A DNA stretch of 64,000 nt from Lachnospiraceae bacterium (GTDB lineage: Bacteria; Bacillota; Clostridia; Lachnospirales; Lachnospiraceae): the NCBI GenBank assembly GCA_017503735.1, contig JAFVSN010000017.1:62001-126000 (forward strand), read 5' to 3'. Below are positions 1-64,000 of this stretch, in pieces; position 1 is the stretch's first letter, and each line of letters opens with the position of its first letter. Position numbers and translations under genes: made by a program. Below the pieces are notes generated by a model. The model saw only the letters and a program-made list of their open reading frames with translations, made no database searches and was not told the origin of the DNA.

Positions 1-320
1 TCGGAGCTTTTTATGCAAAAACAAAGTACTTCATTACGGATGAGGAAATTCTTTCTGCCATTTCTTATCACACCACCGGGCATCCCGGCATGACCGATTT
101 GGAAAAGGCGGTATTTCTTGCGGATTATTTAGAACCGTTCCGGACACAGCCTACAAAACCGGAGTTAAACACAATCCGAACAATCGCATTTCAGGATATT
201 GACAAAGCAGTTTATCTTGCATTAAAGAATACGCTTCGTTATCTCAACGATTCCGGACAAGAAACGGACAGCACTACAGAAGAAACAATGAAACAGTATT
301 ACAGTCGTTATGAAGAATAA
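1..320 (+). CDS. yqeK: YqeK-type HD phosphohydrolase, 3' end
   Basis: The reading frame is open from the window edge (first full codon at 3), so only the C-terminal part, about 105 residues, is visible. The segment YHTTGHPGMTDLEKAVFLADYLEP is characteristic of YqeK, the HD-domain symmetrical diadenosine tetraphosphate hydrolase of Firmicutes, and includes the late HD-domain ADYLEP signature. An internal ATG at 90 is in frame but lies inside this conserved block, so it is not the real start. The gene directly precedes rsfS, the usual order in Firmicutes, where the pair often lies in a nadD-yqeK-rsfS string; nadD would be upstream of the window. The catalytic HD residues lie outside what can be seen. 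Confidence 0.88.
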   Translation, partial: GAFYAKTKYFITDEEILSAISYHTTGHPGMTDLEKAVFLADYLEPFRTQPTKPELNTIRTIAFQDIDKAVYLALKNTLRYLNDSGQETDSTTEETMKQYYSRYEE

Positions 321-358
321 TCATATCATCGAATCAAATTTTTATTGGAGGAATCATT

Positions 359-712
359 ATGACCGAAAGAGCAAAAGAAATTGTAAAAATCGCCTATAAG
401 GCATTGGATGATAAAAAAGCGGAAGATATTAAAATCATTGATATATCAGGTGTGTCTGTGATTGCGGATTACTTTGTCATTGCCAACGGAACCAATTCTT
501 CTCAAGTCGAAGCTATGGTTGACGAAGTGACCGATGCACTTGCAAAAAATAAGATTCATGCGGAACGCATTGAAGGGATTCGTTCTTCCGGTTGGATTTT
601 GATGGATTTTAACGATGTTGTGATTCATATTTTCTCCAGAGAAGATCGTTTATTCTATGATTTGGAACGAATTTGGAGAGACGGCAACGAAATTTTACCG
701 GAGACTTTATAA
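359..712 (+). CDS. rsfS: Ribosomal silencing factor RsfS
   Basis: 117 residues, the normal length of the RsfS/YbeB/Iojap family. Family knowledge: the protein binds ribosomal protein uL14 on the large subunit and blocks subunit joining when nutrients are short. Visible signatures are the central ADYFVIANGTNSSQVEAM block and the C-terminal SSGWILMDFNDVVIHIF block, both strongly conserved in RsfS. A GGAGG ribosome binding site lies 7-9 bases before the ATG. It follows yqeK by 38 bases and precedes the GGDEF gene by 27, so the three are probably co-transcribed. Confidence 0.95.
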   Translation: MTERAKEIVKIAYKALDDKKAEDIKIIDISGVSVIADYFVIANGTNSSQVEAMVDEVTDALAKNKIHAERIEGIRSSGWILMDFNDVVIHIFSREDRLFYDLERIWRDGNEILPETL

Positions 713-739
713 TATACCACATATGAGAAGGTGCACATT

Positions 740-1816
740 ATGGATGAACAGCAACTGTTACCGAAAGAACTGAGAGAATACTATATCAAAAAAACAACAT
801 GGATTGTCAATATCGGGTTATTGGCATCCCATGTTTCTTTAGGTGTGTTTTTTTTGATATATTCCGCTGATATTATTTTCCTTTACAATTGTCTCAGTGT
901 TTTAGTCTATTTATTCTCCTTTATGTTGTTGAAGAAGTGGAATTACAATAATTCAAAGATATATATCGTAACTATTTTTGTCGAGATGTATCTTTTTACG
1001 ATTCTTGCAATCGTGTGTCTGGGTTGGAAGTTCGGATTCCAGAATTATTTTATCGCATTTACATCTTCTATATTATTTATAGATTTTTATCAAAATACAA
1101 AATCAGATTCTAAAGCAAAAAAGATTCAGTTTGGTTTGTTTAATGCGTTCCTTTATGTCTTTTTATATTTGGAAACTCAGTTGTATTCACCGGTTTACCG
1201 GATAGATTCCGATATAAGTACCCGGATTTTATTTGTGATTAATTCTCTTGCTAGTTTCGGTTTTTTAGTTATGTTTCTATTGATTTATTACAGTGCAATT
1301 TACCATATGAAATCTGTGCTTTTACAAGCATCAGAAAAGGATCCTTTAACCGGATTATTCAACAGAAGAACTATGTTGCAAATATTAAACCAGCGTTTGT
1401 CAGGAGAACAAAATGAGAATTATGCCATTGCAATGTTTGATGTTGATTTTTTTAAAGCCGTGAATGATACCTATGGACATGACGTAGGAGATAAAGTATT
1501 GAAGCATTTGGCAAAGCAATTTCAAACTATCAGTAAAGAAAATAATGATTTTTGGATCAGCCGTTGGGGCGGAGAAGAATTTCTTGCCTTGTACCGTTAT
1601 GAGGGAGATTCTTCCTCCGTTATCGGGCTTTTTGAACAAATCAGAAAACAGATAGAAGAGAATAAGCTTTCTTATGAAGATGTAGAGATTTCGATTACCG
1701 TTACCATCGGTTTAACCTTTGTGACAGAAGAAAAGGAAATAAAGGAATGGATTAAATCGGCCGATTCCTTACTATACATAGGCAAGAAAAGCGGAAGAAA
1801 CCGGGTAGTTGTTTAG
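740..1816 (+). CDS. Membrane-bound diguanylate cyclase (GGDEF)
   Basis: About 358 residues. The N-terminal half contains about six hydrophobic segments (residues 15 to 190) with no recognisable sensor domain. The C-terminal half is a GGDEF domain with an intact active-site motif, RWGGEEF, around residues 275-281, and a conserved FDVDFFKAVNDTYGHDVGD block. It should make cyclic di-GMP from two GTP at the inner membrane face. The RxxD product-inhibition site expected just before the GGEEF motif is absent, so feedback control may be lacking. I chose ATG 740 over an in-frame GTG at 731 because the GAAGGTG ribosome binding site overlaps that GTG. Downstream of rsfS, probably the last gene of that unit. 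Confidence 0.87.
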   Translation: MDEQQLLPKELREYYIKKTTWIVNIGLLASHVSLGVFFLIYSADIIFLYNCLSVLVYLFSFMLLKKWNYNNSKIYIVTIFVEMYLFTILAIVCLGWKFGFQNYFIAFTSSILFIDFYQNTKSDSKAKKIQFGLFNAFLYVFLYLETQLYSPVYRIDSDISTRILFVINSLASFGFLVMFLLIYYSAIYHMKSVLLQASEKDPLTGLFNRRTMLQILNQRLSGEQNENYAIAMFDVDFFKAVNDTYGHDVGDKVLKHLAKQFQTISKENNDFWISRWGGEEFLALYRYEGDSSSVIGLFEQIRKQIEENKLSYEDVEISITVTIGLTFVTEEKEIKEWIKSADSLLYIGKKSGRNRVVV

Positions 1817-1840
1817 TAAAAAACCGTTGTTTTATATAAA

Positions 1841-1869
1841 TTGACTTTCCTAAAATAATATGTTAAGAT
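1841..1869 (+). promoter_or_regulatory. Sigma-A promoter of the kinase leader
   Basis: TTGACT at 1841-1846 and TAAGAT at 1864-1869 are separated by 17 bases. Transcription should begin near 1876, leaving an untranslated leader of about 220 bases before the kinase-like gene at 2097. Confidence 0.75.
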
Positions 1870-1875
1870 GATTTT

Positions 1876-2096
1876 ATTAAAAAGAGAGAGGTGAAAAGAT
1901 GAGAAGATAATTTACTTTTGTTTACATGATATGTTGTTTATACAGTATTTCATAATAACGGGATACTGTTTATCGTGTTGCCAAAAGTGGATTATGTTCT
2001 CATAACCTCTCTTTTTTGTACGAAAAAATATCAATTCAAAAAATGAGATATTGTTAGAATCATTCCTTTGGCAACTTTATTGAAAGGAGAAAAATT
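1876..2096 (+). promoter_or_regulatory. Structured leader with MRR upstream ORF
   Basis: The leader begins with a strong ribosome binding site (1884-1891) and a three-codon ORF, ATG-AGA-AGA-TAA, at 1899-1910. Four pairings are visible. Bases 1885-1892 (AGAGAGGT, containing that binding site) pair with 2005-2012 (ACCTCTCT), which is followed by a run of T. A local hairpin joins 1942-1948 with 1963-1969 (ACAGTAT/ATACTGT). Bases 1977-1985 (GTTGCCAAA) pair with 2067-2075 (TTTGGCAAC). CCTTT at 2065-2069 can pair with AAAGG at 2083-2087, the kinase ribosome binding site. The last two pairings exclude each other. This resembles ribosome-controlled attenuators of antibiotic-resistance genes; that role is inferred. 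Confidence 0.55.
1899..1910 (+). CDS. Leader peptide MRR (upstream ORF)
   Basis: A start codon, two AGA arginine codons and a stop, preceded by GAGAGAGG with 7 bases of spacing, at the head of the structured leader. The minimal length and two AGA codons suggest that ribosome occupancy rather than the peptide matters. Translation is not proven. Confidence 0.4.
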   Translation: MRR

Positions 2097-2909
2097 ATGA
2101 CATCTGACAAAAATATCAATCTATGGATTGAGGGGTTACAGGGCTCAGGAAAATCTACCTTACTTCAAGAACTTGTTACAATGAACCCTCATTTAAAAGT
2201 CTGCCGTGAAGGCGATTATTCCCCGGTAGAGCTGGCTTGGTGTGCTTGGATGAACAAAGAGCAGTATGAGGCTGTATTGGCCCGTTATGAGGAGATTTCC
2301 GAAGAAATTAAACGGTATACGGCACAGGAAGACAACAAATATATCGTAATGTATACACGGATTCTTACGGACATTCCGGGCTTTCACAAAGATTTGGAGC
2401 AATACGAAATCTACAACGGAAGAAAATCCTATGCCGAATTGAAAGACATCGTTATTTCCCGTTACAAGACATTTCGTGATACCGGCTATGTGTTTGAATG
2501 CTCTTTTTTGCAGAATCTTACAGAGGATTTGATTTTATTCCACGAAAAAAACGACGAAGAAATTTTGGAACTATACCGGGAACTGTTTGCAGCACTTGAT
2601 AAAGAAACTTTTCGCCTGATGTATCTGTACAGTGACGATATTGAAGAAAACCTCCGTATCATCAGCAAAGAACGCAGCGATACCGACGGAAATCCGTTAT
2701 GGCTTCCCATGATGTTGGAATATCTGAAATATTCGCCTTATGGCATACGTCACGGACTGAATTGCTTTGAAGACTTAATTGCTCACCTGAAGCATCGTCA
2801 GGAGCTGGAACTTCGGATAATAAAAGAGATAATAGGAATTCGAGCAATAATACTTCCTTCCAAGGAATGGACAAAGGACATGTTGAAAATTGACACCGAT
2901 AGGATATAA
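2097..2909 (+). CDS. P-loop kinase/phosphotransferase-like protein
   Basis: 270 residues. A Walker A motif, GLQGSGKST, stands at residues 13-21, straight after a short beta strand (NLWIEG), as in nucleoside and small-molecule kinases. The rest is rich in acidic and aromatic residues and has no motif I can tie to a substrate. A CREGDYSPVELAWCAW segment near residues 36-51 and GYVFECSFLQNLTEDLI around 135-152 are likely substrate-pocket or Walker B regions. No membrane segment or signal peptide is visible. It is a single-gene unit: own promoter, elaborate leader, and an inverted repeat 8 bases after the stop. The leader hints at control by translation stress, so an antibiotic- or nucleotide-modifying kinase is possible but unproven. 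Confidence 0.6.
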   Translation: MTSDKNINLWIEGLQGSGKSTLLQELVTMNPHLKVCREGDYSPVELAWCAWMNKEQYEAVLARYEEISEEIKRYTAQEDNKYIVMYTRILTDIPGFHKDLEQYEIYNGRKSYAELKDIVISRYKTFRDTGYVFECSFLQNLTEDLILFHEKNDEEILELYRELFAALDKETFRLMYLYSDDIEENLRIISKERSDTDGNPLWLPMMLEYLKYSPYGIRHGLNCFEDLIAHLKHRQELELRIIKEIIGIRAIILPSKEWTKDMLKIDTDRI

Positions 2910-2916
2910 ATGATTT

Positions 2917-2960
2917 AAATTTTCAGGAAGCATCAATCATACAGTGCTTCCTGAAAATTT
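2917..2960 (+). terminator. Perfect 16-bp inverted repeat, probable terminator
   Basis: Arms at 2917-2932 and 2945-2960 (AAATTTTCAGGAAGCA and its exact complement) flank a 12-base loop. The outer A/T part of the arm supplies the U-rich end, so it can act as a terminator on either strand. It separates the kinase gene from the sdpR promoter at 2992. Confidence 0.7.
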
Positions 2961-2991
2961 AATAAAGGAGTTTGCAAATCATATATTTGGA

Positions 2992-3047
2992 TTGACAGAT
3001 ATATGATATTATGGTACACTATATTTAACATATAGGTTAAATGTTAA
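2992..3047 (+). promoter_or_regulatory. sdpR-sdpI promoter and operator
   Basis: TTGACA at 2992-2997 and TACACT at 3015-3020 with a 17-base spacer. Just downstream are two overlapping dyads: ATTTAAC (3023-3029) with GTTAAAT (3036-3042), and TTAACAT (3026-3032) with ATGTTAA (3041-3047). Placement across the transcription start and the ribosome binding site fits autorepression by the ArsR-family protein encoded next. Confidence 0.7.
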
Positions 3048-3064
3048 ATAAGGAGAGTATTATC

Positions 3065-3367
3065 TTGGGTATACAAACAACACTGAAAGCACTAAGTGAT
3101 CCGATTCGAAGAGAAATATTGCATCTATTAAAGGATAGCAGATTGTCTGCCGGTGAAATCGTAGAGCATTTTCCTGTTACGGGAGCCAGTATTTCAAGGC
3201 ATTTATCGGTATTAAAGGAAGCTGATTTAATTCGCGATACCAGAGAAGGGAAATTCATTTTTTATGAGCTAAATGCTTCCGTTTTAGAAGAAATTATGCT
3301 TTGGATTACGGATTTAAAGGGGGAGAAAGTAAATGTCACAAAAGAACAAACGTCCATTGATTCTTAG
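3065..3367 (+). CDS. ArsR-family autorepressor, SdpR-like
   Basis: About 100 residues, a winged-helix regulator of the ArsR/SdpR type (LKALSDPIRREILHLL, then GASISRHLSVLKEADLI as recognition helix). No cysteine-rich metal site is present, which argues against a metal sensor and for the SdpR branch. I prefer the TTG at 3065 because AAGGAG lies 9 bases before it and the family typically begins MG/MS-x-x-TTLKALSDP; an in-frame ATG at 3041 lies upstream of that binding site. The gene overlaps the next by 35 bases, and a dyad operator covers its start region. Confidence 0.85.
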   Translation: MGIQTTLKALSDPIRREILHLLKDSRLSAGEIVEHFPVTGASISRHLSVLKEADLIRDTREGKFIFYELNASVLEEIMLWITDLKGEKVNVTKEQTSIDS

Positions 3368-4418
3368 TTCTATTATTATTATGTTGCCTTGTTTGGTTGG
3401 AATACTGATTCGTTTTTTTCATCCAAAAACTATTGATTCGGAATGGATAGAAACTTCTAACAACGGTTTTTGGAATACAAAAATTTTACTATTACTTTTT
3501 TTTACATTACTAATCCTTGTAATTCATTGGCTTTGCATATATTTCATTTTAAAAGATGAAAAGAATTATAAACAAAACGATAAAATATTAAACCGCGCTC
3601 TTTGGATATTACCGATTTTTTCTTTGATTGGTGGTTGTACTTTGATTGAGGCGTCCACAAGAAAGGACTTTGGCTTCGGCTTTCTTGGACAGCTTTTCTT
3701 TAGTACATTATTTTTTGTTCTCGGGAATTATATGCCAAAATGCCAGCCGAATCATTCCGTTGGCATCAAGGTACCATGGACACTTCATAATGAGGAAAAC
3801 TGGACCAAAACTCATCGGATAACCGGCATAATCTGGGTGGCAGGCAGTGTTATAATGTTTCTGTTTCTGATGATATATGAGAACGGTTTTGTTTCGAAAT
3901 CATTACCGATACTTATTATTATGACGGTCGCACCAGTTTTGTTTTCCGCATTATATTACAAAAAGCAGGTGAAAGAAGGCTCTGTATCAAAATTAGAGAA
4001 AGACCTATCGTCAAAGACAAATCGTTACTTTTTATCATCCTCCTCAATCGGTGTAATCATTGCACTCATTGTGGCTGTGATTTTTATATCCGGAACAATA
4101 GAATATCGCTTTGACGAAGAGTCTCTTACAATAAAAGCAAATTATTGGGAAGACGCAACCGTCGCATATGACGAAATCGACGCTGTGGAATACCGTGAAA
4201 ATGACCTTATCGGAAAACGTGTCATAGGCTTTAGTAGCTTTTTTATGATGATGGGAGAGTATGATAATTCGGAATTCGGTGCATATACCAGATACTCCTA
4301 CAACAACTGTAAATCTTGTGTGATAATTCATGCGGATGACCAAGTTCTTATAATAAATAAAAAAGAAGAGGACGCGACGAAAAAGCTTTATGAAGCATTA
4401 TTAGCAAAAACGAAATAA
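3333..4418 (+). CDS. SdpI-family membrane protein with C-terminal PH-like domain
   Basis: 361 residues. About seven hydrophobic segments lie in the first 250 residues, including the SdpI signature GNYMPKCQPNHSVGIKVPW and the following TKTHRITG. SdpI of Bacillus protects against the SdpC toxin and sequesters SdpR at the membrane; here the overlapping SdpR-like gene implies the same regulatory pairing. The last 110 residues (YRFDEESLTIKANYW onward) look like a membrane-attached PH-type domain, not part of the minimal SdpI protein. No SdpC-like toxin gene is nearby, so the role may be sensing or resistance to an external envelope-active peptide. A GGGGGAG site precedes ATG 3333. Confidence 0.78.
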   Translation: MSQKNKRPLILSSIIIMLPCLVGILIRFFHPKTIDSEWIETSNNGFWNTKILLLLFFTLLILVIHWLCIYFILKDEKNYKQNDKILNRALWILPIFSLIGGCTLIEASTRKDFGFGFLGQLFFSTLFFVLGNYMPKCQPNHSVGIKVPWTLHNEENWTKTHRITGIIWVAGSVIMFLFLMIYENGFVSKSLPILIIMTVAPVLFSALYYKKQVKEGSVSKLEKDLSSKTNRYFLSSSSIGVIIALIVAVIFISGTIEYRFDEESLTIKANYWEDATVAYDEIDAVEYRENDLIGKRVIGFSSFFMMMGEYDNSEFGAYTRYSYNNCKSCVIIHADDQVLIINKKEEDATKKLYEALLAKTK

Positions 4419-4451
4419 CAAATACCTCAAATTATTAATTCTGTAAAAATA

Positions 4452-4485
4452 AAAGGAGAAGGCAACATTTGGAACCTTCTCCTTT
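4452..4485. terminator. Bidirectional terminator between sdpI and lexA
   Basis: AAAGGAGAAGG (4452-4462) and CCTTCTCCTTT (4475-4485) form an 11-bp stem with a 12-base loop. A runs before it and T-rich sequence after it suit both converging transcripts. Confidence 0.85.
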
Positions 4486-4539
4486 ATTATTTGAAAATAT
4501 ATTTCGACTTAATACTCATTTCGAAGAGTGACACATACT

Positions 4540-5154
4540 TTAGAACATCCGGAACAATCCGATAACCTTACCCAAAATCTCCACTTCATTCACGATAATC
4601 GGGTCCATGGTGTCGTTTTCCGGCTGAAGACGATAGTAACCGTCTTCCTTATAAAAGGTCTTTACCGTAACAGAATCCTCGATAAGCGCTACCACAAAAT
4701 CACCGTTCTTTGCGTAGTTCTGTTTTTTAATCAGAATCTGATCGCCGTTAAAGATACCGGCATTAATCATGCTGTCTCCCTTAACGTGGAGCATAAATGT
4801 CTCTGCATTCGGCAAATAATCCGTCGGAATAGGGAAGTAGGACTCTACATTCTCCACAGCCAAAATCGGCTGTCCCGCAGTAACGGTTCCTACAACCGGG
4901 ATATAAGCCATCTCGCGACGGGTAATATTAAAATTATCGTCAACAATTTCGATGGCACGCGGCTTCGCCGGGTCACGACGGATATAACCGTTCTTCTCCA
5001 GACTTTCCAGATGCGCATGTACGGAAGAAGTAGACTTTAATTTTACCGCCTCACAAATCTCACGAACCGCCGGCGGATATCCCTTATTTAAAATACGTTC
5101 TTTCATAAAATCCAAAATTTCCTGCTGCTTTGCAGTAATTTTACCATAACCCAT
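4540..5154 (-). CDS. lexA: SOS repressor LexA
   Basis: 204 residues, full length. An N-terminal winged helix (residues 1-65, with REICEAVKLKSTSSVHAHLESL as the DNA-binding helices) is followed by the S24 self-cleavage domain. The Ala-Gly cleavage site is A93-G94 (GTVTAGQP), the catalytic serine S128 (KGDSMI) and the lysine K165 (VTVKTF). RecA-stimulated self-cleavage derepresses the SOS regulon. It is transcribed divergently from a YneA-like gene, and SOS boxes between them overlap both promoters, so LexA controls itself and its neighbour. A GGAGGTAAC ribosome binding site precedes the ATG. Confidence 0.97.
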   Translation of the reverse strand: MGYGKITAKQQEILDFMKERILNKGYPPAVREICEAVKLKSTSSVHAHLESLEKNGYIRRDPAKPRAIEIVDDNFNITRREMAYIPVVGTVTAGQPILAVENVESYFPIPTDYLPNAETFMLHVKGDSMINAGIFNGDQILIKKQNYAKNGDFVVALIEDSVTVKTFYKEDGYYRLQPENDTMDPIIVNEVEILGKVIGLFRMF

Positions 5155-5203
5155 AAACGTTACCTCCTTATAAATTCAAACAAACTTTTGCTTTCTTGAC
5201 CCT

Positions 5204-5233
5204 AGTATAACACATTGAACACCTGTTTGTCAA
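5204..5233 (-). promoter_or_regulatory. lexA promoter
   Basis: On the minus strand, TTGACA (5228-5233) and TATACT (5204-5209) are 18 bases apart. The -35 element overlaps the SOS box at 5231-5244. Confidence 0.75.
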
Positions 5234-5244
5234 ACTTTTGTTCG
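5231..5244. promoter_or_regulatory. SOS box (LexA site) 1
   Basis: CAAACTTTTGTTCG fits the Gram-positive SOS consensus CRAAC-N4-GTTYG, read on either strand. It overlaps the lexA -35 element. Confidence 0.85.
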
Positions 5245-5263
5245 AAAAATATGTAAAAACCTA

Positions 5264-5292
5264 TTGACAAACAATTGTTCGCATGTTATATT
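5264..5292 (+). promoter_or_regulatory. Promoter of the yneA-like gene
   Basis: TTGACA (5264-5269) and TATATT (5287-5292) with a 17-base spacer; the spacer contains SOS box 2, so LexA binding blocks it directly. Confidence 0.82.
5268..5281. promoter_or_regulatory. SOS box (LexA site) 2
   Basis: CAAACAATTGTTCG fits the same consensus. It overlaps the -35 element and spacer of the rightward yneA-like promoter. A weaker, one-mismatch copy (TAAACAGATGTTCG) begins near 5294, downstream of that promoter's -10 element. Confidence 0.88.
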
Positions 5293-5339
5293 ATAAACAG
5301 ATGTTCGGGAATATTTGTTCTGTTTTTGGAGGTGTATCT

Positions 5340-5735
5340 ATGGAACGTGTACTTAGTCAAATGTTTTTAAACGAATCTTGTTCTTTTCGGCAGATTTCAG
5401 AAAACCGTCGAAGAAAAAAACGTAAAGATTTTTTTCAAAAAGCAATGATTGCGGTCCTTGGGGTTGCAGTAGTTGTTCTTATTATTTTACTTTTTGCACC
5501 GTCTACGCAAGCAGAAGCGGAGAGTACGATTTCTTACGAAAAACGCATTGTTTCCGTACGAGTAGCGGAAGATGACTCTCTTTGGAAGATTGCAGAACGC
5601 TTTTATTGCGAAGAAATGGAGAGTGTACCGGAGTTTATTCGTTCCATCAAAGAAATCAATCATTTGAAAAACGACACCATTTATCCGGATACCTATTTGG
5701 TAATTCAATACTATGTAAAAAAGACGCTGTCCTAG
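5340..5735 (+). CDS. yneA: YneA-like SOS division suppressor (LysM)
   Basis: 131 residues. A basic cytoplasmic N-terminus (RRRKKRK, residues 23-29) leads to one membrane helix (33-52) and an external LysM domain (71-124). This is the architecture of Bacillus YneA, which halts division during DNA damage while anchored in the membrane. The divergent arrangement with lexA and the SOS box in the promoter match the yneA locus. ATG 5340 is preceded by GGAGGTG; the frame continues upstream to 5283, but that start has no binding site and falls in the promoter. Direct family membership is inferred from architecture and context more than from sequence. Confidence 0.83.
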   Translation: MERVLSQMFLNESCSFRQISENRRRKKRKDFFQKAMIAVLGVAVVVLIILLFAPSTQAEAESTISYEKRIVSVRVAEDDSLWKIAERFYCEEMESVPEFIRSIKEINHLKNDTIYPDTYLVIQYYVKKTLS

Positions 5736-5778
5736 TCTTTTACTGACTGTTTCAACGTTCCTTTCATATCAGGTGTCC

Positions 5779-6519
5779 TTATTTTCTTCTTGACGCAGTT
5801 TCCGACTTTTTCCACGCCGGCAATGTCCCGTCGGTAATTGCATGGAATAAACGCTCCTTAGAGCCTTTGTATTCTTCATTTAAACGCTTTACCAGTTCTT
5901 TTGTATCGGCACGCTTTGTTAAACCGTCTGCCGGACACGGATTCTTTCTTACAGGAAGGTTGTACTTATGCTGAAAACCGATAATGTCTGCTTCTTCCAC
6001 GTAAATCAACGGACGTATCAACGTAATATCGGAACGATCCAGATAGGTTACAGGAGAAAAGCAGTTGTATCTTCCTTCGTACAATAAAGACATCAGCATT
6101 GTTTCTATAACATCATCCTTATGGTGTGCATAGGCTGATTTATTACATCCCAGTTCTTTTGCTTTATCATTAAATGCTCCCTTTCGAAGTTTTGCGCACA
6201 AAGAACACGGATTGCTTTCTTCTCTTACTTGAAAAACCACTTCGCCGATTTCTGTTTTTTGAACATAATACGGCACCTGTAATTCTTCACACAGTGCTCT
6301 GATTTCAGACAAATCAAAGCCTTCGAACCCTAAATCCACCGTGATTGCGCATAATTCAAAGGAATTCGGATAAAATCTGCGTAACCCTGCCAACGCATAT
6401 AAAAGAGCGAGAGAGTCTTTGCCACCGGATATTCCAATCGCAATCTTGTCACCCGGCTGTATCATATTATAATCATCGACTGCTTTTCTGGTAAAACTCA
6501 GCAGTTGTTGCAACTTCAT
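5779..6519 (-). CDS. TtcA-like tRNA sulfurtransferase
   Basis: 246 residues. A PP-loop adenylation motif, SGGKDS, lies at residues 31-36, with C105/C108 (CSLC) and C195 (NPCPADG) as candidate ligands for the [4Fe-4S] cluster of the TtcA family. YAHHKDDVIETMLMSLLYEGR matches the conserved TtcA helix. E. coli TtcA makes 2-thiocytidine at tRNA position 32; the Firmicutes branch is generally annotated as the same family, but the exact base modified here is not proven. The N-terminus is short. It converges on the yneA-like gene and has its own promoter upstream. Confidence 0.85.
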   Translation of the reverse strand: MKLQQLLSFTRKAVDDYNMIQPGDKIAIGISGGKDSLALLYALAGLRRFYPNSFELCAITVDLGFEGFDLSEIRALCEELQVPYYVQKTEIGEVVFQVREESNPCSLCAKLRKGAFNDKAKELGCNKSAYAHHKDDVIETMLMSLLYEGRYNCFSPVTYLDRSDITLIRPLIYVEEADIIGFQHKYNLPVRKNPCPADGLTKRADTKELVKRLNEEYKGSKERLFHAITDGTLPAWKKSETASRRK

Positions 6520-6578
6520 AATTGTATCCTTTCCAATCTTTTCCTCAGATTCTAAGATATAGTATTTTTAGCATTTCA

Positions 6579-6607
6579 ACTATACCATATCATGCGCTTT
6601 TTTACAA
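6579..6607 (-). promoter_or_regulatory. Promoter of the ttcA-like gene
   Basis: On the minus strand, TTGTAA (6602-6607) and TATAGT (6579-6584), 17 bases apart. Confidence 0.7.
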
Positions 6608-6712
6608 GTTTTTTATGATAAAACAGTGTTTGACACACTTATAACACTTTTGTTTCTTATTATGTAACCATACCTATGGAGATTAAGGAAACTTCTAAAG
6701 AAAGGTGGTCAT

Positions 6713-9127
6713 TTGGTTCCAATGAAAACAACCAAAGATACATATAAGAATACAAAAGCTACTTTACTAAAATACTTCTGTGCCGTACTGTTTTTAATAT
6801 GTTGTATTTGTATCCCCCCTGTAACAGATGCAAATGCAGCTTTATTAACGGTACACGATTATGTAAACAATGATACATATAACTATTCAAGAGCGGCCAT
6901 ATCCTATTGTATTAACGGAGAATCTGTCACAACAGAATATCCGGGACTGATTTTATCAAACGGCGCCGCAGTCGGTCCTTTTCACACGTTATTTGAGGAT
7001 TGTTTAGGCATATCCACCGATTATTCGGATGGCAATAAAACATTTACAATCAGTAACGGCAAAACTTCAATTAAAATGACGCTGGGAAACACCGAAGCAA
7101 TTGTAAACGGAAAAACACAAGTCATGAATAATGCACCGTTTATCTATTCTTTTGATAAATCAACCGAGAAATTTTTGTATGTACCAACCCGTTTTGTGGC
7201 AGAGACCTTCGGATATGACTATCACTGGGACAGTACAACCTCCACCGTGACAATCCAGCGTCCGCATACCATTTATGACGGAAAAACAAAGCTGAATTAT
7301 ACCGGGACACATCCAATCTGTTTCATAAACGGCAAGGAATTAGTTTCGTCTCAATTTCCCGGATATTTCTTTGATGAAATCGCTTATTTTTCTGCAGAAG
7401 AAATTTTCAAGAATAGCGGACTTGCCTCTTACTATTACGGAGAGGGGAGTGGGTTAATCGTTTTGCAGGCAAATGATACCATGGTACGCCTTGTTTTAGA
7501 CAGTCCCGTGGTTTATATTAACGATGAACCCTTACTAATGGATTCGGTTCCGCGTCTTATTACAACACCGAATGCAAAAAAGGCAACCATCTATATTCCT
7601 GCAGAATTGGTAGCAAAAGCATTAGGATATACCGTTTCCTTCCAAAAAGAAACCTTGTATATTTCCGGTTCCTTAAAAGAAGATTCTACGATTCCTGTTC
7701 CGCAAGAACCGGTTTTGCCGGGGGATATAGTACCGGATACAGCCACCTACGGAGAACTTTTGTTTTCTTTTGATACACATGAACAAGTTATTTCTTATCA
7801 TGAAACCAAAGGTATTCCGATACCGACTGCATTTAAAGCATATACTTGTCTGAATTCCGATGCTTTGTATTTAAAAGGAATCAACGAATCGGATATGAGA
7901 ATTACTGACAAAGCGGATGTCATTGAAATCACCATTTCCGGATACTTTAATCCATATGAAGGAAAGGTTTCATTTCTTCCGAATGCGTCCTATTTAAACT
8001 ATTGTTATTTTACGGGAAGTAATACAATTAAAATTGTTATTATCAAATCAAAGGATTTACATTATTACACGTATTCCGCCCCTGACGGATGTGTAATCCA
8101 TTTCACCGAAATGCAGGGATTGTATCAAGATTATTTAAAGTTTAGTAATTCCGTATCGGATCAAGTTTCTTCCGATACGGATCAGGAACTGAATACAGAT
8201 ACAACCGATATTTTTTCCGGTACAGACATGTCGCAATACTTTCCGGATGCGGTATTTTCCCGGAATCACTTTATCATACGGTTACCCGAAGGCATTACAC
8301 AGCGTTCTGTAACGGACTATGACGATTATCATAACAAACGCTTTACGATATCTTTCCCAGGCAATCATTTGTCCTTTTTAACGGAGCAGGACACCTATAA
8401 TCCTGTAAAAACATTAAAAAATGTACAATTTAATTATAAAGCAGCAGATAACACCACAATAATTACATTCCAAACCACAAAAATTCAAGGATATTCTATT
8501 ACAATTGCAGGAGGGTTTCTTGCAGTTCAAATTGATGATCCTTCAGAACTTTATGATAAAATTGTAGTATTGGATGCTGGACACGGCGGTATTGATCCGG
8601 GTACATTACGCGGAAAAGTTTACGAAAAAAATGTAAACTATAACGTTATTAATGTGTATGCACCGGAATATTTTAAAGACTCCGATATTAAGGTATATTT
8701 TACGAGAACAACTGACGAAAAGATTGCATTACAAGCACGTGCGGATTTTGCAGCATCCGTACAGGCCGATTTCTTTATCAGTTTTCATGTAAATGCACAT
8801 TCTAATTCGGCAGTTAACGGAACAAGTGTCTATTATTCCGCTTCAAATAACAAAGCTACTGCAACAGGATTAAAGAGTTCGTATATTGCTACAACATTAG
8901 CGAAAGAATTGTCTTCCGCATGGAATACCAAAAACCGAGGTATTTTATCCGAAAAGTTCGTAGTAATACATAACAATACAGTACCTGCCGTTTTAATAGA
9001 ATGCGGTTTTATTACAAATGACAGCGATTTTGAAAAAATCAAGGACACCGCTTATCAAAAGAAAGCCGCAAAAGCAATTTTTGACGCCGTATCCGAAATT
9101 TTTGATAAATATCCTACCAAAAGATAA
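6713..9127 (+). CDS. Secreted N-acetylmuramoyl-L-alanine amidase
   Basis: 804 residues. A signal peptide covers roughly residues 1-44, ending near TDANA-A. Two repeats resembling the copper-amine-oxidase N-terminal (stalk) domain follow, about 50-165 and 190-325, each with a CFINGKEL/YCINGES-type entry and a YVPTRFVAETFGY or YIPAELVAKALGY close. A beta-rich AMIN-like region lies around 500-610 and an Amidase_3 domain from about 618 to the end. Zinc and catalytic residues are visible in LDAGHGG, VYEKN, SFHVNAH and LIECGF. It cleaves the peptide stem from peptidoglycan muramic acid outside the cell. The start is TTG 6713, 4 bases after AAAGGTGG; ATG 6722 is the alternative. It precedes the YngK-like gene by 50 bases. 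Confidence 0.93.
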   Translation: MVPMKTTKDTYKNTKATLLKYFCAVLFLICCICIPPVTDANAALLTVHDYVNNDTYNYSRAAISYCINGESVTTEYPGLILSNGAAVGPFHTLFEDCLGISTDYSDGNKTFTISNGKTSIKMTLGNTEAIVNGKTQVMNNAPFIYSFDKSTEKFLYVPTRFVAETFGYDYHWDSTTSTVTIQRPHTIYDGKTKLNYTGTHPICFINGKELVSSQFPGYFFDEIAYFSAEEIFKNSGLASYYYGEGSGLIVLQANDTMVRLVLDSPVVYINDEPLLMDSVPRLITTPNAKKATIYIPAELVAKALGYTVSFQKETLYISGSLKEDSTIPVPQEPVLPGDIVPDTATYGELLFSFDTHEQVISYHETKGIPIPTAFKAYTCLNSDALYLKGINESDMRITDKADVIEITISGYFNPYEGKVSFLPNASYLNYCYFTGSNTIKIVIIKSKDLHYYTYSAPDGCVIHFTEMQGLYQDYLKFSNSVSDQVSSDTDQELNTDTTDIFSGTDMSQYFPDAVFSRNHFIIRLPEGITQRSVTDYDDYHNKRFTISFPGNHLSFLTEQDTYNPVKTLKNVQFNYKAADNTTIITFQTTKIQGYSITIAGGFLAVQIDDPSELYDKIVVLDAGHGGIDPGTLRGKVYEKNVNYNVINVYAPEYFKDSDIKVYFTRTTDEKIALQARADFAASVQADFFISFHVNAHSNSAVNGTSVYYSASNNKATATGLKSSYIATTLAKELSSAWNTKNRGILSEKFVVIHNNTVPAVLIECGFITNDSDFEKIKDTAYQKKAAKAIFDAVSEIFDKYPTKR

Positions 9128-9177
9128 TATAGGAGATTCCCGGAACCCGTAAACGTATAAGTAGATAGGAGAATCAT

Positions 9178-10947
9178 ATGAGTATAACAAAGTGGAAGAG
9201 AAACGGGCTGATACTGGCAATCATATTATTATTTTCAAGTGTTTTTTTGAGTCAAAAAAGTTATGCAAACGCTTCAACATTACATATTTCGGCCGAATAT
9301 GACGCACACACACTTAGCTCTGCAATGGAAGTTAAACTGTCCGTTACAAGTTCTTCGGATCTGGTTATGTTGAAATATGCATATGCCAGAGTGGGATTGA
9401 GTCGATATTTTACACTACACGAAGAAAACGGATATTCCATAAATAAAAACGAGGACAGCGTGTATTCTTTTCATGTGACACAAAACGGCTACGTTTCCGT
9501 GTTTGCCCAAAACGCAGCCGGCGAAGAATATTTACTGAAATTTAATGTTAAAAATATAGATACCGAAGCTCCAGAGATTTCTGTTACAACAGAAGAGCAT
9601 TCCGATATGTTTTTTGTAAATGTACTTGCAAAAGATGATCGTTCCGACTCTGTATCTATTCAATACACGGAAGGTGCCTATGGTTCTGTATCCGATAGCG
9701 TCTGGCGTACCTCACAAAGTTTTCAAAACGAAAGAACTTTATATTTAAAACCGGGAAAATATTCTTTTTTAGCAAAGGATTCTGCCGGAAATGCTCAAAT
9801 TTATATCTATAAATTCGGTGAAGAAAACGTTTCTGAAGAAGAATTTCGTGCGGTATGGATTTCTTACTTGGATTTTAAGACCACCGGCTATACAAAGGAT
9901 GAATTTCAAACAAAGATTCAAACAATGTTTGACGACGTAAAAAGAATGAAAATGAATGCCGTGGTTGTTCATGTACGTCCTTTTGGTGACGCATTTTATC
10001 CTTCCGAATATTTTCCATGGTCCAGATATGTTTCCGGAAAACAAGGGAAAAATCCGGGATTTGATCCCTTGGAAATCATGATAAATGAGGCGCATGAAAG
10101 AGGGCTTGAATTCCATGCATGGTTAAATCCGTATCGAATTACGTCCAGTTCCACAAATGTCTATGATTTAAGTGCAGATAATCCCGCAAGAATCTATCGA
10201 ACAGACAAAAAAACAAGCAATGACCGCAATGTATTATCCTTCGAAGGAAAATTATATTATAATCCGTCCGTTAAAGAAGTTCAAACACTTATCGTAGACG
10301 GAATCAAAGAAATCGTTACCAATTATGATGTAGACGGAATTCATTTTGATGACTATTTTTATCCAATGCTTGGTAAAAATTTCACAAGCAATTTTGATGC
10401 AAAAGAATACAATTCCTACAAAAACAAAAAGCTAAGTTTAAACAGTACTTATATGTCCATCATGGATTGGCGCAGGGATAACGTGAATACCTTAATACGA
10501 ACCATTTATTCTGCGGTAAAGGAGATTAACCCGGACGTTGTATTCGGTGTTAGCCCGGGAGGCTTTATGGATGCTTTAAAAGCCGATGATAAGTATTATG
10601 TGGATTTCGAAACGTGGCTCAGCCATGACGGATATATCGATTATTTATGTCCGCAGCTTTATTGGAGCAATGACCATAGTATTTATCCTTTTAATCATAT
10701 TTTAGATCGCTTTATAAAAGCGGTAAAGAATCCGGACGTAAAGTTATATGTCGGTGTAGGCGCATACAAAGCCGGAATTAAATCTGAAGGAACCGCCTGG
10801 TATAAAAACGCATTTGTTCTTCGTGACATGATTCGTTATGCAAGAGAAACAAATAATGTCGACGGATATATTTTATACAGTTACAAGGATATTATTGCAA
10901 AACGCAGTCATTCGGCAATTATTAACTTACTGAGGGAATTTAGGTAA
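9178..10947 (+). CDS. Secreted YngK-like glycoside hydrolase (GHL10/DUF187)
   Basis: 589 residues. A signal peptide (about 1-32, LLFSSVFLSQKSYANA) is followed by about 190 residues of beta-rich, Ig-like sequence. The GHL10 domain spans about 220-560, with the signatures EEFRAVWISYLDF, NAVVVHVRPFGDAFYPSEYFPWS, EFHAWLNPYRI and VDGIHFDDYFYP. The FDDYF acid pair is a likely catalytic site of this TIM-barrel family. YngK relatives are thought to act on envelope or exopolysaccharide glycans, and the adjacent amidase suggests cell-wall remodelling. The ATG lies 6 bases after ATAGGAG. Substrate unknown. Confidence 0.88.
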   Translation: MSITKWKRNGLILAIILLFSSVFLSQKSYANASTLHISAEYDAHTLSSAMEVKLSVTSSSDLVMLKYAYARVGLSRYFTLHEENGYSINKNEDSVYSFHVTQNGYVSVFAQNAAGEEYLLKFNVKNIDTEAPEISVTTEEHSDMFFVNVLAKDDRSDSVSIQYTEGAYGSVSDSVWRTSQSFQNERTLYLKPGKYSFLAKDSAGNAQIYIYKFGEENVSEEEFRAVWISYLDFKTTGYTKDEFQTKIQTMFDDVKRMKMNAVVVHVRPFGDAFYPSEYFPWSRYVSGKQGKNPGFDPLEIMINEAHERGLEFHAWLNPYRITSSSTNVYDLSADNPARIYRTDKKTSNDRNVLSFEGKLYYNPSVKEVQTLIVDGIKEIVTNYDVDGIHFDDYFYPMLGKNFTSNFDAKEYNSYKNKKLSLNSTYMSIMDWRRDNVNTLIRTIYSAVKEINPDVVFGVSPGGFMDALKADDKYYVDFETWLSHDGYIDYLCPQLYWSNDHSIYPFNHILDRFIKAVKNPDVKLYVGVGAYKAGIKSEGTAWYKNAFVLRDMIRYARETNNVDGYILYSYKDIIAKRSHSAIINLLREFR

Positions 10948-10974
10948 AAACCACTCTTTCCACTCTTTTATACC

Positions 10975-11014
10975 TACAAAATTTCGTTAAACTATGGTTT
11001 AGCGCAATTTTGTA
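10975..11014. promoter_or_regulatory. dif-like imperfect palindrome upstream of the recombinase
   Basis: Two 18-base arms (10975-10992, TACAAAATTTCGTTAAAC, and 10997-11014) match at 16 of 18 positions as inverted repeats around a 4-base centre, TATG. It ends 75 bases before a XerS-like recombinase gene, where difSL sites sit in streptococci and lactococci. A terminator for the preceding gene is the main alternative, but the stem is A/T rich and no long T run follows. Confidence 0.45.
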
Positions 11015-11088
11015 TATACTGCTCTAGCATTGTTTTTCGTAATACTATGTACTTATCACTGGCCATACGCCTTGTTTTGGAGGTTTTA

Positions 11089-12144
11089 ATGGAAACACGC
11101 ACGTATCATGAACAAACAACAATTCAAAACACGAAACGTCTCCGAGAATTGATTTCGGATTTACCAAATTATGTTTCCACATTTTTTCGTGGAATCGAAC
11201 CGATTACCGCATCCCGTACACGAATTGCTTATGCATTTGATTTACATGTTTTTTTTGAATACCTTTCTGCAACCAATCCGTTATGCCAGGGAAAACCGTT
11301 AAAGGATATTTCTTTTGATATTCTGACTCAGCTGACGCCTATGGATATCGAAGAATATTTGGAATATTTAAAATTGTATACAAACAAAGAAGGAAAAGAA
11401 ATTACGAACAATGAGCGCGGGATTAAACGCAAGCTCTCTTCTTTGCGTACGTTTTATCGCTATTTTCATGCCAACCGAATGATTTCCGAAAATCCCACCT
11501 TACAGGTTACTATGCCGAAAATTCATGAAAAAAACATCATTCGTTTTGAACCGAACGAAGCTGCGGATTTCTTAGATCAGGTAGAAAGCGGTGCTCGGCT
11601 TTCAAAACAACAGCAAGTACGTCATGAATCAAGCAAAACCCGTGATTTAGCATTAACTACGCTTCTTTTAGGAACCGGAATCCGTGTTTCGGAATGCGTG
11701 GGGATTGATATCAAAGATATTGATTTTTCCAGTGATCGTATTAACATTGTTCGAAAAGGCGGTTATGAATCCTTTGTTTATTTCGGGGATGAAGTTAGAG
11801 AAGCCTTACTCTCCTATTTTGAAGAAAGGAAAAAGTTAGTACCGAAAGAAGGTCATGAAAACGCATTCTTTTTATCCAATCGAATGCAACGCATCAGTGT
11901 ACGTAATGTAGAAGTTTTAGTTAAGAAATATGCAAGAGTTGTTACTACCGTAAAAAAGATCACACCACACAAATTGCGTAGCACTTACGGTACGGAGCTT
12001 TACAAAGAGACCGGTGACATTTATTTGGTAGCCGATGTCTTAGGTCATAAAGATGTAAATACCACTCGTAAGCACTACGCAGATATTGAGGAAGAAAGAC
12101 GTCGCAGTGCCAAAAATGCCGTGACACTACGAGAAAAAAAATAA
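11089..12144 (+). CDS. XerS-like tyrosine recombinase
   Basis: 351 residues, close to streptococcal XerS (about 356) and longer than XerC/XerD (about 300). A SAM-like core-binding domain covers about 35-135 and the catalytic domain about 155-340. All catalytic residues are present: R199 (GTGIRVSE), K223 (VRKGG), H294 and R297 (HKLRST), H320 (LGHKD) and the nucleophile Y330 (RKHYADI). It most likely resolves chromosome dimers; no phage or integron genes surround it. TTGGAGG precedes ATG 11089; the frame extends upstream to 11047 without a binding site. A candidate dif site lies just upstream. Confidence 0.85.
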   Translation: METRTYHEQTTIQNTKRLRELISDLPNYVSTFFRGIEPITASRTRIAYAFDLHVFFEYLSATNPLCQGKPLKDISFDILTQLTPMDIEEYLEYLKLYTNKEGKEITNNERGIKRKLSSLRTFYRYFHANRMISENPTLQVTMPKIHEKNIIRFEPNEAADFLDQVESGARLSKQQQVRHESSKTRDLALTTLLLGTGIRVSECVGIDIKDIDFSSDRINIVRKGGYESFVYFGDEVREALLSYFEERKKLVPKEGHENAFFLSNRMQRISVRNVEVLVKKYARVVTTVKKITPHKLRSTYGTELYKETGDIYLVADVLGHKDVNTTRKHYADIEEERRRSAKNAVTLREKK

Positions 12145-12174
12145 TGTAATTTTCAAGCTTAATAACGATAACGG

Positions 12175-12540
12175 TTACATTTTGTAATCATTGATGATAC
12201 GTTCCAATTCCATAATATCGGTCGGTGTCAACAATTGATTCTTTAAGTATTCTACAAGAAAATTGTTTAAGGAACCGTTATATACTTTATCCAATAAGGC
12301 TTTTGTTTCAATGTTCTGTACTGTTCTCTTTGAAATCAAAGCCCTGCAAATGAACCCCGGATCTTCTCTGCGAACCGCCCCCTTCTCAATCAAACGGTTA
12401 ATCACAGTATATGTAGTGTTCTTTTCCCAGCCGACATATTCTTTAATAATCTTTGAAATATCTTTTGCCGCCAGTACTTTATTGGACCAAAGCAATTCCA
12501 TAATATTTAATTCGCCTTCATGTAATCGAATATCACCCAT
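12175..12540 (-). CDS. BlaI/MecI-family repressor
   Basis: 121 residues. The N-terminal winged helix (HEGELNIMELLWSNKVLAAKDISKII, then NTTYTVINRLIEKGAVRRE) is typical of BlaI/MecI regulators of beta-lactam response; the C-terminal helices form the dimer and protease-cleavage region. Usually a BlaR1/MecR1 M56 sensor-protease lies next to it; none is present here, nor is a beta-lactamase. The ATG at 12540 is chosen because AAAGGGG lies 9 bases upstream; the frame extends 20 codons further without a binding site. Its promoter carries a dyad over the -10 element, suggesting autorepression. It converges on the recombinase gene. Confidence 0.85.
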   Translation of the reverse strand: MGDIRLHEGELNIMELLWSNKVLAAKDISKIIKEYVGWEKNTTYTVINRLIEKGAVRREDPGFICRALISKRTVQNIETKALLDKVYNGSLNNFLVEYLKNQLLTPTDIMELERIINDYKM

Positions 12541-12635
12541 GAAATTCAACCCCTTTACACCTGATTCTACACTTGTATCAATTAAACGCATGCAATACAA
12601 CTGTTCTCAAATATTCTCGAGCGACGGTGTAGTTC

Positions 12636-12665
12636 AATTCTACCATATTAGAATTCAAAAAGCAA
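12636..12665 (-). promoter_or_regulatory. blaI-like promoter with overlapping dyad
   Basis: On the minus strand TTGCTT (12660-12665) and TAGAAT (12637-12642) are 17 bases apart. AATTCTA (12636-12642) and TAGAATT (12649-12655) form a perfect 7-bp dyad covering the -10 element, a plausible repressor site. Confidence 0.55.
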
Positions 12666-12703
12666 GTATAAAATGCATTTTTTGTCAAAAAAGAGCATTT
12701 TAA

Positions 12704-13930
12704 TTATTTCAAACAAAAAATTGCATAATAAGGAATTTGGTATAACACAGATGTAGAATAAAAATTTTCAAATCCAAAACGATAATACTTTTCTCCTGTT
12801 TTTCCAGCATTTGCCTGATAAGAAGCAATGCTTTTTGCCTTTCCGCTCATTGAAGTTCTAAGTTCTACAGGTGTCTCACTATCATTTTTATTTAAAACAA
12901 AATCCACCTTTGCCTGCGCATCTGATTCCCAAAAACATAGCTGATATGCTCCACTTGCACTCAAGGTCTGCATTACATAATTTTCTAGCAAAGCTTTTCT
13001 TGTTTCTTCAGTTTCCAACCCATAAAATGCCGATGACAACATTCCAACATCCGGAAGATATAATTTAAAGTGTCCGTCTTTACTTTGTTCATTCAAACGA
13101 AGCACCATTCCGCTCTCCTCCAGCAAAGCTATACTATCCTTATATAGAGCGTAAGTAACACCTTTTCGTATGGAATTGAATCGAAATTTCTTATTCTCAC
13201 GCTTTAACTGATCCGGAAGAACTTGCATTACCTGGTCCGCTTTCCCCGCGACTTTCTCATCCCATATTACATCAGTAAGCATACGCATTCTACTCCTCAG
13301 CATGCAATGAACTTCATTAATATTAACGATGGATTTTGATGAAATATATTCGTTTACAGCGGCAGGCATCCCCCCCACCAATAAATACTCTTCAAACAAA
13401 GCAAGTAATTCCTGATGCACAATATCCGGCACCGGCTTTTGATTTTGAAAATGCGCCTGAATAATATCAATATACCAATCACTTCCGACTGCAGATAAAA
13501 ACTCATCAAATCCCATTGGAAACAGACGACATATTTGAAACTTTTTTTCTGTTTCCGGAGTAGGTAACAGTCCGGTTATTCCGACAAAAGATAACCCGCT
13601 TGACTCATGAGAAAGTGACTCAAATAATGCCGGGCAAAAAGTGATTTCATCCAAAATAATCAACACGTCAGATAAATACCTCTCATCAAACTGAAAAAAT
13701 TGTGCGATTGTTTTAGATACTGTTTCGCCGTTTAGAAGACTTTCCGAAAAAAACTGCTCTGCTACCCTGTTTAACTCAAAATTCACATATAAATACTGGG
13801 GATAATATGCTAAAGCAAATTCAATAGCCAAATAAGTTTTTCCGGTTCCTTTAGTGCCCACCAACAAAAACGGAACTTTCGTTCCGTTTTCTTTCCAACT
13901 AATTAAATTTTTGATCGCATTCCGTTTCAT
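12704..13930 (-). CDS. AAA ATPase with DUF4143 (copy 1)
   Basis: 408 residues. The Walker A motif GTKGTGKT lies at 25-32 and Walker B near residues 90-100 (LIILDEITFCP). A DUF4143-type C-terminal region follows, ending with the restriction-endonuclease-like ALCFWESDAQAKVDFVL/ELRTSMSGKAKSI segment seen in this family. These ATPases are scattered widely in anaerobes and have no agreed function; defence or mobile-element roles have been suggested. The gene lies 30 bases behind the rluD-type gene at the tail of the large division/elongation cluster and has its own AAGGAG site. It is a distant relative of the protein at 35004-36338. Confidence 0.8.
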   Translation of the reverse strand: MKRNAIKNLISWKENGTKVPFLLVGTKGTGKTYLAIEFALAYYPQYLYVNFELNRVAEQFFSESLLNGETVSKTIAQFFQFDERYLSDVLIILDEITFCPALFESLSHESSGLSFVGITGLLPTPETEKKFQICRLFPMGFDEFLSAVGSDWYIDIIQAHFQNQKPVPDIVHQELLALFEEYLLVGGMPAAVNEYISSKSIVNINEVHCMLRSRMRMLTDVIWDEKVAGKADQVMQVLPDQLKRENKKFRFNSIRKGVTYALYKDSIALLEESGMVLRLNEQSKDGHFKLYLPDVGMLSSAFYGLETEETRKALLENYVMQTLSASGAYQLCFWESDAQAKVDFVLNKNDSETPVELRTSMSGKAKSIASYQANAGKTGEKYYRFGFENFYSTSVLYQIPYYAIFCLK

Positions 13931-13960
13931 ACCGATACAAAACTCCTTCCTAAAATAAAA

Positions 13961-14887
13961 TCAGCCGTATTGATTACGAAACTTCTGTATCAATTCTTGA
14001 AAATATACAGGCAAATCTGATGAAAACTCCATATACTTTCCGGTTGTAGGATGAACAAAACCAAGTACGCCGGCATGCAGTGTCTGGCCGGTTAATTGGA
14101 ACGGATCCTTTTTCGGTCCGTACACCGTATCCCCCAACAACGGATGCCCCAGACTGGTCATGTGGACACGAATCTGATGCGTTCTTCCCGTTTCCAATTG
14201 ACAAACAATATGGGAATATTTTGTCCCGAACATTTCTTTTACAAGATAATTCGTCGCAGCATATTTTCCTTTATTCGGATTTACCATCATCTTCATCCGT
14301 TCTTCCGGATTTCTGCTGATAAAGGACTCTATCCGTCCTTCCGGTTCTTTAAACACACCATAAACCAATGCATCGTAACGTCTTGTAATGCTGTGTTCTT
14401 TAAACTGTTCCGCTAAATTTCGATGCGCAGCATCGTTTTTACATGCAACAATAATCCCTGTTGTATCCTTATCGATTCGATGTACAATTCCCGGACGTAA
14501 AATACCGTTAATTCCGGAAAGCGAACCCTTGCAATGGTATAACAACCCGTTTACCAGAGTCCCGGTATAATGACCGGCTGCCGGATGAACCACAAGTCCC
14601 TTAGGTTTATTTACTACAATAACATCCTCATCTTCATAAATGATTTCCAGCGGAATATCCTCAGCATCGACCTCTAACCCTTCCGGAGCCGGAATCAACA
14701 CCTTAATCTCGTCTCCTTCTTTTACAAAGTCCTTCGCCCGCCCGGTATTTCCGTTAATCCATGCGCCACCGCTTTCGATTAATTTCTGTACATAGGATCT
14801 TGAAACTTCTGTATAATTTACGGCAATACATTTGTCTAACCGAAGCCCTGCATCAGATTCCTTTGCTATGAATTTGATTTCTTCCAT
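13961..14887 (-). CDS. RluD-family 23S rRNA pseudouridine synthase
   Basis: 308 residues. An N-terminal S4 RNA-binding domain (about 14-75, LRLDKCIAVNYTEVSRSYVQKLI) is followed by the RluA/RluD catalytic domain with HRIDKDTTG; D139 is the catalytic aspartate. GRTHQIRVHMTSLGHPLLGDTVYG is the conserved C-terminal signature. Homologues (Bacillus YlyB) isomerise uridines in large-subunit rRNA; the exact sites here are not shown. Its start overlaps the end of lspA by 22 bases, the order lspA-ylyB being conserved in Firmicutes. Confidence 0.93.
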   Translation of the reverse strand: MEEIKFIAKESDAGLRLDKCIAVNYTEVSRSYVQKLIESGGAWINGNTGRAKDFVKEGDEIKVLIPAPEGLEVDAEDIPLEIIYEDEDVIVVNKPKGLVVHPAAGHYTGTLVNGLLYHCKGSLSGINGILRPGIVHRIDKDTTGIIVACKNDAAHRNLAEQFKEHSITRRYDALVYGVFKEPEGRIESFISRNPEERMKMMVNPNKGKYAATNYLVKEMFGTKYSHIVCQLETGRTHQIRVHMTSLGHPLLGDTVYGPKKDPFQLTGQTLHAGVLGFVHPTTGKYMEFSSDLPVYFQELIQKFRNQYG

Positions 14888-15372
14888 TTAAAATCCTCGT
14901 CTTTGTAATAAAAAATCCATAATGCGCACATTAAAATTGCTCCACAGGTAATACCGATATCTGCCACGTTAAATACCGGGAAATTAATCAAATCAAAGGA
15001 AAACATATCTGTTACCTTACCGAATGCAATACGATCGATAATATTCCCAATGCCACCGGCAACAATAATCGCAAGTGTAAATCGCATCGGACGCATCTTT
15101 TTTTCTTTTGGAAGCCAAAAATAGCATGCAATCACAGCAATCATTGCTACCACAGAAAAAATTGTCAAAATCGATGTATGGTTGTGAAAGATTCCGAAAG
15201 ATGCTCCCGTATTATAAATCAATCGAAAGGAAAAAACATCTTTCCACACAATAATCGGATCGGTTACTAAAACTTCTCTTGCCCATAACTTTGTCAGTTG
15301 ATCCGCCACAATAAGAACACCGAATAAACAAAAATGAATAATACAATCGATGATAAAACGTTTTCGATTCAT
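14866..15372 (-). CDS. lspA: Lipoprotein signal peptidase LspA
   Basis: 168 residues with four membrane helices. The catalytic aspartates are D113 (GGIGNIIDRI) and D138 (FNVADIGI), and the NTGASFG motif lies near residue 54. It cleaves the signal peptide of diacylated prolipoproteins at the lipobox cysteine; the carboxypeptidase at 20701 in this same cluster has such a lipobox. It overlaps the rluD-type gene and follows aroB by 17 bases. Confidence 0.96.
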   Translation of the reverse strand: MNRKRFIIDCIIHFCLFGVLIVADQLTKLWAREVLVTDPIIVWKDVFSFRLIYNTGASFGIFHNHTSILTIFSVVAMIAVIACYFWLPKEKKMRPMRFTLAIIVAGGIGNIIDRIAFGKVTDMFSFDLINFPVFNVADIGITCGAILMCALWIFYYKDEDFKWKKSNS

Positions 15373-15389
15373 GAAACGTCCCCCTTTTT

Positions 15390-16481
15390 CTACTCCGTTA
15401 TCGTTTTAAAAGCATTCCAAATCTCATCATCTGAAACATTGGAGCAAATAAATGCTTCACCGATCGTACGCAAAAGTACAAAATTAATCTTTGCTCCGTC
15501 TGCTTTTTTATCCCGGTGACAAACTGATAACAATTCTTCCTTATCTAACATCGGTACTTTCGTCTTCATTCCGAATGCATCCAACAATGCCTTTACTTCG
15601 TCAACCTCTTGCCGTGATAGCAGCCCGTGCATTACCGAAAGTTCTGCTGCTGCAACCATGCCGACAGACACACATTCTCCATGTAAAAACTCAAAATGAT
15701 TCAATTTTTCTACTGCATGCCCGATGGTATGTCCGAAATTAAGCAGTGCACGCTCTCCCTTTTCCTTCGGATCACGTTCTACCACACCTCGCTTAATACA
15801 AAGGCTTTGAAAAATCATTTCACACAGAACATCGGATTTACGTGCAGATATCTCGCGTTCCTTTTCTTTTAAAAAACGATAATATTCCTTGTCTAAAATA
15901 AATCCGTGTTTCACAACTTCGCCCATACCTGCAAGGAATTCCCGTTCGGAAAGTGTATTTAATGCAGAAACATTGATATACACTGCAGACGGTTGATAAA
16001 ACGCTCCTACCATGTTTTTATATGATTTATAGTCCACTCCCGTCTTCCCTCCGATGGAAGAATCTACCATGGAAAGCAAACTTGTCGGCATTCCGATAAA
16101 TCGAATTCCGCGTAAATATGTAGCTGCGGCAAATCCTGTTAAATCACCGGTAACACCTCCGCCTAATGCAATTAACACATCATTTCGGTCAAAGGAATTT
16201 TCAATCAAAAATTCATATAACGCAGATACGGTATCCAGATTTTTTGATGCTTCACCGGCCGGAAAAGAAAAAGAAACGCAGAAAAAGCCTTCCTTTTCAA
16301 GAAGACCGCGTACTTCCTTTTCGTATAAATGTGTTACATTCGAATCACTGACAATACAAATCTTCCGTCCCGTCATCTGCAATTGGGCGATCAACGGAAC
16401 GATACCGTCAAATGATTCCTCTATTTTAATCGGATACAGCGGCGCACCATCTGCGCCGCATACCATCAACTCTTCTTTCAT
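15390..16481 (-). CDS. aroB: 3-dehydroquinate synthase
   Basis: 363 residues, normal length. NAD-binding GGGVTGDLTGFAAATYLRG, the substrate segment PTSLLSMVDSSIGGKTGVD and the metal-ligand regions (GEVVKHGF, LNFGHTIGHAVE, HGECVSVGM) are all present. It converts the shikimate-pathway precursor DAHP to 3-dehydroquinate in the cytoplasm. Its place between divIVA and lspA is unusual for an aromatic amino acid gene; no other aro gene is in the window. It begins 5 bases after divIVA ends. Confidence 0.96.
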   Translation of the reverse strand: MKEELMVCGADGAPLYPIKIEESFDGIVPLIAQLQMTGRKICIVSDSNVTHLYEKEVRGLLEKEGFFCVSFSFPAGEASKNLDTVSALYEFLIENSFDRNDVLIALGGGVTGDLTGFAAATYLRGIRFIGMPTSLLSMVDSSIGGKTGVDYKSYKNMVGAFYQPSAVYINVSALNTLSEREFLAGMGEVVKHGFILDKEYYRFLKEKEREISARKSDVLCEMIFQSLCIKRGVVERDPKEKGERALLNFGHTIGHAVEKLNHFEFLHGECVSVGMVAAAELSVMHGLLSRQEVDEVKALLDAFGMKTKVPMLDKEELLSVCHRDKKADGAKINFVLLRTIGEAFICSNVSDDEIWNAFKTITE

Positions 16482-16486
16482 TATAA

Positions 16487-17086
16487 TTATTCCTCATCTA
16501 AATTTATAATTTCTATATCATCCTTCGGCAAAGCATCTAACGGATTCTCTTCCGTTTCTACTTTCTGCTCATGATATACGCCTACCGGAATATCAATAGA
16601 ATCCGGTGTCGCTCCAAACATAGATAACTCTTCTAAATTCACAGAAAAACTCTGGCTGTCCAAAAGTTCCATCTGCGCATTTGCCAGACTTTTAAACTTA
16701 GCCTTATACATGTCATACTGGCGAACCAACTCCAGTGTCTGCTTACGGATTTTTTCCAACTCCCGTTTCGCATCTTCTAAAATCATGTTTGCCTTGGAAA
16801 CTGCCTCTTGCTCGATTAAAAGCGCATTCTTCATTGCTGTACTTTTGGTTTCTTCCGCAGTTCGTTCCGCTAACACCAACGCTTTCTGTAATGTTTTCTC
16901 GATGGTTTTATAATACTGCAACCCATCATTTAAAACATTCATCTTATCGGTCATTTCCATCTTTTCACGATATAATTCTTCGTAATTTTCTAAAATATCC
17001 TGCATGAAATGATCCACATCTTTTTTGTCGTATCCTAAACCGCCGGATTTAAATACTTTGTTTTGAATTTCAATCGGTGTAATCAT
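16487..17086 (-). CDS. divIVA: Cell division initiation protein DivIVA
   Basis: 199 residues. The N-terminal lipid-binding domain (ITPIEIQNKVFKSGGLGYDKKDVDHFMQDIL) precedes long coiled coils (residues about 30-130) and an acidic tail. DivIVA gathers at negatively curved membrane at poles and septa and recruits partners. Notably, minC, minD and a true minE also lie in this cluster, so Min positioning need not depend on DivIVA. It sits between the S4 protein gene ylmH and aroB. Confidence 0.93.
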   Translation of the reverse strand: MITPIEIQNKVFKSGGLGYDKKDVDHFMQDILENYEELYREKMEMTDKMNVLNDGLQYYKTIEKTLQKALVLAERTAEETKSTAMKNALLIEQEAVSKANMILEDAKRELEKIRKQTLELVRQYDMYKAKFKSLANAQMELLDSQSFSVNLEELSMFGATPDSIDIPVGVYHEQKVETEENPLDALPKDDIEIINLDEE

Positions 17087-17100
17087 AGCATTTCCTTTCT

Positions 17101-17844
17101 CTATTGGTAACGTTCTATTGTAACAACAATGCGACCTTTTTTTGTAAGATTTCCTATTTCTTTTAATCGAGCTTTTCCCTGTCCCCGGAACGAAATAACA
17201 TCCTGTTCTTTTACCGATGTCGAAGGAGCTGTAATTTCCCGACCGTTTAAAAAAATCTTTCCTCCCGATACCGCAGATGCAGCAGTGCTTCTGGAAACTC
17301 CGAAAGCTGCGGCGGCAACCGCATCAATTCGAATAGCGGAAACAGTTCTCGAAAACACTTGATATTCTTTTTTAAAGGAATCATCTTCTGTCTGTTCGAT
17401 CCGGCATAACACATTTGTGTGTCGGACTTGATCCAACTGTTCGGTCAGAAACATCGCAATACGGTCTACGCAAAGCAAAAATGCTTCCTTTTCCTTCACA
17501 AAAATATCCCCGATAACATCCCGTTCCAATCCCAGCCCCAAAACACTTCCTAAAATATCACGATGAGAAAATGTTTCGGAAAATTTCAGATTCTTCGGTA
17601 AAATTTTTATTCCCGAAATCGGAAATATCTCCGGTGTAATGGTTATGTCATCGGATGCAATACAAAGCATCTGACGTTCCGTATCGTCATAACCGCCGTA
17701 AAACATATGATTGGAACCGCTTAACACGGACTTTGCCGTTTCGATTTCACTTAATGTCAAAAAATCGGTAAATTCCATTCCGTATGAAAATTCGACACGT
17801 TTTCTTAACTCGATAATTCTCTTTTTTAATAAAAGTTCATCCAT
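17101..17844 (-). CDS. ylmH: YlmH-type S4 RNA-binding protein
   Basis: 247 residues. The N-terminal two thirds match the YlmH globular domain (FLTLSEIETAKSVLSG, FYGGYDDTERQML, LGSVLGLGLERDVIGDIF) and the C-terminus is an S4 domain (VSRSTAASAVSGGKIFLNG). YlmH homologues bind stalled 50S-peptidyl-tRNA complexes in ribosome quality control and are encoded in the dcw-distal division cluster. Here it lies between sepF and divIVA, as in Bacillus (ylmG, absent here, would normally separate them). Confidence 0.92.
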   Translation of the reverse strand: MDELLLKKRIIELRKRVEFSYGMEFTDFLTLSEIETAKSVLSGSNHMFYGGYDDTERQMLCIASDDITITPEIFPISGIKILPKNLKFSETFSHRDILGSVLGLGLERDVIGDIFVKEKEAFLLCVDRIAMFLTEQLDQVRHTNVLCRIEQTEDDSFKKEYQVFSRTVSAIRIDAVAAAAFGVSRSTAASAVSGGKIFLNGREITAPSTSVKEQDVISFRGQGKARLKEIGNLTKKGRIVVTIERYQ

Positions 17845-17853
17845 AGTCTTTGC

Positions 17854-18489
17854 TTACTGATTTAAGGTAGGTACCTCAAAACCGTTTTGTTCTACATAGG
17901 ACAAATAATCGCCCGAGATATCAACATTTTCCGGTGAAATAATAAAAATCAAATTCGAAATCTGATGAATTTTTCCGTTTAAGGAGTATACCGCACCGGA
18001 AATGAAATCCATAATACGTTGTGCAAGGGCAAGGTCAATTCCTTCTAAATTTACTACTGTTGCACGTTCATCCACCAACATATCACAAATGTCCTGGGAA
18101 TCATCAAATCGTGTCGGTCTCATAATGCTTACTTCCAACACGCGGGATGCGGAAGCGGAACGAAGCGGAACTACTCTTCCCGGGGCAGATACCCGTTCCG
18201 GTCGCGACACTCGCTCCACACGTTCTTTTCTGCTCTCGGAATAATCCTGTTCAAATTTATCCTCTTCGGAAACTTTAGGTGTCTTTACCGTTTTGGCAGG
18301 TACCGGTGTAACCCGGGTAGGCTCTTTATGGAAGGACGTAGTTTCCTCTGATGTAGCTTCCTGAATCAAACGTTCTGCCTTTTTCTTCTCTTTTCGTGGA
18401 AGTTCTGTGTCAAAATCATCGAAATCATCAAAATCATCTTCATCTGTCACGTTCATTTTGTTCAGAATTCGTTCTAAAAAGTTACCCAT
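17854..18489 (-). CDS. sepF: Cell division protein SepF
   Basis: 211 residues, longer than Bacillus SepF (about 150) because of an acidic then basic linker. The short N-terminal amphipathic helix (MGNFLERILNKM) binds membrane; residues about 25-115 are low complexity (DDFDDFDDFD, many K/E/R); the C-terminal domain (about 118-205) holds the FtsZ-binding fold with DICDMLVDERATVVNLEGID and ALAQRIMDFISGAVYSLNG. SepF tethers and bundles FtsZ. It lies between the YggS-type gene and ylmH, the conserved order. Confidence 0.94.
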   Translation of the reverse strand: MGNFLERILNKMNVTDEDDFDDFDDFDTELPRKEKKKAERLIQEATSEETTSFHKEPTRVTPVPAKTVKTPKVSEEDKFEQDYSESRKERVERVSRPERVSAPGRVVPLRSASASRVLEVSIMRPTRFDDSQDICDMLVDERATVVNLEGIDLALAQRIMDFISGAVYSLNGKIHQISNLIFIISPENVDISGDYLSYVEQNGFEVPTLNQ

Positions 18490-18503
18490 ACCAATATCTC
18501 CTT

Positions 18504-19217
18504 TTATTCCTTTGAGGGATAGAAACGATGTCCGAAAATACCGGTACCGACACGAACCAGCGTAGCTCCCTCTTCTATCGCAATTTCATAGTCACCGGTC
18601 ATTCCCATTGACAACATGTCCATAGTTATATTATCAATGTTTTTTAAATTGATGTCAACCATTAATTGTTTCATTTTACGAAAATAAATCCGATTTTCTT
18701 CCGCGTTTTCCGTATATGGTGCAACGGTCATTAATCCTCGTACTTTTATATGTGGTAACACCGCTACGGCCCGAACAATGTTCTCCAACTCCTCCGGATT
18801 TATTCCGTGTTTTGAAGTCTCACCCGCAATATTAATTTCTAATAAAATCTCAGTAATCAGCTTATTTTTCTGAGAAGCTTTTTCAATTTCTTCTGCAAGA
18901 TGTAAGGAATCCACCGAGTGAATCAGCACCGTTTTCCCAATCACATACTTTAATTTATTGGTTTGCAGCGAACCAATCATGTGCCAATGTAACGGTTCTG
19001 TAATCATTGCCTGTTTATCACGCAACTCCTGCGGTCTGTTTTCTCCGAATTCAATCACATCGCATACCATTGCTTCACGGATTGCTTCCACCGGCATGGT
19101 TTTACTTACGGCAATCAAAGTAACCTCATCCGGATTTCGTCCGCTCCGTTTACAAGCCGCATCAATTCTGTTTCTTACATCTGCAATTGCTGTTTGAATT
19201 GAACTTATTTCCGTCAT
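18504..19217 (-). CDS. PLP homeostasis protein (YggS/YlmE family)
   Basis: 237 residues. The PLP lysine is in LIAVSKTMP (about residue 39); other signatures are FGENRPQEL, WHMIGSLQTNK, GLMTVAP, and LSMGMTGDYEIAIEEGATLVRVGTGIFG. Family members (PLPBP, YlmE in Bacillus) control the free pyridoxal phosphate pool and have no known catalysis. It starts 1 base after the HlyD-like gene stops, indicating coupling, and precedes sepF by 14 bases. Confidence 0.94.
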   Translation of the reverse strand: MTEISSIQTAIADVRNRIDAACKRSGRNPDEVTLIAVSKTMPVEAIREAMVCDVIEFGENRPQELRDKQAMITEPLHWHMIGSLQTNKLKYVIGKTVLIHSVDSLHLAEEIEKASQKNKLITEILLEINIAGETSKHGINPEELENIVRAVAVLPHIKVRGLMTVAPYTENAEENRIYFRKMKQLMVDINLKNIDNITMDMLSMGMTGDYEIAIEEGATLVRVGTGIFGHRFYPSKE

Positions 19218-19218
19218 C

Positions 19219-20631
19219 TTACGATTCCCCTTCTATCAATATCACATCTTTTGTTACAACCGAAACATCCAATACAATGTGGTCATATAATGCTACGCCA
19301 CCCGCCAAGCCTGCCCGGACCAAAACATAATCCTCTACATCCGTAATTCGTTCGATTCGACGAAAAATCGCATAGCCTTTGTTCATGTTGTATACCCCTT
19401 CCAATCTCGTTAAAAACGAATATAACATGGCTCGTTCCGGTTCGTTTGTCAACCCTGCGGAATTAATATACAGATCCGAATCAAAATCTTCTTCAGCAAC
19501 AAAATAGTAGCCGTTTTCAAAAAACAAAGGTGAAATCTTCTGAAAATCCGGTCTGATTTCACCGGTCTGTGCATCATAATATTCTATGCTGATTCCGATT
19601 TCGTTTTCCGAACCGCCTCCCTGCATTACAAAACGTTCCGGAATTTGATAAACCTCTTTTGTCAAAATGGCGGTTTCCGGAATTTTCAAACCTTCTTTTG
19701 CAGAAAAGAACAAAGAAACTTCTAAAAATCGTTCACTTAAGTACTCGTTTCCGTAACGATCCATTTCTATCAGTAAAAAACATTCTCCGTTCCGTCTGAT
19801 TTCTTCATAAGGTTTATTGTATAGGATGGAATCCCCAACAATTTGGAACGAAAGCGTTTCTCCGTCTTTTTTGATTCGTGAAATATCCTCCTCGGATATC
19901 TGAACCACAAGTTGCCATGTCTCATCCTTGATTAATTTATACGCAAAACTATCAATCGCAGAAATTCCTACTGCCTTTTTGTATTCCGGAATCGTACGTT
20001 TTTCCTCAGAAAACTCATCTCCGGTCAGCATTTCTACCGTGTAACCGTCGTATAAATCGGAATAATAAGAAACAGTACCGCTTTCCAAAGAATTAATTGT
20101 CACAAAGGATTGGGAATCTTTTTTTTGTTCTTCGATCGTATCCAGCAAAGAAAAATCCCGATAGCGCAAATAATCCGAAAGAAACTCTTCCCGAAATACA
20201 TAACACTCAGAGAAAGACACATCCGAATACTCGTTTCCGTATATACGCAAACTGTTCTTCAAACGCAACAAATCATTTGTCGATAAAATTGAATTCTCCT
20301 CGTTATTGTTTAATATATCCTGTAACTCGGCAGAATCATTCACAGAGTATACTTCCGCATTTTTAGTAATACGTGCTCCTTCCCTGTAATAATAATTCAA
20401 ATATCCGGCCTGCTCTGTTCGATATACTGTTTCCGGACGAAGAATCATGGCAATTGCTGTTGTTTCTTTTCCCGTACTACCTTCTTGTACCTCATAAAGA
20501 GACAAATGAGGTGCCGTAAAATAACGGTATATATGAATGGTTAATAATACTAATACACCAAATGCAACTACCAAACCGATATTTACTTCTTTTCTTGTAC
20601 GAAACTTAATCATTTTAGGTTCGTTCGCCAT
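19219..20631 (-). CDS. HlyD-like single-pass membrane protein
   Basis: 470 residues. One membrane helix near residues 16-35 (VNIGLVVAFGVLVLLTIHIY) is followed by a large extracytoplasmic part. A barrel-sandwich type start (TAIAMILRPETVYRTEQAGYLNYYYREGARI) resembles the biotinyl-lipoyl-like lobe of HlyD/membrane-fusion proteins, and a second half-motif (LESGTVSYYSDLYDGY) lies near 180. There is no transporter gene beside it. In Clostridia this gene often lies before ylmE-sepF, so a structural role at the division site is inferred. GGAGG lies 8 bases before the ATG. A hairpin separates it from the carboxypeptidase gene upstream. Confidence 0.75.
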   Translation of the reverse strand: MANEPKMIKFRTRKEVNIGLVVAFGVLVLLTIHIYRYFTAPHLSLYEVQEGSTGKETTAIAMILRPETVYRTEQAGYLNYYYREGARITKNAEVYSVNDSAELQDILNNNEENSILSTNDLLRLKNSLRIYGNEYSDVSFSECYVFREEFLSDYLRYRDFSLLDTIEEQKKDSQSFVTINSLESGTVSYYSDLYDGYTVEMLTGDEFSEEKRTIPEYKKAVGISAIDSFAYKLIKDETWQLVVQISEEDISRIKKDGETLSFQIVGDSILYNKPYEEIRRNGECFLLIEMDRYGNEYLSERFLEVSLFFSAKEGLKIPETAILTKEVYQIPERFVMQGGGSENEIGISIEYYDAQTGEIRPDFQKISPLFFENGYYFVAEEDFDSDLYINSAGLTNEPERAMLYSFLTRLEGVYNMNKGYAIFRRIERITDVEDYVLVRAGLAGGVALYDHIVLDVSVVTKDVILIEGES

Positions 20632-20669
20632 GGAAACTACCTCCGTTCCTCCCTTTATGCATCAAAATC

Positions 20670-20694
20670 CCCGGCACAATCCAATTGTGCCGGG
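20670..20694 (-). terminator. Hairpin after the carboxypeptidase gene
   Basis: CCCGGCACAA (20670-20679) and TTGTGCCGGG (20685-20694) form a perfect 10-bp, GC-rich stem with a 5-base loop. On the minus strand it is followed by only a short T run, so it may be a leaky terminator between the carboxypeptidase and HlyD-like genes; no promoter is visible in the 38 bases after it. Confidence 0.7.
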
Positions 20695-20700
20695 TCATCC

Positions 20701-21693
20701 CTATTTTTCAACCGTTACTTCCATTAATTCCGTCATTTTATTATATAAACCTTCATAGGTAGGTGCATGGAACACCTGCGCAATAAAATACTTATTATCC
20801 GAATTTTTAAAATAAAGCGTCAGGCAACAACCGGCCGCATTCGTGGTGCCGGTTTTTCCTCCGATTAACTCGATTCCTTCCGGAACCTCATACATTCCGT
20901 TAAAATATAAATTGGTACTCTCAAAGGTTTTACTAACCGCATTCCCCTTTGCATCGTAATAATTTATTTCACAGGTCGGCATAGAAATCATCGATAAAAA
21001 AGTATTGTAATGAATCAATTCGTTCATTATCAGATAAATATCATATGCTGTCGTATAATGGTCTTTGTTATGTAACCCATGCGGATTCACAAAATGCGTA
21101 TCCACCGCCCCAAGCTTTTTTGCTTCTTCATTCATTAAAGCAGAAAAAGCCTCTACCGAACCGGAAATATGTTCCGCAATCGCAATGCCTGCATCATTTC
21201 CGCTGCTCACCAAAAATGCAGTCAGTAAATCACCGAGCATAATCGTATCGCCTTCTTTTAATTCACAAGACACTGCCCCATAAACACCAAGATGAGAGGC
21301 ATTATAGCTTACCGTAACCATCTCGCTAAGATTACAATATTTTAATGCAATCAATGCCGTTAACAGCTTGGTATTACTTGCCGGATAAATTTTATCGGTA
21401 AGCCTGTATTCTTGTATCATTTCATGTCCGGAAACATCATACAAACCAAATGCATAGTCCTTTTCCGAAACATCCGGTGCTTCCGATTGATTATTTGACG
21501 GAATACACACTTCGGCGCCTTTTCCGTATAAAAAGTCCGCGTTTCTGTCATTCCCAACATCATAATACTCGTACGATTTGGAACCGGTATAATTTAACAC
21601 CACACCTTGGTTCACTTCTGAAGGAATACAGCCGGTCAAAAAAAGAGCAAATAATACCAAAGCCGTCAGCCCCATCCTTTTCTTTTGTATCAT
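20701..21693 (-). CDS. Lipoprotein D-alanyl-D-alanine carboxypeptidase
   Basis: 330 residues. A lipoprotein signal peptide ends in the lipobox LTGC with C22 as the lipidated residue. The peptidase S11 triads are S106-N-T-K109, S163-G-N165 and K279-T-G. It trims the terminal D-alanine of peptidoglycan pentapeptides outside the membrane and so limits cross-linking. At 330 residues it lacks most of the C-terminal beta domain of DacA-type enzymes. It lies after mgsA in the elongation cluster. Confidence 0.92.
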   Translation of the reverse strand: MIQKKRMGLTALVLFALFLTGCIPSEVNQGVVLNYTGSKSYEYYDVGNDRNADFLYGKGAEVCIPSNNQSEAPDVSEKDYAFGLYDVSGHEMIQEYRLTDKIYPASNTKLLTALIALKYCNLSEMVTVSYNASHLGVYGAVSCELKEGDTIMLGDLLTAFLVSSGNDAGIAIAEHISGSVEAFSALMNEEAKKLGAVDTHFVNPHGLHNKDHYTTAYDIYLIMNELIHYNTFLSMISMPTCEINYYDAKGNAVSKTFESTNLYFNGMYEVPEGIELIGGKTGTTNAAGCCLTLYFKNSDNKYFIAQVFHAPTYEGLYNKMTELMEVTVEK

Positions 21694-21714
21694 TTGCTCA
21701 CATCCTTTTCTTCC

Positions 21715-22113
21715 TTAGTTTTTGTATAACTCTCTCCAGTCCAAATCTCCCCGTTCCAAACCTTTCACAAGGAGCTCTGCCGTTGCAACATTGGTTGCCA
21801 ACGGTATATTATGTGTATCACACAACATAACAACATTATTAACATCCGGTTCGTGAGATTTCGGTGTTAACGGATCTCTCAAAAAGATAACCATATCAAT
21901 TTGATTATGTTCGATTTGAGACCCCATCTGCTGTTCTCCGCCAAGCGGTCCGGCAAGATACTTATGAACGGAAAGGTTTGCGGCTTCTTCAATCAAACGT
22001 CCTGTGGTACCGGTTGCATATAATGTATGATGACTTAAAATTCCTTTGTATGCAATACAAAAATTCTGCATTAATTTTTTCTTTGCATCATGTGCAATTA
22101 ACCCAATATTCAT
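21715..22113 (-). CDS. mgsA: Methylglyoxal synthase
   Basis: 132 residues, normal length. Signatures include [10 protein letters not shown], the phosphate-binding [21 protein letters not shown] and the catalytic region [10 protein letters not shown]. It converts dihydroxyacetone phosphate to methylglyoxal and phosphate, bypassing lower glycolysis under phosphate limitation. Its start overlaps the rodA stop by 4 bases (ATGA), so it is translationally coupled to a cell-shape gene, an odd partnership that recurs in Clostridia. Confidence 0.96.
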
Positions 22114-23300
22114 AGATCCCCCTTCCTCGGTATCATGGAAAAATCAAGATCAATCTGACTTTTCTCCTTTTTCTTTGAAATACCGATGTTTAAAATAATA
22201 CCTATTCCAATCATGTTACACAATAATGAACTCAAACCGTAACTTACAAAAGGAAGCGGAATTCCGGTATTCGGTAACAACATCGTTACAACACCAATGT
22301 TAACAAACGCTTGGAAAATGTAGGTTGTCCCAATTCCGAGAGCAAGTAATCTTCCTAAATAGTCCGGTGCTTTCCTTGCAATCAGAAAGCATTGAAACGA
22401 AATCAGCAATATAATTATCACAATTGCACAGGAACCAAGGAAACCAAAGGCTTCTGCCATTCCCGAAAAAATGAAATCGCTTTCAATAACCGGAATGTTT
22501 TTCGCACCCAATGTTCCATCTCCGGAAAAAATCTTTCCCGTAAGACCACCGGAGGCGATTGCGGTTATGGAATTTTCCTGTTGCCAAAGTGTGGCAGAAT
22601 GACTTTCCGGATGTAATACGGATAAAATACGTTCCTGTTGTTTCCCTGAAAGAAGAACCTGAAAATCCTGCTGTACATACCAGAACAGTCCGATTGCCAC
22701 GGGAAATGCCGTAGCTGCAATCGGTAACAAAATCTTATACTTAATTCCCGATGCAAAAATCACCACCACCATGGAAACACAAATTACAATCGTAGTGGAA
22801 AGGTCCGGTTGCATAAAAACAAGTCCGATGGGAAGTGCCAGCATAATCACCGCCAAAAGCAAAACCCAGCCTTGTTTTAAACGGTCCATCAACCGGTCAA
22901 ATAAGGTTGCAAGGCAAATAACCAATACTACCTTTGTAAGCTCCGAAACCTGAAACTCAAACACCGGATGTTCTCCGTTCGGAATACCGATCCAACGATT
23001 TACACCGCCCCGCATAATATTAAAATAATCCACATACTTTACTACAAACAACAGCCCGAAATTTACGAGATACATCAATCCCGCAAATTTACAGACAAAA
23101 TGATAATCAAACAAAGAGACAAATACTGCAAGACAAATGCCTCCGATTAACCCTTTAATCTGTCTTGACACCATGTCAAGTTCTTCTTCTCCCTGCACCT
23201 TCCCCAACACATAAATGCCGGCGGTGCACAGGAGAATTATCATTAGCAAAATCGACCAGCGGTACTTTTTTAAATCGTACCGTTCCCATATCTTAAACAT
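22110..23300 (-). CDS. rodA: RodA peptidoglycan glycosyltransferase
   Basis: 396 residues with about ten membrane helices. SEDS-family signatures are visible: [43 protein letters not shown], and the C-terminal [19 protein letters not shown]. RodA polymerises lipid II into glycan strands with its PBP2 partner, which is encoded upstream at 25104-27932. It follows minE by 11 bases and overlaps mgsA. Confidence 0.95.
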
Positions 23301-23311
23301 GAAACACCCTC

Positions 23312-23587
23312 TTAATTCTTCGCACGCATATCCTTAATCGGAATATTTGCAAAAATTGCCGGAACAGTACCGTTGTTGGAGTCCGACGGAGTCTGCTTAA
23401 TCTGAATATCCAAACCGGTCATATCAATCTCAATATATTTGGAAATCACGGCAATAATATCATTTTTCATCTGCTCCATTACTTCCGGGGAGCAGCCTGC
23501 ACGATCGGAAACAAGCACTAACTTCAAACGATCTTTTGCTACAGAACCCGATGTCTTATTCTTGTTGAAAAAATCAAAGAAACTCAT
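23312..23587 (-). CDS. minE: Cell division topological specificity factor MinE
   Basis: 91 residues. The N-terminal amphipathic helix (MSFFDFFNKNK) and the AKDRLKLVLVSDRAGCSPEVMEQMKNDII segment identify MinE, which displaces and stimulates MinD to drive oscillation. The C-terminal beta domain includes VISKYIEIDMTGLDIQIKQ. Presence of MinE in a DivIVA-containing Gram-positive is typical of Clostridia but not Bacillus. It follows minD by 13 bases. Confidence 0.95.
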   Translation of the reverse strand: MSFFDFFNKNKTSGSVAKDRLKLVLVSDRAGCSPEVMEQMKNDIIAVISKYIEIDMTGLDIQIKQTPSDSNNGTVPAIFANIPIKDMRAKN

Positions 23588-23600
23588 ATTCTACCCTCCG

Positions 23601-24383
23601 TTAGTTTTTCTTGAAAAGACGACTGAACAAACCACCCTTACCGGCTAAATCAAGGAACGGTACATCTTCGCCATCCACACGCTTACAAATGTTCATGTAT
23701 GCTTTACCGGCCATGGTATTATTTCCGACAAGCGGAGCACCCTGGTTGGTAGAAATAACTATGTTTTCATCATCCGGTACGACACCAATTAACGGAATCG
23801 CAAGAATTTCAACAACATCCTCACTGGACATCATATCGCCGCGCTTTACCATATCCATACGCAAACGGTTTACAATCAAATGAATCTGCTTAATCTCATT
23901 TGCTTCCAAAAGACCGATGATTCGATCTGCATCTCTTACCGCGGAAACTTCCGGAGTTGTTACCACAAGGGCACGGTCCGCACCTGCAATTGCATTATGG
24001 AAGCCCTGCTCAATGCCTGCCGGGCAATCGATAATAACATAATCGAACTCTTCCTTTAACTGGTCGGTCAGCTTCTTCATCTGTTCCGGTGTAATCGCCG
24101 TCTTATCACGGGTCTGTGCAGAAGGAAGCAGATAAAAATTATTGTAACCCTTCACCTTAATAAATGCTTGATTGATTTTACAGGTGCCTTCAATTACATC
24201 TACCAGATTGTAAACAATTCTGTTTTCAAGCCCCATTACAACATCAAGATTTCTGAGACCGATATCGGTATCAATCAATACAACTTTCTTCTCTAACTTT
24301 GCAAGGCCGGTACCTACATTTGCAGTAGTGGTCGTTTTACCTACACCGCCTTTTCCTGATGTTACTACAATTACTTCGCCCAT
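23601..24383 (-). CDS. minD: Septum site-determining ATPase MinD
   Basis: 260 residues. The deviant Walker A motif SGKGGVGKTTT occupies residues 9-19, with the signature lysine K11. The VVLIDTDIGLRNLDVVMGLE and VIIDCPAGIEQGFHNAI segments are conserved. The C-terminal membrane-targeting helix is GLFSRLFKK. ATP-bound MinD dimers hold MinC on the membrane and are cycled by MinE. It lies between minC and minE. Confidence 0.97.
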   Translation of the reverse strand: MGEVIVVTSGKGGVGKTTTTANVGTGLAKLEKKVVLIDTDIGLRNLDVVMGLENRIVYNLVDVIEGTCKINQAFIKVKGYNNFYLLPSAQTRDKTAITPEQMKKLTDQLKEEFDYVIIDCPAGIEQGFHNAIAGADRALVVTTPEVSAVRDADRIIGLLEANEIKQIHLIVNRLRMDMVKRGDMMSSEDVVEILAIPLIGVVPDDENIVISTNQGAPLVGNNTMAGKAYMNICKRVDGEDVPFLDLAGKGGLFSRLFKKN

Positions 24384-24402
24384 TCGTTCTTATCCTCCAA
24401 TT

Positions 24403-25089
24403 TTATAATTTTATATCATTTAAAACCGTTCTTGAAACCGGTTCAATAAATATATTCCCCTCCGACCGAAAAGCGATTTTCGGCTCCATTGATTTTTCTT
24501 TCTCCCGTTTCCAAAGCATTTTCCCTACTTTATCCGGTGCTCTTGCAATGGTATCCGCAATTCTGATTTGTACAGGATCCATTTCAAGTGCAAGAACAAA
24601 GGCATTGCCGTTTCCGCCCGCTCCCGCATACACATTTCCTAAAAGAGAACCGAGCACAATAATATTGCCTTTTGACGTTACGGTAGCGCCTTGATTCACA
24701 TCCCCCACAATAATAATACTGGTTTCTGTTTCAAGCACCTGACCGGAACGAAGATTTCCTTTATAAAATTGACCGTTTGAACTATCCAAAGCCTGTAACC
24801 GTTCTTCCAATGAACGTTTATGAAGCTCCTCTGTTTCACCGTTCTTTTCAATCACACAAACAATATGAACCTCCGAACTCTCGGAAATCACATCCAGCAA
24901 CATACGCTGTTCTTCATCAGTCAAATGCTTTCCGTCAAAGGAAATTGCCATTTTCGCATTTCCGAAAAACTTTGCCGATTCTTTAAACTTTTCCCTGGTC
25001 TGTTCCATAACCACGGAAAAATCGGCATCTTCAGCAATATAAACAGAAAATCCATAGGTGGTTCCTTTAATTACCACTGCATTACTCAT
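24403..25089 (-). CDS. minC: Septum site-determining protein MinC
   Basis: 228 residues. The N-terminal domain (about 1-105) holds the FtsZ-antagonising fold; the C-terminal beta-helix (about 115-215) carries the diagnostic RSGQVLETETSIIIVGDVNQGATVTSKGNIIVLGSLLGNVYAG region, which dimerises and binds MinD. It inhibits FtsZ polymers away from mid-cell. It lies 14 bases after the PBP2 gene and 19 before minD. Confidence 0.94.
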   Translation of the reverse strand: MSNAVVIKGTTYGFSVYIAEDADFSVVMEQTREKFKESAKFFGNAKMAISFDGKHLTDEEQRMLLDVISESSEVHIVCVIEKNGETEELHKRSLEERLQALDSSNGQFYKGNLRSGQVLETETSIIIVGDVNQGATVTSKGNIIVLGSLLGNVYAGAGGNGNAFVLALEMDPVQIRIADTIARAPDKVGKMLWKREKEKSMEPKIAFRSEGNIFIEPVSRTVLNDIKL

Positions 25090-25103
25090 AATTTCCTCCT
25101 CCG

Positions 25104-27932
25104 TTATTCCACCGCAAATTTATTATAATTACTGTCATACGTGTACGGATGATAATAGTAATCGTAGACAACATATCCAAAATCAACCGCATTTCCGGAT
25201 GAATACCCGTTCGGAATAACAACGGTTACCGCAATTTCCGGATTCAAATACGGCGCATAAGAAACGAACAATGCATGACTTGGCTTTGTATCGGAAACCT
25301 GTGCTGTACCGGATTTTCCGGCTGCATCAAACCCCAATTGGTCATATTCTCTTCCTGTAGAATCGTTGCTGTTTAACACCAAATACATACCTTTCTGTAC
25401 CTGTGCCCACTCTGCATCGGTAAATTCCGTAATGTTGTTATAAATCGTTGCGGAATTATTCAACACCACTTGGTCCTTTGTATCCGTTATTTTGTCAACT
25501 AAGGTCAGATTGTAACAATCTCCCCTGTTTGCTAATGTAGTTGCATAACGCGCTATCTGTGACGGTGTAAAACTATGATAATATCCGATGGAAGCACGAA
25601 CCGCATCCTGCGTGGCAATCTGAGGCTCAAGCTCCGCCACTTCGATACCGGATTTCGAACCCAGACCGAATTTTTTTGCATACTTGGTAAGCTTTGCAAT
25701 TCCTAAGGAGTCACTGTATTTCCCGTTGAAATCTTCCGCAAGACGATATCCCACTTCGAAATAAAAATAGTTACAGGAATGATTAATTGCCTGCGATACA
25801 TCTATTTTACCATGATTTCTCGGATAATACCAGCACTTTGGTGACGGATCTACTTTTGTAAATTCACCTAAGTCTTCAATCTTTTCATATAACCCCAGTT
25901 CATTCTCTCCGTATCCCGCGAAACTGGTCAACATCTTAAAGGTGGAACCGGTGGTTGTTTTTGAATTTGTAACCCGGCTGGACAACGGATTTGATTTATC
26001 TGCCAATAATTTGGAATAATATTCCCAATCGATTTTATTGGCCAGTTTATTATTATCGTAACTCGGATAAGTAACCATAGCAAGTACATCACCGGTATTT
26101 ACATCGGTTACAACCAAGGAAGCACCGCACGGTTCCAGTGCCAACTGAGCCGGAGTAATCTCTACATTTTTAATTTTTTCACGTATGAAATCATAGGCGG
26201 ATACTTTTCCTTTGCTTAAAGCCTGATAATCCGTTTCATTGTATTCAATGATGGATTGATCAAATAAGAGTAAACAAATTTCTTTTCCGGAAAGTTCTTT
26301 CTGAAAGATCATATTGCGAAGTAATTTTTTCATAAACACAGAATCTTCCCGCAATAAACGAACAATCTCATCAAATAATATCTCATAGATTTCGTCGGTA
26401 ACATAATAAGTCTCAATTCCGAGACGTTCCAAATTAATCCAATTTTGATTAATCGCATACACTAAAAACTCACTCAGGCCAATCTGATCATTTTTATAAT
26501 CAAGATACATGGAGTCTGTTTTATCAATATTCTCCAAAGGTAAAATGCCTACATCCGCAGAGGTAATTTTAGCATATATATACTCCGTATACTCTGCCAT
26601 CTCCTCCGATAACTTTGACATTGGTACCTTACTGTCATACGCAAGCTGCTCTGTCAAACGGTCCAAAACCTTTTGAAACTTATCGGAAAACTTCTGATAT
26701 ACTTTCTGTTCGTTTGCGGTGGCATTTTCTGCCGGGCTCTGTCCGAAAATCTTGTTTACATCAAATACATTGTTCGAAAAAAGTGCATCGTAAACTTCAA
26801 ATATCGGAATCAAAATATCATCCGCAGACTCTCCTTTTGTTCCGTAATCCAACTTATCCGTTATTTGCTCCAATAAAATCTTAGCTAATTCTTTTTCAAC
26901 CAAATGATAATATGCCTTCTGCATCTCGGCATCAATTGTCAAATACAAATGATTGCCTGCCTGCGGTTCGGACAACACCTCCGTGTTCACAATACGGTAA
27001 TTTCCGTCCAATGTAAGTTGTTCGATTCCCTTTTCACCGTTCAGCACATCTTCATAGGTTTTCTCAAGTCCGGTTTTTCCTACACTATCGGATAAGGAAT
27101 ACTCTTTTCCTTCCGCAGCATAAGCTTCTATTTCATCCTCGGTGATTTTACCGGTATATCCGATAATATGTGCAAAATACTCACTGTAATTATAGACGCG
27201 TTTGGTTTTCATTACAACCGAAATGCCCGGCAAGGAGTCGCTGTTTTCCTTTAATGTAGAAATCAATGTGTCCGAAATTCCGGTAGCCAGTGTAATCTGG
27301 GAATACTTCGGCCACAAGGTAAAAATCGCATACCGAACCGACATAATCTGAAGCGCATCTTCCACAGAATACTCTTCGGAAATTCCATACATAGATCCGA
27401 ATTTTAAATTACCGAACCGAAGCAGAGAGAACAACTCTTCCGCTGTCATTTGACTTTCTTCTTCCGTCAAATCCGCAATGGATTGTTTTCCCAATGCATT
27501 CTTAATAAAACGCTGTCTTGCGGTTCCGTCTACCGTATATTCCAAAATGCCGGATTCCCCTTTTGCAATATAGAACTCCGGTTCCAATGCTACATTTTCC
27601 CGTTTTAATATCTGAATCAGTTGATATAGCATTGCATTCTTTTTATCATTCGTATTCAGCAAAGGACTGTCTTCCAAAATCACGGAATAAGAAAGTTCGT
27701 TGTAAGCCAAAACTCTTCCGTTCTTGTCAAAAATCATTCCTCTTGTACTATCTGTCTGACGTTCCCTGACAGACTTATATTCTTCCGCCGCCGACACTTG
27801 TTCTATATCTAAAATCTGTATCCGGTACAGCTGAAACACCATAATACCGGCAAGAACAAAATAAAACAATGCAATCGGTATTAAACGGGAAGAGAACCAT
27901 TCTTTTAATTTTGTGAAAATTACATAGAACAA
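25104..27932 (-). CDS. mrdA: Penicillin-binding protein 2, elongasome, with large insertion
   Basis: 942 residues, about 250 more than usual for PBP2. One membrane helix (about 17-36) precedes the dimerisation/pedestal domain (about 50-350). The transpeptidase motifs are S663-T-F-K666, S719-C-N721 and K873-S-G-T876. Residues about 355-600, between LTIDAEMQKA and the GASLVVTDVNTGDVLAM start of the catalytic domain, form a mostly helical insertion with no recognised domain. The protein cross-links side-wall peptidoglycan with RodA and MreBCD, all encoded here. It follows mreD by 3 bases. Confidence 0.94.
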   Translation of the reverse strand: MFYVIFTKLKEWFSSRLIPIALFYFVLAGIMVFQLYRIQILDIEQVSAAEEYKSVRERQTDSTRGMIFDKNGRVLAYNELSYSVILEDSPLLNTNDKKNAMLYQLIQILKRENVALEPEFYIAKGESGILEYTVDGTARQRFIKNALGKQSIADLTEEESQMTAEELFSLLRFGNLKFGSMYGISEEYSVEDALQIMSVRYAIFTLWPKYSQITLATGISDTLISTLKENSDSLPGISVVMKTKRVYNYSEYFAHIIGYTGKITEDEIEAYAAEGKEYSLSDSVGKTGLEKTYEDVLNGEKGIEQLTLDGNYRIVNTEVLSEPQAGNHLYLTIDAEMQKAYYHLVEKELAKILLEQITDKLDYGTKGESADDILIPIFEVYDALFSNNVFDVNKIFGQSPAENATANEQKVYQKFSDKFQKVLDRLTEQLAYDSKVPMSKLSEEMAEYTEYIYAKITSADVGILPLENIDKTDSMYLDYKNDQIGLSEFLVYAINQNWINLERLGIETYYVTDEIYEILFDEIVRLLREDSVFMKKLLRNMIFQKELSGKEICLLLFDQSIIEYNETDYQALSKGKVSAYDFIREKIKNVEITPAQLALEPCGASLVVTDVNTGDVLAMVTYPSYDNNKLANKIDWEYYSKLLADKSNPLSSRVTNSKTTTGSTFKMLTSFAGYGENELGLYEKIEDLGEFTKVDPSPKCWYYPRNHGKIDVSQAINHSCNYFYFEVGYRLAEDFNGKYSDSLGIAKLTKYAKKFGLGSKSGIEVAELEPQIATQDAVRASIGYYHSFTPSQIARYATTLANRGDCYNLTLVDKITDTKDQVVLNNSATIYNNITEFTDAEWAQVQKGMYLVLNSNDSTGREYDQLGFDAAGKSGTAQVSDTKPSHALFVSYAPYLNPEIAVTVVIPNGYSSGNAVDFGYVVYDYYYHPYTYDSNYNKFAVE

Positions 27933-27935
27933 CTT

Positions 27936-28442
27936 CTACTCCTCCTTCTCAACCCTGCGTAGCAGAAAACGATGTAATAAGTGAAACAACGGATATAGAA
28001 GTGCCGCCGCAAATACCGTATATACCATTCGAGGGAGAATCAGATGAAGGAAGTAGTATCCGAACTCCGTTCTGCTCCGAAGTAAAAAATGAGCAACATA
28101 GTATACAAAAGAGTAAAGAAATTCACCTACCAAAATCATCAACATCGGCAAGGTATAATCCCGCTCTTCATAAATTTTTTGCGAATATCCCGCAAGATAA
28201 CCGATGCATAAGTATAAAAGCGCGCAAAAGCCCATCAGTTCTTCGAAATAAGCATCCGTAAGTAACCCTGCAAACAAACCTGTCATCATCCCCGGGATAC
28301 GACCTCTTGTATAAGCTACCGTAATTACGAGAATCAATAACAAATCAGGAACCACACCGGCAAGAGAAATCGCAGGCATTACCGCACTTTGTAATAAAAA
28401 ACATACTATAAGCTGGATAAAAACAATAATAATACGAATCAA
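27936..28442 (-). CDS. mreD: Rod shape-determining protein MreD
   Basis: 168 residues, with about five to six hydrophobic helices. IPGMMTGLFAGLLTDAYFEELMGFCALLYLCIGYLAGY is the typical MreD core. It is an integral membrane scaffold linking MreC to the elongation complex. It lies between mreC (27 bases) and the PBP2 gene (3 bases). Confidence 0.93.
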   Translation of the reverse strand: MIRIIIVFIQLIVCFLLQSAVMPAISLAGVVPDLLLILVITVAYTRGRIPGMMTGLFAGLLTDAYFEELMGFCALLYLCIGYLAGYSQKIYEERDYTLPMLMILVGEFLYSFVYYVAHFLLRSRTEFGYYFLHLILPRMVYTVFAAALLYPLFHLLHRFLLRRVEKEE

Positions 28443-28469
28443 TCTCTCGTTCCTTTCCGGTAAGTTCTA

Positions 28470-29342
28470 TCAATCAAAATCATAAGCTTCTTTCAACTCG
28501 GTAATAATCAGCACTTCATCCAGACGTTCAAAATCAACAGCCGGAATCAAAGTGGCGTTTTTTGTCATATTACTGGAATCCACCTCGATATCTTGAATAT
28601 ATCCGATTAAAATCCCCTGCAAATACTTATCACTGATATGAGACGTGACGATTTCGGAATTCTCCTTGATTTTTGCATCCAAGGAAATCATTTCCACACG
28701 AATCACATCTTGTTCTTTCATCATTTTTAAGTCTCCGGATACGATGCATGTATCCTGTGTTTCGATAGACATTCCGCTGACATTACAGTTGTCATCAATA
28801 ATGGACCGGATTCTGGACCAATTCTTTCCGGTTTCGGAAACAATCCCCACAAGTCCGTTCCCCGCAAGAACATTCATGCCTACGGAGATTCCGTCCTGGC
28901 TCCCTTTGTCTACAACAAAATTATAAAACCAGTTATTGGTATCGCTGGCTATAATCCTTGCGGCAACCTTGTCATAGTCTGTATACTTCGCATCCAATTC
29001 GTACAAACGCCGCAATCCGTCCAGCTCATATTTATCCTGTGTCAATTGTTGGTTTGTACTTGTAAGATCTTCTATTTGCGACTTTAACTTTTCGTTTTCC
29101 GCACGAAGCTTTTTTACATCACGAAACGCTTGTAACCGGTCGGAAATGGATTTTCCGACACTGTTGATTCCTCTCTGCATCGGAGAAATCACATTCCCCA
29201 CCGCAGTTTTTACGCCGGAAAAACGTTCCGGAAAACGATACGAAACAAACATAAGTACAACACAGAGAATGATGCAGAATATCCATAAATATTTCGGATG
29301 AAATTCAAATTCAATCCGCCTTCTACGTCTGCGACGTTTCAT
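28470..29342 (-). CDS. mreC: Rod shape-determining protein MreC
   Basis: 290 residues. A very basic start (MKRRRRRRR) and one membrane helix (about 15-34) are followed by a coiled coil (about 70-105, LRAENEKLKSQIEDLTSTNQQL) and a beta-barrel domain (about 120-285, with GSQDGISVGMNVLAGNGLVGIV). MreC connects cytoplasmic MreB to PBP2 outside. It begins 6 bases after mreB ends. Confidence 0.94.
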   Translation of the reverse strand: MKRRRRRRRIEFEFHPKYLWIFCIILCVVLMFVSYRFPERFSGVKTAVGNVISPMQRGINSVGKSISDRLQAFRDVKKLRAENEKLKSQIEDLTSTNQQLTQDKYELDGLRRLYELDAKYTDYDKVAARIIASDTNNWFYNFVVDKGSQDGISVGMNVLAGNGLVGIVSETGKNWSRIRSIIDDNCNVSGMSIETQDTCIVSGDLKMMKEQDVIRVEMISLDAKIKENSEIVTSHISDKYLQGILIGYIQDIEVDSSNMTKNATLIPAVDFERLDEVLIITELKEAYDFD

Positions 29343-29348
29343 TCACTA

Positions 29349-30380
29349 TCAACCTCCGTTTGCCATCTTGTCCAAGGTAAGTCTTAAATCGCTGTATTTT
29401 CCGTTCTCAAGAATTTTTCCTAAACCAATAACAACCGTATTGGCAGAATTCTCACAAATGTGAATCTCCAGTTCCGTTTCCTGAGCAAACAGCTTGTCCA
29501 AATCCTTAATATTGGCGGAACCGCCGGTCAGATAGATACCGGTGTCCAAAATATCGGAGGCAATTTCCGGTGGCGTCTTTTCCAAAATCATCTTCACGGC
29601 ATCTACAATGGAATGTAACTGCTCTTCAATCGACTCATATACAAATGCGGAGTCAATCTCAGCCTCCGTCGGAAGACCGGTCATAACATCTCTTCCGTAT
29701 ACACGAAGCGTTTTCACTTCCTTCGGCGGAAGTGCACAGGAAAGCTCTTTCTTAATCAATTCGGCCGTTTTACTGCCGATAATCAGGTTGTAACGTTTCT
29801 TTACACTGTTAATGATAGTTTCGTCCAAACGATTTCCGCCGATATTTACTTTTTTACTGTTTACAATACCACCCAATGCCATAACCGCAATTTCTGTAGT
29901 TTCCGCGCCGATATCCACCACCATAATTCCGTTTGCGGTCATAACTTCAAGACCTGCTCCGATCGCATTTGCCACCGGTTTATGAACCGCACGCACTTTA
30001 TCTTTTTTCGGCTTCGCGGAGGAACTCCAAAGAAGGTCATAAAACGCTCTGCATTCCACTTCACTGATATCACTCGGAATCGCAACGATAAATTCCGCTC
30101 CCGCAAACTTCCCATGCTTGTCCGAAAGTACGGCAAATGCGGAGTTAAGAAGTGCCAACATATTCGCAAAATCCGCAACCACACCATACTTTACCGGAAA
30201 CGTCACTTCAAAATTATCCGGAGTTCTTCCGTACATTTCAAATGCCTCGTCTCCGATTGCTTTTACAGCTCCGTCGCAGATAGCAACCACATTCTTTTCA
30301 TCGAAAATGACGCCTTCGTTTTTCTTGTAAATCTTAATCATACTGGTACCAAAATCTATTGCAAAAACCTTTGATGACAA
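29349..30380 (-). CDS. mreB: Actin-like shape protein MreB
   Basis: 343 residues of the MreB/Mbl/MreBH actin fold. Signatures are FAIDFGTSMIKIY (phosphate 1), VDIGAETTEIAVMALGG (phosphate 2), GGNRLDETII, and LTGGSANI (adenosine loop). Filaments guide side-wall synthesis. The start is TTG (30378-30380) after a GGGAG site. It heads the large minus-strand cluster and has the only strong promoter found there. Confidence 0.94.
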   Translation of the reverse strand: MSSKVFAIDFGTSMIKIYKKNEGVIFDEKNVVAICDGAVKAIGDEAFEMYGRTPDNFEVTFPVKYGVVADFANMLALLNSAFAVLSDKHGKFAGAEFIVAIPSDISEVECRAFYDLLWSSSAKPKKDKVRAVHKPVANAIGAGLEVMTANGIMVVDIGAETTEIAVMALGGIVNSKKVNIGGNRLDETIINSVKKRYNLIIGSKTAELIKKELSCALPPKEVKTLRVYGRDVMTGLPTEAEIDSAFVYESIEEQLHSIVDAVKMILEKTPPEIASDILDTGIYLTGGSANIKDLDKLFAQETELEIHICENSANTVVIGLGKILENGKYSDLRLTLDKMANGG

Positions 30381-30422
30381 TTTTCAAATCTCCCTTCGCA
30401 TAGTATTTCTATATTCTATCAT

Positions 30423-30451
30423 AGTGTACCACTTTTTCCTATATATTTCAA
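30423..30451 (-). promoter_or_regulatory. mreB promoter
   Basis: On the minus strand TTGAAA (30446-30451) and TACACT (30423-30428), 17 bases apart, about 43 bases before the mreB start. Confidence 0.78.
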
Positions 30452-30481
30452 TAATTTATTTGTCCTATATTTTGACAAAAG

Positions 30482-31180
30482 TCACTCAAAAAATCCCTTT
30501 TCCTTCATACTGAGGTAACAATTGTCACCGATTACAATGTGGTCGCGCAGAAAAATCCCAACAACTTCACAAGCAGCCGCAAGACGTCTGGTAACCGCAA
30601 TATCCGCTTCACTGGGAACGGGCAATCCGCTGGGATGATTGTGAAGCACCACCAGAAATACCGCCTCGTAACGAAGCGCAACACAAAGTACCTCCCGCGG
30701 CTCCAGAACCGCCATGTTAACCGTCCCTTTTGAGATGACTTCATCGGCAATTTTCCGCCCTTTTGTATCTAACATTAACAAAATAATTTCTTCGGTCCGG
30801 CAATGGCGTAACCGTTCCATATATACTTTTGCAATGCTTTCCGGTGTACGAAACATTTCTTTATCCTTCTGTTTTGAAGTATGCAGCCGTTTTGCCAGCT
30901 CCGCCACACAGCAAAGCTGCACCGCTTTTACCTTACCGATGCCTTTTATTTTCTGAAGTTCCTGCATGGAATAGTAATAAAGGGCAGAAAGCCCTTTCTT
31001 TGCTCCCGGACGGTCCAAGACGCGAATCGCCAGATCTACCGCCCTCTCTTTTTTTGTGCCGGAGCGGATAATAACCGCCAAAAGTTCTGCATCCGACAAA
31101 ACCTCTGGACCGAAACGCTCACATTTTTCATAAGGACGTTCCGACTCCGGAAGCTGCTTTTGTGTTAAAAAATGATTCAT
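30482..31180 (-). CDS. radC: RadC-family JAMM domain protein
   Basis: 232 residues. An N-terminal helix-hairpin-helix region (LQKIKGIGKVKAVQLCCVAELAKR, about 78-100) is followed by a JAB1/MPN-like metalloprotease domain with HNHPSGLPVPSEAD, which supplies two zinc histidines and an aspartate. Despite the name, a role in recombination repair is not established; the family is common beside mreB in Firmicutes. It is upstream of mreB with a promoter between them. Confidence 0.93.
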   Translation of the reverse strand: MNHFLTQKQLPESERPYEKCERFGPEVLSDAELLAVIIRSGTKKERAVDLAIRVLDRPGAKKGLSALYYYSMQELQKIKGIGKVKAVQLCCVAELAKRLHTSKQKDKEMFRTPESIAKVYMERLRHCRTEEIILLMLDTKGRKIADEVISKGTVNMAVLEPREVLCVALRYEAVFLVVLHNHPSGLPVPSEADIAVTRRLAAACEVVGIFLRDHIVIGDNCYLSMKEKGFFE

Positions 31181-31210
31181 AGGCTTTTCCTGTGCGGAAA
31201 GAAACCGGAA

Positions 31211-31471
31211 TTATAATCTTCTGTAAATGAGAAACGCAATTACAACACCGATAATGCTGGCAATGGAAATCTTAATGGTCAGACCGAAGGTAAGAACAAT
31301 CACACCGAGATTCAACACAAAAGCCCCACCGTTCGTTCCGATGCCGAAGGTCATACCGTAATCGAGCCAGGATAGCCACGAAATATCCTTGGTTAACAAG
31401 CCAAGAAAACTACCGATTACCACACCGCATAACATTAAAAGTAATAAAACCCAAGGTCTTCCGGTTTTCAT
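31211..31471 (-). CDS. DUF4321-type small membrane protein
   Basis: 86 residues with two hydrophobic segments (about 7-26 and 45-82). The TGRPWVLLLLMLCGVVIGSFLGL start and the FVLNLGVIVLTFGLTIKISIASIIGVVIAFLIYRRL end match the DUF4321 family found before radC-mreB in Clostridia. ATG 31471 is used because AAGAGGG precedes it; the frame runs 30 codons further upstream, across the promoter. Function unknown; the location suggests a link to envelope shape. Confidence 0.8.
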   Translation of the reverse strand: MKTGRPWVLLLLMLCGVVIGSFLGLLTKDISWLSWLDYGMTFGIGTNGGAFVLNLGVIVLTFGLTIKISIASIIGVVIAFLIYRRL

Positions 31472-31507
31472 AAAAATCCCTCTTTTCTGTAAATTCTCCC
31501 TATATTT

Positions 31508-31536
31508 AGTATAGCACAAATCGAATATTTGTTCAA
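31508..31536 (-). promoter_or_regulatory. Promoter of the DUF4321-radC unit
   Basis: On the minus strand TTGAAC (31531-31536) and TATACT (31508-31513), 17 bases apart. Confidence 0.75.
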
Positions 31537-31592
31537 TCTTTTTTTGTACTTTTTCCTTCAAGGAAAAACATTATATTATTTTCTTTTCAAAA

Positions 31593-31625
31593 AAAGGCAA
31601 TGCTCCTTTTCCAAGCACTGCCTTT
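31593..31625 (-). terminator. Terminator after the PLP lyase gene
   Basis: Arms 31593-31604 (AAAGGCAATGCT) and 31614-31625 (AGCACTGCCTTT) pair with one mismatch across a 9-base loop; on the minus strand a run of seven T follows. Confidence 0.88.
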
Positions 31626-31638
31626 AACCTCTTATCGT

Positions 31639-32940
31639 TTACTTTTCTTCGCTTTTCTGCAAAATCAAGCCTTTCTCATACAACTTCTGCACAGAATTCA
31701 TAATACCGAATTTCGCATGATACCAGGTAAGACCGCCCTGAAAATACACATTATACGGTTCTGCTACAGGACCATCCGCAGAAAGTTCAATAGAAGCCCC
31801 CTGGATAAAAGCACCTGCCGCCATGATTACATCGTCATGATATCCCGGCATTGCCCAAGGTTCCGGTACCACATAGCTGTCTACCGGCGCAGCCTCCTGA
31901 ATTCCGTGACAGAACGCAAGCATCGCCTCACGGCTTTCCAAGGTCACCGCCTGTATAATATCAAAACGCTCTTCCTTTCCTCTCGGAACACACTTAAAAC
32001 CAAGCTTTTCATAGATATTTGCCGCATAAATTGCTCCTTTCAGTGCTCCCGCAACCACCGTAGGTGCCATGAAAAGCCCTTGGAAAAAGGAACGATTCAG
32101 TCCAAGACTTGCACCCACTTCTTTCCCGAGCCCCGGTGCCGTCAGACGATACGCACAATTATCTACATACTCCTTCTTACCCACAATATATCCACCGATC
32201 GGTGCCAGTCCGCCTCCCGGATTCTTAATAAGAGAACCTACACAAAGGTCCGCTCCCACATCCGTCGGCTCAATCACCTCTACAAACTCACCGTAGCAGT
32301 TATCCACCATACAGATTACATCCGGCTTAATCATCTTGATATAGGAAATCAGCACGCCGATACGTCCTGCAGACAAAGTCGGTCTCGTCTGATAGCCTTT
32401 GGATCGCTGGATTGCAATGAGCTTTGTCTTTTCGTTAATGGCTTCTTTAATCTTGTCAAAATCAAAATTACCGTTGGGCAGTAAATCAACCTGCTTATAT
32501 GTAATACCGAATTCAGCTAAAGACCCCTTTGTCTCACGAATACCGATGACACCCTCTAAAGTATCATAAGGCTTGCCCGTCGGAGAAAGGATCTCATCTC
32601 CCGGACGAAGATTTGCAGACAGTGCAACCGTCAGCGCATGGGTGCCGGACACAAGATTCGGACGCACCAATGCACTTTCCGTGTGAAATACATCGGCATA
32701 CACATCTTCCAAAGTATCTCTTCCGATATCATCATAACCATAACCTGTAGAATCGTTAAAATGAGCATCCGAAACCTTATTCTTCCGCATAGCCGCCAAT
32801 ACCTTTAACTGGTTATACTCCGCTACCTCATCAATCGCCTGAAAACGCTCCTTTAAAGACTCTTCTACTTCATTGCACAAATCAAATACCTTATCATCGA
32901 TTTTGCAGTCCTTGTACATCAGTCTCAAATAATCATTCAT
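31639..32940 (-). CDS. PLP-dependent YnbB-type (methionine gamma-lyase family) protein
   Basis: 433 residues. The fold type I PLP enzyme signatures are HFNDSTGYGYDDIGRDTLEDVYADVF, NLVSGTHALTVAL (phosphate binding), VDNCYGEFVE (pyridine-contacting Asp) and the Schiff-base lysine in GSLIKNPGGG. The family is often labelled aluminium-resistance or cystathionine gamma-lyase-like, but its reaction is not settled. It is a single-gene unit with its own terminator. Its upstream region contains a TACATAA/TTATGTA palindrome over a possible -10 element. Confidence 0.85.
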   Translation of the reverse strand: MNDYLRLMYKDCKIDDKVFDLCNEVEESLKERFQAIDEVAEYNQLKVLAAMRKNKVSDAHFNDSTGYGYDDIGRDTLEDVYADVFHTESALVRPNLVSGTHALTVALSANLRPGDEILSPTGKPYDTLEGVIGIRETKGSLAEFGITYKQVDLLPNGNFDFDKIKEAINEKTKLIAIQRSKGYQTRPTLSAGRIGVLISYIKMIKPDVICMVDNCYGEFVEVIEPTDVGADLCVGSLIKNPGGGLAPIGGYIVGKKEYVDNCAYRLTAPGLGKEVGASLGLNRSFFQGLFMAPTVVAGALKGAIYAANIYEKLGFKCVPRGKEERFDIIQAVTLESREAMLAFCHGIQEAAPVDSYVVPEPWAMPGYHDDVIMAAGAFIQGASIELSADGPVAEPYNVYFQGGLTWYHAKFGIMNSVQKLYEKGLILQKSEEK

Positions 32941-33015
32941 GGTAATGTCTCCTGTTTGTAATAAATTTTTAAGTATATTTCCTCTAATAATTCTCCCTTA
33001 GAAATTCTTTATGTT

Positions 33016-33034
33016 TACATAATTAATTTATGTA
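33016..33034. promoter_or_regulatory. Palindrome TACATAA-N5-TTATGTA
   Basis: Perfect 7-base arms (33016-33022 and 33028-33034). A possible minus-strand promoter, TTGTAC then ATAAAT with 17 bases between, places the -10 element inside it. The same core ACATAA-N5-TTATGT recurs at 37314-37330. Confidence 0.45.
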
Positions 33035-33072
33035 CATTTAATATGTGAGTACAAGATAAACACATATGTTGG

Positions 33073-33492
33073 TTATACTATCCCTTTTTGTCTCGCTACC
33101 TCTATCAACTTCGGCTGAATCTCAGGATAGGTCCAGTTTTCCGGTAACTCTTCCGCAAAAATAATCTTCTCAATCTCGCTATGAAGCTTCTCTTCAAAGG
33201 ACGTCACCTCGGCATAGTATAACATTCCGAAGGTTTCTTGTCCACCGTCTTTTTTTACAGAATATATACAAACCGGTATTATTCCATATTCCAAAGCTCC
33301 GGTTTCCTCGTAAAGTTCCCTTCTCGCAGTCTCTTCAATGGACTCTCCTGCTTCTCTATGACCGCCCGGAACCTCATAGGTGGTCCGCTCTCTATGCTTG
33401 CAAAACACCCATTTTCCGGCACTTTTGGTGATGATGACCGCAAATTTCAATAAGGAGTCATTGATGGTATCATAAAATTTTACCTGTGTCAT
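33073..33492 (-). CDS. Nudix hydrolase
   Basis: 139 residues. The complete Nudix box (GX5EX7REUXEEXGU) is present in GGHREAGESIEETARRELYEETGA, near residues 44-67. Such enzymes hydrolyse nucleoside diphosphates linked to another moiety; the substrate cannot be read from the sequence, although MutT-like cleansing of damaged nucleotides is one option. The downstream gene is the PLP lyase, 132 bases away, and the upstream gene a GNAT protein. Confidence 0.88.
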   Translation of the reverse strand: MTQVKFYDTINDSLLKFAVIITKSAGKWVFCKHRERTTYEVPGGHREAGESIEETARRELYEETGALEYGIIPVCIYSVKKDGGQETFGMLYYAEVTSFEEKLHSEIEKIIFAEELPENWTYPEIQPKLIEVARQKGIV

Positions 33493-33554
33493 TTTTTCCT
33501 CTTTACTATTTATTTTCTTTTGAATTCATGAAAGAATTTCAGCGCTATATATCT

Positions 33555-34046
33555 TTACAGTTCATGATAATACGGACAAATATCTTCATACTGTCCGTCC
33601 TTCATCCGAAAGCCCTTCGGAATCACTCCTAACGGCACAAACCCGAGACGTTCATATAAATGTCTTGCATGTACATTAGATGCTACCACCGCATTAAACT
33701 GCATAACGCCGAAGCCGTGGGCTTTTGCCTGTTTCAGACTATCTGCTACCAACGTTTCACCGATATGCAAACCTCTATAGGAGGATAAAATCGCATAACT
33801 GGCATTTCCGATATGTCCGCATCGCCCGATATTGTTAGGATGCAGAATATAAAGCCCCAACACTTGTCCGGTCTCGGTGTCTTCCGCTACACCATTATAG
33901 GTCTGTGCTCCGAAGAACGTTGCTCCCGTTGCTTCGTCAAGAAATTCTTCCTGCGGAAAGGCAATGCCTTCGTCCACTACTTCATTCCAAATTCGAATCA
34001 TAGCAGGTAAATCTTTGGTTTGATATTCTCTTACTGTAACCTTCAT
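33555..34046 (-). CDS. GNAT-family N-acetyltransferase
   Basis: 163 residues. Acetyl-CoA binding motif A appears as YRGLHIGETLVADSLKQAK, and the C-terminal NVHARHLYERLGFVPLGVIPKGF is the usual motif B region. The substrate is unknown; the pattern is nearest to the phosphinothricin/GNAT acetyltransferases acting on small amines. It is one of four GNAT genes between 33.5 and 42 kb. Confidence 0.85.
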   Translation of the reverse strand: MKVTVREYQTKDLPAMIRIWNEVVDEGIAFPQEEFLDEATGATFFGAQTYNGVAEDTETGQVLGLYILHPNNIGRCGHIGNASYAILSSYRGLHIGETLVADSLKQAKAHGFGVMQFNAVVASNVHARHLYERLGFVPLGVIPKGFRMKDGQYEDICPYYHEL

Positions 34047-34094
34047 AAATGCTCTACCTTCTTAAAATGTTATCACGTTGCATTCTCGGATGCT

Positions 34095-34655
34095 TTACTC
34101 CGTCCCAAAAAAACTCACAATCTCCTCTACACCCCTAACAGCCTGCGCATCCTCTATGGCCGGAATCCGGTCCGTATTATGGGAACAAACAAGAGGATAA
34201 ATTTCCTTACAATTCATGTTCTTTAACAGTACTTTCGCAGTTTCGTAGGCCTTATCCGGCTTTCCGTCGCCGCCCCCCACCAAAAGCACGGCACCTTTCT
34301 TCGGGGTCAGTCCGCTGTTTTCCTTACGGAAGAACCTCCTACAAAAATAGGTCTGTAAACGGCTTCCCACACTAAGCATCGGCCCCGTAAGCTCCGAAAA
34401 ATACACCGGGGATGCAATCAACACATTGTCACAATCCTTGAGATATTCATAAACCTCCTGCATCTCATCTTGTATGGCACAACCGGACTTTTCCTTGCAA
34501 TATCTGCAATCCAGACACGGGGAAATATTGGCACGATAGGCATCTACTATCTTATATTCCCCCGGTAGTTGCTCAATCATATACCTCAATAAACTTGCGG
34601 TATCTCCGTTTCTTCGGGGAGATCCATTGAAAATTAGGGTTTTCATGGTTCGCAT
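34095..34655 (-). CDS. NADPH-dependent FMN reductase with compact FeS motif
   Basis: 186 residues. The flavodoxin-like start (LIFNGSPRRNGDTASLLRYMI) binds FMN phosphate, and CLDCRYCKEKSGC (about residues 47-59) matches the compact C-X2-C-X2-C-X4-7-C cluster motif of iron-sulfur flavoproteins of anaerobes. LIASPVYFSELTGPML contacts the flavin. It probably transfers electrons to quinones or oxygen-related acceptors. It follows the monooxygenase-like gene by 17 bases, suggesting a redox pair. Confidence 0.85.
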   Translation of the reverse strand: MRTMKTLIFNGSPRRNGDTASLLRYMIEQLPGEYKIVDAYRANISPCLDCRYCKEKSGCAIQDEMQEVYEYLKDCDNVLIASPVYFSELTGPMLSVGSRLQTYFCRRFFRKENSGLTPKKGAVLLVGGGDGKPDKAYETAKVLLKNMNCKEIYPLVCSHNTDRIPAIEDAQAVRGVEEIVSFFGTE

Positions 34656-34672
34656 CGCTCCTTTTCACTGAT

Positions 34673-34966
34673 TCACCGCTCCTCAACATACCGTTCTACC
34701 CGAAGACGGAGCTTGTACTTGTCCCTCAATTCCGCAATCTGCTTCATCATCTCCGACTTGTGGTGAATATCCAATGCCTCCTGATTCTTCCACCGGTCAA
34801 TTAAAAGCACCGTTTCCGCATCCTCCATGGAAAAGAAATACTCGTAACGCTCATTTCCTTCCTCTGCACGAACCGCATCCACGATTCCCCGGGTGGTCAT
34901 CTCTTCCGCAAATTTTCGGGCGTTGCCGTCTTTACCGGAGTAGTATAAATTTACAATGATACTCAT
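34673..34966 (-). CDS. ABM-domain (antibiotic biosynthesis monooxygenase-like) protein
   Basis: 97 residues, one dimeric alpha-beta barrel. NARKFAEEMTTRGIVDAVRAEEGNERYEYFFSMEDAETVLLIDRWKNQEALDIHHKSEMM fits the ABM family of cofactor-free small oxygenases or heme-degrading-like proteins. Such proteins often handle quinones; the flavoprotein gene downstream supports a redox detoxification unit, by inference. Confidence 0.85.
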   Translation of the reverse strand: MSIIVNLYYSGKDGNARKFAEEMTTRGIVDAVRAEEGNERYEYFFSMEDAETVLLIDRWKNQEALDIHHKSEMMKQIAELRDKYKLRLRVERYVEER

Positions 34967-35003
34967 ACGACGTTCCTTTCAGCATTATACTTTTCTTCAT
35001 CTT

Positions 35004-36338
35004 CTAATTTCCCTCACCTTTCAAATACTCCTTCACCTTCCATATCAAATATAACGGAACACTATATGTCTTTGTATTCTCCACTTCATGATCCCCTACA
35101 TTTTTCATAGAAAACTTAAATCCCAACTTTGGATGATACTTTTTACAAAATTGCAAATAACTTTTAGCTCTGGTGCGTACCTCAGCTTTTGCTTCCACCG
35201 GAATTATCTTATCCTCGTACTCAAACAGGAAATCCAGCTCCGCAGTATTACCGGAACGCCAAAAATACGGATGTATTCCAAGTTTTATTAATTCATTCAA
35301 TACAAAATTCTCTGTAAAAGCACCTTTGAAATTCCGATAAAGTTCGGAATCTTCTAAAATAGTTCGGTAAGAAACCCCGGACTTTCTACGTAGCAAACCT
35401 ACATCAGACAAATATACCTTAAAAAACGTAGCATCTGCGCAAAAGGAAAGCGGTAATTCCGGATTTGACACAAGTTCCAAACGATACACCAAACCCGCAT
35501 CTACTAACCACTCTAATGCATCCTCCAATTCATTGGAACGCTTGCCTTCCTTTACATGAGAGAAAACAAACTTGTTATTGTCCTTTGCGAGCTGTTTCGG
35601 TATAGAATCCCATATCCAACCAAGTTTCGGAATATCTGTTTTCGGAGCATGTTTTGCAAAATCACTGCTATAGTCCTGTAAAATATTATCCTGTAATTTT
35701 TCAACCTTCTCAAAATTGTGAGTTTCCACCCACTTTGCAACTACCTCCGGCATCCCACCTACAATATAATAATATCTCAATGCTTTCTCTAAACTATTGG
35801 TATACAGCTCCGGCAATTCCTTGTCAATTCCATACTTCTGTACTCCTGTATAAAGCGTTTTTCCTCCATCCGCACGCAAGAATTCCGAAAAAGACAAAGG
35901 ATACATTTGCAATCGATCCACCTTACCTACCGGAAACGATATATTATCCCTCTTTACGGAGACGCCGAGTAATGAGCCTGCACAAACAATATGGAGATCC
36001 CGCATATTCTCACAAAAATATTTTAAGGATGTAATTGCATTTGGGCAAGCTTGTATTTCATCAAAAACAACCAATGTTTTCCCCGGTACAATTTCCTTAC
36101 CACGAATTACATTCCCTAACTCATCTAAAATCCGGCTCACATCAAAATCATAATCAAATACGGAAATCAGGTTTTTATTTCCTTCAAAATAAAAGTAGGC
36201 AACATCCTCAAAATATTGTTCTCCGAATTTCTTACAAACATAAGTCTTTCCACACTGTCTCACTCCTGTTAACAGTAACGGTTTTCGATCGGATGCCTCC
36301 TTCCATTCCACCAATTGTTTCATAATATCTCGTTCCAT
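35004..36338 (-). CDS. AAA ATPase with DUF4143 (copy 2)
   Basis: 444 residues. Walker A is GVRQCGKT (25-32) and Walker B VVFDEIQACP (about 95-104); CAGSLLGVS marks sensor 1. The C-terminal DUF4143 segment contains HPYFWRSGNTAELDFLFEYEDKIIPVEAKAE, a PD-(D/E)XK-like nuclease fold remnant with E-x-K. Function is unproven. ATG 36338 follows GGAGGTG by 6 bases; the frame begins three codons upstream at a GTG. The upstream region holds 22-bp direct repeats and an inverted repeat over the -35 element, which the copy at 12704 lacks. Confidence 0.84.
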   Translation of the reverse strand: MERDIMKQLVEWKEASDRKPLLLTGVRQCGKTYVCKKFGEQYFEDVAYFYFEGNKNLISVFDYDFDVSRILDELGNVIRGKEIVPGKTLVVFDEIQACPNAITSLKYFCENMRDLHIVCAGSLLGVSVKRDNISFPVGKVDRLQMYPLSFSEFLRADGGKTLYTGVQKYGIDKELPELYTNSLEKALRYYYIVGGMPEVVAKWVETHNFEKVEKLQDNILQDYSSDFAKHAPKTDIPKLGWIWDSIPKQLAKDNNKFVFSHVKEGKRSNELEDALEWLVDAGLVYRLELVSNPELPLSFCADATFFKVYLSDVGLLRRKSGVSYRTILEDSELYRNFKGAFTENFVLNELIKLGIHPYFWRSGNTAELDFLFEYEDKIIPVEAKAEVRTRAKSYLQFCKKYHPKLGFKFSMKNVGDHEVENTKTYSVPLYLIWKVKEYLKGEGN

Positions 36339-36374
36339 ACAAAGCACCTCCGTTCTGTATAAGATTTCATGTAT

Positions 36375-36466
36375 AGTATATCATAGAAAAGAAGAAAAAC
36401 GCAATCAATATTTTGCGTTTTTCATAGGAACTTTTGTATTTTTCTTGCGTTTTTCATAGGAACTTT
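36375..36466 (-). promoter_or_regulatory. Repeat-rich promoter of the DUF4143 ATPase
   Basis: TATACT (36375-36380 on the minus strand) is the -10 element; TTGCGT, 18 bases upstream, is the -35 and lies inside an inverted arm (36394-36404, GAAAAACGCAA). Its complement TTGCGTTTTTC occurs at 36413-36423, the beginning of a perfect 22-bp direct repeat (36413-36434 and 36445-36466, period 32). The layout suggests a multi-site operator. Confidence 0.65.
36413..36466. repeat. 22-bp direct repeat, two copies
   Basis: Copies at 36413-36434 and 36445-36466 are identical, with a 10-base spacer. Each starts with TTGCGTTTTTC and ends with ATAGGAACTTT. They lie between the stop of the alpha/beta hydrolase gene and the ATPase promoter. 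Confidence 0.92.
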
Positions 36467-36480
36467 GCAATTATACACTG

Positions 36481-37278
36481 CTACTTCTGCAAAAACTCAT
36501 AAATTCTCTTGTTAAAATCCTTTGCTTCTTCGTATGCTGCGTGGCCCAAATTTTCATACATGTAGTACTCGCACCGCAACTTTTCCGCAAGCTCTACCGA
36601 TGCTTCTCCGGTCACAATCTTATCTTGTTTTCCGCCAAGCACAAAAACCGGACACTTTATTTTATCCAATTCATCATAGGTATTACAAGTCAGACAAGCT
36701 TTTGCAAGAATAATAAACCGTTCAAAATTCTTCGGTCTGCTCTTTTTTGCAACCATCGGAATCACACATTTATATTTCCGCACATAATCATCCGAATACA
36801 TTTTTATAAGCATATCGGAAATAAAACCGTCATAATCGTTTTGTTCTGTCATCCGGATCCAATCTGCAATTACCTGCTTTACCGTATCATTATTTTTAGA
36901 AAGAGTCACTCCCAACACTAATTTATGTACCAGTTCCGGATGGTCAATGGCAAGATACTGGGCAATCATCCCTCCCTGGGACACACCGAATACATCAGCA
37001 TCGGTAAGGCCAAGTAGTCTCATTGCTTCCGCTACATCCGCCGCTATGTCCCGTACCGTATACCCTTCCGGAATCTCTTCCTTGCGGTCAAATACATAAA
37101 CGTTATACTCCTTTGCAAACAACTTATACATATATGCCAATCCGGTTGCAGCTCCTTTTACTCCCCGTACATTCAATCCCGGAATAATAATCAAAGGCTT
37201 CGTTCCGATTCCGAAGGTCACATAATCCATTGTAGTTGTCCCCAATTGAAGTGTACAATTCTTTGCTTGATGAAACAT
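36481..37278 (-). CDS. Alpha/beta hydrolase
   Basis: 265 residues. The nucleophile elbow is GVSQGG (about residue 99), with IIPGLNVRGVKG as the oxyanion region and GHAAYEEAKDF as the likely catalytic histidine near the C-terminus. The acid is probably in VLGGKQDKIV. The substrate is unknown. It has a GGAGG site before its ATG and a palindrome, ACATAA-N5-TTATGT, 36 bases upstream. Confidence 0.87.
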   Translation of the reverse strand: MFHQAKNCTLQLGTTTMDYVTFGIGTKPLIIIPGLNVRGVKGAATGLAYMYKLFAKEYNVYVFDRKEEIPEGYTVRDIAADVAEAMRLLGLTDADVFGVSQGGMIAQYLAIDHPELVHKLVLGVTLSKNNDTVKQVIADWIRMTEQNDYDGFISDMLIKMYSDDYVRKYKCVIPMVAKKSRPKNFERFIILAKACLTCNTYDELDKIKCPVFVLGGKQDKIVTGEASVELAEKLRCEYYMYENLGHAAYEEAKDFNKRIYEFLQK

Positions 37279-37313
37279 GCCGTGTCCTCCGTTCCAAAAT
37301 CATGCCAAAGTTT

Positions 37314-37330
37314 ACATAACTATTTTATGT
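37314..37330. promoter_or_regulatory. Palindrome ACATAA-N5-TTATGT
   Basis: Arms at 37314-37319 and 37325-37330, 36 bases upstream of the hydrolase start (minus strand). It shares its arms and spacing with the element at 33016-33034, pointing to a common regulator. Confidence 0.45.
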
Positions 37331-37350
37331 CATCTTTTTGTTTATAACAG

Positions 37351-37821
37351 CTATAACACTTTCTCCATTCCAACCTTCTGTGGCACCAAACCACACTTCT
37401 CATAAAACTTCATGGCACTTTCATTACAGGACCATACATTCAAGGTCACGTTATAACATCCGGACGCCTTTGCGAAGTTAAGTACATACTCATACAGAGC
37501 CGTTCCGATGTGCATGCCACGTTTTTCCTCATCCACACACAAATCATCGATATAAAGCGTCTTAATATCTGTCAAAATGTTGTTATTTACATGCTGCTGA
37601 AATACACAAAACGCATAGCCCAGTACTTCTTCCTTCTCGTCTACAGCCACAAACACCGGCTTAATGTCATCCGCAAGAATCTCCATAAGCTCCGCATCCG
37701 TGTACTTCTTCGCATTCGGCTTAAAAATATCCGGTCTGCCGTTATGGTGCACCATTAATACCTGATGCAATAGCTTGTTAATCCCATTCATGTCCTTGTT
37801 TTCTGCACGTCTGATTGTCAT
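37351..37821 (-). CDS. GNAT-family N-acetyltransferase
   Basis: 156 residues. Motif A is VDEEKRGMHIGTALYEYVLNFAK, followed by GCYNVTLNVWSCNESAMKFYEKCGLVP. ATG 37821 (MTIRRAENKD) is used because GAAGG stands before it; an in-frame ATG 24 bases upstream has none. The substrate is unknown. It lies between miaA (downstream side of that gene) and the hydrolase. Confidence 0.86.
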   Translation of the reverse strand: MTIRRAENKDMNGINKLLHQVLMVHHNGRPDIFKPNAKKYTDAELMEILADDIKPVFVAVDEKEEVLGYAFCVFQQHVNNNILTDIKTLYIDDLCVDEEKRGMHIGTALYEYVLNFAKASGCYNVTLNVWSCNESAMKFYEKCGLVPQKVGMEKVL

Positions 37822-37911
37822 ATTTGAACCTTCTTTCTGTTTCATTCATTACTCTGCCATCTTTGCTACCATCATTTCAGAAATTCCAAAACAAACTTCA
37901 CATGTAATAGT

Positions 37912-38859
37912 TTACTTAATAATCCCGCGTACTCTCGCTTCCGCCAGCATCGCGGTGAGTATCGCATCCTCATTTTCATACTCACCCTTGTCAAACCAAA
38001 GCACTTCCCGTTCCCGCTTAAACCAGGTAAGTTGGCGCTTTGCAAAATGTCTCGTATCCCGCTTTAAGATGTAAATCGCTTCCTCCAAGGTGCATTCTCC
38101 CTTTAAGTAAGCCACGATTTCTTTATAGCCGAGCCCCTGCATGGATACGGATTCCGGTCTACAGCCCTCTTCTAAAAGACTTTTTACCTCTTCCAAAAGC
38201 CCTTCCTCAAGCATCATATCTATCCGCTTTTCAATCCGGTCATACAACACCGCCCGGTCCTGGGTCAGTACAAAATAAGCACTGTTATAAGCTGATTTCT
38301 TCCCGTGTTGTTCTTCATTGTGTTCGGATATTTTGGTTCCGGTCTGCGCATAAAACTCCAAGGCACGGATGACACGCTTCACATTGTTGGCATGAATCGC
38401 CTCTGCCGATGCCGGATCTACCTGGGCAAGTCTCGCATGCAACGCTTCCGCACCATGTTCCTCGGCAAACGCTGCCAACTCCTCACGGTAAGATGTATCT
38501 TCCTCCGTCTCGGTAAAATCAATGTCGTACAGTACCGCCTGGATGTAGAACCCGGTGCCCCCCACCAGAATCGGCACATGCCCCCGTTCCGTTATCTCAC
38601 GAATCAGCCGCTTCGCCTCTGTGGCAAACCGCACCACATTATAATCCTCCGTGGGATCACAAATATCAATCAAATGATGCGTCACACCGCCCATTTCCTC
38701 TTTCTTAATCTTTGCTGTACCGATGTCCATCCGCCGGTACACCTGCATGGAATCCGCCGAAATAATCTCGCCGTTTACCGCCTTTGCAAGTTTGATGGAC
38801 AGATTTGTTTTTCCTACCGCCGTAGGTCCTGTCAATATGAGTAATGGAAGTTTCGCCAT
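37912..38859 (-). CDS. miaA: tRNA dimethylallyltransferase MiaA
   Basis: 315 residues. The P-loop is GPTAVGKT (near residue 9), and the DMQVYRRMDIGTAKI, GGTGFYIQAVLYDIDF and KRDTRHFAKRQLTWF segments are family signatures. It adds an isopentenyl group to A37 of tRNAs reading UNN codons. ATG 38859 follows AAGGAG by 6 bases; the frame extends 10 codons further. MiaA, HflX, mutL and mutS are frequent neighbours in Firmicutes; here miaA is 5 kb after mutL on the same strand with accessory genes between. Confidence 0.96.
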   Translation of the reverse strand: MAKLPLLILTGPTAVGKTNLSIKLAKAVNGEIISADSMQVYRRMDIGTAKIKKEEMGGVTHHLIDICDPTEDYNVVRFATEAKRLIREITERGHVPILVGGTGFYIQAVLYDIDFTETEEDTSYREELAAFAEEHGAEALHARLAQVDPASAEAIHANNVKRVIRALEFYAQTGTKISEHNEEQHGKKSAYNSAYFVLTQDRAVLYDRIEKRIDMMLEEGLLEEVKSLLEEGCRPESVSMQGLGYKEIVAYLKGECTLEEAIYILKRDTRHFAKRQLTWFKREREVLWFDKGEYENEDAILTAMLAEARVRGIIK

Positions 38860-38872
38860 ACATTTCTCCTTC

Positions 38873-39781
38873 TTAGCAATTCCTAACAACCCAATCTATG
38901 ATATCCCCAAACCGCTCCTCTGTCAGGGCATGTCCGCCCGGATACCGCTTGTGTTCCAGATTCTCCGGTACTCCAAGATCATCATACCGTCCTACAGCCT
39001 TTTTCACGATTTCCGGCGCATCCATGGAATACTTGTCCTCGTTAGAAGACACCAGAAAAAGCTTTCGCGGAGCCGTAAGCTTTACCAAATCATCAATATC
39101 GTATTTCCCATGAAAATTCGGAATCACACTGGCCAGTTCGATTCCGGTTCCGTGCTTCATACGATATTCATAAGTGCAGGCACTTCCGCTGGCACAGGCA
39201 AAGGAAATTCTTTCGTCCAATGCCGTTAAAAACAACACTGTATTTCCTCCGTAAGAATGTCCCAAAGTACCGATTCTTTCAGTATCTACAAAGGTTAACC
39301 CCGCCAGTAACGAAATCCCGTTCATAGCATCCGTCATTACCTTTTTCATCAATATCTCTCCGGTTATCACCCGATACGTCATTTCATGAAAATGCTGCCA
39401 AAAATCAAAACCTTCCACGGTAGGGTCCGGTCTGCGTTCTTCAAAACAGATAGAGTCGGGAGCCAGCACCACAAAGCCTTTCCTTGCAAGCACCGGACCA
39501 AAGGCCTGCAACGGATTTCCAGACAAACCGCATACCTCACTTTTTCCTAAATGATGCTCTCGGTTATGCTGGTGATTGATTAAAATTGCAGGATTGTTGT
39601 CCAAATGATCCGGCAAAAGCAAATACGCACTGACCTTATCCTCGTCGGATACATAGGAAATCAATTGTCTTGTATAGCCCTCTTCCTTCACGGAATCCAG
39701 CACTTCGTATGTAACATCGGATGTTTCCCAAGATAGGGAAAGCCCGATCAATTCTGCAATTTCTTTTCTTAAGTTTGTCAT
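38873..39781 (-). CDS. Dienelactone hydrolase/acetyl xylan esterase-like hydrolase
   Basis: 302 residues. An alpha/beta hydrolase with nucleophile GHSYGG (about residue 177), an SNEDKYSMD acid region and a GGHAL histidine near the C-terminus. ILINHQHNREHHLGKSEVCG near residue 67 is unusual. The fold resembles PF12715/dienelactone-hydrolase or abhydrolase_7 proteins, often peptidases or carbohydrate esterases. It ends 13 bases before miaA, with which it may be co-transcribed. Confidence 0.78.
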   Translation of the reverse strand: MTNLRKEIAELIGLSLSWETSDVTYEVLDSVKEEGYTRQLISYVSDEDKVSAYLLLPDHLDNNPAILINHQHNREHHLGKSEVCGLSGNPLQAFGPVLARKGFVVLAPDSICFEERRPDPTVEGFDFWQHFHEMTYRVITGEILMKKVMTDAMNGISLLAGLTFVDTERIGTLGHSYGGNTVLFLTALDERISFACASGSACTYEYRMKHGTGIELASVIPNFHGKYDIDDLVKLTAPRKLFLVSSNEDKYSMDAPEIVKKAVGRYDDLGVPENLEHKRYPGGHALTEERFGDIIDWVVRNC

Positions 39782-39825
39782 AAGCTCACCTCACTTTCCA
39801 AATTGGTATACGAAAAGACTTATAG

Positions 39826-40401
39826 CTACGCTTTGATACAACTTACAAAATCCGCAAGCACCTTATTTCTCTCCTTTGCAGTCTCAAAACAAGGCACAGC
39901 ATACTTTTGGCACTGCTCCTTCATCCACTTACTGATTGCTACAATCTCCGCACAATCCTTACGATTTTCCTCATCCGACTTATAGTAAGTGTAATCTTTC
40001 GGTGTGTCATACTGCTTTAACAGTTCAAAACGTTCCTCTGCTGTCACATCCGACGTAATAAAATAATATATCTCACAAACAGCTGGGTCAATATGCATCC
40101 GATAATCTTCCGGCAGAAGCTGGAACACATCAATCACCATCCCATAATCGCACTCGTCGTATTCCCCACTGTCCATCATTGCCCTTAGGAAAGGTGCTAT
40201 TTTAGCACTGATGTTTTGTACATTTTCTATTACATCTCCATCTGCTCCTGTATCAATCCCCACCTGCGGAAATGCCTTTTCAAAGCCCGCAATAATGGAA
40301 TCCATACTGATATGTTGATAGCTGAACATCTTTGCAATCATTTGTGAAACCGTACTTTTCCCGGCTCTCGGAACACCGGCAATAATAATGTGTTTTGTCA
40401 T
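39826..40401 (-). CDS. P-loop nucleotide kinase-like protein
   Basis: 191 residues. Walker A is GVPRAGKST (about residues 8-16), followed by QHISMDSIIAGFEKAF, resembling adenylate- or shikimate-kinase-like small-molecule kinases. No further diagnostic motif is visible. It starts 4 bases after the GNAT gene upstream ends, so the two may form a two-gene unit that modifies a shared substrate; that is inferred. Confidence 0.7.
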   Translation of the reverse strand: MTKHIIIAGVPRAGKSTVSQMIAKMFSYQHISMDSIIAGFEKAFPQVGIDTGADGDVIENVQNISAKIAPFLRAMMDSGEYDECDYGMVIDVFQLLPEDYRMHIDPAVCEIYYFITSDVTAEERFELLKQYDTPKDYTYYKSDEENRKDCAEIVAISKWMKEQCQKYAVPCFETAKERNKVLADFVSCIKA

Positions 40402-40405
40402 GTTA

Positions 40406-40972
40406 TTATCCTCTTTGTAACGTCAACCAGTCATCTTTTATCATCGCATAAAACACCAAGTCGAACAGTCCCTGATTATTCCTTCCTGCCTGTCGTAAAA
40501 AGCCTTCCTTTTGCATTCCAACCTTTTCCATCACGCGTCCGGAATTCGGATTGTTACTGTCAAATCCTGCCTCAATTCGGTTTGCTTGTACTTCTTCAAA
40601 CATGTATTTCATAACTACCTGCAATGCTTCCGGTACAATCCCTTGCCCCCACCATTTACTTCCGATACAATAGGTCACTTCCACAGCTTCAATACGATTT
40701 TTCACAGTCGGTGTTGCAATGGTCCCGATAACCTCATCGTTCTCCTTTAACACGATTGCCCAACAATATCGTTCCGGACTTTCATAACGTTCCTCCCATT
40801 CCGAAAGGAGTTTTTTCGTATCCTCAACCGTCCTATCTAAAGGCCATGTTAAAAAGCGGTTTACCTCCGGGTCAGAGGTCACATTCTGAAAAAAATACGG
40901 TGCATCCTCTACCGTAAAACGTCGAAGAAGTAACCGTTCTGTTTCAAATGTCTTTGTTCCTTGATGCTTCAC
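40406..40972 (-). CDS. RimJ/RimL-type N-acetyltransferase
   Basis: 188 residues. TKTFETERLLLRRFTVEDAPYFFQNVTSDPEVNRFLTW is the typical start of RimJ/RimL/Acetyltransf_3 proteins; WWGQGIVPEALQVVMKYMF is motif A and SGRVMEKVGMQKEGFLRQA motif B. The target may be a ribosomal protein N-terminus or a small molecule. It precedes the P-loop kinase-like gene. Confidence 0.87.
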   Translation of the reverse strand: MKHQGTKTFETERLLLRRFTVEDAPYFFQNVTSDPEVNRFLTWPLDRTVEDTKKLLSEWEERYESPERYCWAIVLKENDEVIGTIATPTVKNRIEAVEVTYCIGSKWWGQGIVPEALQVVMKYMFEEVQANRIEAGFDSNNPNSGRVMEKVGMQKEGFLRQAGRNNQGLFDLVFYAMIKDDWLTLQRG

Positions 40973-41013
40973 GACCTTAACTCCTTTCCAACTTAAAATT
41001 ACATTTCCCTATC

Positions 41014-41400
41014 TTACTTGTTCTCCAACGACACCAAATACCCTGCTTTTTCTTCTGCAACTCTGTCGCCGACGGAAAACTTCTCCGAAAGGATTCTTTT
41101 TTCATTCATCCGGTATTCTTTTTCTTCCCCGTTTTTATCTACTGTATAAACAAACTTATCCGTCGAATCCGGCACGTCCACAATCCGACTGATTTCCATC
41201 ATATTTTCGGATAATCTCTTGTCCTTTGCCGCTCCCAGTGCTATGCCGACACCCATTCCTGTAGATATACCAATCGGCAAACCGAGAGCCAAATTATCAA
41301 ATAAAAGCATTCCGAAGTTTACCCCCAGCAACATTCCCACACACATTCCAAGCGACATATATAATGTCATATACTTTGTTACTTTCTTCTTATCGTCCAT
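41014..41400 (-). CDS. Small membrane protein, unknown function
   Basis: 128 residues. Two glycine/methionine-rich hydrophobic segments (about 13-30 and 38-58) are followed by a soluble tail of 70 residues with DKFVYTVDKNGEEKEYRMNEKRILSEKFSVGDRVAEEK. I do not recognise the family. ATG 41400 follows AAAGGGG by 6 bases; the frame reaches 41460 without a site. It overlaps none of its neighbours. Confidence 0.65.
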   Translation of the reverse strand: MDDKKKVTKYMTLYMSLGMCVGMLLGVNFGMLLFDNLALGLPIGISTGMGVGIALGAAKDKRLSENMMEISRIVDVPDSTDKFVYTVDKNGEEKEYRMNEKRILSEKFSVGDRVAEEKAGYLVSLENK

Positions 41401-41441
41401 TTTTATCCCCTTTCCACATAAAAACAACCCTCTCAAACTTT

Positions 41442-41864
41442 TTATTCTTTTGCTCGCCACATGGACATACCGCTTCCGGAAAAATCATTTGGACGCTGCT
41501 TAAACCCGAACTTCTCGTAAAATCCTTCTTTCCCTTTCGCTGCGCCCAGAATAAACATAATTTCATCTCCCGGCTCGGCAGCCTCCATGACTTTATCCTT
41601 TAGTCTGGTTACAATCTCTGTACCGATGCCCATCCCCTGATACTCCGGATGGATAATCACATCACCGAGATATGCGGTATAGCCAAAGTCAAAGAGCATC
41701 CTTCCCATGCCTACAATCCGTTCACCATTCCTAGCCGCCACCACAAAGGCTGTATGGGCAAGACCACGCTCTGCCTGTCCCGGAGTCAAAGGCTTCCAGT
41801 CTACACTAAGGCGTAATTCGTTGTATTCCTCGCCGGTCATTGTATCGGTGTACCTGATTTCCAT
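41442..41864 (-). CDS. GNAT-family N-acetyltransferase
   Basis: 140 residues. Motif A is IIHPEYQGMGIGTEIVTRLKDKVM and the C-terminal FYEKFGFKQRP is the usual GNAT end. ATG 41864 lies 8 bases after GGGGG; the frame starts 5 codons earlier. It follows the Nudix-methyltransferase fusion gene by 21 bases. Confidence 0.85.
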   Translation of the reverse strand: MEIRYTDTMTGEEYNELRLSVDWKPLTPGQAERGLAHTAFVVAARNGERIVGMGRMLFDFGYTAYLGDVIIHPEYQGMGIGTEIVTRLKDKVMEAAEPGDEIMFILGAAKGKEGFYEKFGFKQRPNDFSGSGMSMWRAKE

Positions 41865-41885
41865 GTACATTTCCCCCATCGTTTT

Positions 41886-43163
41886 TTACTTTTTCCTCAG
41901 CACAAATGCCGTTTCCTTCGTCCCCACCGGGATTCCGAACCGCACCGACGCTTCCCCAAGCTCATTATCCTTCTCGGTGAAGATGCGGTTTTGTACCACT
42001 TCCTCCGAAACAATCTCAAAGCCCGCCGCTACAAAACGGTCGTGCCAGCTCATCCTCTCTTCGGTAAAACAGGTCCACGGCTTCTGTCCCCACCGTTCAA
42101 ACACCTGCAATATTGCCGGTATATCCATCCATTCGCTTTCTACTGCATACAGATATCCTCCCGGTGCAAGGCAGCGGTACACTTCCTTTACTGCCGCATC
42201 ATACCCTGCTTCCCCGCCTCTTGTAGAGGACAGACCGATATAACCGGTAAAAGCCGGCACAGAGTTATCCTTAAACGGCATATCCAGTACCGAAACCACA
42301 GCAAACCCGATGCCATAGCCAAAATGCTTCCGGTCCAAATAGTCTTTCCAATGTTCTAACACCATGGCACTTGCATCTGTGGCGGTACAATGAAAGGCCG
42401 GATCCAGTTGCTTTACCGACGGAATCAGCCCCATGCCCGGTCCACAGGCGAGGTCAATGATCTCTTTCCCGTTGGCTACGATGGTCTCTATTAGTTTCTT
42501 CGTTGCCGGATTTTCAAAAAGCTTACCTTTCTTCCAATTGCTCGCCAAACGGCCGTTGTTCCATTCAGCCACATCCTCCTCGTCAAAGAAGTCTCCGTGG
42601 TCGTGGGAGTCAAAATAGTAAATGCCGCCCTTAATTTCTGTCGGATTCTTCAAAAGCTTCTTTTCAAAAATCAACATTTCTAATATAATACTTTCCCGTT
42701 CATTCCAAATCCCGCCGTTTTCCGGTCCGTGATTCTCATAACGATTCTTTCTTCGAGCTTCTTCCGGTGTTACAAAAGTAAGTTCAAATCCTTCCTCGCC
42801 CTCTTGTAAATTTCGGTTGCCCATTTCCTCCCGAGCCCTGCATTTAAAGTAAAAATTTTCCTGTTCAAACACAGTCTTGGGAAATTTGGTGCTTTTATTC
42901 AGGCGCAGTGCTCCGCCGTACTCTGTAATACTCTCCTGAAGAACAATCAGCCCTGTTTCTTCCTCTACCTCACGAAGCAAGGCTTCCTCATAAGTTTCCC
43001 CTTTCTCAATACCTCCGCCCGGAAAACCGTAATAATCCCCTTCTGCTTCATATATTAAACCAAGCTTGCCGTCTTTTTCAATAATTCCACGCACCGTCGG
43101 ACGCAAATCATGTCGCCAGGTCTCGTCATAATCATGCAAATCTAAGGTAAATAAGCGTCTCAT
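41886..43163 (-). CDS. Nudix hydrolase-SAM methyltransferase fusion
   Basis: 425 residues. An N-terminal Nudix domain (about 1-140) has the full box GGIEKGETYEEALLREVEEETGL. A C-terminal class I methyltransferase domain (about 185-410) has the SAM-binding motif IIDLACGPGMGL and SVLDMPFKDNSVPAF. The middle (about 140-185) looks like a linker. Fusions of this kind are uncommon; the pairing suggests a nucleotide-derived substrate or regulation, but no product can be named. ATG 43163 follows GGAGG and overlaps the HD gene stop by 4 bases (ATGA). Confidence 0.85.
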   Translation of the reverse strand: MRRLFTLDLHDYDETWRHDLRPTVRGIIEKDGKLGLIYEAEGDYYGFPGGGIEKGETYEEALLREVEEETGLIVLQESITEYGGALRLNKSTKFPKTVFEQENFYFKCRAREEMGNRNLQEGEEGFELTFVTPEEARRKNRYENHGPENGGIWNERESIILEMLIFEKKLLKNPTEIKGGIYYFDSHDHGDFFDEEDVAEWNNGRLASNWKKGKLFENPATKKLIETIVANGKEIIDLACGPGMGLIPSVKQLDPAFHCTATDASAMVLEHWKDYLDRKHFGYGIGFAVVSVLDMPFKDNSVPAFTGYIGLSSTRGGEAGYDAAVKEVYRCLAPGGYLYAVESEWMDIPAILQVFERWGQKPWTCFTEERMSWHDRFVAAGFEIVSEEVVQNRIFTEKDNELGEASVRFGIPVGTKETAFVLRKK

Positions 43164-43795
43164 AGGTTTCCTCCGTACAAATCCACCGTCAGCGACTCCA
43201 CAAACCGATTCGTTAACTCCTTCTTTTCCTCCCAAATCCGACGTGCCTTCTCCGTCCGCATGGGATTATTTTGCATTTGCTTCCATGAAAACTTCTTTAT
43301 ATGCTCCAATATGGATTCAAAACTTACCTCTTCCTTTGTTGCCTGAATCCATGCATCCATTACAATACCGTGAGCTCCCGTATCGTCAAATAAATCTGCC
43401 TCCATCAAAAGCACCAGTTCCAGCGGAGAATCCTCACTGTGAAGTGCTTCCTTATCGGAATGTCTGGCAATCAGGTCACAGATAAAGTCCGCTTTTTCTA
43501 CCGGATACCCAACAGACTTCAGATACTCGCGGCACAATACCGCACCGTCTTCCGCGTGGTGATGCATGTCCTCTTTGTTTAAGGAATACCCGATATCATG
43601 GAATATGGTCGCTATCTGTAATGCTTCCATATCAATTTTATCCACATAATCCTCTGCCAGAATCATCATCCAACGATAGACCCGTTCCGTATGTTCAAAA
43701 CGGCTGTATTTGATTCTGTTCTTAGACACACCGCCGTGATGGTCATAAGCAGCAAGTTCATCTTTTACATACGCAAATAATTCATCATAATTCAT
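43160..43795 (-). CDS. HD-domain phosphohydrolase
   Basis: 211 residues. The HD superfamily metal ligands are visible: H in FEHTERVYRW, the HD pair in ATIFHDIGYS, and a later H in MHHHAEDGAVL. The AYDHHGGVSKNRIKYSRFEHT start matches small HD-domain proteins of Clostridia whose substrates are mostly unknown. ATG 43795 follows GGGGGG(CGAAG). It is translationally coupled to the Nudix-methyltransferase fusion. Confidence 0.83.
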   Translation of the reverse strand: MNYDELFAYVKDELAAYDHHGGVSKNRIKYSRFEHTERVYRWMMILAEDYVDKIDMEALQIATIFHDIGYSLNKEDMHHHAEDGAVLCREYLKSVGYPVEKADFICDLIARHSDKEALHSEDSPLELVLLMEADLFDDTGAHGIVMDAWIQATKEEVSFESILEHIKKFSWKQMQNNPMRTEKARRIWEEKKELTNRFVESLTVDLYGGNL

Positions 43796-43816
43796 ATCTT
43801 CGCCCCCCATCTTACA

Positions 43817-44515
43817 TCATACTTCATCTTTCTTAGGGCACAAAAATCCCGCAAACTCAAACTGATACAACAGCACGGAATTTCCGAACATATCAATTTC
43901 TTCTCCCACGGCTTCTCCCGCAAGAATCTGCTTTGCCCCGGCAATGAGCTTCGGAATAATCTCCGGTTTCACCGATACAGAACTATGGGAAGCGTACACT
44001 TCATCAAACCGTCCCTCATAAGCAGAAAGCTTCTCAAGACTGGCAATATAGTGAGACAGATTCCGATGTTCTCCGAACATAAAAATTCGTCCGTCCTGAA
44101 TGGAATCCCCTCCGATAAGCACCCGGTTCTTCACATCTAAAATACCGATACTTCCCGGTGTATGTCCCGGCAAATCAATAATTTCAAGAGGTCTGTCGCC
44201 TAAATCAAGAGTGTCTCCTTGCTGTACCGGAATAATTTTTCCGGTCTTTCCGCGAAAACGATAATTTGCCTCCTCCGACCGATGCATATAAAACTCTGCA
44301 AACGCCTCATTTCCCGCAATATGATCCCCGTCTGCGTGGGTATTCAGTAGCTTCACCGGAAGGTCCGTAATGCTTTCCGCAATTTCCTTTGCATTCGGGG
44401 TATTCATTCCGCTGTCGATGAGAAGTGCTTCCTTCGTTCCGGTCAACAAAAACATACGAACCATACTGTCCTCAATACGCCAAGTGTTCTCGTTCATTTG
44501 GATAATTTCACTCAT
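43817..44515 (-). CDS. MBL-fold metallo-hydrolase
   Basis: 232 residues. The metallo-beta-lactamase motif THADGDHIAG (about residues 62-71) is present, with LPGHTPGSIGI and IGGDSIQDGRIF as later ligand regions. Family members hydrolyse thioesters or esters such as glutathione or lactone conjugates. ATG 44515 follows GGAGG. It lies 45 bases after mutL on the same strand. Confidence 0.87.
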   Translation of the reverse strand: MSEIIQMNENTWRIEDSMVRMFLLTGTKEALLIDSGMNTPNAKEIAESITDLPVKLLNTHADGDHIAGNEAFAEFYMHRSEEANYRFRGKTGKIIPVQQGDTLDLGDRPLEIIDLPGHTPGSIGILDVKNRVLIGGDSIQDGRIFMFGEHRNLSHYIASLEKLSAYEGRFDEVYASHSSVSVKPEIIPKLIAGAKQILAGEAVGEEIDMFGNSVLLYQFEFAGFLCPKKDEV

Positions 44516-44560
44516 CTGTAAACCTCCAATCGTCATCTTTCCTGATACAACTTGATTTCC

Positions 44561-46687
44561 TTACACAATCCGCTTAAACTTCTTCTCAATTTCCTGCTTT
44601 GTCATGGAAATCGTGGTCGGTCTTCCGTGCGGACAATGATACGGATTATCTAAGGTAAGCAGCAAATCAATCATTGCCTTTGCTTCCGTTTCCGACAACA
44701 CCATATTTCCTTTTACCGCCGCCTTACAGGACATGGAAGCCACCTTTTCCACCAAAACTTCCGGGCTTCCGTGAAGCTTTTCCGCCACCAGTTCATCCAA
44801 AAGCTGCATGAAAAGCTCGCCCCCGGTCAACCCGCATAAATCCGCCGGAACACCGGTGACCTTATAATCCCGTCCGCCAAAGTGTTCAAACTCAAAGCCC
44901 AAACGTCGCAACACCTCCGCCTGCGCCTGCAATACCTCTTCCTCACGAAGAGAAAGGCTTGCTATATACGGCGGCGCAATCTGCTGGGTCAGCATTTCCT
45001 TTTCCCTGATACGTTTCATGGTCTGTTCAAACAAAATCTTCTCATGAGCCGCATGCTGGTCAATCATAAATAACTGACCATCCATTTCGATGAGCCAGTA
45101 GGTAGCAAACAACTGGCCGACAATACGGTATTCCTTCTTGTTATCATCACTGAGTAGATTCGGAAGCTCCATCTGTTCCTGAACATAAACCGTAGATTCT
45201 TTTACTTTTGCCGGTTGTGCTTTTTCTTCCGATAGTATCTGTTCCGGAACATTCGGTTCTTGCACAACCGTTTCTGACTTTTTCTCTTCACGTACCGGCT
45301 CCCGGAATGACAATAAATCCTCCACAAAACTTCCTATATTTGCACTATCTACTTTTGTAGAATCGCTGACTGCGTTGTCGTTTTTCTTAATCTCATACGG
45401 TACTTCCTCTTCTTTAAGCACGGTTGCCCTCACAGGAATTGTAGCGGCCTTTTTAACCGATTCATCCTCTTTTCCGTCCGAACTTTCCCTAGTTCCAACT
45501 GTTGATTTTGCCGGATTTTCTGTCGATTTTACCACGTTTCCCGTAAAACCTACTAAGCTTCCGCCATTCGGCTTCGCCACCGTCTGCTGTGCCATTCTTG
45601 CGATTTCAAACTGTTCCGGTCTTGTATCTCTTTTCGGCAATTCTACTTTTGTAGACTTCTCTTCTTTTCCGAATCCCACCTGCGGAATCATGTTTTTCCC
45701 GGCTAATGCATCCCTCACCGCATGGTACACGGCGTAATATACCGCCTCGCTGTCGGAGAACCGTACTTCTAACTTTGTCGGATGCACGTTTACATCAATC
45801 ATGGCTGTATCCATGGAAATATGTAACGCCGTAAACGGGTACTTATGTTGCATCATATAGGAACGGTACCCTTCTTCAATGGCCTTGCTGACCACACTGC
45901 TCTTAATATATCGTCCGTTAATAAAATAGTTCTCGTAATTACGATTGCCTCTGGATACCACCGGCTTTCCGATAAATCCTCTGACCGAAATTCCGGCACT
46001 TTCTTCGATATGGTTCACCTCTAACAGATTTACGGTAATCTCCCGTCCGTAAATCTGGTAAATCACCTCTTTTAAATTCCCGTTTCCGGAGGTCTGAAGC
46101 ACGATTTTTCCGTTATTAATAAACTTGTAAGCAATCTCCGGTCGGGAAAGTGCCATACGTTGCATCAGTTCGGAACAAAGCCCGGCTTCCGACATAGCGG
46201 ATTTTAAAAACTTCCGCCGAGCCGGTACATTGTAAAACAAATTCCGGATAAGGAACGTGGTGCCATCCGGACAACCGGCCTCTTCCATAGCCTGTTCTAT
46301 CCCGCCGTCAATCAAATATCTGGTCCCCACAAAGGCGTCCTTGGTCTTAGTAATCAGCTCCACCTGAGCCACTGCGGAAATACTGGAAAGAGCCTCACCG
46401 CGAAAGCCCAGACTTCCTGCGGTCAACAAATCCTCCACGGTACGGATTTTACTGGTGGAATGGCGCAAAAACGCGGTTTTCACATCATCCGACGCAATAC
46501 CGGACCCGTTATCCGTAATACGAATCAGTCCGCTTCCGCCTTCCTTTAACTCCACCGTAATCATATTCGCACCGGCGTCAATGGCGTTCTCTGTCAACTC
46601 CTTCACCACAGAAGCCGGACGCTCCACCACTTCACCCGCCGCAATCTTATCAATGGTATTTTTATCCAGTAAAGCAATCTTACCCAT
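44561..46687 (-). CDS. mutL: DNA mismatch repair protein MutL
   Basis: 708 residues. The GHKL ATPase domain occupies the first 330 residues (LDKNTIDKIAAGEVVERPASVVKELTENAIDAGA, DNGSGI, GFRGEAL). A variable acidic linker (about 330-500) precedes the C-terminal domain with MIDQHAAHEKILFE, the DQHAX2EX4E endonuclease motif of bacteria lacking MutH. So this MutL nicks the strand itself. It lies 15 bases after mutS and 45 before the MBL-fold gene. Confidence 0.97.
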   Translation of the reverse strand: MGKIALLDKNTIDKIAAGEVVERPASVVKELTENAIDAGANMITVELKEGGSGLIRITDNGSGIASDDVKTAFLRHSTSKIRTVEDLLTAGSLGFRGEALSSISAVAQVELITKTKDAFVGTRYLIDGGIEQAMEEAGCPDGTTFLIRNLFYNVPARRKFLKSAMSEAGLCSELMQRMALSRPEIAYKFINNGKIVLQTSGNGNLKEVIYQIYGREITVNLLEVNHIEESAGISVRGFIGKPVVSRGNRNYENYFINGRYIKSSVVSKAIEEGYRSYMMQHKYPFTALHISMDTAMIDVNVHPTKLEVRFSDSEAVYYAVYHAVRDALAGKNMIPQVGFGKEEKSTKVELPKRDTRPEQFEIARMAQQTVAKPNGGSLVGFTGNVVKSTENPAKSTVGTRESSDGKEDESVKKAATIPVRATVLKEEEVPYEIKKNDNAVSDSTKVDSANIGSFVEDLLSFREPVREEKKSETVVQEPNVPEQILSEEKAQPAKVKESTVYVQEQMELPNLLSDDNKKEYRIVGQLFATYWLIEMDGQLFMIDQHAAHEKILFEQTMKRIREKEMLTQQIAPPYIASLSLREEEVLQAQAEVLRRLGFEFEHFGGRDYKVTGVPADLCGLTGGELFMQLLDELVAEKLHGSPEVLVEKVASMSCKAAVKGNMVLSETEAKAMIDLLLTLDNPYHCPHGRPTTISMTKQEIEKKFKRIV

Positions 46688-46702
46688 GTGTTGCTCCTTC
46701 CT

Positions 46703-49402
46703 TTACTTTCCTTTCGCCTGCTCCTGCAGTTTATAAAGCATATTCAGCGCATCAATCGGTGTCATTATAGACAAATTAAGTTCCCGTAAAGTCTGTGTAA
46801 TGCCCGCATCCTCGGATTCTTCCGTGCCGAACATGGTCATCTGTCCGTTTAAAGAATCTTTGTCGGATTTCACCGATTTTGTCTTGCCAAAAGACTTATT
46901 ACCATCGGTGTCACCGACTTTTCCTCCCTGTTTTACCTCTATCTGAGCCGCATTCTTCGTAATATCCCGTTCTGCCAATTCATCCGCAATCTCTCTTGCG
47001 CGGGCCAGTACGGCACTTGGAACACCCGCAAGCTTTGCCACCTGAATACCGTAGCTCTTGTCCGCACCGCCCGGAATGATTTTACGCAGGAATACGATGT
47101 CCTCGCCCTGTTCCTTTACCGCAATGCAATAATTATGTACGGACGGAAGCTTTCCTTCCAACTCCGTCAATTCGTGGTAATGGGTGGCAAATAAGGCTTT
47201 GGCGCCGATTAACTTCGGGTCAGCAATATGTTCCACCACTGCCCATGCAATACTAAGCCCGTCAAAGGTACTGGTACCTCTGCCGATTTCATCTAATATC
47301 AAAAGACTATTCTTTGTGGCATTCCGTAAAATATTTGCCACCTCAGTCATTTCCACCATGAAGGTACTCTGTCCCGAAGCCAAATCATCGGAAGCTCCCA
47401 CACGGGTAAAAATACGGTCGCATATGCCGATTTTAGCACTCTTAGCCGGTACAAAGCTACCAAGCTGTGCCATCAGCACAATAAGGGCCGTCTGGCGCAT
47501 ATAGGTGGATTTTCCCGCCATATTCGGACCGGTAATAATGGAAATACGCTTGTCATGATTGTCAAGGTAAGTGTCGTTTTCCACAAACATATCATTCGGT
47601 ATCATCTGCTCTACCACCGGATGTCTGCCGCCTACGATATGCAATACGCCCTCTTTGTTGATTTCCGGGCGTACAAAGCGGTTCTTTTCCGCCACCGTAG
47701 CCAAAGAGGCAAACATATCCAGCCAAGCCACCGCCTTTGCAGTCTGTTTAATACGGACCACTTCTGCGGCAACCGCTTCACGAATCTCGGAAAACAGAGA
47801 ATATTCCAAAGAAAACAGCTTATCCTCCGCTCCTAAAATATCCTCTTCTAACTTCTTTAATTCTTCCGTGGTGTAACGCTCCGCATTGGTCAGGGTCTGT
47901 TTTCTGATCCACGTCTGCGGAACCAAATTCTGATAGGAGTTGGTCACTTCAAAATAGTAGCCGAATACACGGTTAAACTTAATCTTTAAATTCTTAATGC
48001 CGGTAGCCTCCCGCTCCCGTTCCTCCACCTCGGCAAGCCAGCCCTTTCCCTCGGTCTTTGCCAGGCGCAAACGGTCCACTTCCTCGTTATATCCGCTCTT
48101 AATAATGCTGCCTTCCTTTACGGTTAACGGCGCATCCGGATCAATGGACGCTTCAATGAGGGCACTCAAATCCGATAAAGTATCCAGTTCTTCATCAATT
48201 TTCTTTAATAACGGTGCTTCCAAATCCGTCAGCAACGTCTTAATGGGCGGAAGCATGGAAAGGGACGTCTGGAATGCCAACATATCCCGCGGGTTGGCGG
48301 AACGATAGGTAACACGGCTTAAAAGGCGTTCCAAATCGTACACCGCATTCAGGTATTCTCTTAATTCCGCTCTTGTAATCCCGTTTTCCTTTAATTCTTC
48401 CACTGCGGAAAGCCGGTCGTTAATCTCTTCTTTTTCCAGTAACGGCTGTTCGATACAACTACGAAGAAGTCTTGCTCCCATAGCTGTCTTCGTTTTATCC
48501 AACACCCAAAGCAGAGATCCTCTCTTTTGCTTTTCGCGAAGCGTCTCTGTCAGTTCCAGATTGCGTCTGGTACTGCTGTCCAAAATCATATATTTCCCGG
48601 TGACATAGGTCTGTATCTGGGTAATGTGCTCCATGGAAGTCTTTTGGGTCTCTTTTAAATACTGCATTACCGCACCGGCCGCAATGCCGCCCAGCGGAAA
48701 ATCCATAAGCCCCAGTCCCGCAAGGGTTCCTACCTTAAAGTGATTCATAAGAGAACGTTCACAGGCACCACCGTCAAAGAAACGTTCCTCCAAAGTCTCC
48801 ACGGCCATATGATATCGGTTCTTAAACTCTTCCAAATCTACACCGCTCATGGCAAAGGATGCATTACAGATAAGCTCTGACGGAGCAAACTTCGTCAACT
48901 CATCCGCCGCCTTACGCGCCTCGTCCACTTCCGTCACATAATAATCGCCGGTCGTTACATCCACCGCGGAAATACCAAAGGAATCCCCACTGTAATAAAT
49001 GCCCATCAGGTAATTGTTCTTTCCTTCGTCCAAATTCTGAAGGTTCGTATTGGTTCCCGGCGTTACCACCCGGACAACTTCACGTTTTACCATGCCCTTC
49101 GCTAACTTCGGGTCTTCCACCTGTTCGCAAATAGCCACACGGTAACCCTTTCCCACCAGGCGATTCAGATAGGTTTCCGCCGCATGAAACGGAACACCGC
49201 ACATAGGCGCACGTTCCGGAAGACCGCAACTTTTTCCCGTCAGGGTCAGTTCCAATTCTCTGGATACCGTCACCGCATCCTCAAAAAACATCTCATAAAA
49301 ATCGCCCAGTCTGTAAAACAAAATACAATCGCCGTAAGCATCCTTTGTATCCAGGTAATGCTGCATCATCGGCGTTAGTTTTTCATAAGTAGCCTTATCC
49401 AT
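46703..49402 (-). CDS. mutS: DNA mismatch repair protein MutS
   Basis: 899 residues. The N-terminal mismatch-recognition motif is DFYEMFFEDA, with the Phe-X-Glu that inserts at the mispair. The C-terminal ATPase contains TGPNMAGKST (Walker A), LLILDEIGRGTSTFDG and ATHYHEL. Its start overlaps the rnhA stop by 1 base, an order of rnhA-mutS-mutL read downstream. Confidence 0.97.
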   Translation of the reverse strand: MDKATYEKLTPMMQHYLDTKDAYGDCILFYRLGDFYEMFFEDAVTVSRELELTLTGKSCGLPERAPMCGVPFHAAETYLNRLVGKGYRVAICEQVEDPKLAKGMVKREVVRVVTPGTNTNLQNLDEGKNNYLMGIYYSGDSFGISAVDVTTGDYYVTEVDEARKAADELTKFAPSELICNASFAMSGVDLEEFKNRYHMAVETLEERFFDGGACERSLMNHFKVGTLAGLGLMDFPLGGIAAGAVMQYLKETQKTSMEHITQIQTYVTGKYMILDSSTRRNLELTETLREKQKRGSLLWVLDKTKTAMGARLLRSCIEQPLLEKEEINDRLSAVEELKENGITRAELREYLNAVYDLERLLSRVTYRSANPRDMLAFQTSLSMLPPIKTLLTDLEAPLLKKIDEELDTLSDLSALIEASIDPDAPLTVKEGSIIKSGYNEEVDRLRLAKTEGKGWLAEVEEREREATGIKNLKIKFNRVFGYYFEVTNSYQNLVPQTWIRKQTLTNAERYTTEELKKLEEDILGAEDKLFSLEYSLFSEIREAVAAEVVRIKQTAKAVAWLDMFASLATVAEKNRFVRPEINKEGVLHIVGGRHPVVEQMIPNDMFVENDTYLDNHDKRISIITGPNMAGKSTYMRQTALIVLMAQLGSFVPAKSAKIGICDRIFTRVGASDDLASGQSTFMVEMTEVANILRNATKNSLLILDEIGRGTSTFDGLSIAWAVVEHIADPKLIGAKALFATHYHELTELEGKLPSVHNYCIAVKEQGEDIVFLRKIIPGGADKSYGIQVAKLAGVPSAVLARAREIADELAERDITKNAAQIEVKQGGKVGDTDGNKSFGKTKSVKSDKDSLNGQMTMFGTEESEDAGITQTLRELNLSIMTPIDALNMLYKLQEQAKGK

Positions 49403-49881
49403 TACGCTTCCTCCAATCCTTCATCCACCATCAGATTTTCCCCGTCGGCAGCGGTGGTGGCAAGCACATCACACCGCTCGTTCTGTGGATGTCCCGCGTG
49501 TCCCTTTACCCAGAAAAACTGTACCGTATGAGGTTTCATTGCCGCAAGTAAACGCATCCACAAATCCACGTTTTTCACCGGCTCGTTTTTGCCGCGCTTC
49601 CACCCTTTTTTTATCCAACCTTCTAACCAATGTTCGGTAAAGGCCTTCACAAGATACTGGGAATCGGAGTACACATCCACTTCACAAGGTTTTATTAAAT
49701 TTTCAAACCCGATAATCGCCGCCATCAGCTCCATCCGGTTGTTGGTAGTACGGACATATCCACCGGAATATTCCCTGATATGCTCTTCTCCGTTCACAAT
49801 GCAGGAAAGCACCGTTCCGTATCCTCCCGGTCCGTCCGGGTTTCCTCTTGCCGCTCCGTCTGTATACATGGTAACCTTCAT
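49402..49881 (-). CDS. rnhA: Ribonuclease HI
   Basis: 159 residues. Catalytic acids are seen as D in MYTDGAARGNPGP-like (TDGAARGN), E in NNRMELMAA, D in YSDSQYL and D in CDVLA (near residue 139). WVKGHAGHPQNERCD is the usual C-terminal motif. It cleaves RNA in RNA-DNA hybrids. It lies between the membrane MutS-like gene and mutS. Confidence 0.95.
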   Translation of the reverse strand: MKVTMYTDGAARGNPDGPGGYGTVLSCIVNGEEHIREYSGGYVRTTNNRMELMAAIIGFENLIKPCEVDVYSDSQYLVKAFTEHWLEGWIKKGWKRGKNEPVKNVDLWMRLLAAMKPHTVQFFWVKGHAGHPQNERCDVLATTAADGENLMVDEGLEEA

Positions 49882-49940
49882 AGCTTACTCCTTTCAACCG
49901 TCCCAAACTATCACGCACAGGAACGCATATACCGATTGCC

Positions 49941-51623
49941 TTAGTTCCACTCACCGGTCATCAAAAAATGTTCTGCCGCATATTCCGCCCGTTCTATCAC
50001 TTCCTGCGGATAGCCTAACATCCTAAGAAGCTTTATGGCATTCCGGGAGGTTGCCCGTCCCTCATGCAACAAATAATCAAACTCCACTTTGTCATCCGTC
50101 ACCGTTTCTTCAAAGTGATAGTTATCACATTCCTGTTCCAATAAATACGTCAGTTCAATATCATGGGTGGCCGCAAAGCATATGGTACGACCGCTTCTTG
50201 CAATCCCGGAAAGTACCTCACGTGAAGCAGCGATACGCTCCACCGTATTGGTCCCCCGAAGCACTTCATCCACAAAGCAAAGGGTACAAACCTGTGCCTT
50301 GGCCGCTTCAAATATCCGTTTTAAAGATTTGATTTCCACAATAAAATAACTTTCATTCCCCTGCATATTATCCCGCAACGCCATAGACGATAATACTTGG
50401 AAATAGGATGCCCGATAAGACTTTGCCGGAACCGTATGCACGGTCTGTGCCAATATCGCACCGATAGCAACCGACTTTAAGAACGTAGATTTACCGGAGG
50501 CGTTGGACCCGGTTAAGAGCACACTTTTATCGGTCCGGATGGAATTTGTTACCGGAGCTTCCAAAAGAGGATGATACAGTTCTTCTGCCTCGTAAACCGG
50601 AGTTTCCGATCCCATTCCGGCAAGAAGTTCCGGAACACAATACCCGCCCGCTCCCAAAAGAGCGCGGAAAGACGCCACACTACAAAGAGCATCCAAATAA
50701 CCGACCACCTCATATAGTTCGTTCAGTTCCTTCACATGCTTATCATAAATCTTCAGCATTCCGTTAAACTTAATCAAATCAATATGGAACAACATGCGGA
50801 AATAAGATACCACCATGTCCATCATATCCCCGGTAGGTTTTCGACTGCCGATAATCCAAAAATTCCGTTTAAAAGCCGCAAAATGCTTATTTAACTCCTT
50901 CATTCTGGCAACATAACCGGACAACTCCGGTACCGAAAGCTTTGCCACATCCTCCGTCGCATACAATAAACGAATCAGGTACGTGACGGAACTCAAATAA
51001 GCATCCAGTTCCCCCTTACGTTTCATATAGGACACCAGATTATAGGAAATCACTACCACCGTGGCAATAACACCCACCGACGGTTTCAGAAAGGCAAACG
51101 CCACCGCACCGAACAGCAAAACAATTGCCAGAATGTGAGGCAGATTGGACTCTCGCTTAATATTCTTAATATAGTTCATGCATTCGTACACGGAATACTT
51201 TCTGTGTTTCCCGATTTGGTACAAGGCTTCCTGTACATCGATCCGCTTTTCTTCATTCCTTTCAAAAAAGGAAATCAGACGCTCCCGTTCCTTCATTTCC
51301 TCAGGGTCAAACTGAGGCTGACGTAACATGGCGTATAAATATTCTTCTCCCATGGCACTGACGGTACGATTCATAACCATAAATAACTCATCCAGTTCCA
51401 AATCATTCCATGTAATATCGTCTACATCACAGGTATCCCGTTTTACCGCCTGATAAAAACTTTGCAACGCTTTTAATTTTTCCTGGGTATATTCTTCCTC
51501 GGAAACGGTTCCAAAGTCTTCTCTAAGAATCCTTCTTACTTTTTGCTTATATTTTCTTTTATCATAAATTCCTTTTCCCGCAAGTAATATTACAACCGCC
51601 ATCCCAATTACTAGATATTCCAT
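49941..51623 (-). CDS. Membrane-anchored MutS-like ATPase
   Basis: 560 residues. A MutS C-terminal (domain V) ATPase lies in the last 220 residues, with GSNASGKST (about 372-380) as Walker A and LCFVDEVLRGTNTVERI as Walker B; SVLLTGSNASGKS resembles the MutS/MutS2 ATPase. Before it are an N-terminal membrane helix (about 3-16) and two more (about 162-179 and 182-199). The mismatch-recognition domain is absent. Such proteins are known as MutS-related or MutS-family membrane ATPases of unknown role. It heads the mutS-mutL unit and has a consensus promoter. Confidence 0.85.
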   Translation of the reverse strand: MEYLVIGMAVVILLAGKGIYDKRKYKQKVRRILREDFGTVSEEEYTQEKLKALQSFYQAVKRDTCDVDDITWNDLELDELFMVMNRTVSAMGEEYLYAMLRQPQFDPEEMKERERLISFFERNEEKRIDVQEALYQIGKHRKYSVYECMNYIKNIKRESNLPHILAIVLLFGAVAFAFLKPSVGVIATVVVISYNLVSYMKRKGELDAYLSSVTYLIRLLYATEDVAKLSVPELSGYVARMKELNKHFAAFKRNFWIIGSRKPTGDMMDMVVSYFRMLFHIDLIKFNGMLKIYDKHVKELNELYEVVGYLDALCSVASFRALLGAGGYCVPELLAGMGSETPVYEAEELYHPLLEAPVTNSIRTDKSVLLTGSNASGKSTFLKSVAIGAILAQTVHTVPAKSYRASYFQVLSSMALRDNMQGNESYFIVEIKSLKRIFEAAKAQVCTLCFVDEVLRGTNTVERIAASREVLSGIARSGRTICFAATHDIELTYLLEQECDNYHFEETVTDDKVEFDYLLHEGRATSRNAIKLLRMLGYPQEVIERAEYAAEHFLMTGEWN

Positions 51624-51660
51624 AAATTACCTCTCTTTAAGATAGAATTATACAAGATAA

Positions 51661-51689
51661 AGTATAGTCGTAGAGAGAAAAAATGTCAA
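51661..51689 (-). promoter_or_regulatory. Promoter of the MutS-like-rnhA-mutS-mutL unit
   Basis: On the minus strand TTGACA (51684-51689) and TATACT (51661-51666) are 17 bases apart, immediately after the terminator of the EAL gene. Confidence 0.85.
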
Positions 51690-51696
51690 GAAAAAA

Positions 51697-51732
51697 GCAG
51701 AAACTCCCACTTCTGTATGCGGGAGTTTCTGC
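51697..51732 (-). terminator. Terminator after the EAL gene
   Basis: GCAGAAACTCCC (51697-51708) and GGGAGTTTCTGC (51721-51732) form a perfect 12-bp stem with a 12-base loop, followed on the minus strand by six T. Confidence 0.93.
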
Positions 51733-51756
51733 AACATATAAGGAAAAAAATGAAGA

Positions 51757-54015
51757 TTAGATAGATATCTTGTTCTCAGCGGACCTTGCACCATATGCAT
51801 ACTCTTCGTACTCATATTCCGGCAGCGGTTCCGCAAATACAAAGCCCTGCATCATATCACAACCGAGATTCTTTAACAGCTGTGCCTGACTCTTATCATT
51901 TACACCTTCCCCGACCACGTTAATTCCAAGTTTCTTGGAGGTTTCCATTACCGTGTTGATAATGGACTGTCCGCGCTCGGTCTTTTCATTTTCTAATAAG
52001 AACTGACGATCAATCTTTAATTCATCTACTTTAATCTGATATAAGGTATTCATGGAAGTTGCCGACCTTCCGAAATCGTCCATGGCAATCAAAAAACCTT
52101 CTTTTTTCAGGGAATCGATTACTTCCTGGGTCAATTCCAGGTTTCCTGCAACGGATTCTTCCGCAAACTCAAGCATAATCAGGTTTTCCGGAACTCCGTG
52201 TTTGTGTACGATTTCTTTTACACGCTTTACAAAGTTTTCATCGTAAAGGTTCTGCATGGAAATATTAATGGATAACGGCATCGGCTTAATCCCTTTCCGG
52301 ATCCATTTACGCAAACGGTTACAAAGGTCATCCAAAATGTACATATCCAGTTCCATAATAAACCCGTTTCTTTCAAACAGGGAGATGAAACGTCCCGGAT
52401 ACAATAAGCCTTTTTCCGGATGCATCCAACGAACCAAAGCTTCCGCACCGGTCTGCCTTCCGTTTGTAAGAGAAAACTTCGGTTGTAAATATACCAAAAA
52501 TTCCTTTTCTTCCAAAGCCGCGTACATGTGCTCCTCAAATTCCCTACTCTCGGTTTTGGAATTTTCCATGGTACTTTTGTACATCTCATACGGAGCTTTA
52601 AAACTGGACTGAGCCGCTACCAAAGCCGTATTTGCACAACGAATCATTTCGTCCACGGTAATATCGGTGCCGTTCATACAATAAACGCCCACCTTTAAAT
52701 CAAAAGAAAACTTTGCATAATTTCGTTCCCATCCGTTATCATCCCCGATTTTATCCACAAGATACAAAATACGTTCCTTTAATTCCTCTTCACTCTGATA
52801 CTTCAAAAGAAGAATGAAAAACATCGTATTATAACGGCAGAATGCCTCATCGGAATGAACAAATTTACTGATAACCGAAGACATAAAGGATAAGGTTTTA
52901 TTGGTTTCTTCGTTACCGAAGGTTTCCTTAAAATAGTCAAACTTATCCAGCGTGACTTCAAGAAACGCATACTTGGAATTCGGGTCTTTTTCAAAGGCAC
53001 GATTCATTCGATTCGCAAAGCCCTTGAAGTTATAAGACTTTGTAATATGGTCTACATTTGCCATACGCTCTAAGGCATAACGTTTCTGTGCTTGGAACAT
53101 GAGAAGGATTATCAAAAACACAAATGCCGCCAATGCCACAAATACCGGAACATAATCAGAAACTCCGTTGTAGTGATCCGATAAAAACGGAAGAATCTCT
53201 TCTTTTTCAATAATTGTAGCAACACCCCAGTCATTTACCTTACGGATTCCTTTGTAAGAAACGATATGTACTGTTCCGTCTTTATCCGTTACAAATTCCG
53301 TGTTACCCTTTCCCTGTTTGATGACCTGTTCCATGTTCAAATAACTATCCCCTTTTTTGTCCCACAGGGATAAGATTGAGGAATCAGAAAAAGCACCGGA
53401 CAAAGAAAGGACTGTAGTTGCACTCTGATTGATTAATAAAACATCTTCTTTTCCCCGAAACTCTGAAGTTGATAAGGAAGAATGCAACACATCCGGAGCC
53501 CATCCTGCACGAAGTACCGCCACAACTTCCGTCTTCGAATCGGAAGAAACGACAACCGGAACATGAAAAACTGCCGTCGGAGTTTCCCCCTCCGAAAATG
53601 CTGTATACGCAATTACCGTATCTCCTAACATTGCACGGACATAGTACTTACATTCTTCCACGGAAAAGCTTCCGCCCATGGAATCATACGCAATTCCTTC
53701 CGTATCGCAAACAGCAGCTTTTGAAAAGCCGTATCCTTCCATGGCAGAAACAACCTTCTGAATGCATTCCAGCGAAAATAACTCCTCCACAGACTGCGAT
53801 GCCATAAATGCTGCTGCGGCATTCATTGCGGACACGCCGTCTTCCAGACGTGTCTGCAATCCATCCGTTGCCAATACATTGGAACGTTCCACCATGGATA
53901 ATGCCTGATGGTCTAACATTTCGGTTTTTGACTTGTTTGAATCTTTTACAAAGAAAAGAACTCCGCCCAAAACCAAAACACCTAATAGAATTGTAATAAA
54001 ACTAGTCTTCTTCAT
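51757..54015 (-). CDS. Membrane cyclic di-GMP phosphodiesterase (degenerate GGDEF-EAL)
   Basis: 752 residues. Two membrane helices (about 5-24 and 290-308) bracket an external sensor region of about 260 residues, dCache-like by topology. The GGDEF domain (about 315-470) is degenerate: RYNTMFF stands where RxGGDEF is expected. The EAL domain (about 490-735) keeps its catalytic set: E525 in EALVRW, N584, E616, D646/D647 in DDFG, K667 and E703. It should hydrolyse cyclic di-GMP in response to an external signal. ATG 54015 lies 8 bases after GGTGG and overlaps the giant surface protein gene by 14 bases, so the two are coupled. Confidence 0.9.
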   Translation of the reverse strand: MKKTSFITILLGVLVLGGVLFFVKDSNKSKTEMLDHQALSMVERSNVLATDGLQTRLEDGVSAMNAAAAFMASQSVEELFSLECIQKVVSAMEGYGFSKAAVCDTEGIAYDSMGGSFSVEECKYYVRAMLGDTVIAYTAFSEGETPTAVFHVPVVVSSDSKTEVVAVLRAGWAPDVLHSSLSTSEFRGKEDVLLINQSATTVLSLSGAFSDSSILSLWDKKGDSYLNMEQVIKQGKGNTEFVTDKDGTVHIVSYKGIRKVNDWGVATIIEKEEILPFLSDHYNGVSDYVPVFVALAAFVFLIILLMFQAQKRYALERMANVDHITKSYNFKGFANRMNRAFEKDPNSKYAFLEVTLDKFDYFKETFGNEETNKTLSFMSSVISKFVHSDEAFCRYNTMFFILLLKYQSEEELKERILYLVDKIGDDNGWERNYAKFSFDLKVGVYCMNGTDITVDEMIRCANTALVAAQSSFKAPYEMYKSTMENSKTESREFEEHMYAALEEKEFLVYLQPKFSLTNGRQTGAEALVRWMHPEKGLLYPGRFISLFERNGFIMELDMYILDDLCNRLRKWIRKGIKPMPLSINISMQNLYDENFVKRVKEIVHKHGVPENLIMLEFAEESVAGNLELTQEVIDSLKKEGFLIAMDDFGRSATSMNTLYQIKVDELKIDRQFLLENEKTERGQSIINTVMETSKKLGINVVGEGVNDKSQAQLLKNLGCDMMQGFVFAEPLPEYEYEEYAYGARSAENKISI

Positions 54016-57000
54016 TTGCCTTACCACCGTTCTGATGTTTGTAAATTAAAATACCCAACAAAATTGCTACTCCGGCAATCGTAAGGAACATTAATACCAT
54101 ACCGTTCCGATCGTCATCATCCATTTGACTTACATCATTCATATAAGGGATATAACGATCAATCATATGACCGGAAAGTTTCACTTTCTCATTCATTGAC
54201 GTCAGGGACGTGTCAGCCACCGCCAAAAGTTCTGCTTCATCAAATAGCACATATTCATTCAATTCGGAATCAAAGAACGGAACATACTTCTTTTCTTCGG
54301 AACCGCCTCCGTATACCGAGCCGTTTCCTCTTACTTCCGAATATTGATTCTGGAAAGCTTCCTCCGCTCCCGTAACAGAACCGCCACCGGTACTTCCTGT
54401 CGGTCCCGGAATTCCGTCGATTCCCGCTGTTCCGTTCTTATCGGTCTGTAATGCGTCTCCGGACACATCCGATGAAGAACTATCCGACACTTCTGTTTTA
54501 CCGTTTTGAACTCCGGTTTCTGCTCCCGGAGTATTTGTTACTGCCGGGGTTACACCTGTCTGCTCTGTTCCTGATGTTTGACCGCCTCCGGAAGACGACA
54601 CTCCGTCTCCGGAATCTACATTCGTTCCGTCTCCCGTATGACTTCCCGACTGTGTTGCGTCTCCGGAAACTTCATTGGTTCCGTCACCGGTAACGCCACC
54701 CTCTGTCTTTGTATCTCCGGAAGTGCTTCCGCTACCGCCGCCTAATGCATCTCCGTTTGCATCACTTCCGTTTTCCGGTACGGAAGTATTGCCGGTAAGA
54801 CTGCCGGAGGTTCCGTTTGCTGCACTGGTTCCGTTTACCGGAGACCAACCGGACGCAATCAATCCGCTCTCAAAGGCCTGAATCTCTTTATAACTGTCGG
54901 ATGCATTTGTAATCAATGACGAACCCGTTGCGGAATTCCCGCCCTGTGCATTTCCGGTTCCTTCTCTTAAGATTCGGAACAAAGTCTCACCGGAAAGATA
55001 ATCAAAGCCCATCACTCCGCCATCCTTATAACGCACAAGAACAATTGAAGCATCCGTATCCAGATTGTTTGTCATCTGGGCAATCTTGTTATTTACAAAC
55101 TCCTTTGGAAAACAAAATGTCTCACCGGTTAATTCCGCAATACTGCCGCCATGCTCCAGTATTGCCGTCAATTCACCCAAACCGACTCCGGTTTCCAAAA
55201 TCACTGCATCGGCTTCTTTCGATAACGCACTGTCAATAGCAAACAAAGTATTATCCTTTACATACAGCCTCTTATTATTTCGTTCCATTCCCGCAGATAC
55301 TGTAAATCCATGATATAATTCAATCTTATATCCGTCATAGGTAAACTGTGCCAACGGAACAACTGTTTCAGCCACACCGTTTCCTTTTGCTTTTCCCATG
55401 AGATTTCCGGTTGTCACATCATACAACATACCGTCTACAGTCAAAGCCTTTCCTTTATATAGGTTAACAAAATTACCTGAAATCGTTGCACGACTTCCTT
55501 CCACACCGTTTCCTGTAATATAGAAATACTCATCCCCGGAAACCGTAATATTTCTTGATACATCTACCGCATTGATACGATACTCGCATTCCTCTTCTCC
55601 GTCAGTTACGGTTACAAGCAGTGTTGTCTTGTAATCGTATTGCAACGTAACCACACGACCGGAAACCGTTCCTTCCGCTATGGTTTTTCCGTTTGCGGCT
55701 ACCACATAAGAAGCTGCCGGATTTACGGAAGAAAACTCAAGATTCAACTTATCCGCATCCACACAATATGCAGTCATGGTCGGCAATTCTACTTCCTGTA
55801 CCACCGGTCTTCGCATCATCATCAGGGAACGTCCCGAAACAAATCCCGGAATCGGAACACCACCCTTATACGTCTTGTAATTATAGGTCTTTACACCGTT
55901 TGCATCAACCGCAAAACCTTCCTGGTATCTGACCAAAGAATTACCGGCCTCATTGTCTCCGTAATAAAGACGATACGTCACGTACGGCATAAATCCGTTT
56001 GTCAAACCGTCAAATTTCCAATAGGTCGGTGTGGTGGTAAAGCCCACTTGAACACCTCCGGACTTCTTTGACCAAAAATCTATGTTCTTTAAATCCGATG
56101 TGGATACCACCGACACATTATCCGCATGTTTCTGCTGTTCCGGAGTCAAACCGGTTGCGCCGTCCGCTTCGGTTCCGTTATAGTATTGTTCCGCGGTCTG
56201 TTCTCTTTGTGCGGTTCCGTATACCAATTTTGCATCCTTATATACCACACTTTCAAGGAATACACCGGTCGGATTCGAAATACGGTTTGCAATGAGCTGA
56301 ATGTGCGGATTTACAATATCCGAAGTTACACATACCGTACCGGTCATCATAAGGTCACGGTTATCTCCGTACACATCCTGATAACACCGTCCGATGATAC
56401 CGCCTACATAATCATTGGCGGATACGGTTCCCGCGAAGTAACAGCTGTATACCCTCGGAGTCTCAGAAAGCGCATAAGTCGCAGTCTTATTGATGCAGCC
56501 GATAATACCGCCGGCATTGGTACCCTCATCGGTAATGTCTACCTTGGACGGAGCTACCGCAGATACGGTTGCATTGGAGTAATTATTGGAACTGGTATAT
56601 CGTTTTGCAATACCGATGATACCGCCCACATTCTTCGCACCGGTTACGGTACTTTCCGTACATGCATTACTAAATACTCTTGCGGTACGGCTCCATGTAT
56701 CATATCCGATGTTTACATGGTGTCCTACAATACCGCCCACTTCTTCTGCGGTAATACTTCCGATAGTACAATTTGTTACTACATTATTTTCAAACAACTG
56801 CCCCATACCGGAAATACCGCCGATTTGGGCATCCTGATCAATTTTGTTTGCCGACGGCGTACCGGAATACTTATTCCACATCTGGTAACGCCAATCTATC
56901 CCCTTATTGGAGGTTAGGAGAAGTATATCCAAATATGTCTGTGCATTCTCCAGAGTCCTTCGCTCAAAATCCCCGAGAGAAGCATCGGAAAGCTTTTCTT

Positions 57001-60000
57001 CCACCGCATTCTTTCTCGCCGTTACCGCAGCCTGATACAAATCATTGGTGGTTGCGGAATCGGTCCGTGCCCACGCAGAGGATACAGTACTGTCTACCAC
57101 ATGGGTTGCCAATGCATTTCCGTAACCCACAATACCACCCACACGATAGTTTCCGTAAATATCCGAGTTCTTCACCGTAACATTACGGGAAGCACCACCG
57201 ATACCTGCCACACCACCCACATGGTAGTCACCCATCACAAACACATTATCCACCACAGACGGTGAAGCATCCGTACTGTTCACAAGATATCCCTGACCGA
57301 TCACACCGCCCACTCTGACGCGTCCAATCATGAATCCGTCCTTTACAATGATATTATTCATGGTTCTTCCGTAGGTCGTCGCTGCGGCATAACCGGCCAC
57401 GCCACCGGCATCCACATTTGCAAAGATAGCAAAATCCGTAAGGGTAATTCCGGTCAGCTTTGTGGCACCATTCATATACCCCACAATTCCGCCGGTATAA
57501 TAACGGTCACCGGATAAAATGGAAATATTCTTTGCCTCTATGTTGTTAAAGCTTGCCGTACTGTTGGAATAGCCTACAAATGCCGATGTGGTGTTGGTGC
57601 TGGTTACGCCGGTTGCATCTGCCTGTACATAAACACCATCAATTTTTACATTGCTTGCCGCACCGGAAAGCATACTAATCAAAGCTACATTATTAGTATA
57701 ACCGCCACCGTGTCTTCCTGCCGTATACTCATCTCTGTAAGAACTGTCAATAACAATATCCGTAAACCGCACGTTGCTGACATTGCCTGCCGCATGACCG
57801 ATAATACCAAAGTTTCTTGTCTTGGTTCTGTCAAGCTTCTCTAACTCAATATTCTCAAACTTAATATTACTGATACGTCCGTAAGCTGTATCGATAAGCG
57901 GGTAATTAGTTGCCCGGTTAATCCCGGTAATCTTTACCCAGTTTGTTTCTTCCACGAAACCGCCAAGCACCCGGTTTACAATGACATTTTCCTGATAATC
58001 GCTCTGTCCCGTAAAGTCGAGATTACCGTTGATACGAATATTGTACCCCTTCTGTCCGTGCTGAACCATCTTAGAGTTCCAGTCATCCGCATTATTAATA
58101 TCAAGGAACAATGCCGGAATCAAGGAATCCAGATTCAAGGATATCTGCAAATCTTCCGTTTCGTTTACCTTACCGTCAATCCCGGTAATATAGTAACGAT
58201 CCACATAGCCCTGTGCCAAAACCTCGTAAGCAATTACGGATTCGGTGGTACCGTTCTTTGTAATCTGCGGTCCGGAGGATATAGACACATTACTGTCAAA
58301 TCGTAACGCTTCCACATTATAGTTCTCCGGATGAGACACCGTTACCTTTACTTCAAACAATTCCGCATTACTCGGATTTGCAGCAGCGGTTATTTTGGTA
58401 ATTTGCACATCGGTTTCTTCAAAGGTATGGAACTTCTGATACGGAAGCACTCCCGTACCGTCTGCGGTACGCAACCAAGGAAGCTGCTCATTTTCCGCAT
58501 AGGTGGTAGTACCGATCACCGCACCGGCTCCGTCCGTTACCTCATAAGTCAGGGCAAAGCTCTCCCCGATATCCAAATTCCGATATACACCGTCTACCTT
58601 AATACCGTTGGTATAAAACTCCGGATTACAAAGCATTTCTCTGGTGAGATATACATACGGATCTTTCTTGTTTCTGGTATCGGTGTCATCTCTGTCTTCA
58701 TTATTCAGACGACCGTTTACATAGGACGCTTCCTTAAAGGTGTACAAACCGTCCTTCACAAGATTTGTCGTTGCAGTCTGAAATCCGATATATCGGCTGA
58801 CATAATTAAACTCTTCATTTCTCATGAAAATATTGCCAAGGAATAACGCATTTACCTTTTCCGCTTGATTTGCCGGTTGGGAATATGCAACCAAACCACC
58901 CATAAGATCCGAAACGGAAGAAATATCCGCATCAATGTATACATTTTGTAACACATAACCATCCGAATAGGTTTGATTAATAATACTTCCCGCCACACCG
59001 CCGGTGTACTGGAAGAAACTATCTATCACAGTATCCGCAACATATAAATTCTCCAGCGTACATCCTGACGTCACACGACCGACAATACCTCCGATACCAC
59101 CTACATCGGAAGCATCCCGAGCTGTAATATGCAATCCATCCACATAGCTGTTGGTTATGGAAATAATAACATCTCCGGAACCGATACCGGCAATACCGCC
59201 GATATACTGGGTATTTCCGTTGTTTTTACTTGTGGTGGTGATGGTTGCGTCATGCACCGAACAATTCACAATGGTATTTCGTCCGGCATGCATCATCCCC
59301 ACCAGACCGCCGGAAACTTCCGTACCGGTGATGGTAACCCCTAATACATGAACGTTTTCAACCACACTGTCTTTTCCGATGGTACGAATCACTGCCCGTC
59401 GTAAACTTACCGGCTTTTCCGGATCCAAGGCAGAAATATCCACATTTTTTACGGTTAAGTTCTTAACGGTTCCTCCGTACAAGGATTCAAAAAGTCCCCC
59501 GTACTGACGCAAATCCAGATTGGAAATGGTTTTTCCGTTTCCGTCAAAGGTTCCCGTGAAATTATAAGCATAGGTTGCCCAGTTTGACGCAGCATGCGCC
59601 ACCGGTGCCTTTCCGTTTCCGATATAGATTGCTTCCATCGGATAATATGCAAAGTCGATATCGTTGTACAAACGATAATTCTGACTTCTGTCATCGTTGA
59701 TTTTTATCCAATCGGAAATATTGGAAATGGCATGATAAAACTCAAACCCGATTTTCTTATATTCGTATTCGGAATAATACCGGCTATAGGAAATCAAATC
59801 CCTTGCGGAACCCATTTCAAATCCCTTAATATTATACTCCGAAAAACACTTCTCCGGCTTGGAAACCCTAATTCTTACATGCCAGAAATCTTCTGCATCA
59901 TACTGATTTAATATTTCTACATTTTCCGAAGCAAAATGTTCAATGGAAACAAACTGTACCGGTGTTTTTCCCGGATTATACAAAGTAAGTTCGCCGATTG

Positions 60001-63000
60001 CATAATCCATGCCCTGCTCAACCACTTCCGTATAAAGAATTTCCGGTCTGTCAAAGTCGGATAATTCCGGTAACAGAAGCCACGGCTGCTCCGGCATACC
60101 GGCCGCCATGTTCACATGCGGGTAAAAGCCCTGGCGCACCGGATTGGTATCCATTTCTCCCGCCTTTGTGGTAGCGGATGCATCATTTAATAATTCGTCA
60201 TACCATTCCGTATCATGTAAGGCCGCCTTCTCAAGCAGGATATCAGCCAAAGTTGTTTTGTCATAGCTTTCTCCGGAATACAAATACATATTTTTTTCTT
60301 CCGGAATTCCGCCGGATGATGCATTAGTATATAACGGAGAAACACTATTTTTTATAATATAACCGTCACCGTAGGATTCCTTGTAATATACACTTCCCGA
60401 AGAGAAACAGTTTCGTACCATTCCGCGGTTAGAACCTACAAAAAACGTCATACTGTCACTGGTGCGGTACGGCATGGAAGAATAAATATCCATCACGGTA
60501 AAGCAGTTTTCAATGGTGCCGCCCACACGGTTAACGGAAGCAATTGCACCGATATAATTTGCCTGACTCTGCTGTGTGGCATCCATATATTCCTTCGGTA
60601 CATACTTAATCGGATTTCCGTATACATAACCGTTCCGGATAATTCCCCAGTTAATATAGGTAACCGCACCCGCGTACTGTCCCACATACCAGTCATCTTT
60701 AAAGTGAACCACAAAATTCTCAATGACGCCGCTGTGACGATTATGGGTTGCAATACCATATCGGTTTTGGTATGTAATCGTTGCATTAGAGGAATTCTTT
60801 TCATATACCACATTACGGATGGTTCCGTAATTGTTATACGTAAGAACTGCTGTTGTATATCCCACAAAGCTGTCCGCATGGGTCACTACCACATTCTCCA
60901 CCACACCGTTGGTACCGATATTATAAATCGGTGCGTACTGATGGTTGGTAATTATCTTATATCCCTGGAAATCCAGATGTCCTTCAAAGAACACGCCGGA
61001 AGTAAGACCGGTCTGTGCCCAATGCCAGGTGCCGAAATCAATATCATTTAATGCCACATAGGACGCTTTGGTATCCCAGCAGATAAGAGAAAACTCTTCT
61101 CTGTTGCGGATTCCGTGTACCACATTTTTAGACTCAAAGGTAATACGATCCAACGTAATCTCATATCCGTCTACAATGGCTGTCAGAACCATCTCATAAA
61201 CATGACCTTTTGCCGCATTTCGATCCACTTCGTAGAAGAAGTCTGTAATACACTGCTTATCGTCCGCCGTATAGGAAATTGCTTCCAGATACTGCGGAGC
61301 CTGTCCGTCCTCATGTAAAATATCATACAGATACACCGCTTTTTCCGGCACACCGTTTAAGCTTGTATATACATGCTCCTGCATATCGTCAAGAATTCCG
61401 TCTTTGTATACCTTAATCCGGTAAGCTGCCATACTGCCAAGCTGTCCTCTGACGTCATTGATGTCAACAGATATATTGGCATATAAATTCTCTTCCGAGG
61501 ATACTTCCTCAATATTGCGGAAAATCACACCGGAAAAGGCACCGATCCATGCATAATTAGACTTATCCGTACCCACATATTCCACATACACGGTCTGCTC
61601 CCCTGTAAGAGGTGCCGCTCCGTCCTTAAACTTCGCCGCATCCAGCCATTTTATTGCATAGTTATTGAAGGTTTTTCCTTTTCCGTCTAAGGTGGTCTCT
61701 GCCACCGGTACCGCAGACGCATTTACGGTAGGGTCCTCCGTATATAGCTTAATCGCAAGCGGGTATCCTCCGGAGGAATGGCTGTAACCTACCGACATGG
61801 AATTATATTCTCCCGTTCCGAAGTCGATAGTGGCTTTATAAACCACGCTCCAGGTATTTTGCGGCGGATTATACCGCTTGAACGGAACAGCGGTGGTTCC
61901 ATTCGTTGTGTAAGAAACCTTATTAATATCACTTGTACTTGTGATATACTTCCCTGTCGGTGACTTTTTCACCGCATACGGTGTAAATAAATTTTGGGTT
62001 CCCTTTGCCCCTGTTAATACTTCCAATTCACTATGATTTTTCACCTTGTAGGTATTCATGCCGATAAAATTGAGGTTACCAAGTACAGCCTCTCCTGTTT
62101 CTAACACAAGAAGCTCCTTTGTCTTTACATACGGTTCATAGTAAAGTTCATAATTGGTACTGTAATCCGCACTGTCCGGAACGTCGTTATATCTGGTCAC
62201 AAAGAAACGGAAGGTATACTTTTGGAAGCGATTTAACGGTTCAATCACAATCTCCTTTACCTTGTTACCATCTGCTACCTCTCCTGCCGTAAAATTCTTA
62301 CGGAATACCGGATAACCGTTTTCATCATATACTTGTACAGACAACGGGTATTCTAACACAGCTCCGTCCTCATCCACTACCGATAAATCGAACAAACGAA
62401 TACGATTTCCGGTTACATAAGCCGAACCGATACGTACAAACGGAGTCTTCTTTAAGGTTTTAAAGGAATTCGGGGAAAAATTGGTACGAATTTCACGAAC
62501 CACTCCATATTCTTCATTCCCCACATGCACCTTCGGAGTCATCTGAATCCGATATTCGGACATACTATCCAGACCGGATAACATAAAGCGGATGCCCGGT
62601 CCATGAATCCCGTCTAATTGATATTCATATAAGGTTGTACTTCCGTTTTCTTTTGTAAACAGGATATCGGAAGACACCGGCGGTTCCGAATCATCCGGAA
62701 CACCTTCCCCGTCTTCTCCCAATCCTTCATCCGCATCCAGAATTCCGGTATCTGTAGAATCTCCGGATACAGTTCCATCCTCCGAACCGTCACCCGTTTC
62801 CGGCTGTTCCTCCGGTAACGTGTCCGTTCCTCCGTCGTTTGCGGAATCATCTTCCTTTGCTACATACTGCACCACAATTCCTTCGGAAGAAGTACCGGTT
62901 ACAGTACCGTTTTCATTCCGCAATACCTTCACAAAACCGATATCATACTCATCTATCAAAGCAGCCAGCTTCTGATTCGTACGCTCATTGTTTAATTGTA

Positions 63001-64000
63001 CGGAAACCGTTGCCGTCTCCGCAGTAATCGGGTCTATGGTTATATTATAAAATGCCTGTCCCAAAGAAGTGATAGACGCTGTCACCACCTTTGTTTTTCC
63101 GATTTCCTGATTGATCTGCATACCGTGATTATCCGACAAATCATAATCGGAGTACACTTCGACGGTATAAACCTCAAAGTCAATCAATTCATCAAAACGG
63201 ATGGTCGTTGATTTTTCCGGCAAAAGATGAGCATCCTTCTTTGCCTCATAGACTCCGTTCCGGTAAATCGCGGTTTCTACAACACTGCCGTTACTGTTTC
63301 GCACAAGGAAGTACATATTTTCCGTAGCTGCATTCTCTTCATTGGTAATATCTATCGAAAGCTCGATATCCTTTACTTCGTTCTTTATTACCTTAATCTT
63401 TGCCGTCGGTGCCTTTTTCGATGTGGAAATCCGCCCGGAATAAGTTCCCTCCATCCGGAACGCCTCTCCGTATTTATCCGTAACAACAAAGGTATACGTA
63501 TACTCCCGATCCGATAATAAACGCTCCGGAGTCGTATAATCCACCGCTTCCTGTTCCTTTAACTTTCCTAAGCCCTTTTGGTCTAACTTAAAACTCTCCT
63601 CGGACTTCTTTGCCGAAAAGTTCATTTCTACCTTGGCAATATGTTGTACCATATCAAGATAGAATTTGTTACTTGCGTTATAATTGTCAATCTGTATGCT
63701 GACCAGTTCCGCTTTATTCGTATATAAATAAGCACCGTTTGACCAGTTTAAAGAAATCGGAGGAAGCGAATCGGTACCCAGCGTGGTTATCACATCACCG
63801 GCTCTTAAAACTTCACTTTGCTTGTTTCCTCTGACATCCACATAATTCAAAGTAACAACAACTTTATAGGTAGTGCCCGGACGCAATCCGGAAATCCGGA
63901 TATCATTGGAAGACCCTCCGTAAGCTTTTCTTGTCACAAGCTTTCCTGTTGCAGGGTCAAACACTTCAAAAGTAATTCCGCTCTTATGTAAAAACTGCGG
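54002..64000 (-). CDS. Giant GLUG-repeat surface protein, N-terminus outside window
   Basis: 3,332 residues are visible and the frame stays open to the window edge, so the signal peptide and start lie upstream. Numbering from the edge: beta-rich Fn3-like domains in about 1-370 (SGLRPGTTYKVVV); an acidic linker at about 380-447 (EEQPETGDGSEDG); a second group of such domains to about 900; then long stretches of right-handed beta-solenoid type with GLUG motifs (GGLVGMM, GGIAGIG, GGIVGYM, GGVAGYA, GGIIGCI), mainly about 1540-1710 and 2160-2550. A Gly/Ser/Thr/Asp-rich stalk follows (about 3010-3190). One membrane helix (about 3300-3321) and a short charged tail end the protein; there is no LPxTG motif. 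GLUG repeats are typical of surface adhesins and IgA-peptidase-type proteins. Confidence 0.88.
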   Translation of the reverse strand, partial: PQFLHKSGITFEVFDPATGKLVTRKAYGGSSNDIRISGLRPGTTYKVVVTLNYVDVRGNKQSEVLRAGDVITTLGTDSLPPISLNWSNGAYLYTNKAELVSIQIDNYNASNKFYLDMVQHIAKVEMNFSAKKSEESFKLDQKGLGKLKEQEAVDYTTPERLLSDREYTYTFVVTDKYGEAFRMEGTYSGRISTSKKAPTAKIKVIKNEVKDIELSIDITNEENAATENMYFLVRNSNGSVVETAIYRNGVYEAKKDAHLLPEKSTTIRFDELIDFEVYTVEVYSDYDLSDNHGMQINQEIGKTKVVTASITSLGQAFYNITIDPITAETATVSVQLNNERTNQKLAALIDEYDIGFVKVLRNENGTVTGTSSEGIVVQYVAKEDDSANDGGTDTLPEEQPETGDGSEDGTVSGDSTDTGILDADEGLGEDGEGVPDDSEPPVSSDILFTKENGSTTLYEYQLDGIHGPGIRFMLSGLDSMSEYRIQMTPKVHVGNEEYGVVREIRTNFSPNSFKTLKKTPFVRIGSAYVTGNRIRLFDLSVVDEDGAVLEYPLSVQVYDENGYPVFRKNFTAGEVADGNKVKEIVIEPLNRFQKYTFRFFVTRYNDVPDSADYSTNYELYYEPYVKTKELLVLETGEAVLGNLNFIGMNTYKVKNHSELEVLTGAKGTQNLFTPYAVKKSPTGKYITSTSDINKVSYTTNGTTAVPFKRYNPPQNTWSVVYKATIDFGTGEYNSMSVGYSHSSGGYPLAIKLYTEDPTVNASAVPVAETTLDGKGKTFNNYAIKWLDAAKFKDGAAPLTGEQTVYVEYVGTDKSNYAWIGAFSGVIFRNIEEVSSEENLYANISVDINDVRGQLGSMAAYRIKVYKDGILDDMQEHVYTSLNGVPEKAVYLYDILHEDGQAPQYLEAISYTADDKQCITDFFYEVDRNAAKGHVYEMVLTAIVDGYEITLDRITFESKNVVHGIRNREEFSLICWDTKASYVALNDIDFGTWHWAQTGLTSGVFFEGHLDFQGYKIITNHQYAPIYNIGTNGVVENVVVTHADSFVGYTTAVLTYNNYGTIRNVVYEKNSSNATITYQNRYGIATHNRHSGVIENFVVHFKDDWYVGQYAGAVTYINWGIIRNGYVYGNPIKYVPKEYMDATQQSQANYIGAIASVNRVGGTIENCFTVMDIYSSMPYRTSDSMTFFVGSNRGMVRNCFSSGSVYYKESYGDGYIIKNSVSPLYTNASSGGIPEEKNMYLYSGESYDKTTLADILLEKAALHDTEWYDELLNDASATTKAGEMDTNPVRQGFYPHVNMAAGMPEQPWLLLPELSDFDRPEILYTEVVEQGMDYAIGELTLYNPGKTPVQFVSIEHFASENVEILNQYDAEDFWHVRIRVSKPEKCFSEYNIKGFEMGSARDLISYSRYYSEYEYKKIGFEFYHAISNISDWIKINDDRSQNYRLYNDIDFAYYPMEAIYIGNGKAPVAHAASNWATYAYNFTGTFDGNGKTISNLDLRQYGGLFESLYGGTVKNLTVKNVDISALDPEKPVSLRRAVIRTIGKDSVVENVHVLGVTITGTEVSGGLVGMMHAGRNTIVNCSVHDATITTTSKNNGNTQYIGGIAGIGSGDVIISITNSYVDGLHITARDASDVGGIGGIVGRVTSGCTLENLYVADTVIDSFFQYTGGVAGSIINQTYSDGYVLQNVYIDADISSVSDLMGGLVAYSQPANQAEKVNALFLGNIFMRNEEFNYVSRYIGFQTATTNLVKDGLYTFKEASYVNGRLNNEDRDDTDTRNKKDPYVYLTREMLCNPEFYTNGIKVDGVYRNLDIGESFALTYEVTDGAGAVIGTTTYAENEQLPWLRTADGTGVLPYQKFHTFEETDVQITKITAAANPSNAELFEVKVTVSHPENYNVEALRFDSNVSISSGPQITKNGTTESVIAYEVLAQGYVDRYYITGIDGKVNETEDLQISLNLDSLIPALFLDINNADDWNSKMVQHGQKGYNIRINGNLDFTGQSDYQENVIVNRVLGGFVEETNWVKITGINRATNYPLIDTAYGRISNIKFENIELEKLDRTKTRNFGIIGHAAGNVSNVRFTDIVIDSSYRDEYTAGRHGGGYTNNVALISMLSGAASNVKIDGVYVQADATGVTSTNTTSAFVGYSNSTASFNNIEAKNISILSGDRYYTGGIVGYMNGATKLTGITLTDFAIFANVDAGGVAGYAAATTYGRTMNNIIVKDGFMIGRVRVGGVIGQGYLVNSTDASPSVVDNVFVMGDYHVGGVAGIGGASRNVTVKNSDIYGNYRVGGIVGYGNALATHVVDSTVSSAWARTDSATTNDLYQAAVTARKNAVEEKLSDASLGDFERRTLENAQTYLDILLLTSNKGIDWRYQMWNKYSGTPSANKIDQDAQIGGISGMGQLFENNVVTNCTIGSITAEEVGGIVGHHVNIGYDTWSRTARVFSNACTESTVTGAKNVGGIIGIAKRYTSSNNYSNATVSAVAPSKVDITDEGTNAGGIIGCINKTATYALSETPRVYSCYFAGTVSANDYVGGIIGRCYQDVYGDNRDLMMTGTVCVTSDIVNPHIQLIANRISNPTGVFLESVVYKDAKLVYGTAQREQTAEQYYNGTEADGATGLTPEQQKHADNVSVVSTSDLKNIDFWSKKSGGVQVGFTTTPTYWKFDGLTNGFMPYVTYRLYYGDNEAGNSLVRYQEGFAVDANGVKTYNYKTYKGGVPIPGFVSGRSLMMMRRPVVQEVELPTMTAYCVDADKLNLEFSSVNPAASYVVAANGKTIAEGTVSGRVVTLQYDYKTTLLVTVTDGEEECEYRINAVDVSRNITVSGDEYFYITGNGVEGSRATISGNFVNLYKGKALTVDGMLYDVTTGNLMGKAKGNGVAETVVPLAQFTYDGYKIELYHGFTVSAGMERNNKRLYVKDNTLFAIDSALSKEADAVILETGVGLGELTAILEHGGSIAELTGETFCFPKEFVNNKIAQMTNNLDTDASIVLVRYKDGGVMGFDYLSGETLFRILREGTGNAQGGNSATGSSLITNASDSYKEIQAFESGLIASGWSPVNGTSAANGTSGSLTGNTSVPENGSDANGDALGGGSGSTSGDTKTEGGVTGDGTNEVSGDATQSGSHTGDGTNVDSGDGVSSSGGGQTSGTEQTGVTPAVTNTPGAETGVQNGKTEVSDSSSSDVSGDALQTDKNGTAGIDGIPGPTGSTGGGSVTGAEEAFQNQYSEVRGNGSVYGGGSEEKKYVPFFDSELNEYVLFDEAELLAVADTSLTSMNEKVKLSGHMIDRYIPYMNDVSQMDDDDRNGMVLMFLTIAGVAILLGILIYKHQNGGKANEED
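54430..54960 (-). repeat. Low-complexity Gly/Ser/Asp stalk coding region
   Basis: Codons for repeated SGD, GDGTN and TSG-like units encode the wall-spanning stalk of the giant protein. The short imperfect units (GDGTNEVSGD, GDGTNVDSGD) are the kind of sequence that can expand or shrink by slippage. Confidence 0.75.

Follow-up and report, generated by a model that had tools for sequence, protein, structure and literature searches.

The locus of interest lies near the start of the window, by which we mean the whole 64,000-nucleotide stretch of Lachnospiraceae DNA analysed here. On the forward strand, a promoter occupies 1841–1869 (extended TG; −35 element TTGACT from 1841, 17-nt spacer, −10 element TAAGAT ending at 1869). 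About 220 nt of leader come next, ahead of a gene for a P-loop kinase-like protein of 270 amino acids (2097–2909, with the ATG at 2097; hereafter referred to as the kinase). The leader carries a three-codon upstream open reading frame (uORF), ATG AGA AGA TAA, encoding Met-Arg-Arg (1899–1910), and ahead of it a Shine-Dalgarno (SD) region, GAGAGAGGTGA (1884–1894). The strong SD GAGAGAGGTG and the three-codon ORF lie in the leader exactly where the original prediction, made from the letters of the window, had placed them. An Rfam scan of the whole 64-kb window returned no match at the gathering score.

A promoter consensus scan by itself found 22 sites in positions 1–6000, compared with a mean of 20.3 after shuffling, which is not significant. 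We replaced it with a comparative test, in which a promoter-type pattern (TTGAC, 17–19 nt, TR...T) was present upstream of 46 of 58 related leaders, the mean after shuffling being 0.36 of 58; a looser pattern, run without a control, gave 49 of 58. The consensus promoter that had been predicted, with correct coordinates, is thus backed by comparison and not by the scan. Since the promoter ends 7–12 nt 5′ of the leader in 41 of the 46 promoter-bearing leaders among the 58 examined, transcription in the window probably starts at about 1876–1878.

The uORF is exactly three codons long in 47 of 49 related leaders, the two longer ones encoding MSSTR and MAGFIK, and the columns of its SD region are mostly invariant or nearly so in alignment A3 of the leaders. 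The encoded peptides are MRR (15 leaders), MRK (13), MRI (6) and MKR (4), the remaining 11 leaders having ten other peptides, MIR, MLK, MSR and MER among them. Codon 2 specifies Arg or Lys in 42 of the 49, and one of these residues is found somewhere in every peptide.

The leader hairpin and the proposed second gate

The RNA from 1876 to 2110 folds at −70.2 kcal/mol, compared with −39.9 kcal/mol (SD 4.1) for 200 dinucleotide shuffles (z = −7.43). In the predicted fold, positions 1880–2017 form one long stem, hairpin H1 (gate 1), whose base, AAAAAGAGAGAGGT/ACCTCTCTTTTTT, ends in a U-run. The uORF SD pairs with ACCTCTCT, AUGAGAA of the uORF with UUCUCAU, and CUUUUG with CAAAAG; the tip is variable. 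H1 therefore encloses the SD, the start site and all codons of the uORF, and its base runs into T6 (2012–2017), a T-run that is mostly paired with the A-rich 5′ edge of the hairpin. The terminator-like 3′ base with its U-run (AACCTCTCTTTTTTG, 2004–2018) is highly conserved in A3. From these features H1 would act as a conditional intrinsic terminator. The pairing of the SD with 2005–2012, leading into T6, had been noted in the original prediction; this 8-bp match is real, but it makes up only the base of the longer hairpin, which continues through the whole uORF.

Conservation of the pairing was assessed in A3, an alignment of 58 leaders built by MAFFT without fitting to a structure, and the structure counted was the window's own fold. 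The 58 rows omit L157, L160 and L192 (weak match or unusual 3′ end) and keep L158, L161 and L162; L001, L003 and L030 repeat other loci and were counted once. Pairing was kept in 90.7% of 2379 cells, compared with 88.3% (SD 0.3) in shuffled alignments and at most 59.8% with slid partners. Two-sided changes were seen in 22 of the 42 pairs (12.3 shuffled, at most 17 slid), and the covariation score was 0.222 (0.183, SD 0.005, shuffled; at most 0.108 slid). On all five measures, pairing and covariation stood above 500 of 500 shuffles and above every slid control. Kinship of the sequences can lift counts above shuffles, and we give the slid controls and compensated pairs priority over comparison with shuffles; in L178, for instance, AUGAUCA faces UGAUCAU where the window has AUGAGAA facing UUCUCAU. 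Missing conservation or covariation of the leader had been named beforehand as what would speak against it; both were looked for in the related leaders, and both were found.

Within the 3′ arm of H1 lies a switch strand, GTTGCCAAA (1977–1985), which can leave H1 and pair with TTTGGCAAC (2067–2075). This exact complementarity was part of the original prediction, and it is conserved as an element of a second gate. In the window, gate 2 is the hairpin TCCTTT(GGCAAC...)AAAGGA (2064–2089), which contains TTTGGCAAC and is predicted to hide the kinase SD; as also predicted, CCTTT at 2065–2069 is able to pair with AAAGG of that SD. A downstream complement of the 9-nt switch strand, with at least 8 of 9 matches, is present in 44 of the 58 leaders, and in 36 of the 58 at most 5 of 100 shuffles were equally good. 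The motif TTTGGC, complementary to H1, occurs within 200 nt downstream of H1 in 43 of 58 leaders (6.6 in shuffles), and in 27 of 58 a motif of this type opens the loop of a terminator-like hairpin that stands where the window has gate 2 (mean of 0.25 in 20 shuffle rounds), as in GGAACTG(TTTGGCAACGAA)TGGTTCT followed by TTTTTT. These counts come from the complement and motif tests; a separate hairpin classifier missed gate 2 of the window, whose loop exceeds the length it allows. Instead of the terminator form, the window and its near relatives have the TCCTTT/AAAGGA hairpin over the kinase SD. The two competing pairings originally proposed thus appear to be one conserved device that comes in two forms.

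Distribution of the leader and the genes behind it

A covariance model of the leader, R1, was built from 14 sequences and matches positions 1878–2021 of the window. At E up to 0.01 it found matches in 52 of 397 genomes of the family. We rejected two of these as false (L159 at E 3.1e-5 and L193 at E 0.007), since no uORF could be found in them and the genes that come next are unrelated or absent. Five others (L158, L160, L161, L162 and L192; E 2.1e-5 to 0.006) are weak and were counted as real partly for their uORF and ABC-F gene, a choice that favours the reading of the leader as an attenuator. The next gene, defined as the first listed ORF that matches a reference or exceeds 150 amino acids (shorter ORFs being left out), encodes an ABC-F protein in 45 of the 50 genomes judged real, and in 40 of 45 when all seven weak matches are set aside and those at E up to 1.2e-7 kept. 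In a sample of the class, R1 had matches at E up to 0.001 in 2 of 391 genomes; because both fall within the family, the leader looks family-restricted at the sensitivity of R1. Searched against plasmids, the leader gave short matches at E up to 1 in 18 records, the best ten of the 18 covering at most 18% of the query.

Forty-three of the 45 ABC-F proteins are 50–75% identical to the Lsa-like protein of L039, in L164 over a shortened gene; those of L153 and L160 show 22–23% identity to it. The ABC-F proteins of L036 and L039, the two scanned in this way, are Lsa-like in that NF000167 is their best match (615 and 633 bits), yet they score under its cut-off of 750; both pass the ribosomal-protection cut-off of NF000355 (417 and 444 bits versus 380). 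The window's own genome contained no Lsa-like ABC-F that we could find, the best-scoring match being at 28% identity.

The five next genes of other kinds encode, by Pfam, the kinase (window), a kinase-GNAT fusion (L191), a GNAT protein (L166), a MATE protein (L144) and a metallophosphoesterase (L170). Just 5′ of the MATE gene in L144, a 12-residue ABC-F-like start followed by a stop remains; this remnant suggests a way in which a new gene may take over the leader. In the fusion (L191:493–1764; the same gene in L003), a C-terminal GNAT domain follows the kinase behind the same leader, and this GNAT part is 60% identical to the lone GNAT protein behind the leader in L166. In L170 (257–1661), the leader that precedes the metallophosphoesterase gene has a second terminator; by eye, a similar-looking gene stands just 3′ of the kinase in L103 and L105. 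In L030/L164, behind the leader come an ABC-F gene truncated at about 140 amino acids and a kinase that lacks its N-terminal part and is joined to GNAT, either a natural deletion or an assembly fault.

The kinase and its neighbours

Across the 47 rows of alignment A2, the kinase has an invariant GxQGxGKST P-loop (GLQGSGKST in the window), E38-G39, P43, L46, W48-C49, FHxDLEQYExxN, E134-C135, Q139-N140 and ERxD; Walker A and the residues that are candidates for the catalytic acid and the basic lid are invariant. The dN/dS ratio between the window and its close relatives is 0.06–0.09 in the three of five pairs that could be computed, synonymous sites being saturated in the other two.

All Pfam matches of the kinase were under the curated cut-offs, which leaves it in no curated family. 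Membership in the deoxynucleoside kinases (PF01712) was not accepted for the window protein, at 14.4 bits versus a cut-off of 27; PF01712 matched 19 of the 47 A2 rows at E up to 0.01 (best 5.3e-5), and hhalign against one deoxynucleoside kinase gave a probability of 2.3, with an alignment confined to the stretch between P-loop and REGDYSP motif. This family had come into consideration for its resemblance to the kinase in the REGDYSPVELAW and FECS motifs. A match to PRK06761 (NF005250) covers residues 10–252 and scores 120.8 bits, under the equivalog cut-off of 270, and by sequence the kinase is distant kin of this hypothetical protein. Weak P-loop-type matches were all that PADLOC gave (best PtuA, E 1.3e-5), and we took them as shared ATPase motifs. 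A sequence search of the PDB found no solved relative, with nothing better than E 0.6; tblastn against plasmid and phage collections did not find the kinase, and among viral contigs 95 stretches fit a pattern, none of which was confirmed. Nine of 398 genomes in a sample of the phylum had matches, three of them strong and all within the family and the other six at E 1.1e-5 to 2.5e-17; judged by these searches, the kinase is rare and distant outside the family.

The leader stands directly before the kinase in five close relatives (L031–L035; 76–81% kinase identity) and also in L003/L191, L037 and L038, at 55–65% identity. Eight loci (L036, L039, L040, L042, L172, L177, L183 and L153) have the order leader, ABC-F, kinase. 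Within the flank examined, the leader was present at 12 of 81 kinase loci (13 with a weak match in L048), and a genome of the same genus (L002/G115) has the kinase without it; the kinase therefore does not need the leader everywhere, as far as these loci tell. In a tree of 52 kinases, the nine leader-kinase rows and seven of the eight leader-ABC-F-kinase rows fall into one set of 20 (support 100/99), with L183 placed elsewhere. Both arrangements are intermingled on the tree and require four changes (3–4 in the 5–95% range of bootstraps, at least 2 by well-supported branches), and as few changes were needed in 47 of 500 label shuffles. It is thus probable that an ABC-F gene between leader and kinase was lost or gained on more than one occasion, the leader staying in place.

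Under the rule applied, an upstream ORF was present at 95 of 110 kinase loci, and at 19 of the 95 we read its product as an ABC-F protein, of Lsa-like type in 8 and of a second type in 11 (22–24% identity between the types); L054 has an ABC-F gene downstream of the kinase. Matches to ABC proteins at L041, L047, L052 and L057 cover part of the query and look like exporters. By Pfam, the upstream neighbours include GNAT (27 of 73) and ABC_tran (17 of 73), and the downstream neighbours APH (14 of 70) and GNAT (7 of 70); some kinase loci may share the same or close genomes, so that these counts are not independent. As a rough control, GNAT was assigned to 4 of 51 ORFs (of the window's 52 others), and ABC_tran and APH were absent there among families with at least two members.

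Several of these neighbourhoods have features of their own. The second ABC-F type is paired with the kinase in L045, L098, L103, L104, L105, L013, L017 and L019/L153, again at 22–24% identity to the Lsa-like one; the three scanned scored 279–310 bits, under the ribosomal-protection cut-off of 380. In L098, the ABC-F and kinase genes are followed by a glycosyltransferase-like gene, which we take to resemble those of drug-inactivating glycosyltransferases. Directly upstream of the kinase in L050 (1828–2994) and L027 is a gene for another kind of P-loop protein, which ends in an acetyltransferase-like part at its C-terminus; by BLAST it clusters with other upstream neighbours in a group of 18, some of which are shorter.

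Judged from its sequence context, the kinase seems somewhat more apt to take part in resistance to a ribosome-targeting compound than to do something else. The chief competing explanation, in which the leader was left by chance after loss of an ABC-F gene and the kinase has a housekeeping role, is a real possibility, though we lean against it. It agrees with the lack of the leader at most kinase loci searched, and the purifying selection seen would be expected equally of a housekeeping gene. The presence of the kinase is patchy, however, at 36 of 397 genomes of the family, with one copy in the window's own genome; its neighbours are rich in GNAT, ABC and APH genes; and, with 3–4 label changes needed for the leader-kinase arrangement, the leader was probably kept more than once. 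For the resistance role that we favour, a possible parallel is the producer of hygromycin A, where the phosphotransferase Hyg21 is proposed to serve self-resistance together with the transporters Hyg19 and Hyg28 (PMC6804068). There too a proposed drug kinase is found beside other resistance proteins, against a peptidyl-transferase inhibitor; the parallel goes no further than analogy.

More tentatively, at a little under even odds, the kinase may be a drug kinase that belongs to a new P-loop phosphotransferase family of the Lachnospiraceae. We hold the wider form of this proposal just as tentatively: kinases that stand beside Lsa-like ABC-F and GNAT proteins, and can be fused to the latter, would be induced by a modular sensor of early stalling that is re-used for ABC-F, kinase, kinase-GNAT, GNAT, MATE and metallophosphoesterase genes. 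Bifunctional drug-modifying enzymes such as AAC(6′)-APH(2″) likewise combine kinase and GNAT acetyltransferase in a single polypeptide. The fusion protein of L191 may differ from them in domain order and substrate, and does differ in its kinase, which is of the P-loop type and has no APH match in Pfam.

Computed effect of a ribosome on the uORF and comparison with known attenuators

The effect of a ribosome on leader folding was computed for 20 leaders chosen from the 58, with three assumed footprints each; these are equilibrium folds, without kinetics. When the ribosome was absent, the probability of the H1 base was 0.76–0.99 and that of the helix between switch strand and complement (the switch helix) 0.00 in the 20 leaders. 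Placing codon 1 in the P site brought the H1 base down to at most 0.01 in 20 of 20; with codon 3 there, it was back to at least 0.4 in 11 of 20 (0.77 in the window). The switch helix reached at least 0.3 at codon 1 or 2, with some footprint, in 13 of the 20 leaders, and stayed below 0.3 at codons 1 and 2 with all three footprints in the other seven (L037, L148, L150, L163, L167, L177 and L191). For the window, a ribosome on codon 2 raised the switch helix from 0 to 0.81 and the unpaired probability of the kinase SD from 0.36 to 0.63. With the ribosome on codon 1 or 3, the SD remained shut under the footprints of that computation (0.37 and 0.38 unpaired), and at codon 1 the switch helix depended on the footprint (0.01, 0.08 and 0.83). 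The computed folds thus speak for stalling at the uORF start, as would fit drugs that block early peptide bonds.

These results lead us to read the region, with a probability of roughly 0.84, as a functional uORF attenuator of the kind found before antibiotic-resistance (ARE) ABC-F genes, taken over from an ABC-F operon and now standing before the kinase. Attenuation as in erm, cat and ABC-F genes had been suggested from the start; it is strongly backed, because the same leader precedes an ABC-F gene in 45 of 50 genomes. Transcription would start at about 1876 and, when the uORF is unoccupied, the RNA would close into H1, whose base and U-run would stop RNA polymerase at gate 1. In transcripts that escape, the kinase ribosome binding site would still be hidden in the TCCTTT/AAAGGA hairpin of gate 2. 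A drug or other block that freezes a ribosome on codon 1 or 2 would cover the 5′ base of H1; with H1 blocked, the polymerase would continue, and GTTGCCAAA would be free to pair with TTTGGCAAC, exposing the kinase SD. The kinase would then be made mainly under early ribosome stalling and would most likely aid resistance to a ribosome-targeting small molecule, probably by phosphorylating it.

It is unlikely, though worth weighing, that the leader senses the general status of translation instead of a drug, the kinase being switched on whenever initiation slows. With a uORF this short, any early block would take effect, and vmlR expression is tied also to (p)ppGpp (PMC9226507); the linkage with ABC-F, GNAT and APH genes points instead to toxic small molecules. 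We consider it very improbable that charged tRNA-Arg is sensed through the Arg codons, as in amino-acid attenuation, and that the kinase is metabolic. Arg or Lys does occur in all 49 uORFs, at codon 2 in 42, and the same Arg residue is kept with different codons (AGA, AGG, CGG, CGA). Yet codon 2 or 3 can also specify I, L, S, E, K or M, a starvation sensor would hardly make do with two codons, and the next genes are ABC-F genes (45 of 50) and not arginine genes. Of the two triggers originally put forward, translation inhibitors and tRNA state, the evidence thus backs attenuation of the inhibitor type and makes tRNA state less likely, the uORF codons being variable. Least credible of all is that H1 is merely a bidirectional terminator of the upstream GGDEF gene with the uORF as a by-product: H1 is nearly an inverted repeat that the model matches on the minus strand too (47.7 bits) and it follows the GGDEF stop at 1816, but a conserved promoter lies ahead of it (46 of 58), and the SD and three-codon uORF are kept behind differing upstream genes, namely one cluster in L031–L033 and L035 (with a PBP_like_2 match in L031) and the GGDEF gene in the window and L034.

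Drug-responsive attenuation by the leader, the reading we prefer, would place it in a class that is already known from cplR and vmlR. The cplR gene of Clostridioides difficile has a 212-nt leader with the uORF MRI, and its reporter was induced by lincomycin and retapamulin and became inactive once the uORF start codon was changed (PMC10201436). Likenesses to the window leader are the three-codon uORF (MRI in cplR; consensus MR[I/M]), the terminator and the hidden SD of the main gene; transcription and translation attenuation are combined in cplR, whose target is an ARE ABC-F gene (PMC10201436), and the same combination is predicted for the window leader. In cplR the uORF hairpin stands apart from the terminator, and it is the latter that hides the SD (PMC10201436), whereas in the window leader the first terminator-like hairpin contains the uORF, the second gate is a separate one and the target is a kinase. 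The uORF of LsaA is given as MAGN (PMC10201436). In Bacillus subtilis, the 219-nt vmlR leader is described as mediating lincomycin induction through the uORF MIN, with MDN, MDK and MRK also tested (PMC9226507). It shares the three-codon uORF and has an anti-antiterminator, a terminator and an SD-sequestering hairpin; it differs, by the same account, in that, under repression, the SD of its uORF lies unpaired ahead of the first stem-loop, in its ABC-F target and in the bacteria concerned (PMC9226507).

Of the features typical of the class, the window has a tiny uORF, preceded by a strong SD and close to where the transcript would begin, translation of the uORF being predicted, and in 20 of 20 folded leaders formation of the terminator-like hairpin, with termination likewise predicted, excludes a ribosome on the uORF; the target in the window is a kinase and not an ARE ABC-F gene. 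Sequence kinship with the cplR and vmlR leaders was not detected, and R1 found nothing outside the family in 391 genomes of the class. The window leader resembles them in how it would work and differs from them in layout. The literature searched, at the level of titles and abstract openings, held no description of this leader family or of the kinase.

To our knowledge, most descriptions of such leaders deal with one gene at a time, each known or suspected to confer resistance. A leader model as the starting point picks out genes with no evident tie to resistance, among them those of a kinase family that Pfam does not assign. Should the kinase inactivate a ribosome-targeting compound, it would represent a new type of enzyme for drug modification in gut and rumen bacteria, and if the new-family proposal holds, the leader could serve as a genome-mining tag for new resistance enzymes. 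The design, with the uORF inside the first terminator-like hairpin and the same strand opening the second gate, predicts the codon at which the required stall would occur.

Further features were seen elsewhere in the window. Downstream of the kinase, at 3041–4418, a gene for an SdpR-type autorepressor (NF033789, above cut-off) overlaps a gene for an SdpI/YfhL-family membrane protein, with a promoter-like site at 2992–3020 ahead of the former; by sequence this looks like an SdpR-SdpI immunity-type operon. A minus-strand open frame of about 3,320 codons (54005–63964) reaches almost to the end of the window. At 4540–5735, a gene for a LexA-like repressor on the minus strand is divergent from one for a small membrane protein with a LysM-like end (5283–5735), a pair that we take to be reminiscent of LexA/YneA.
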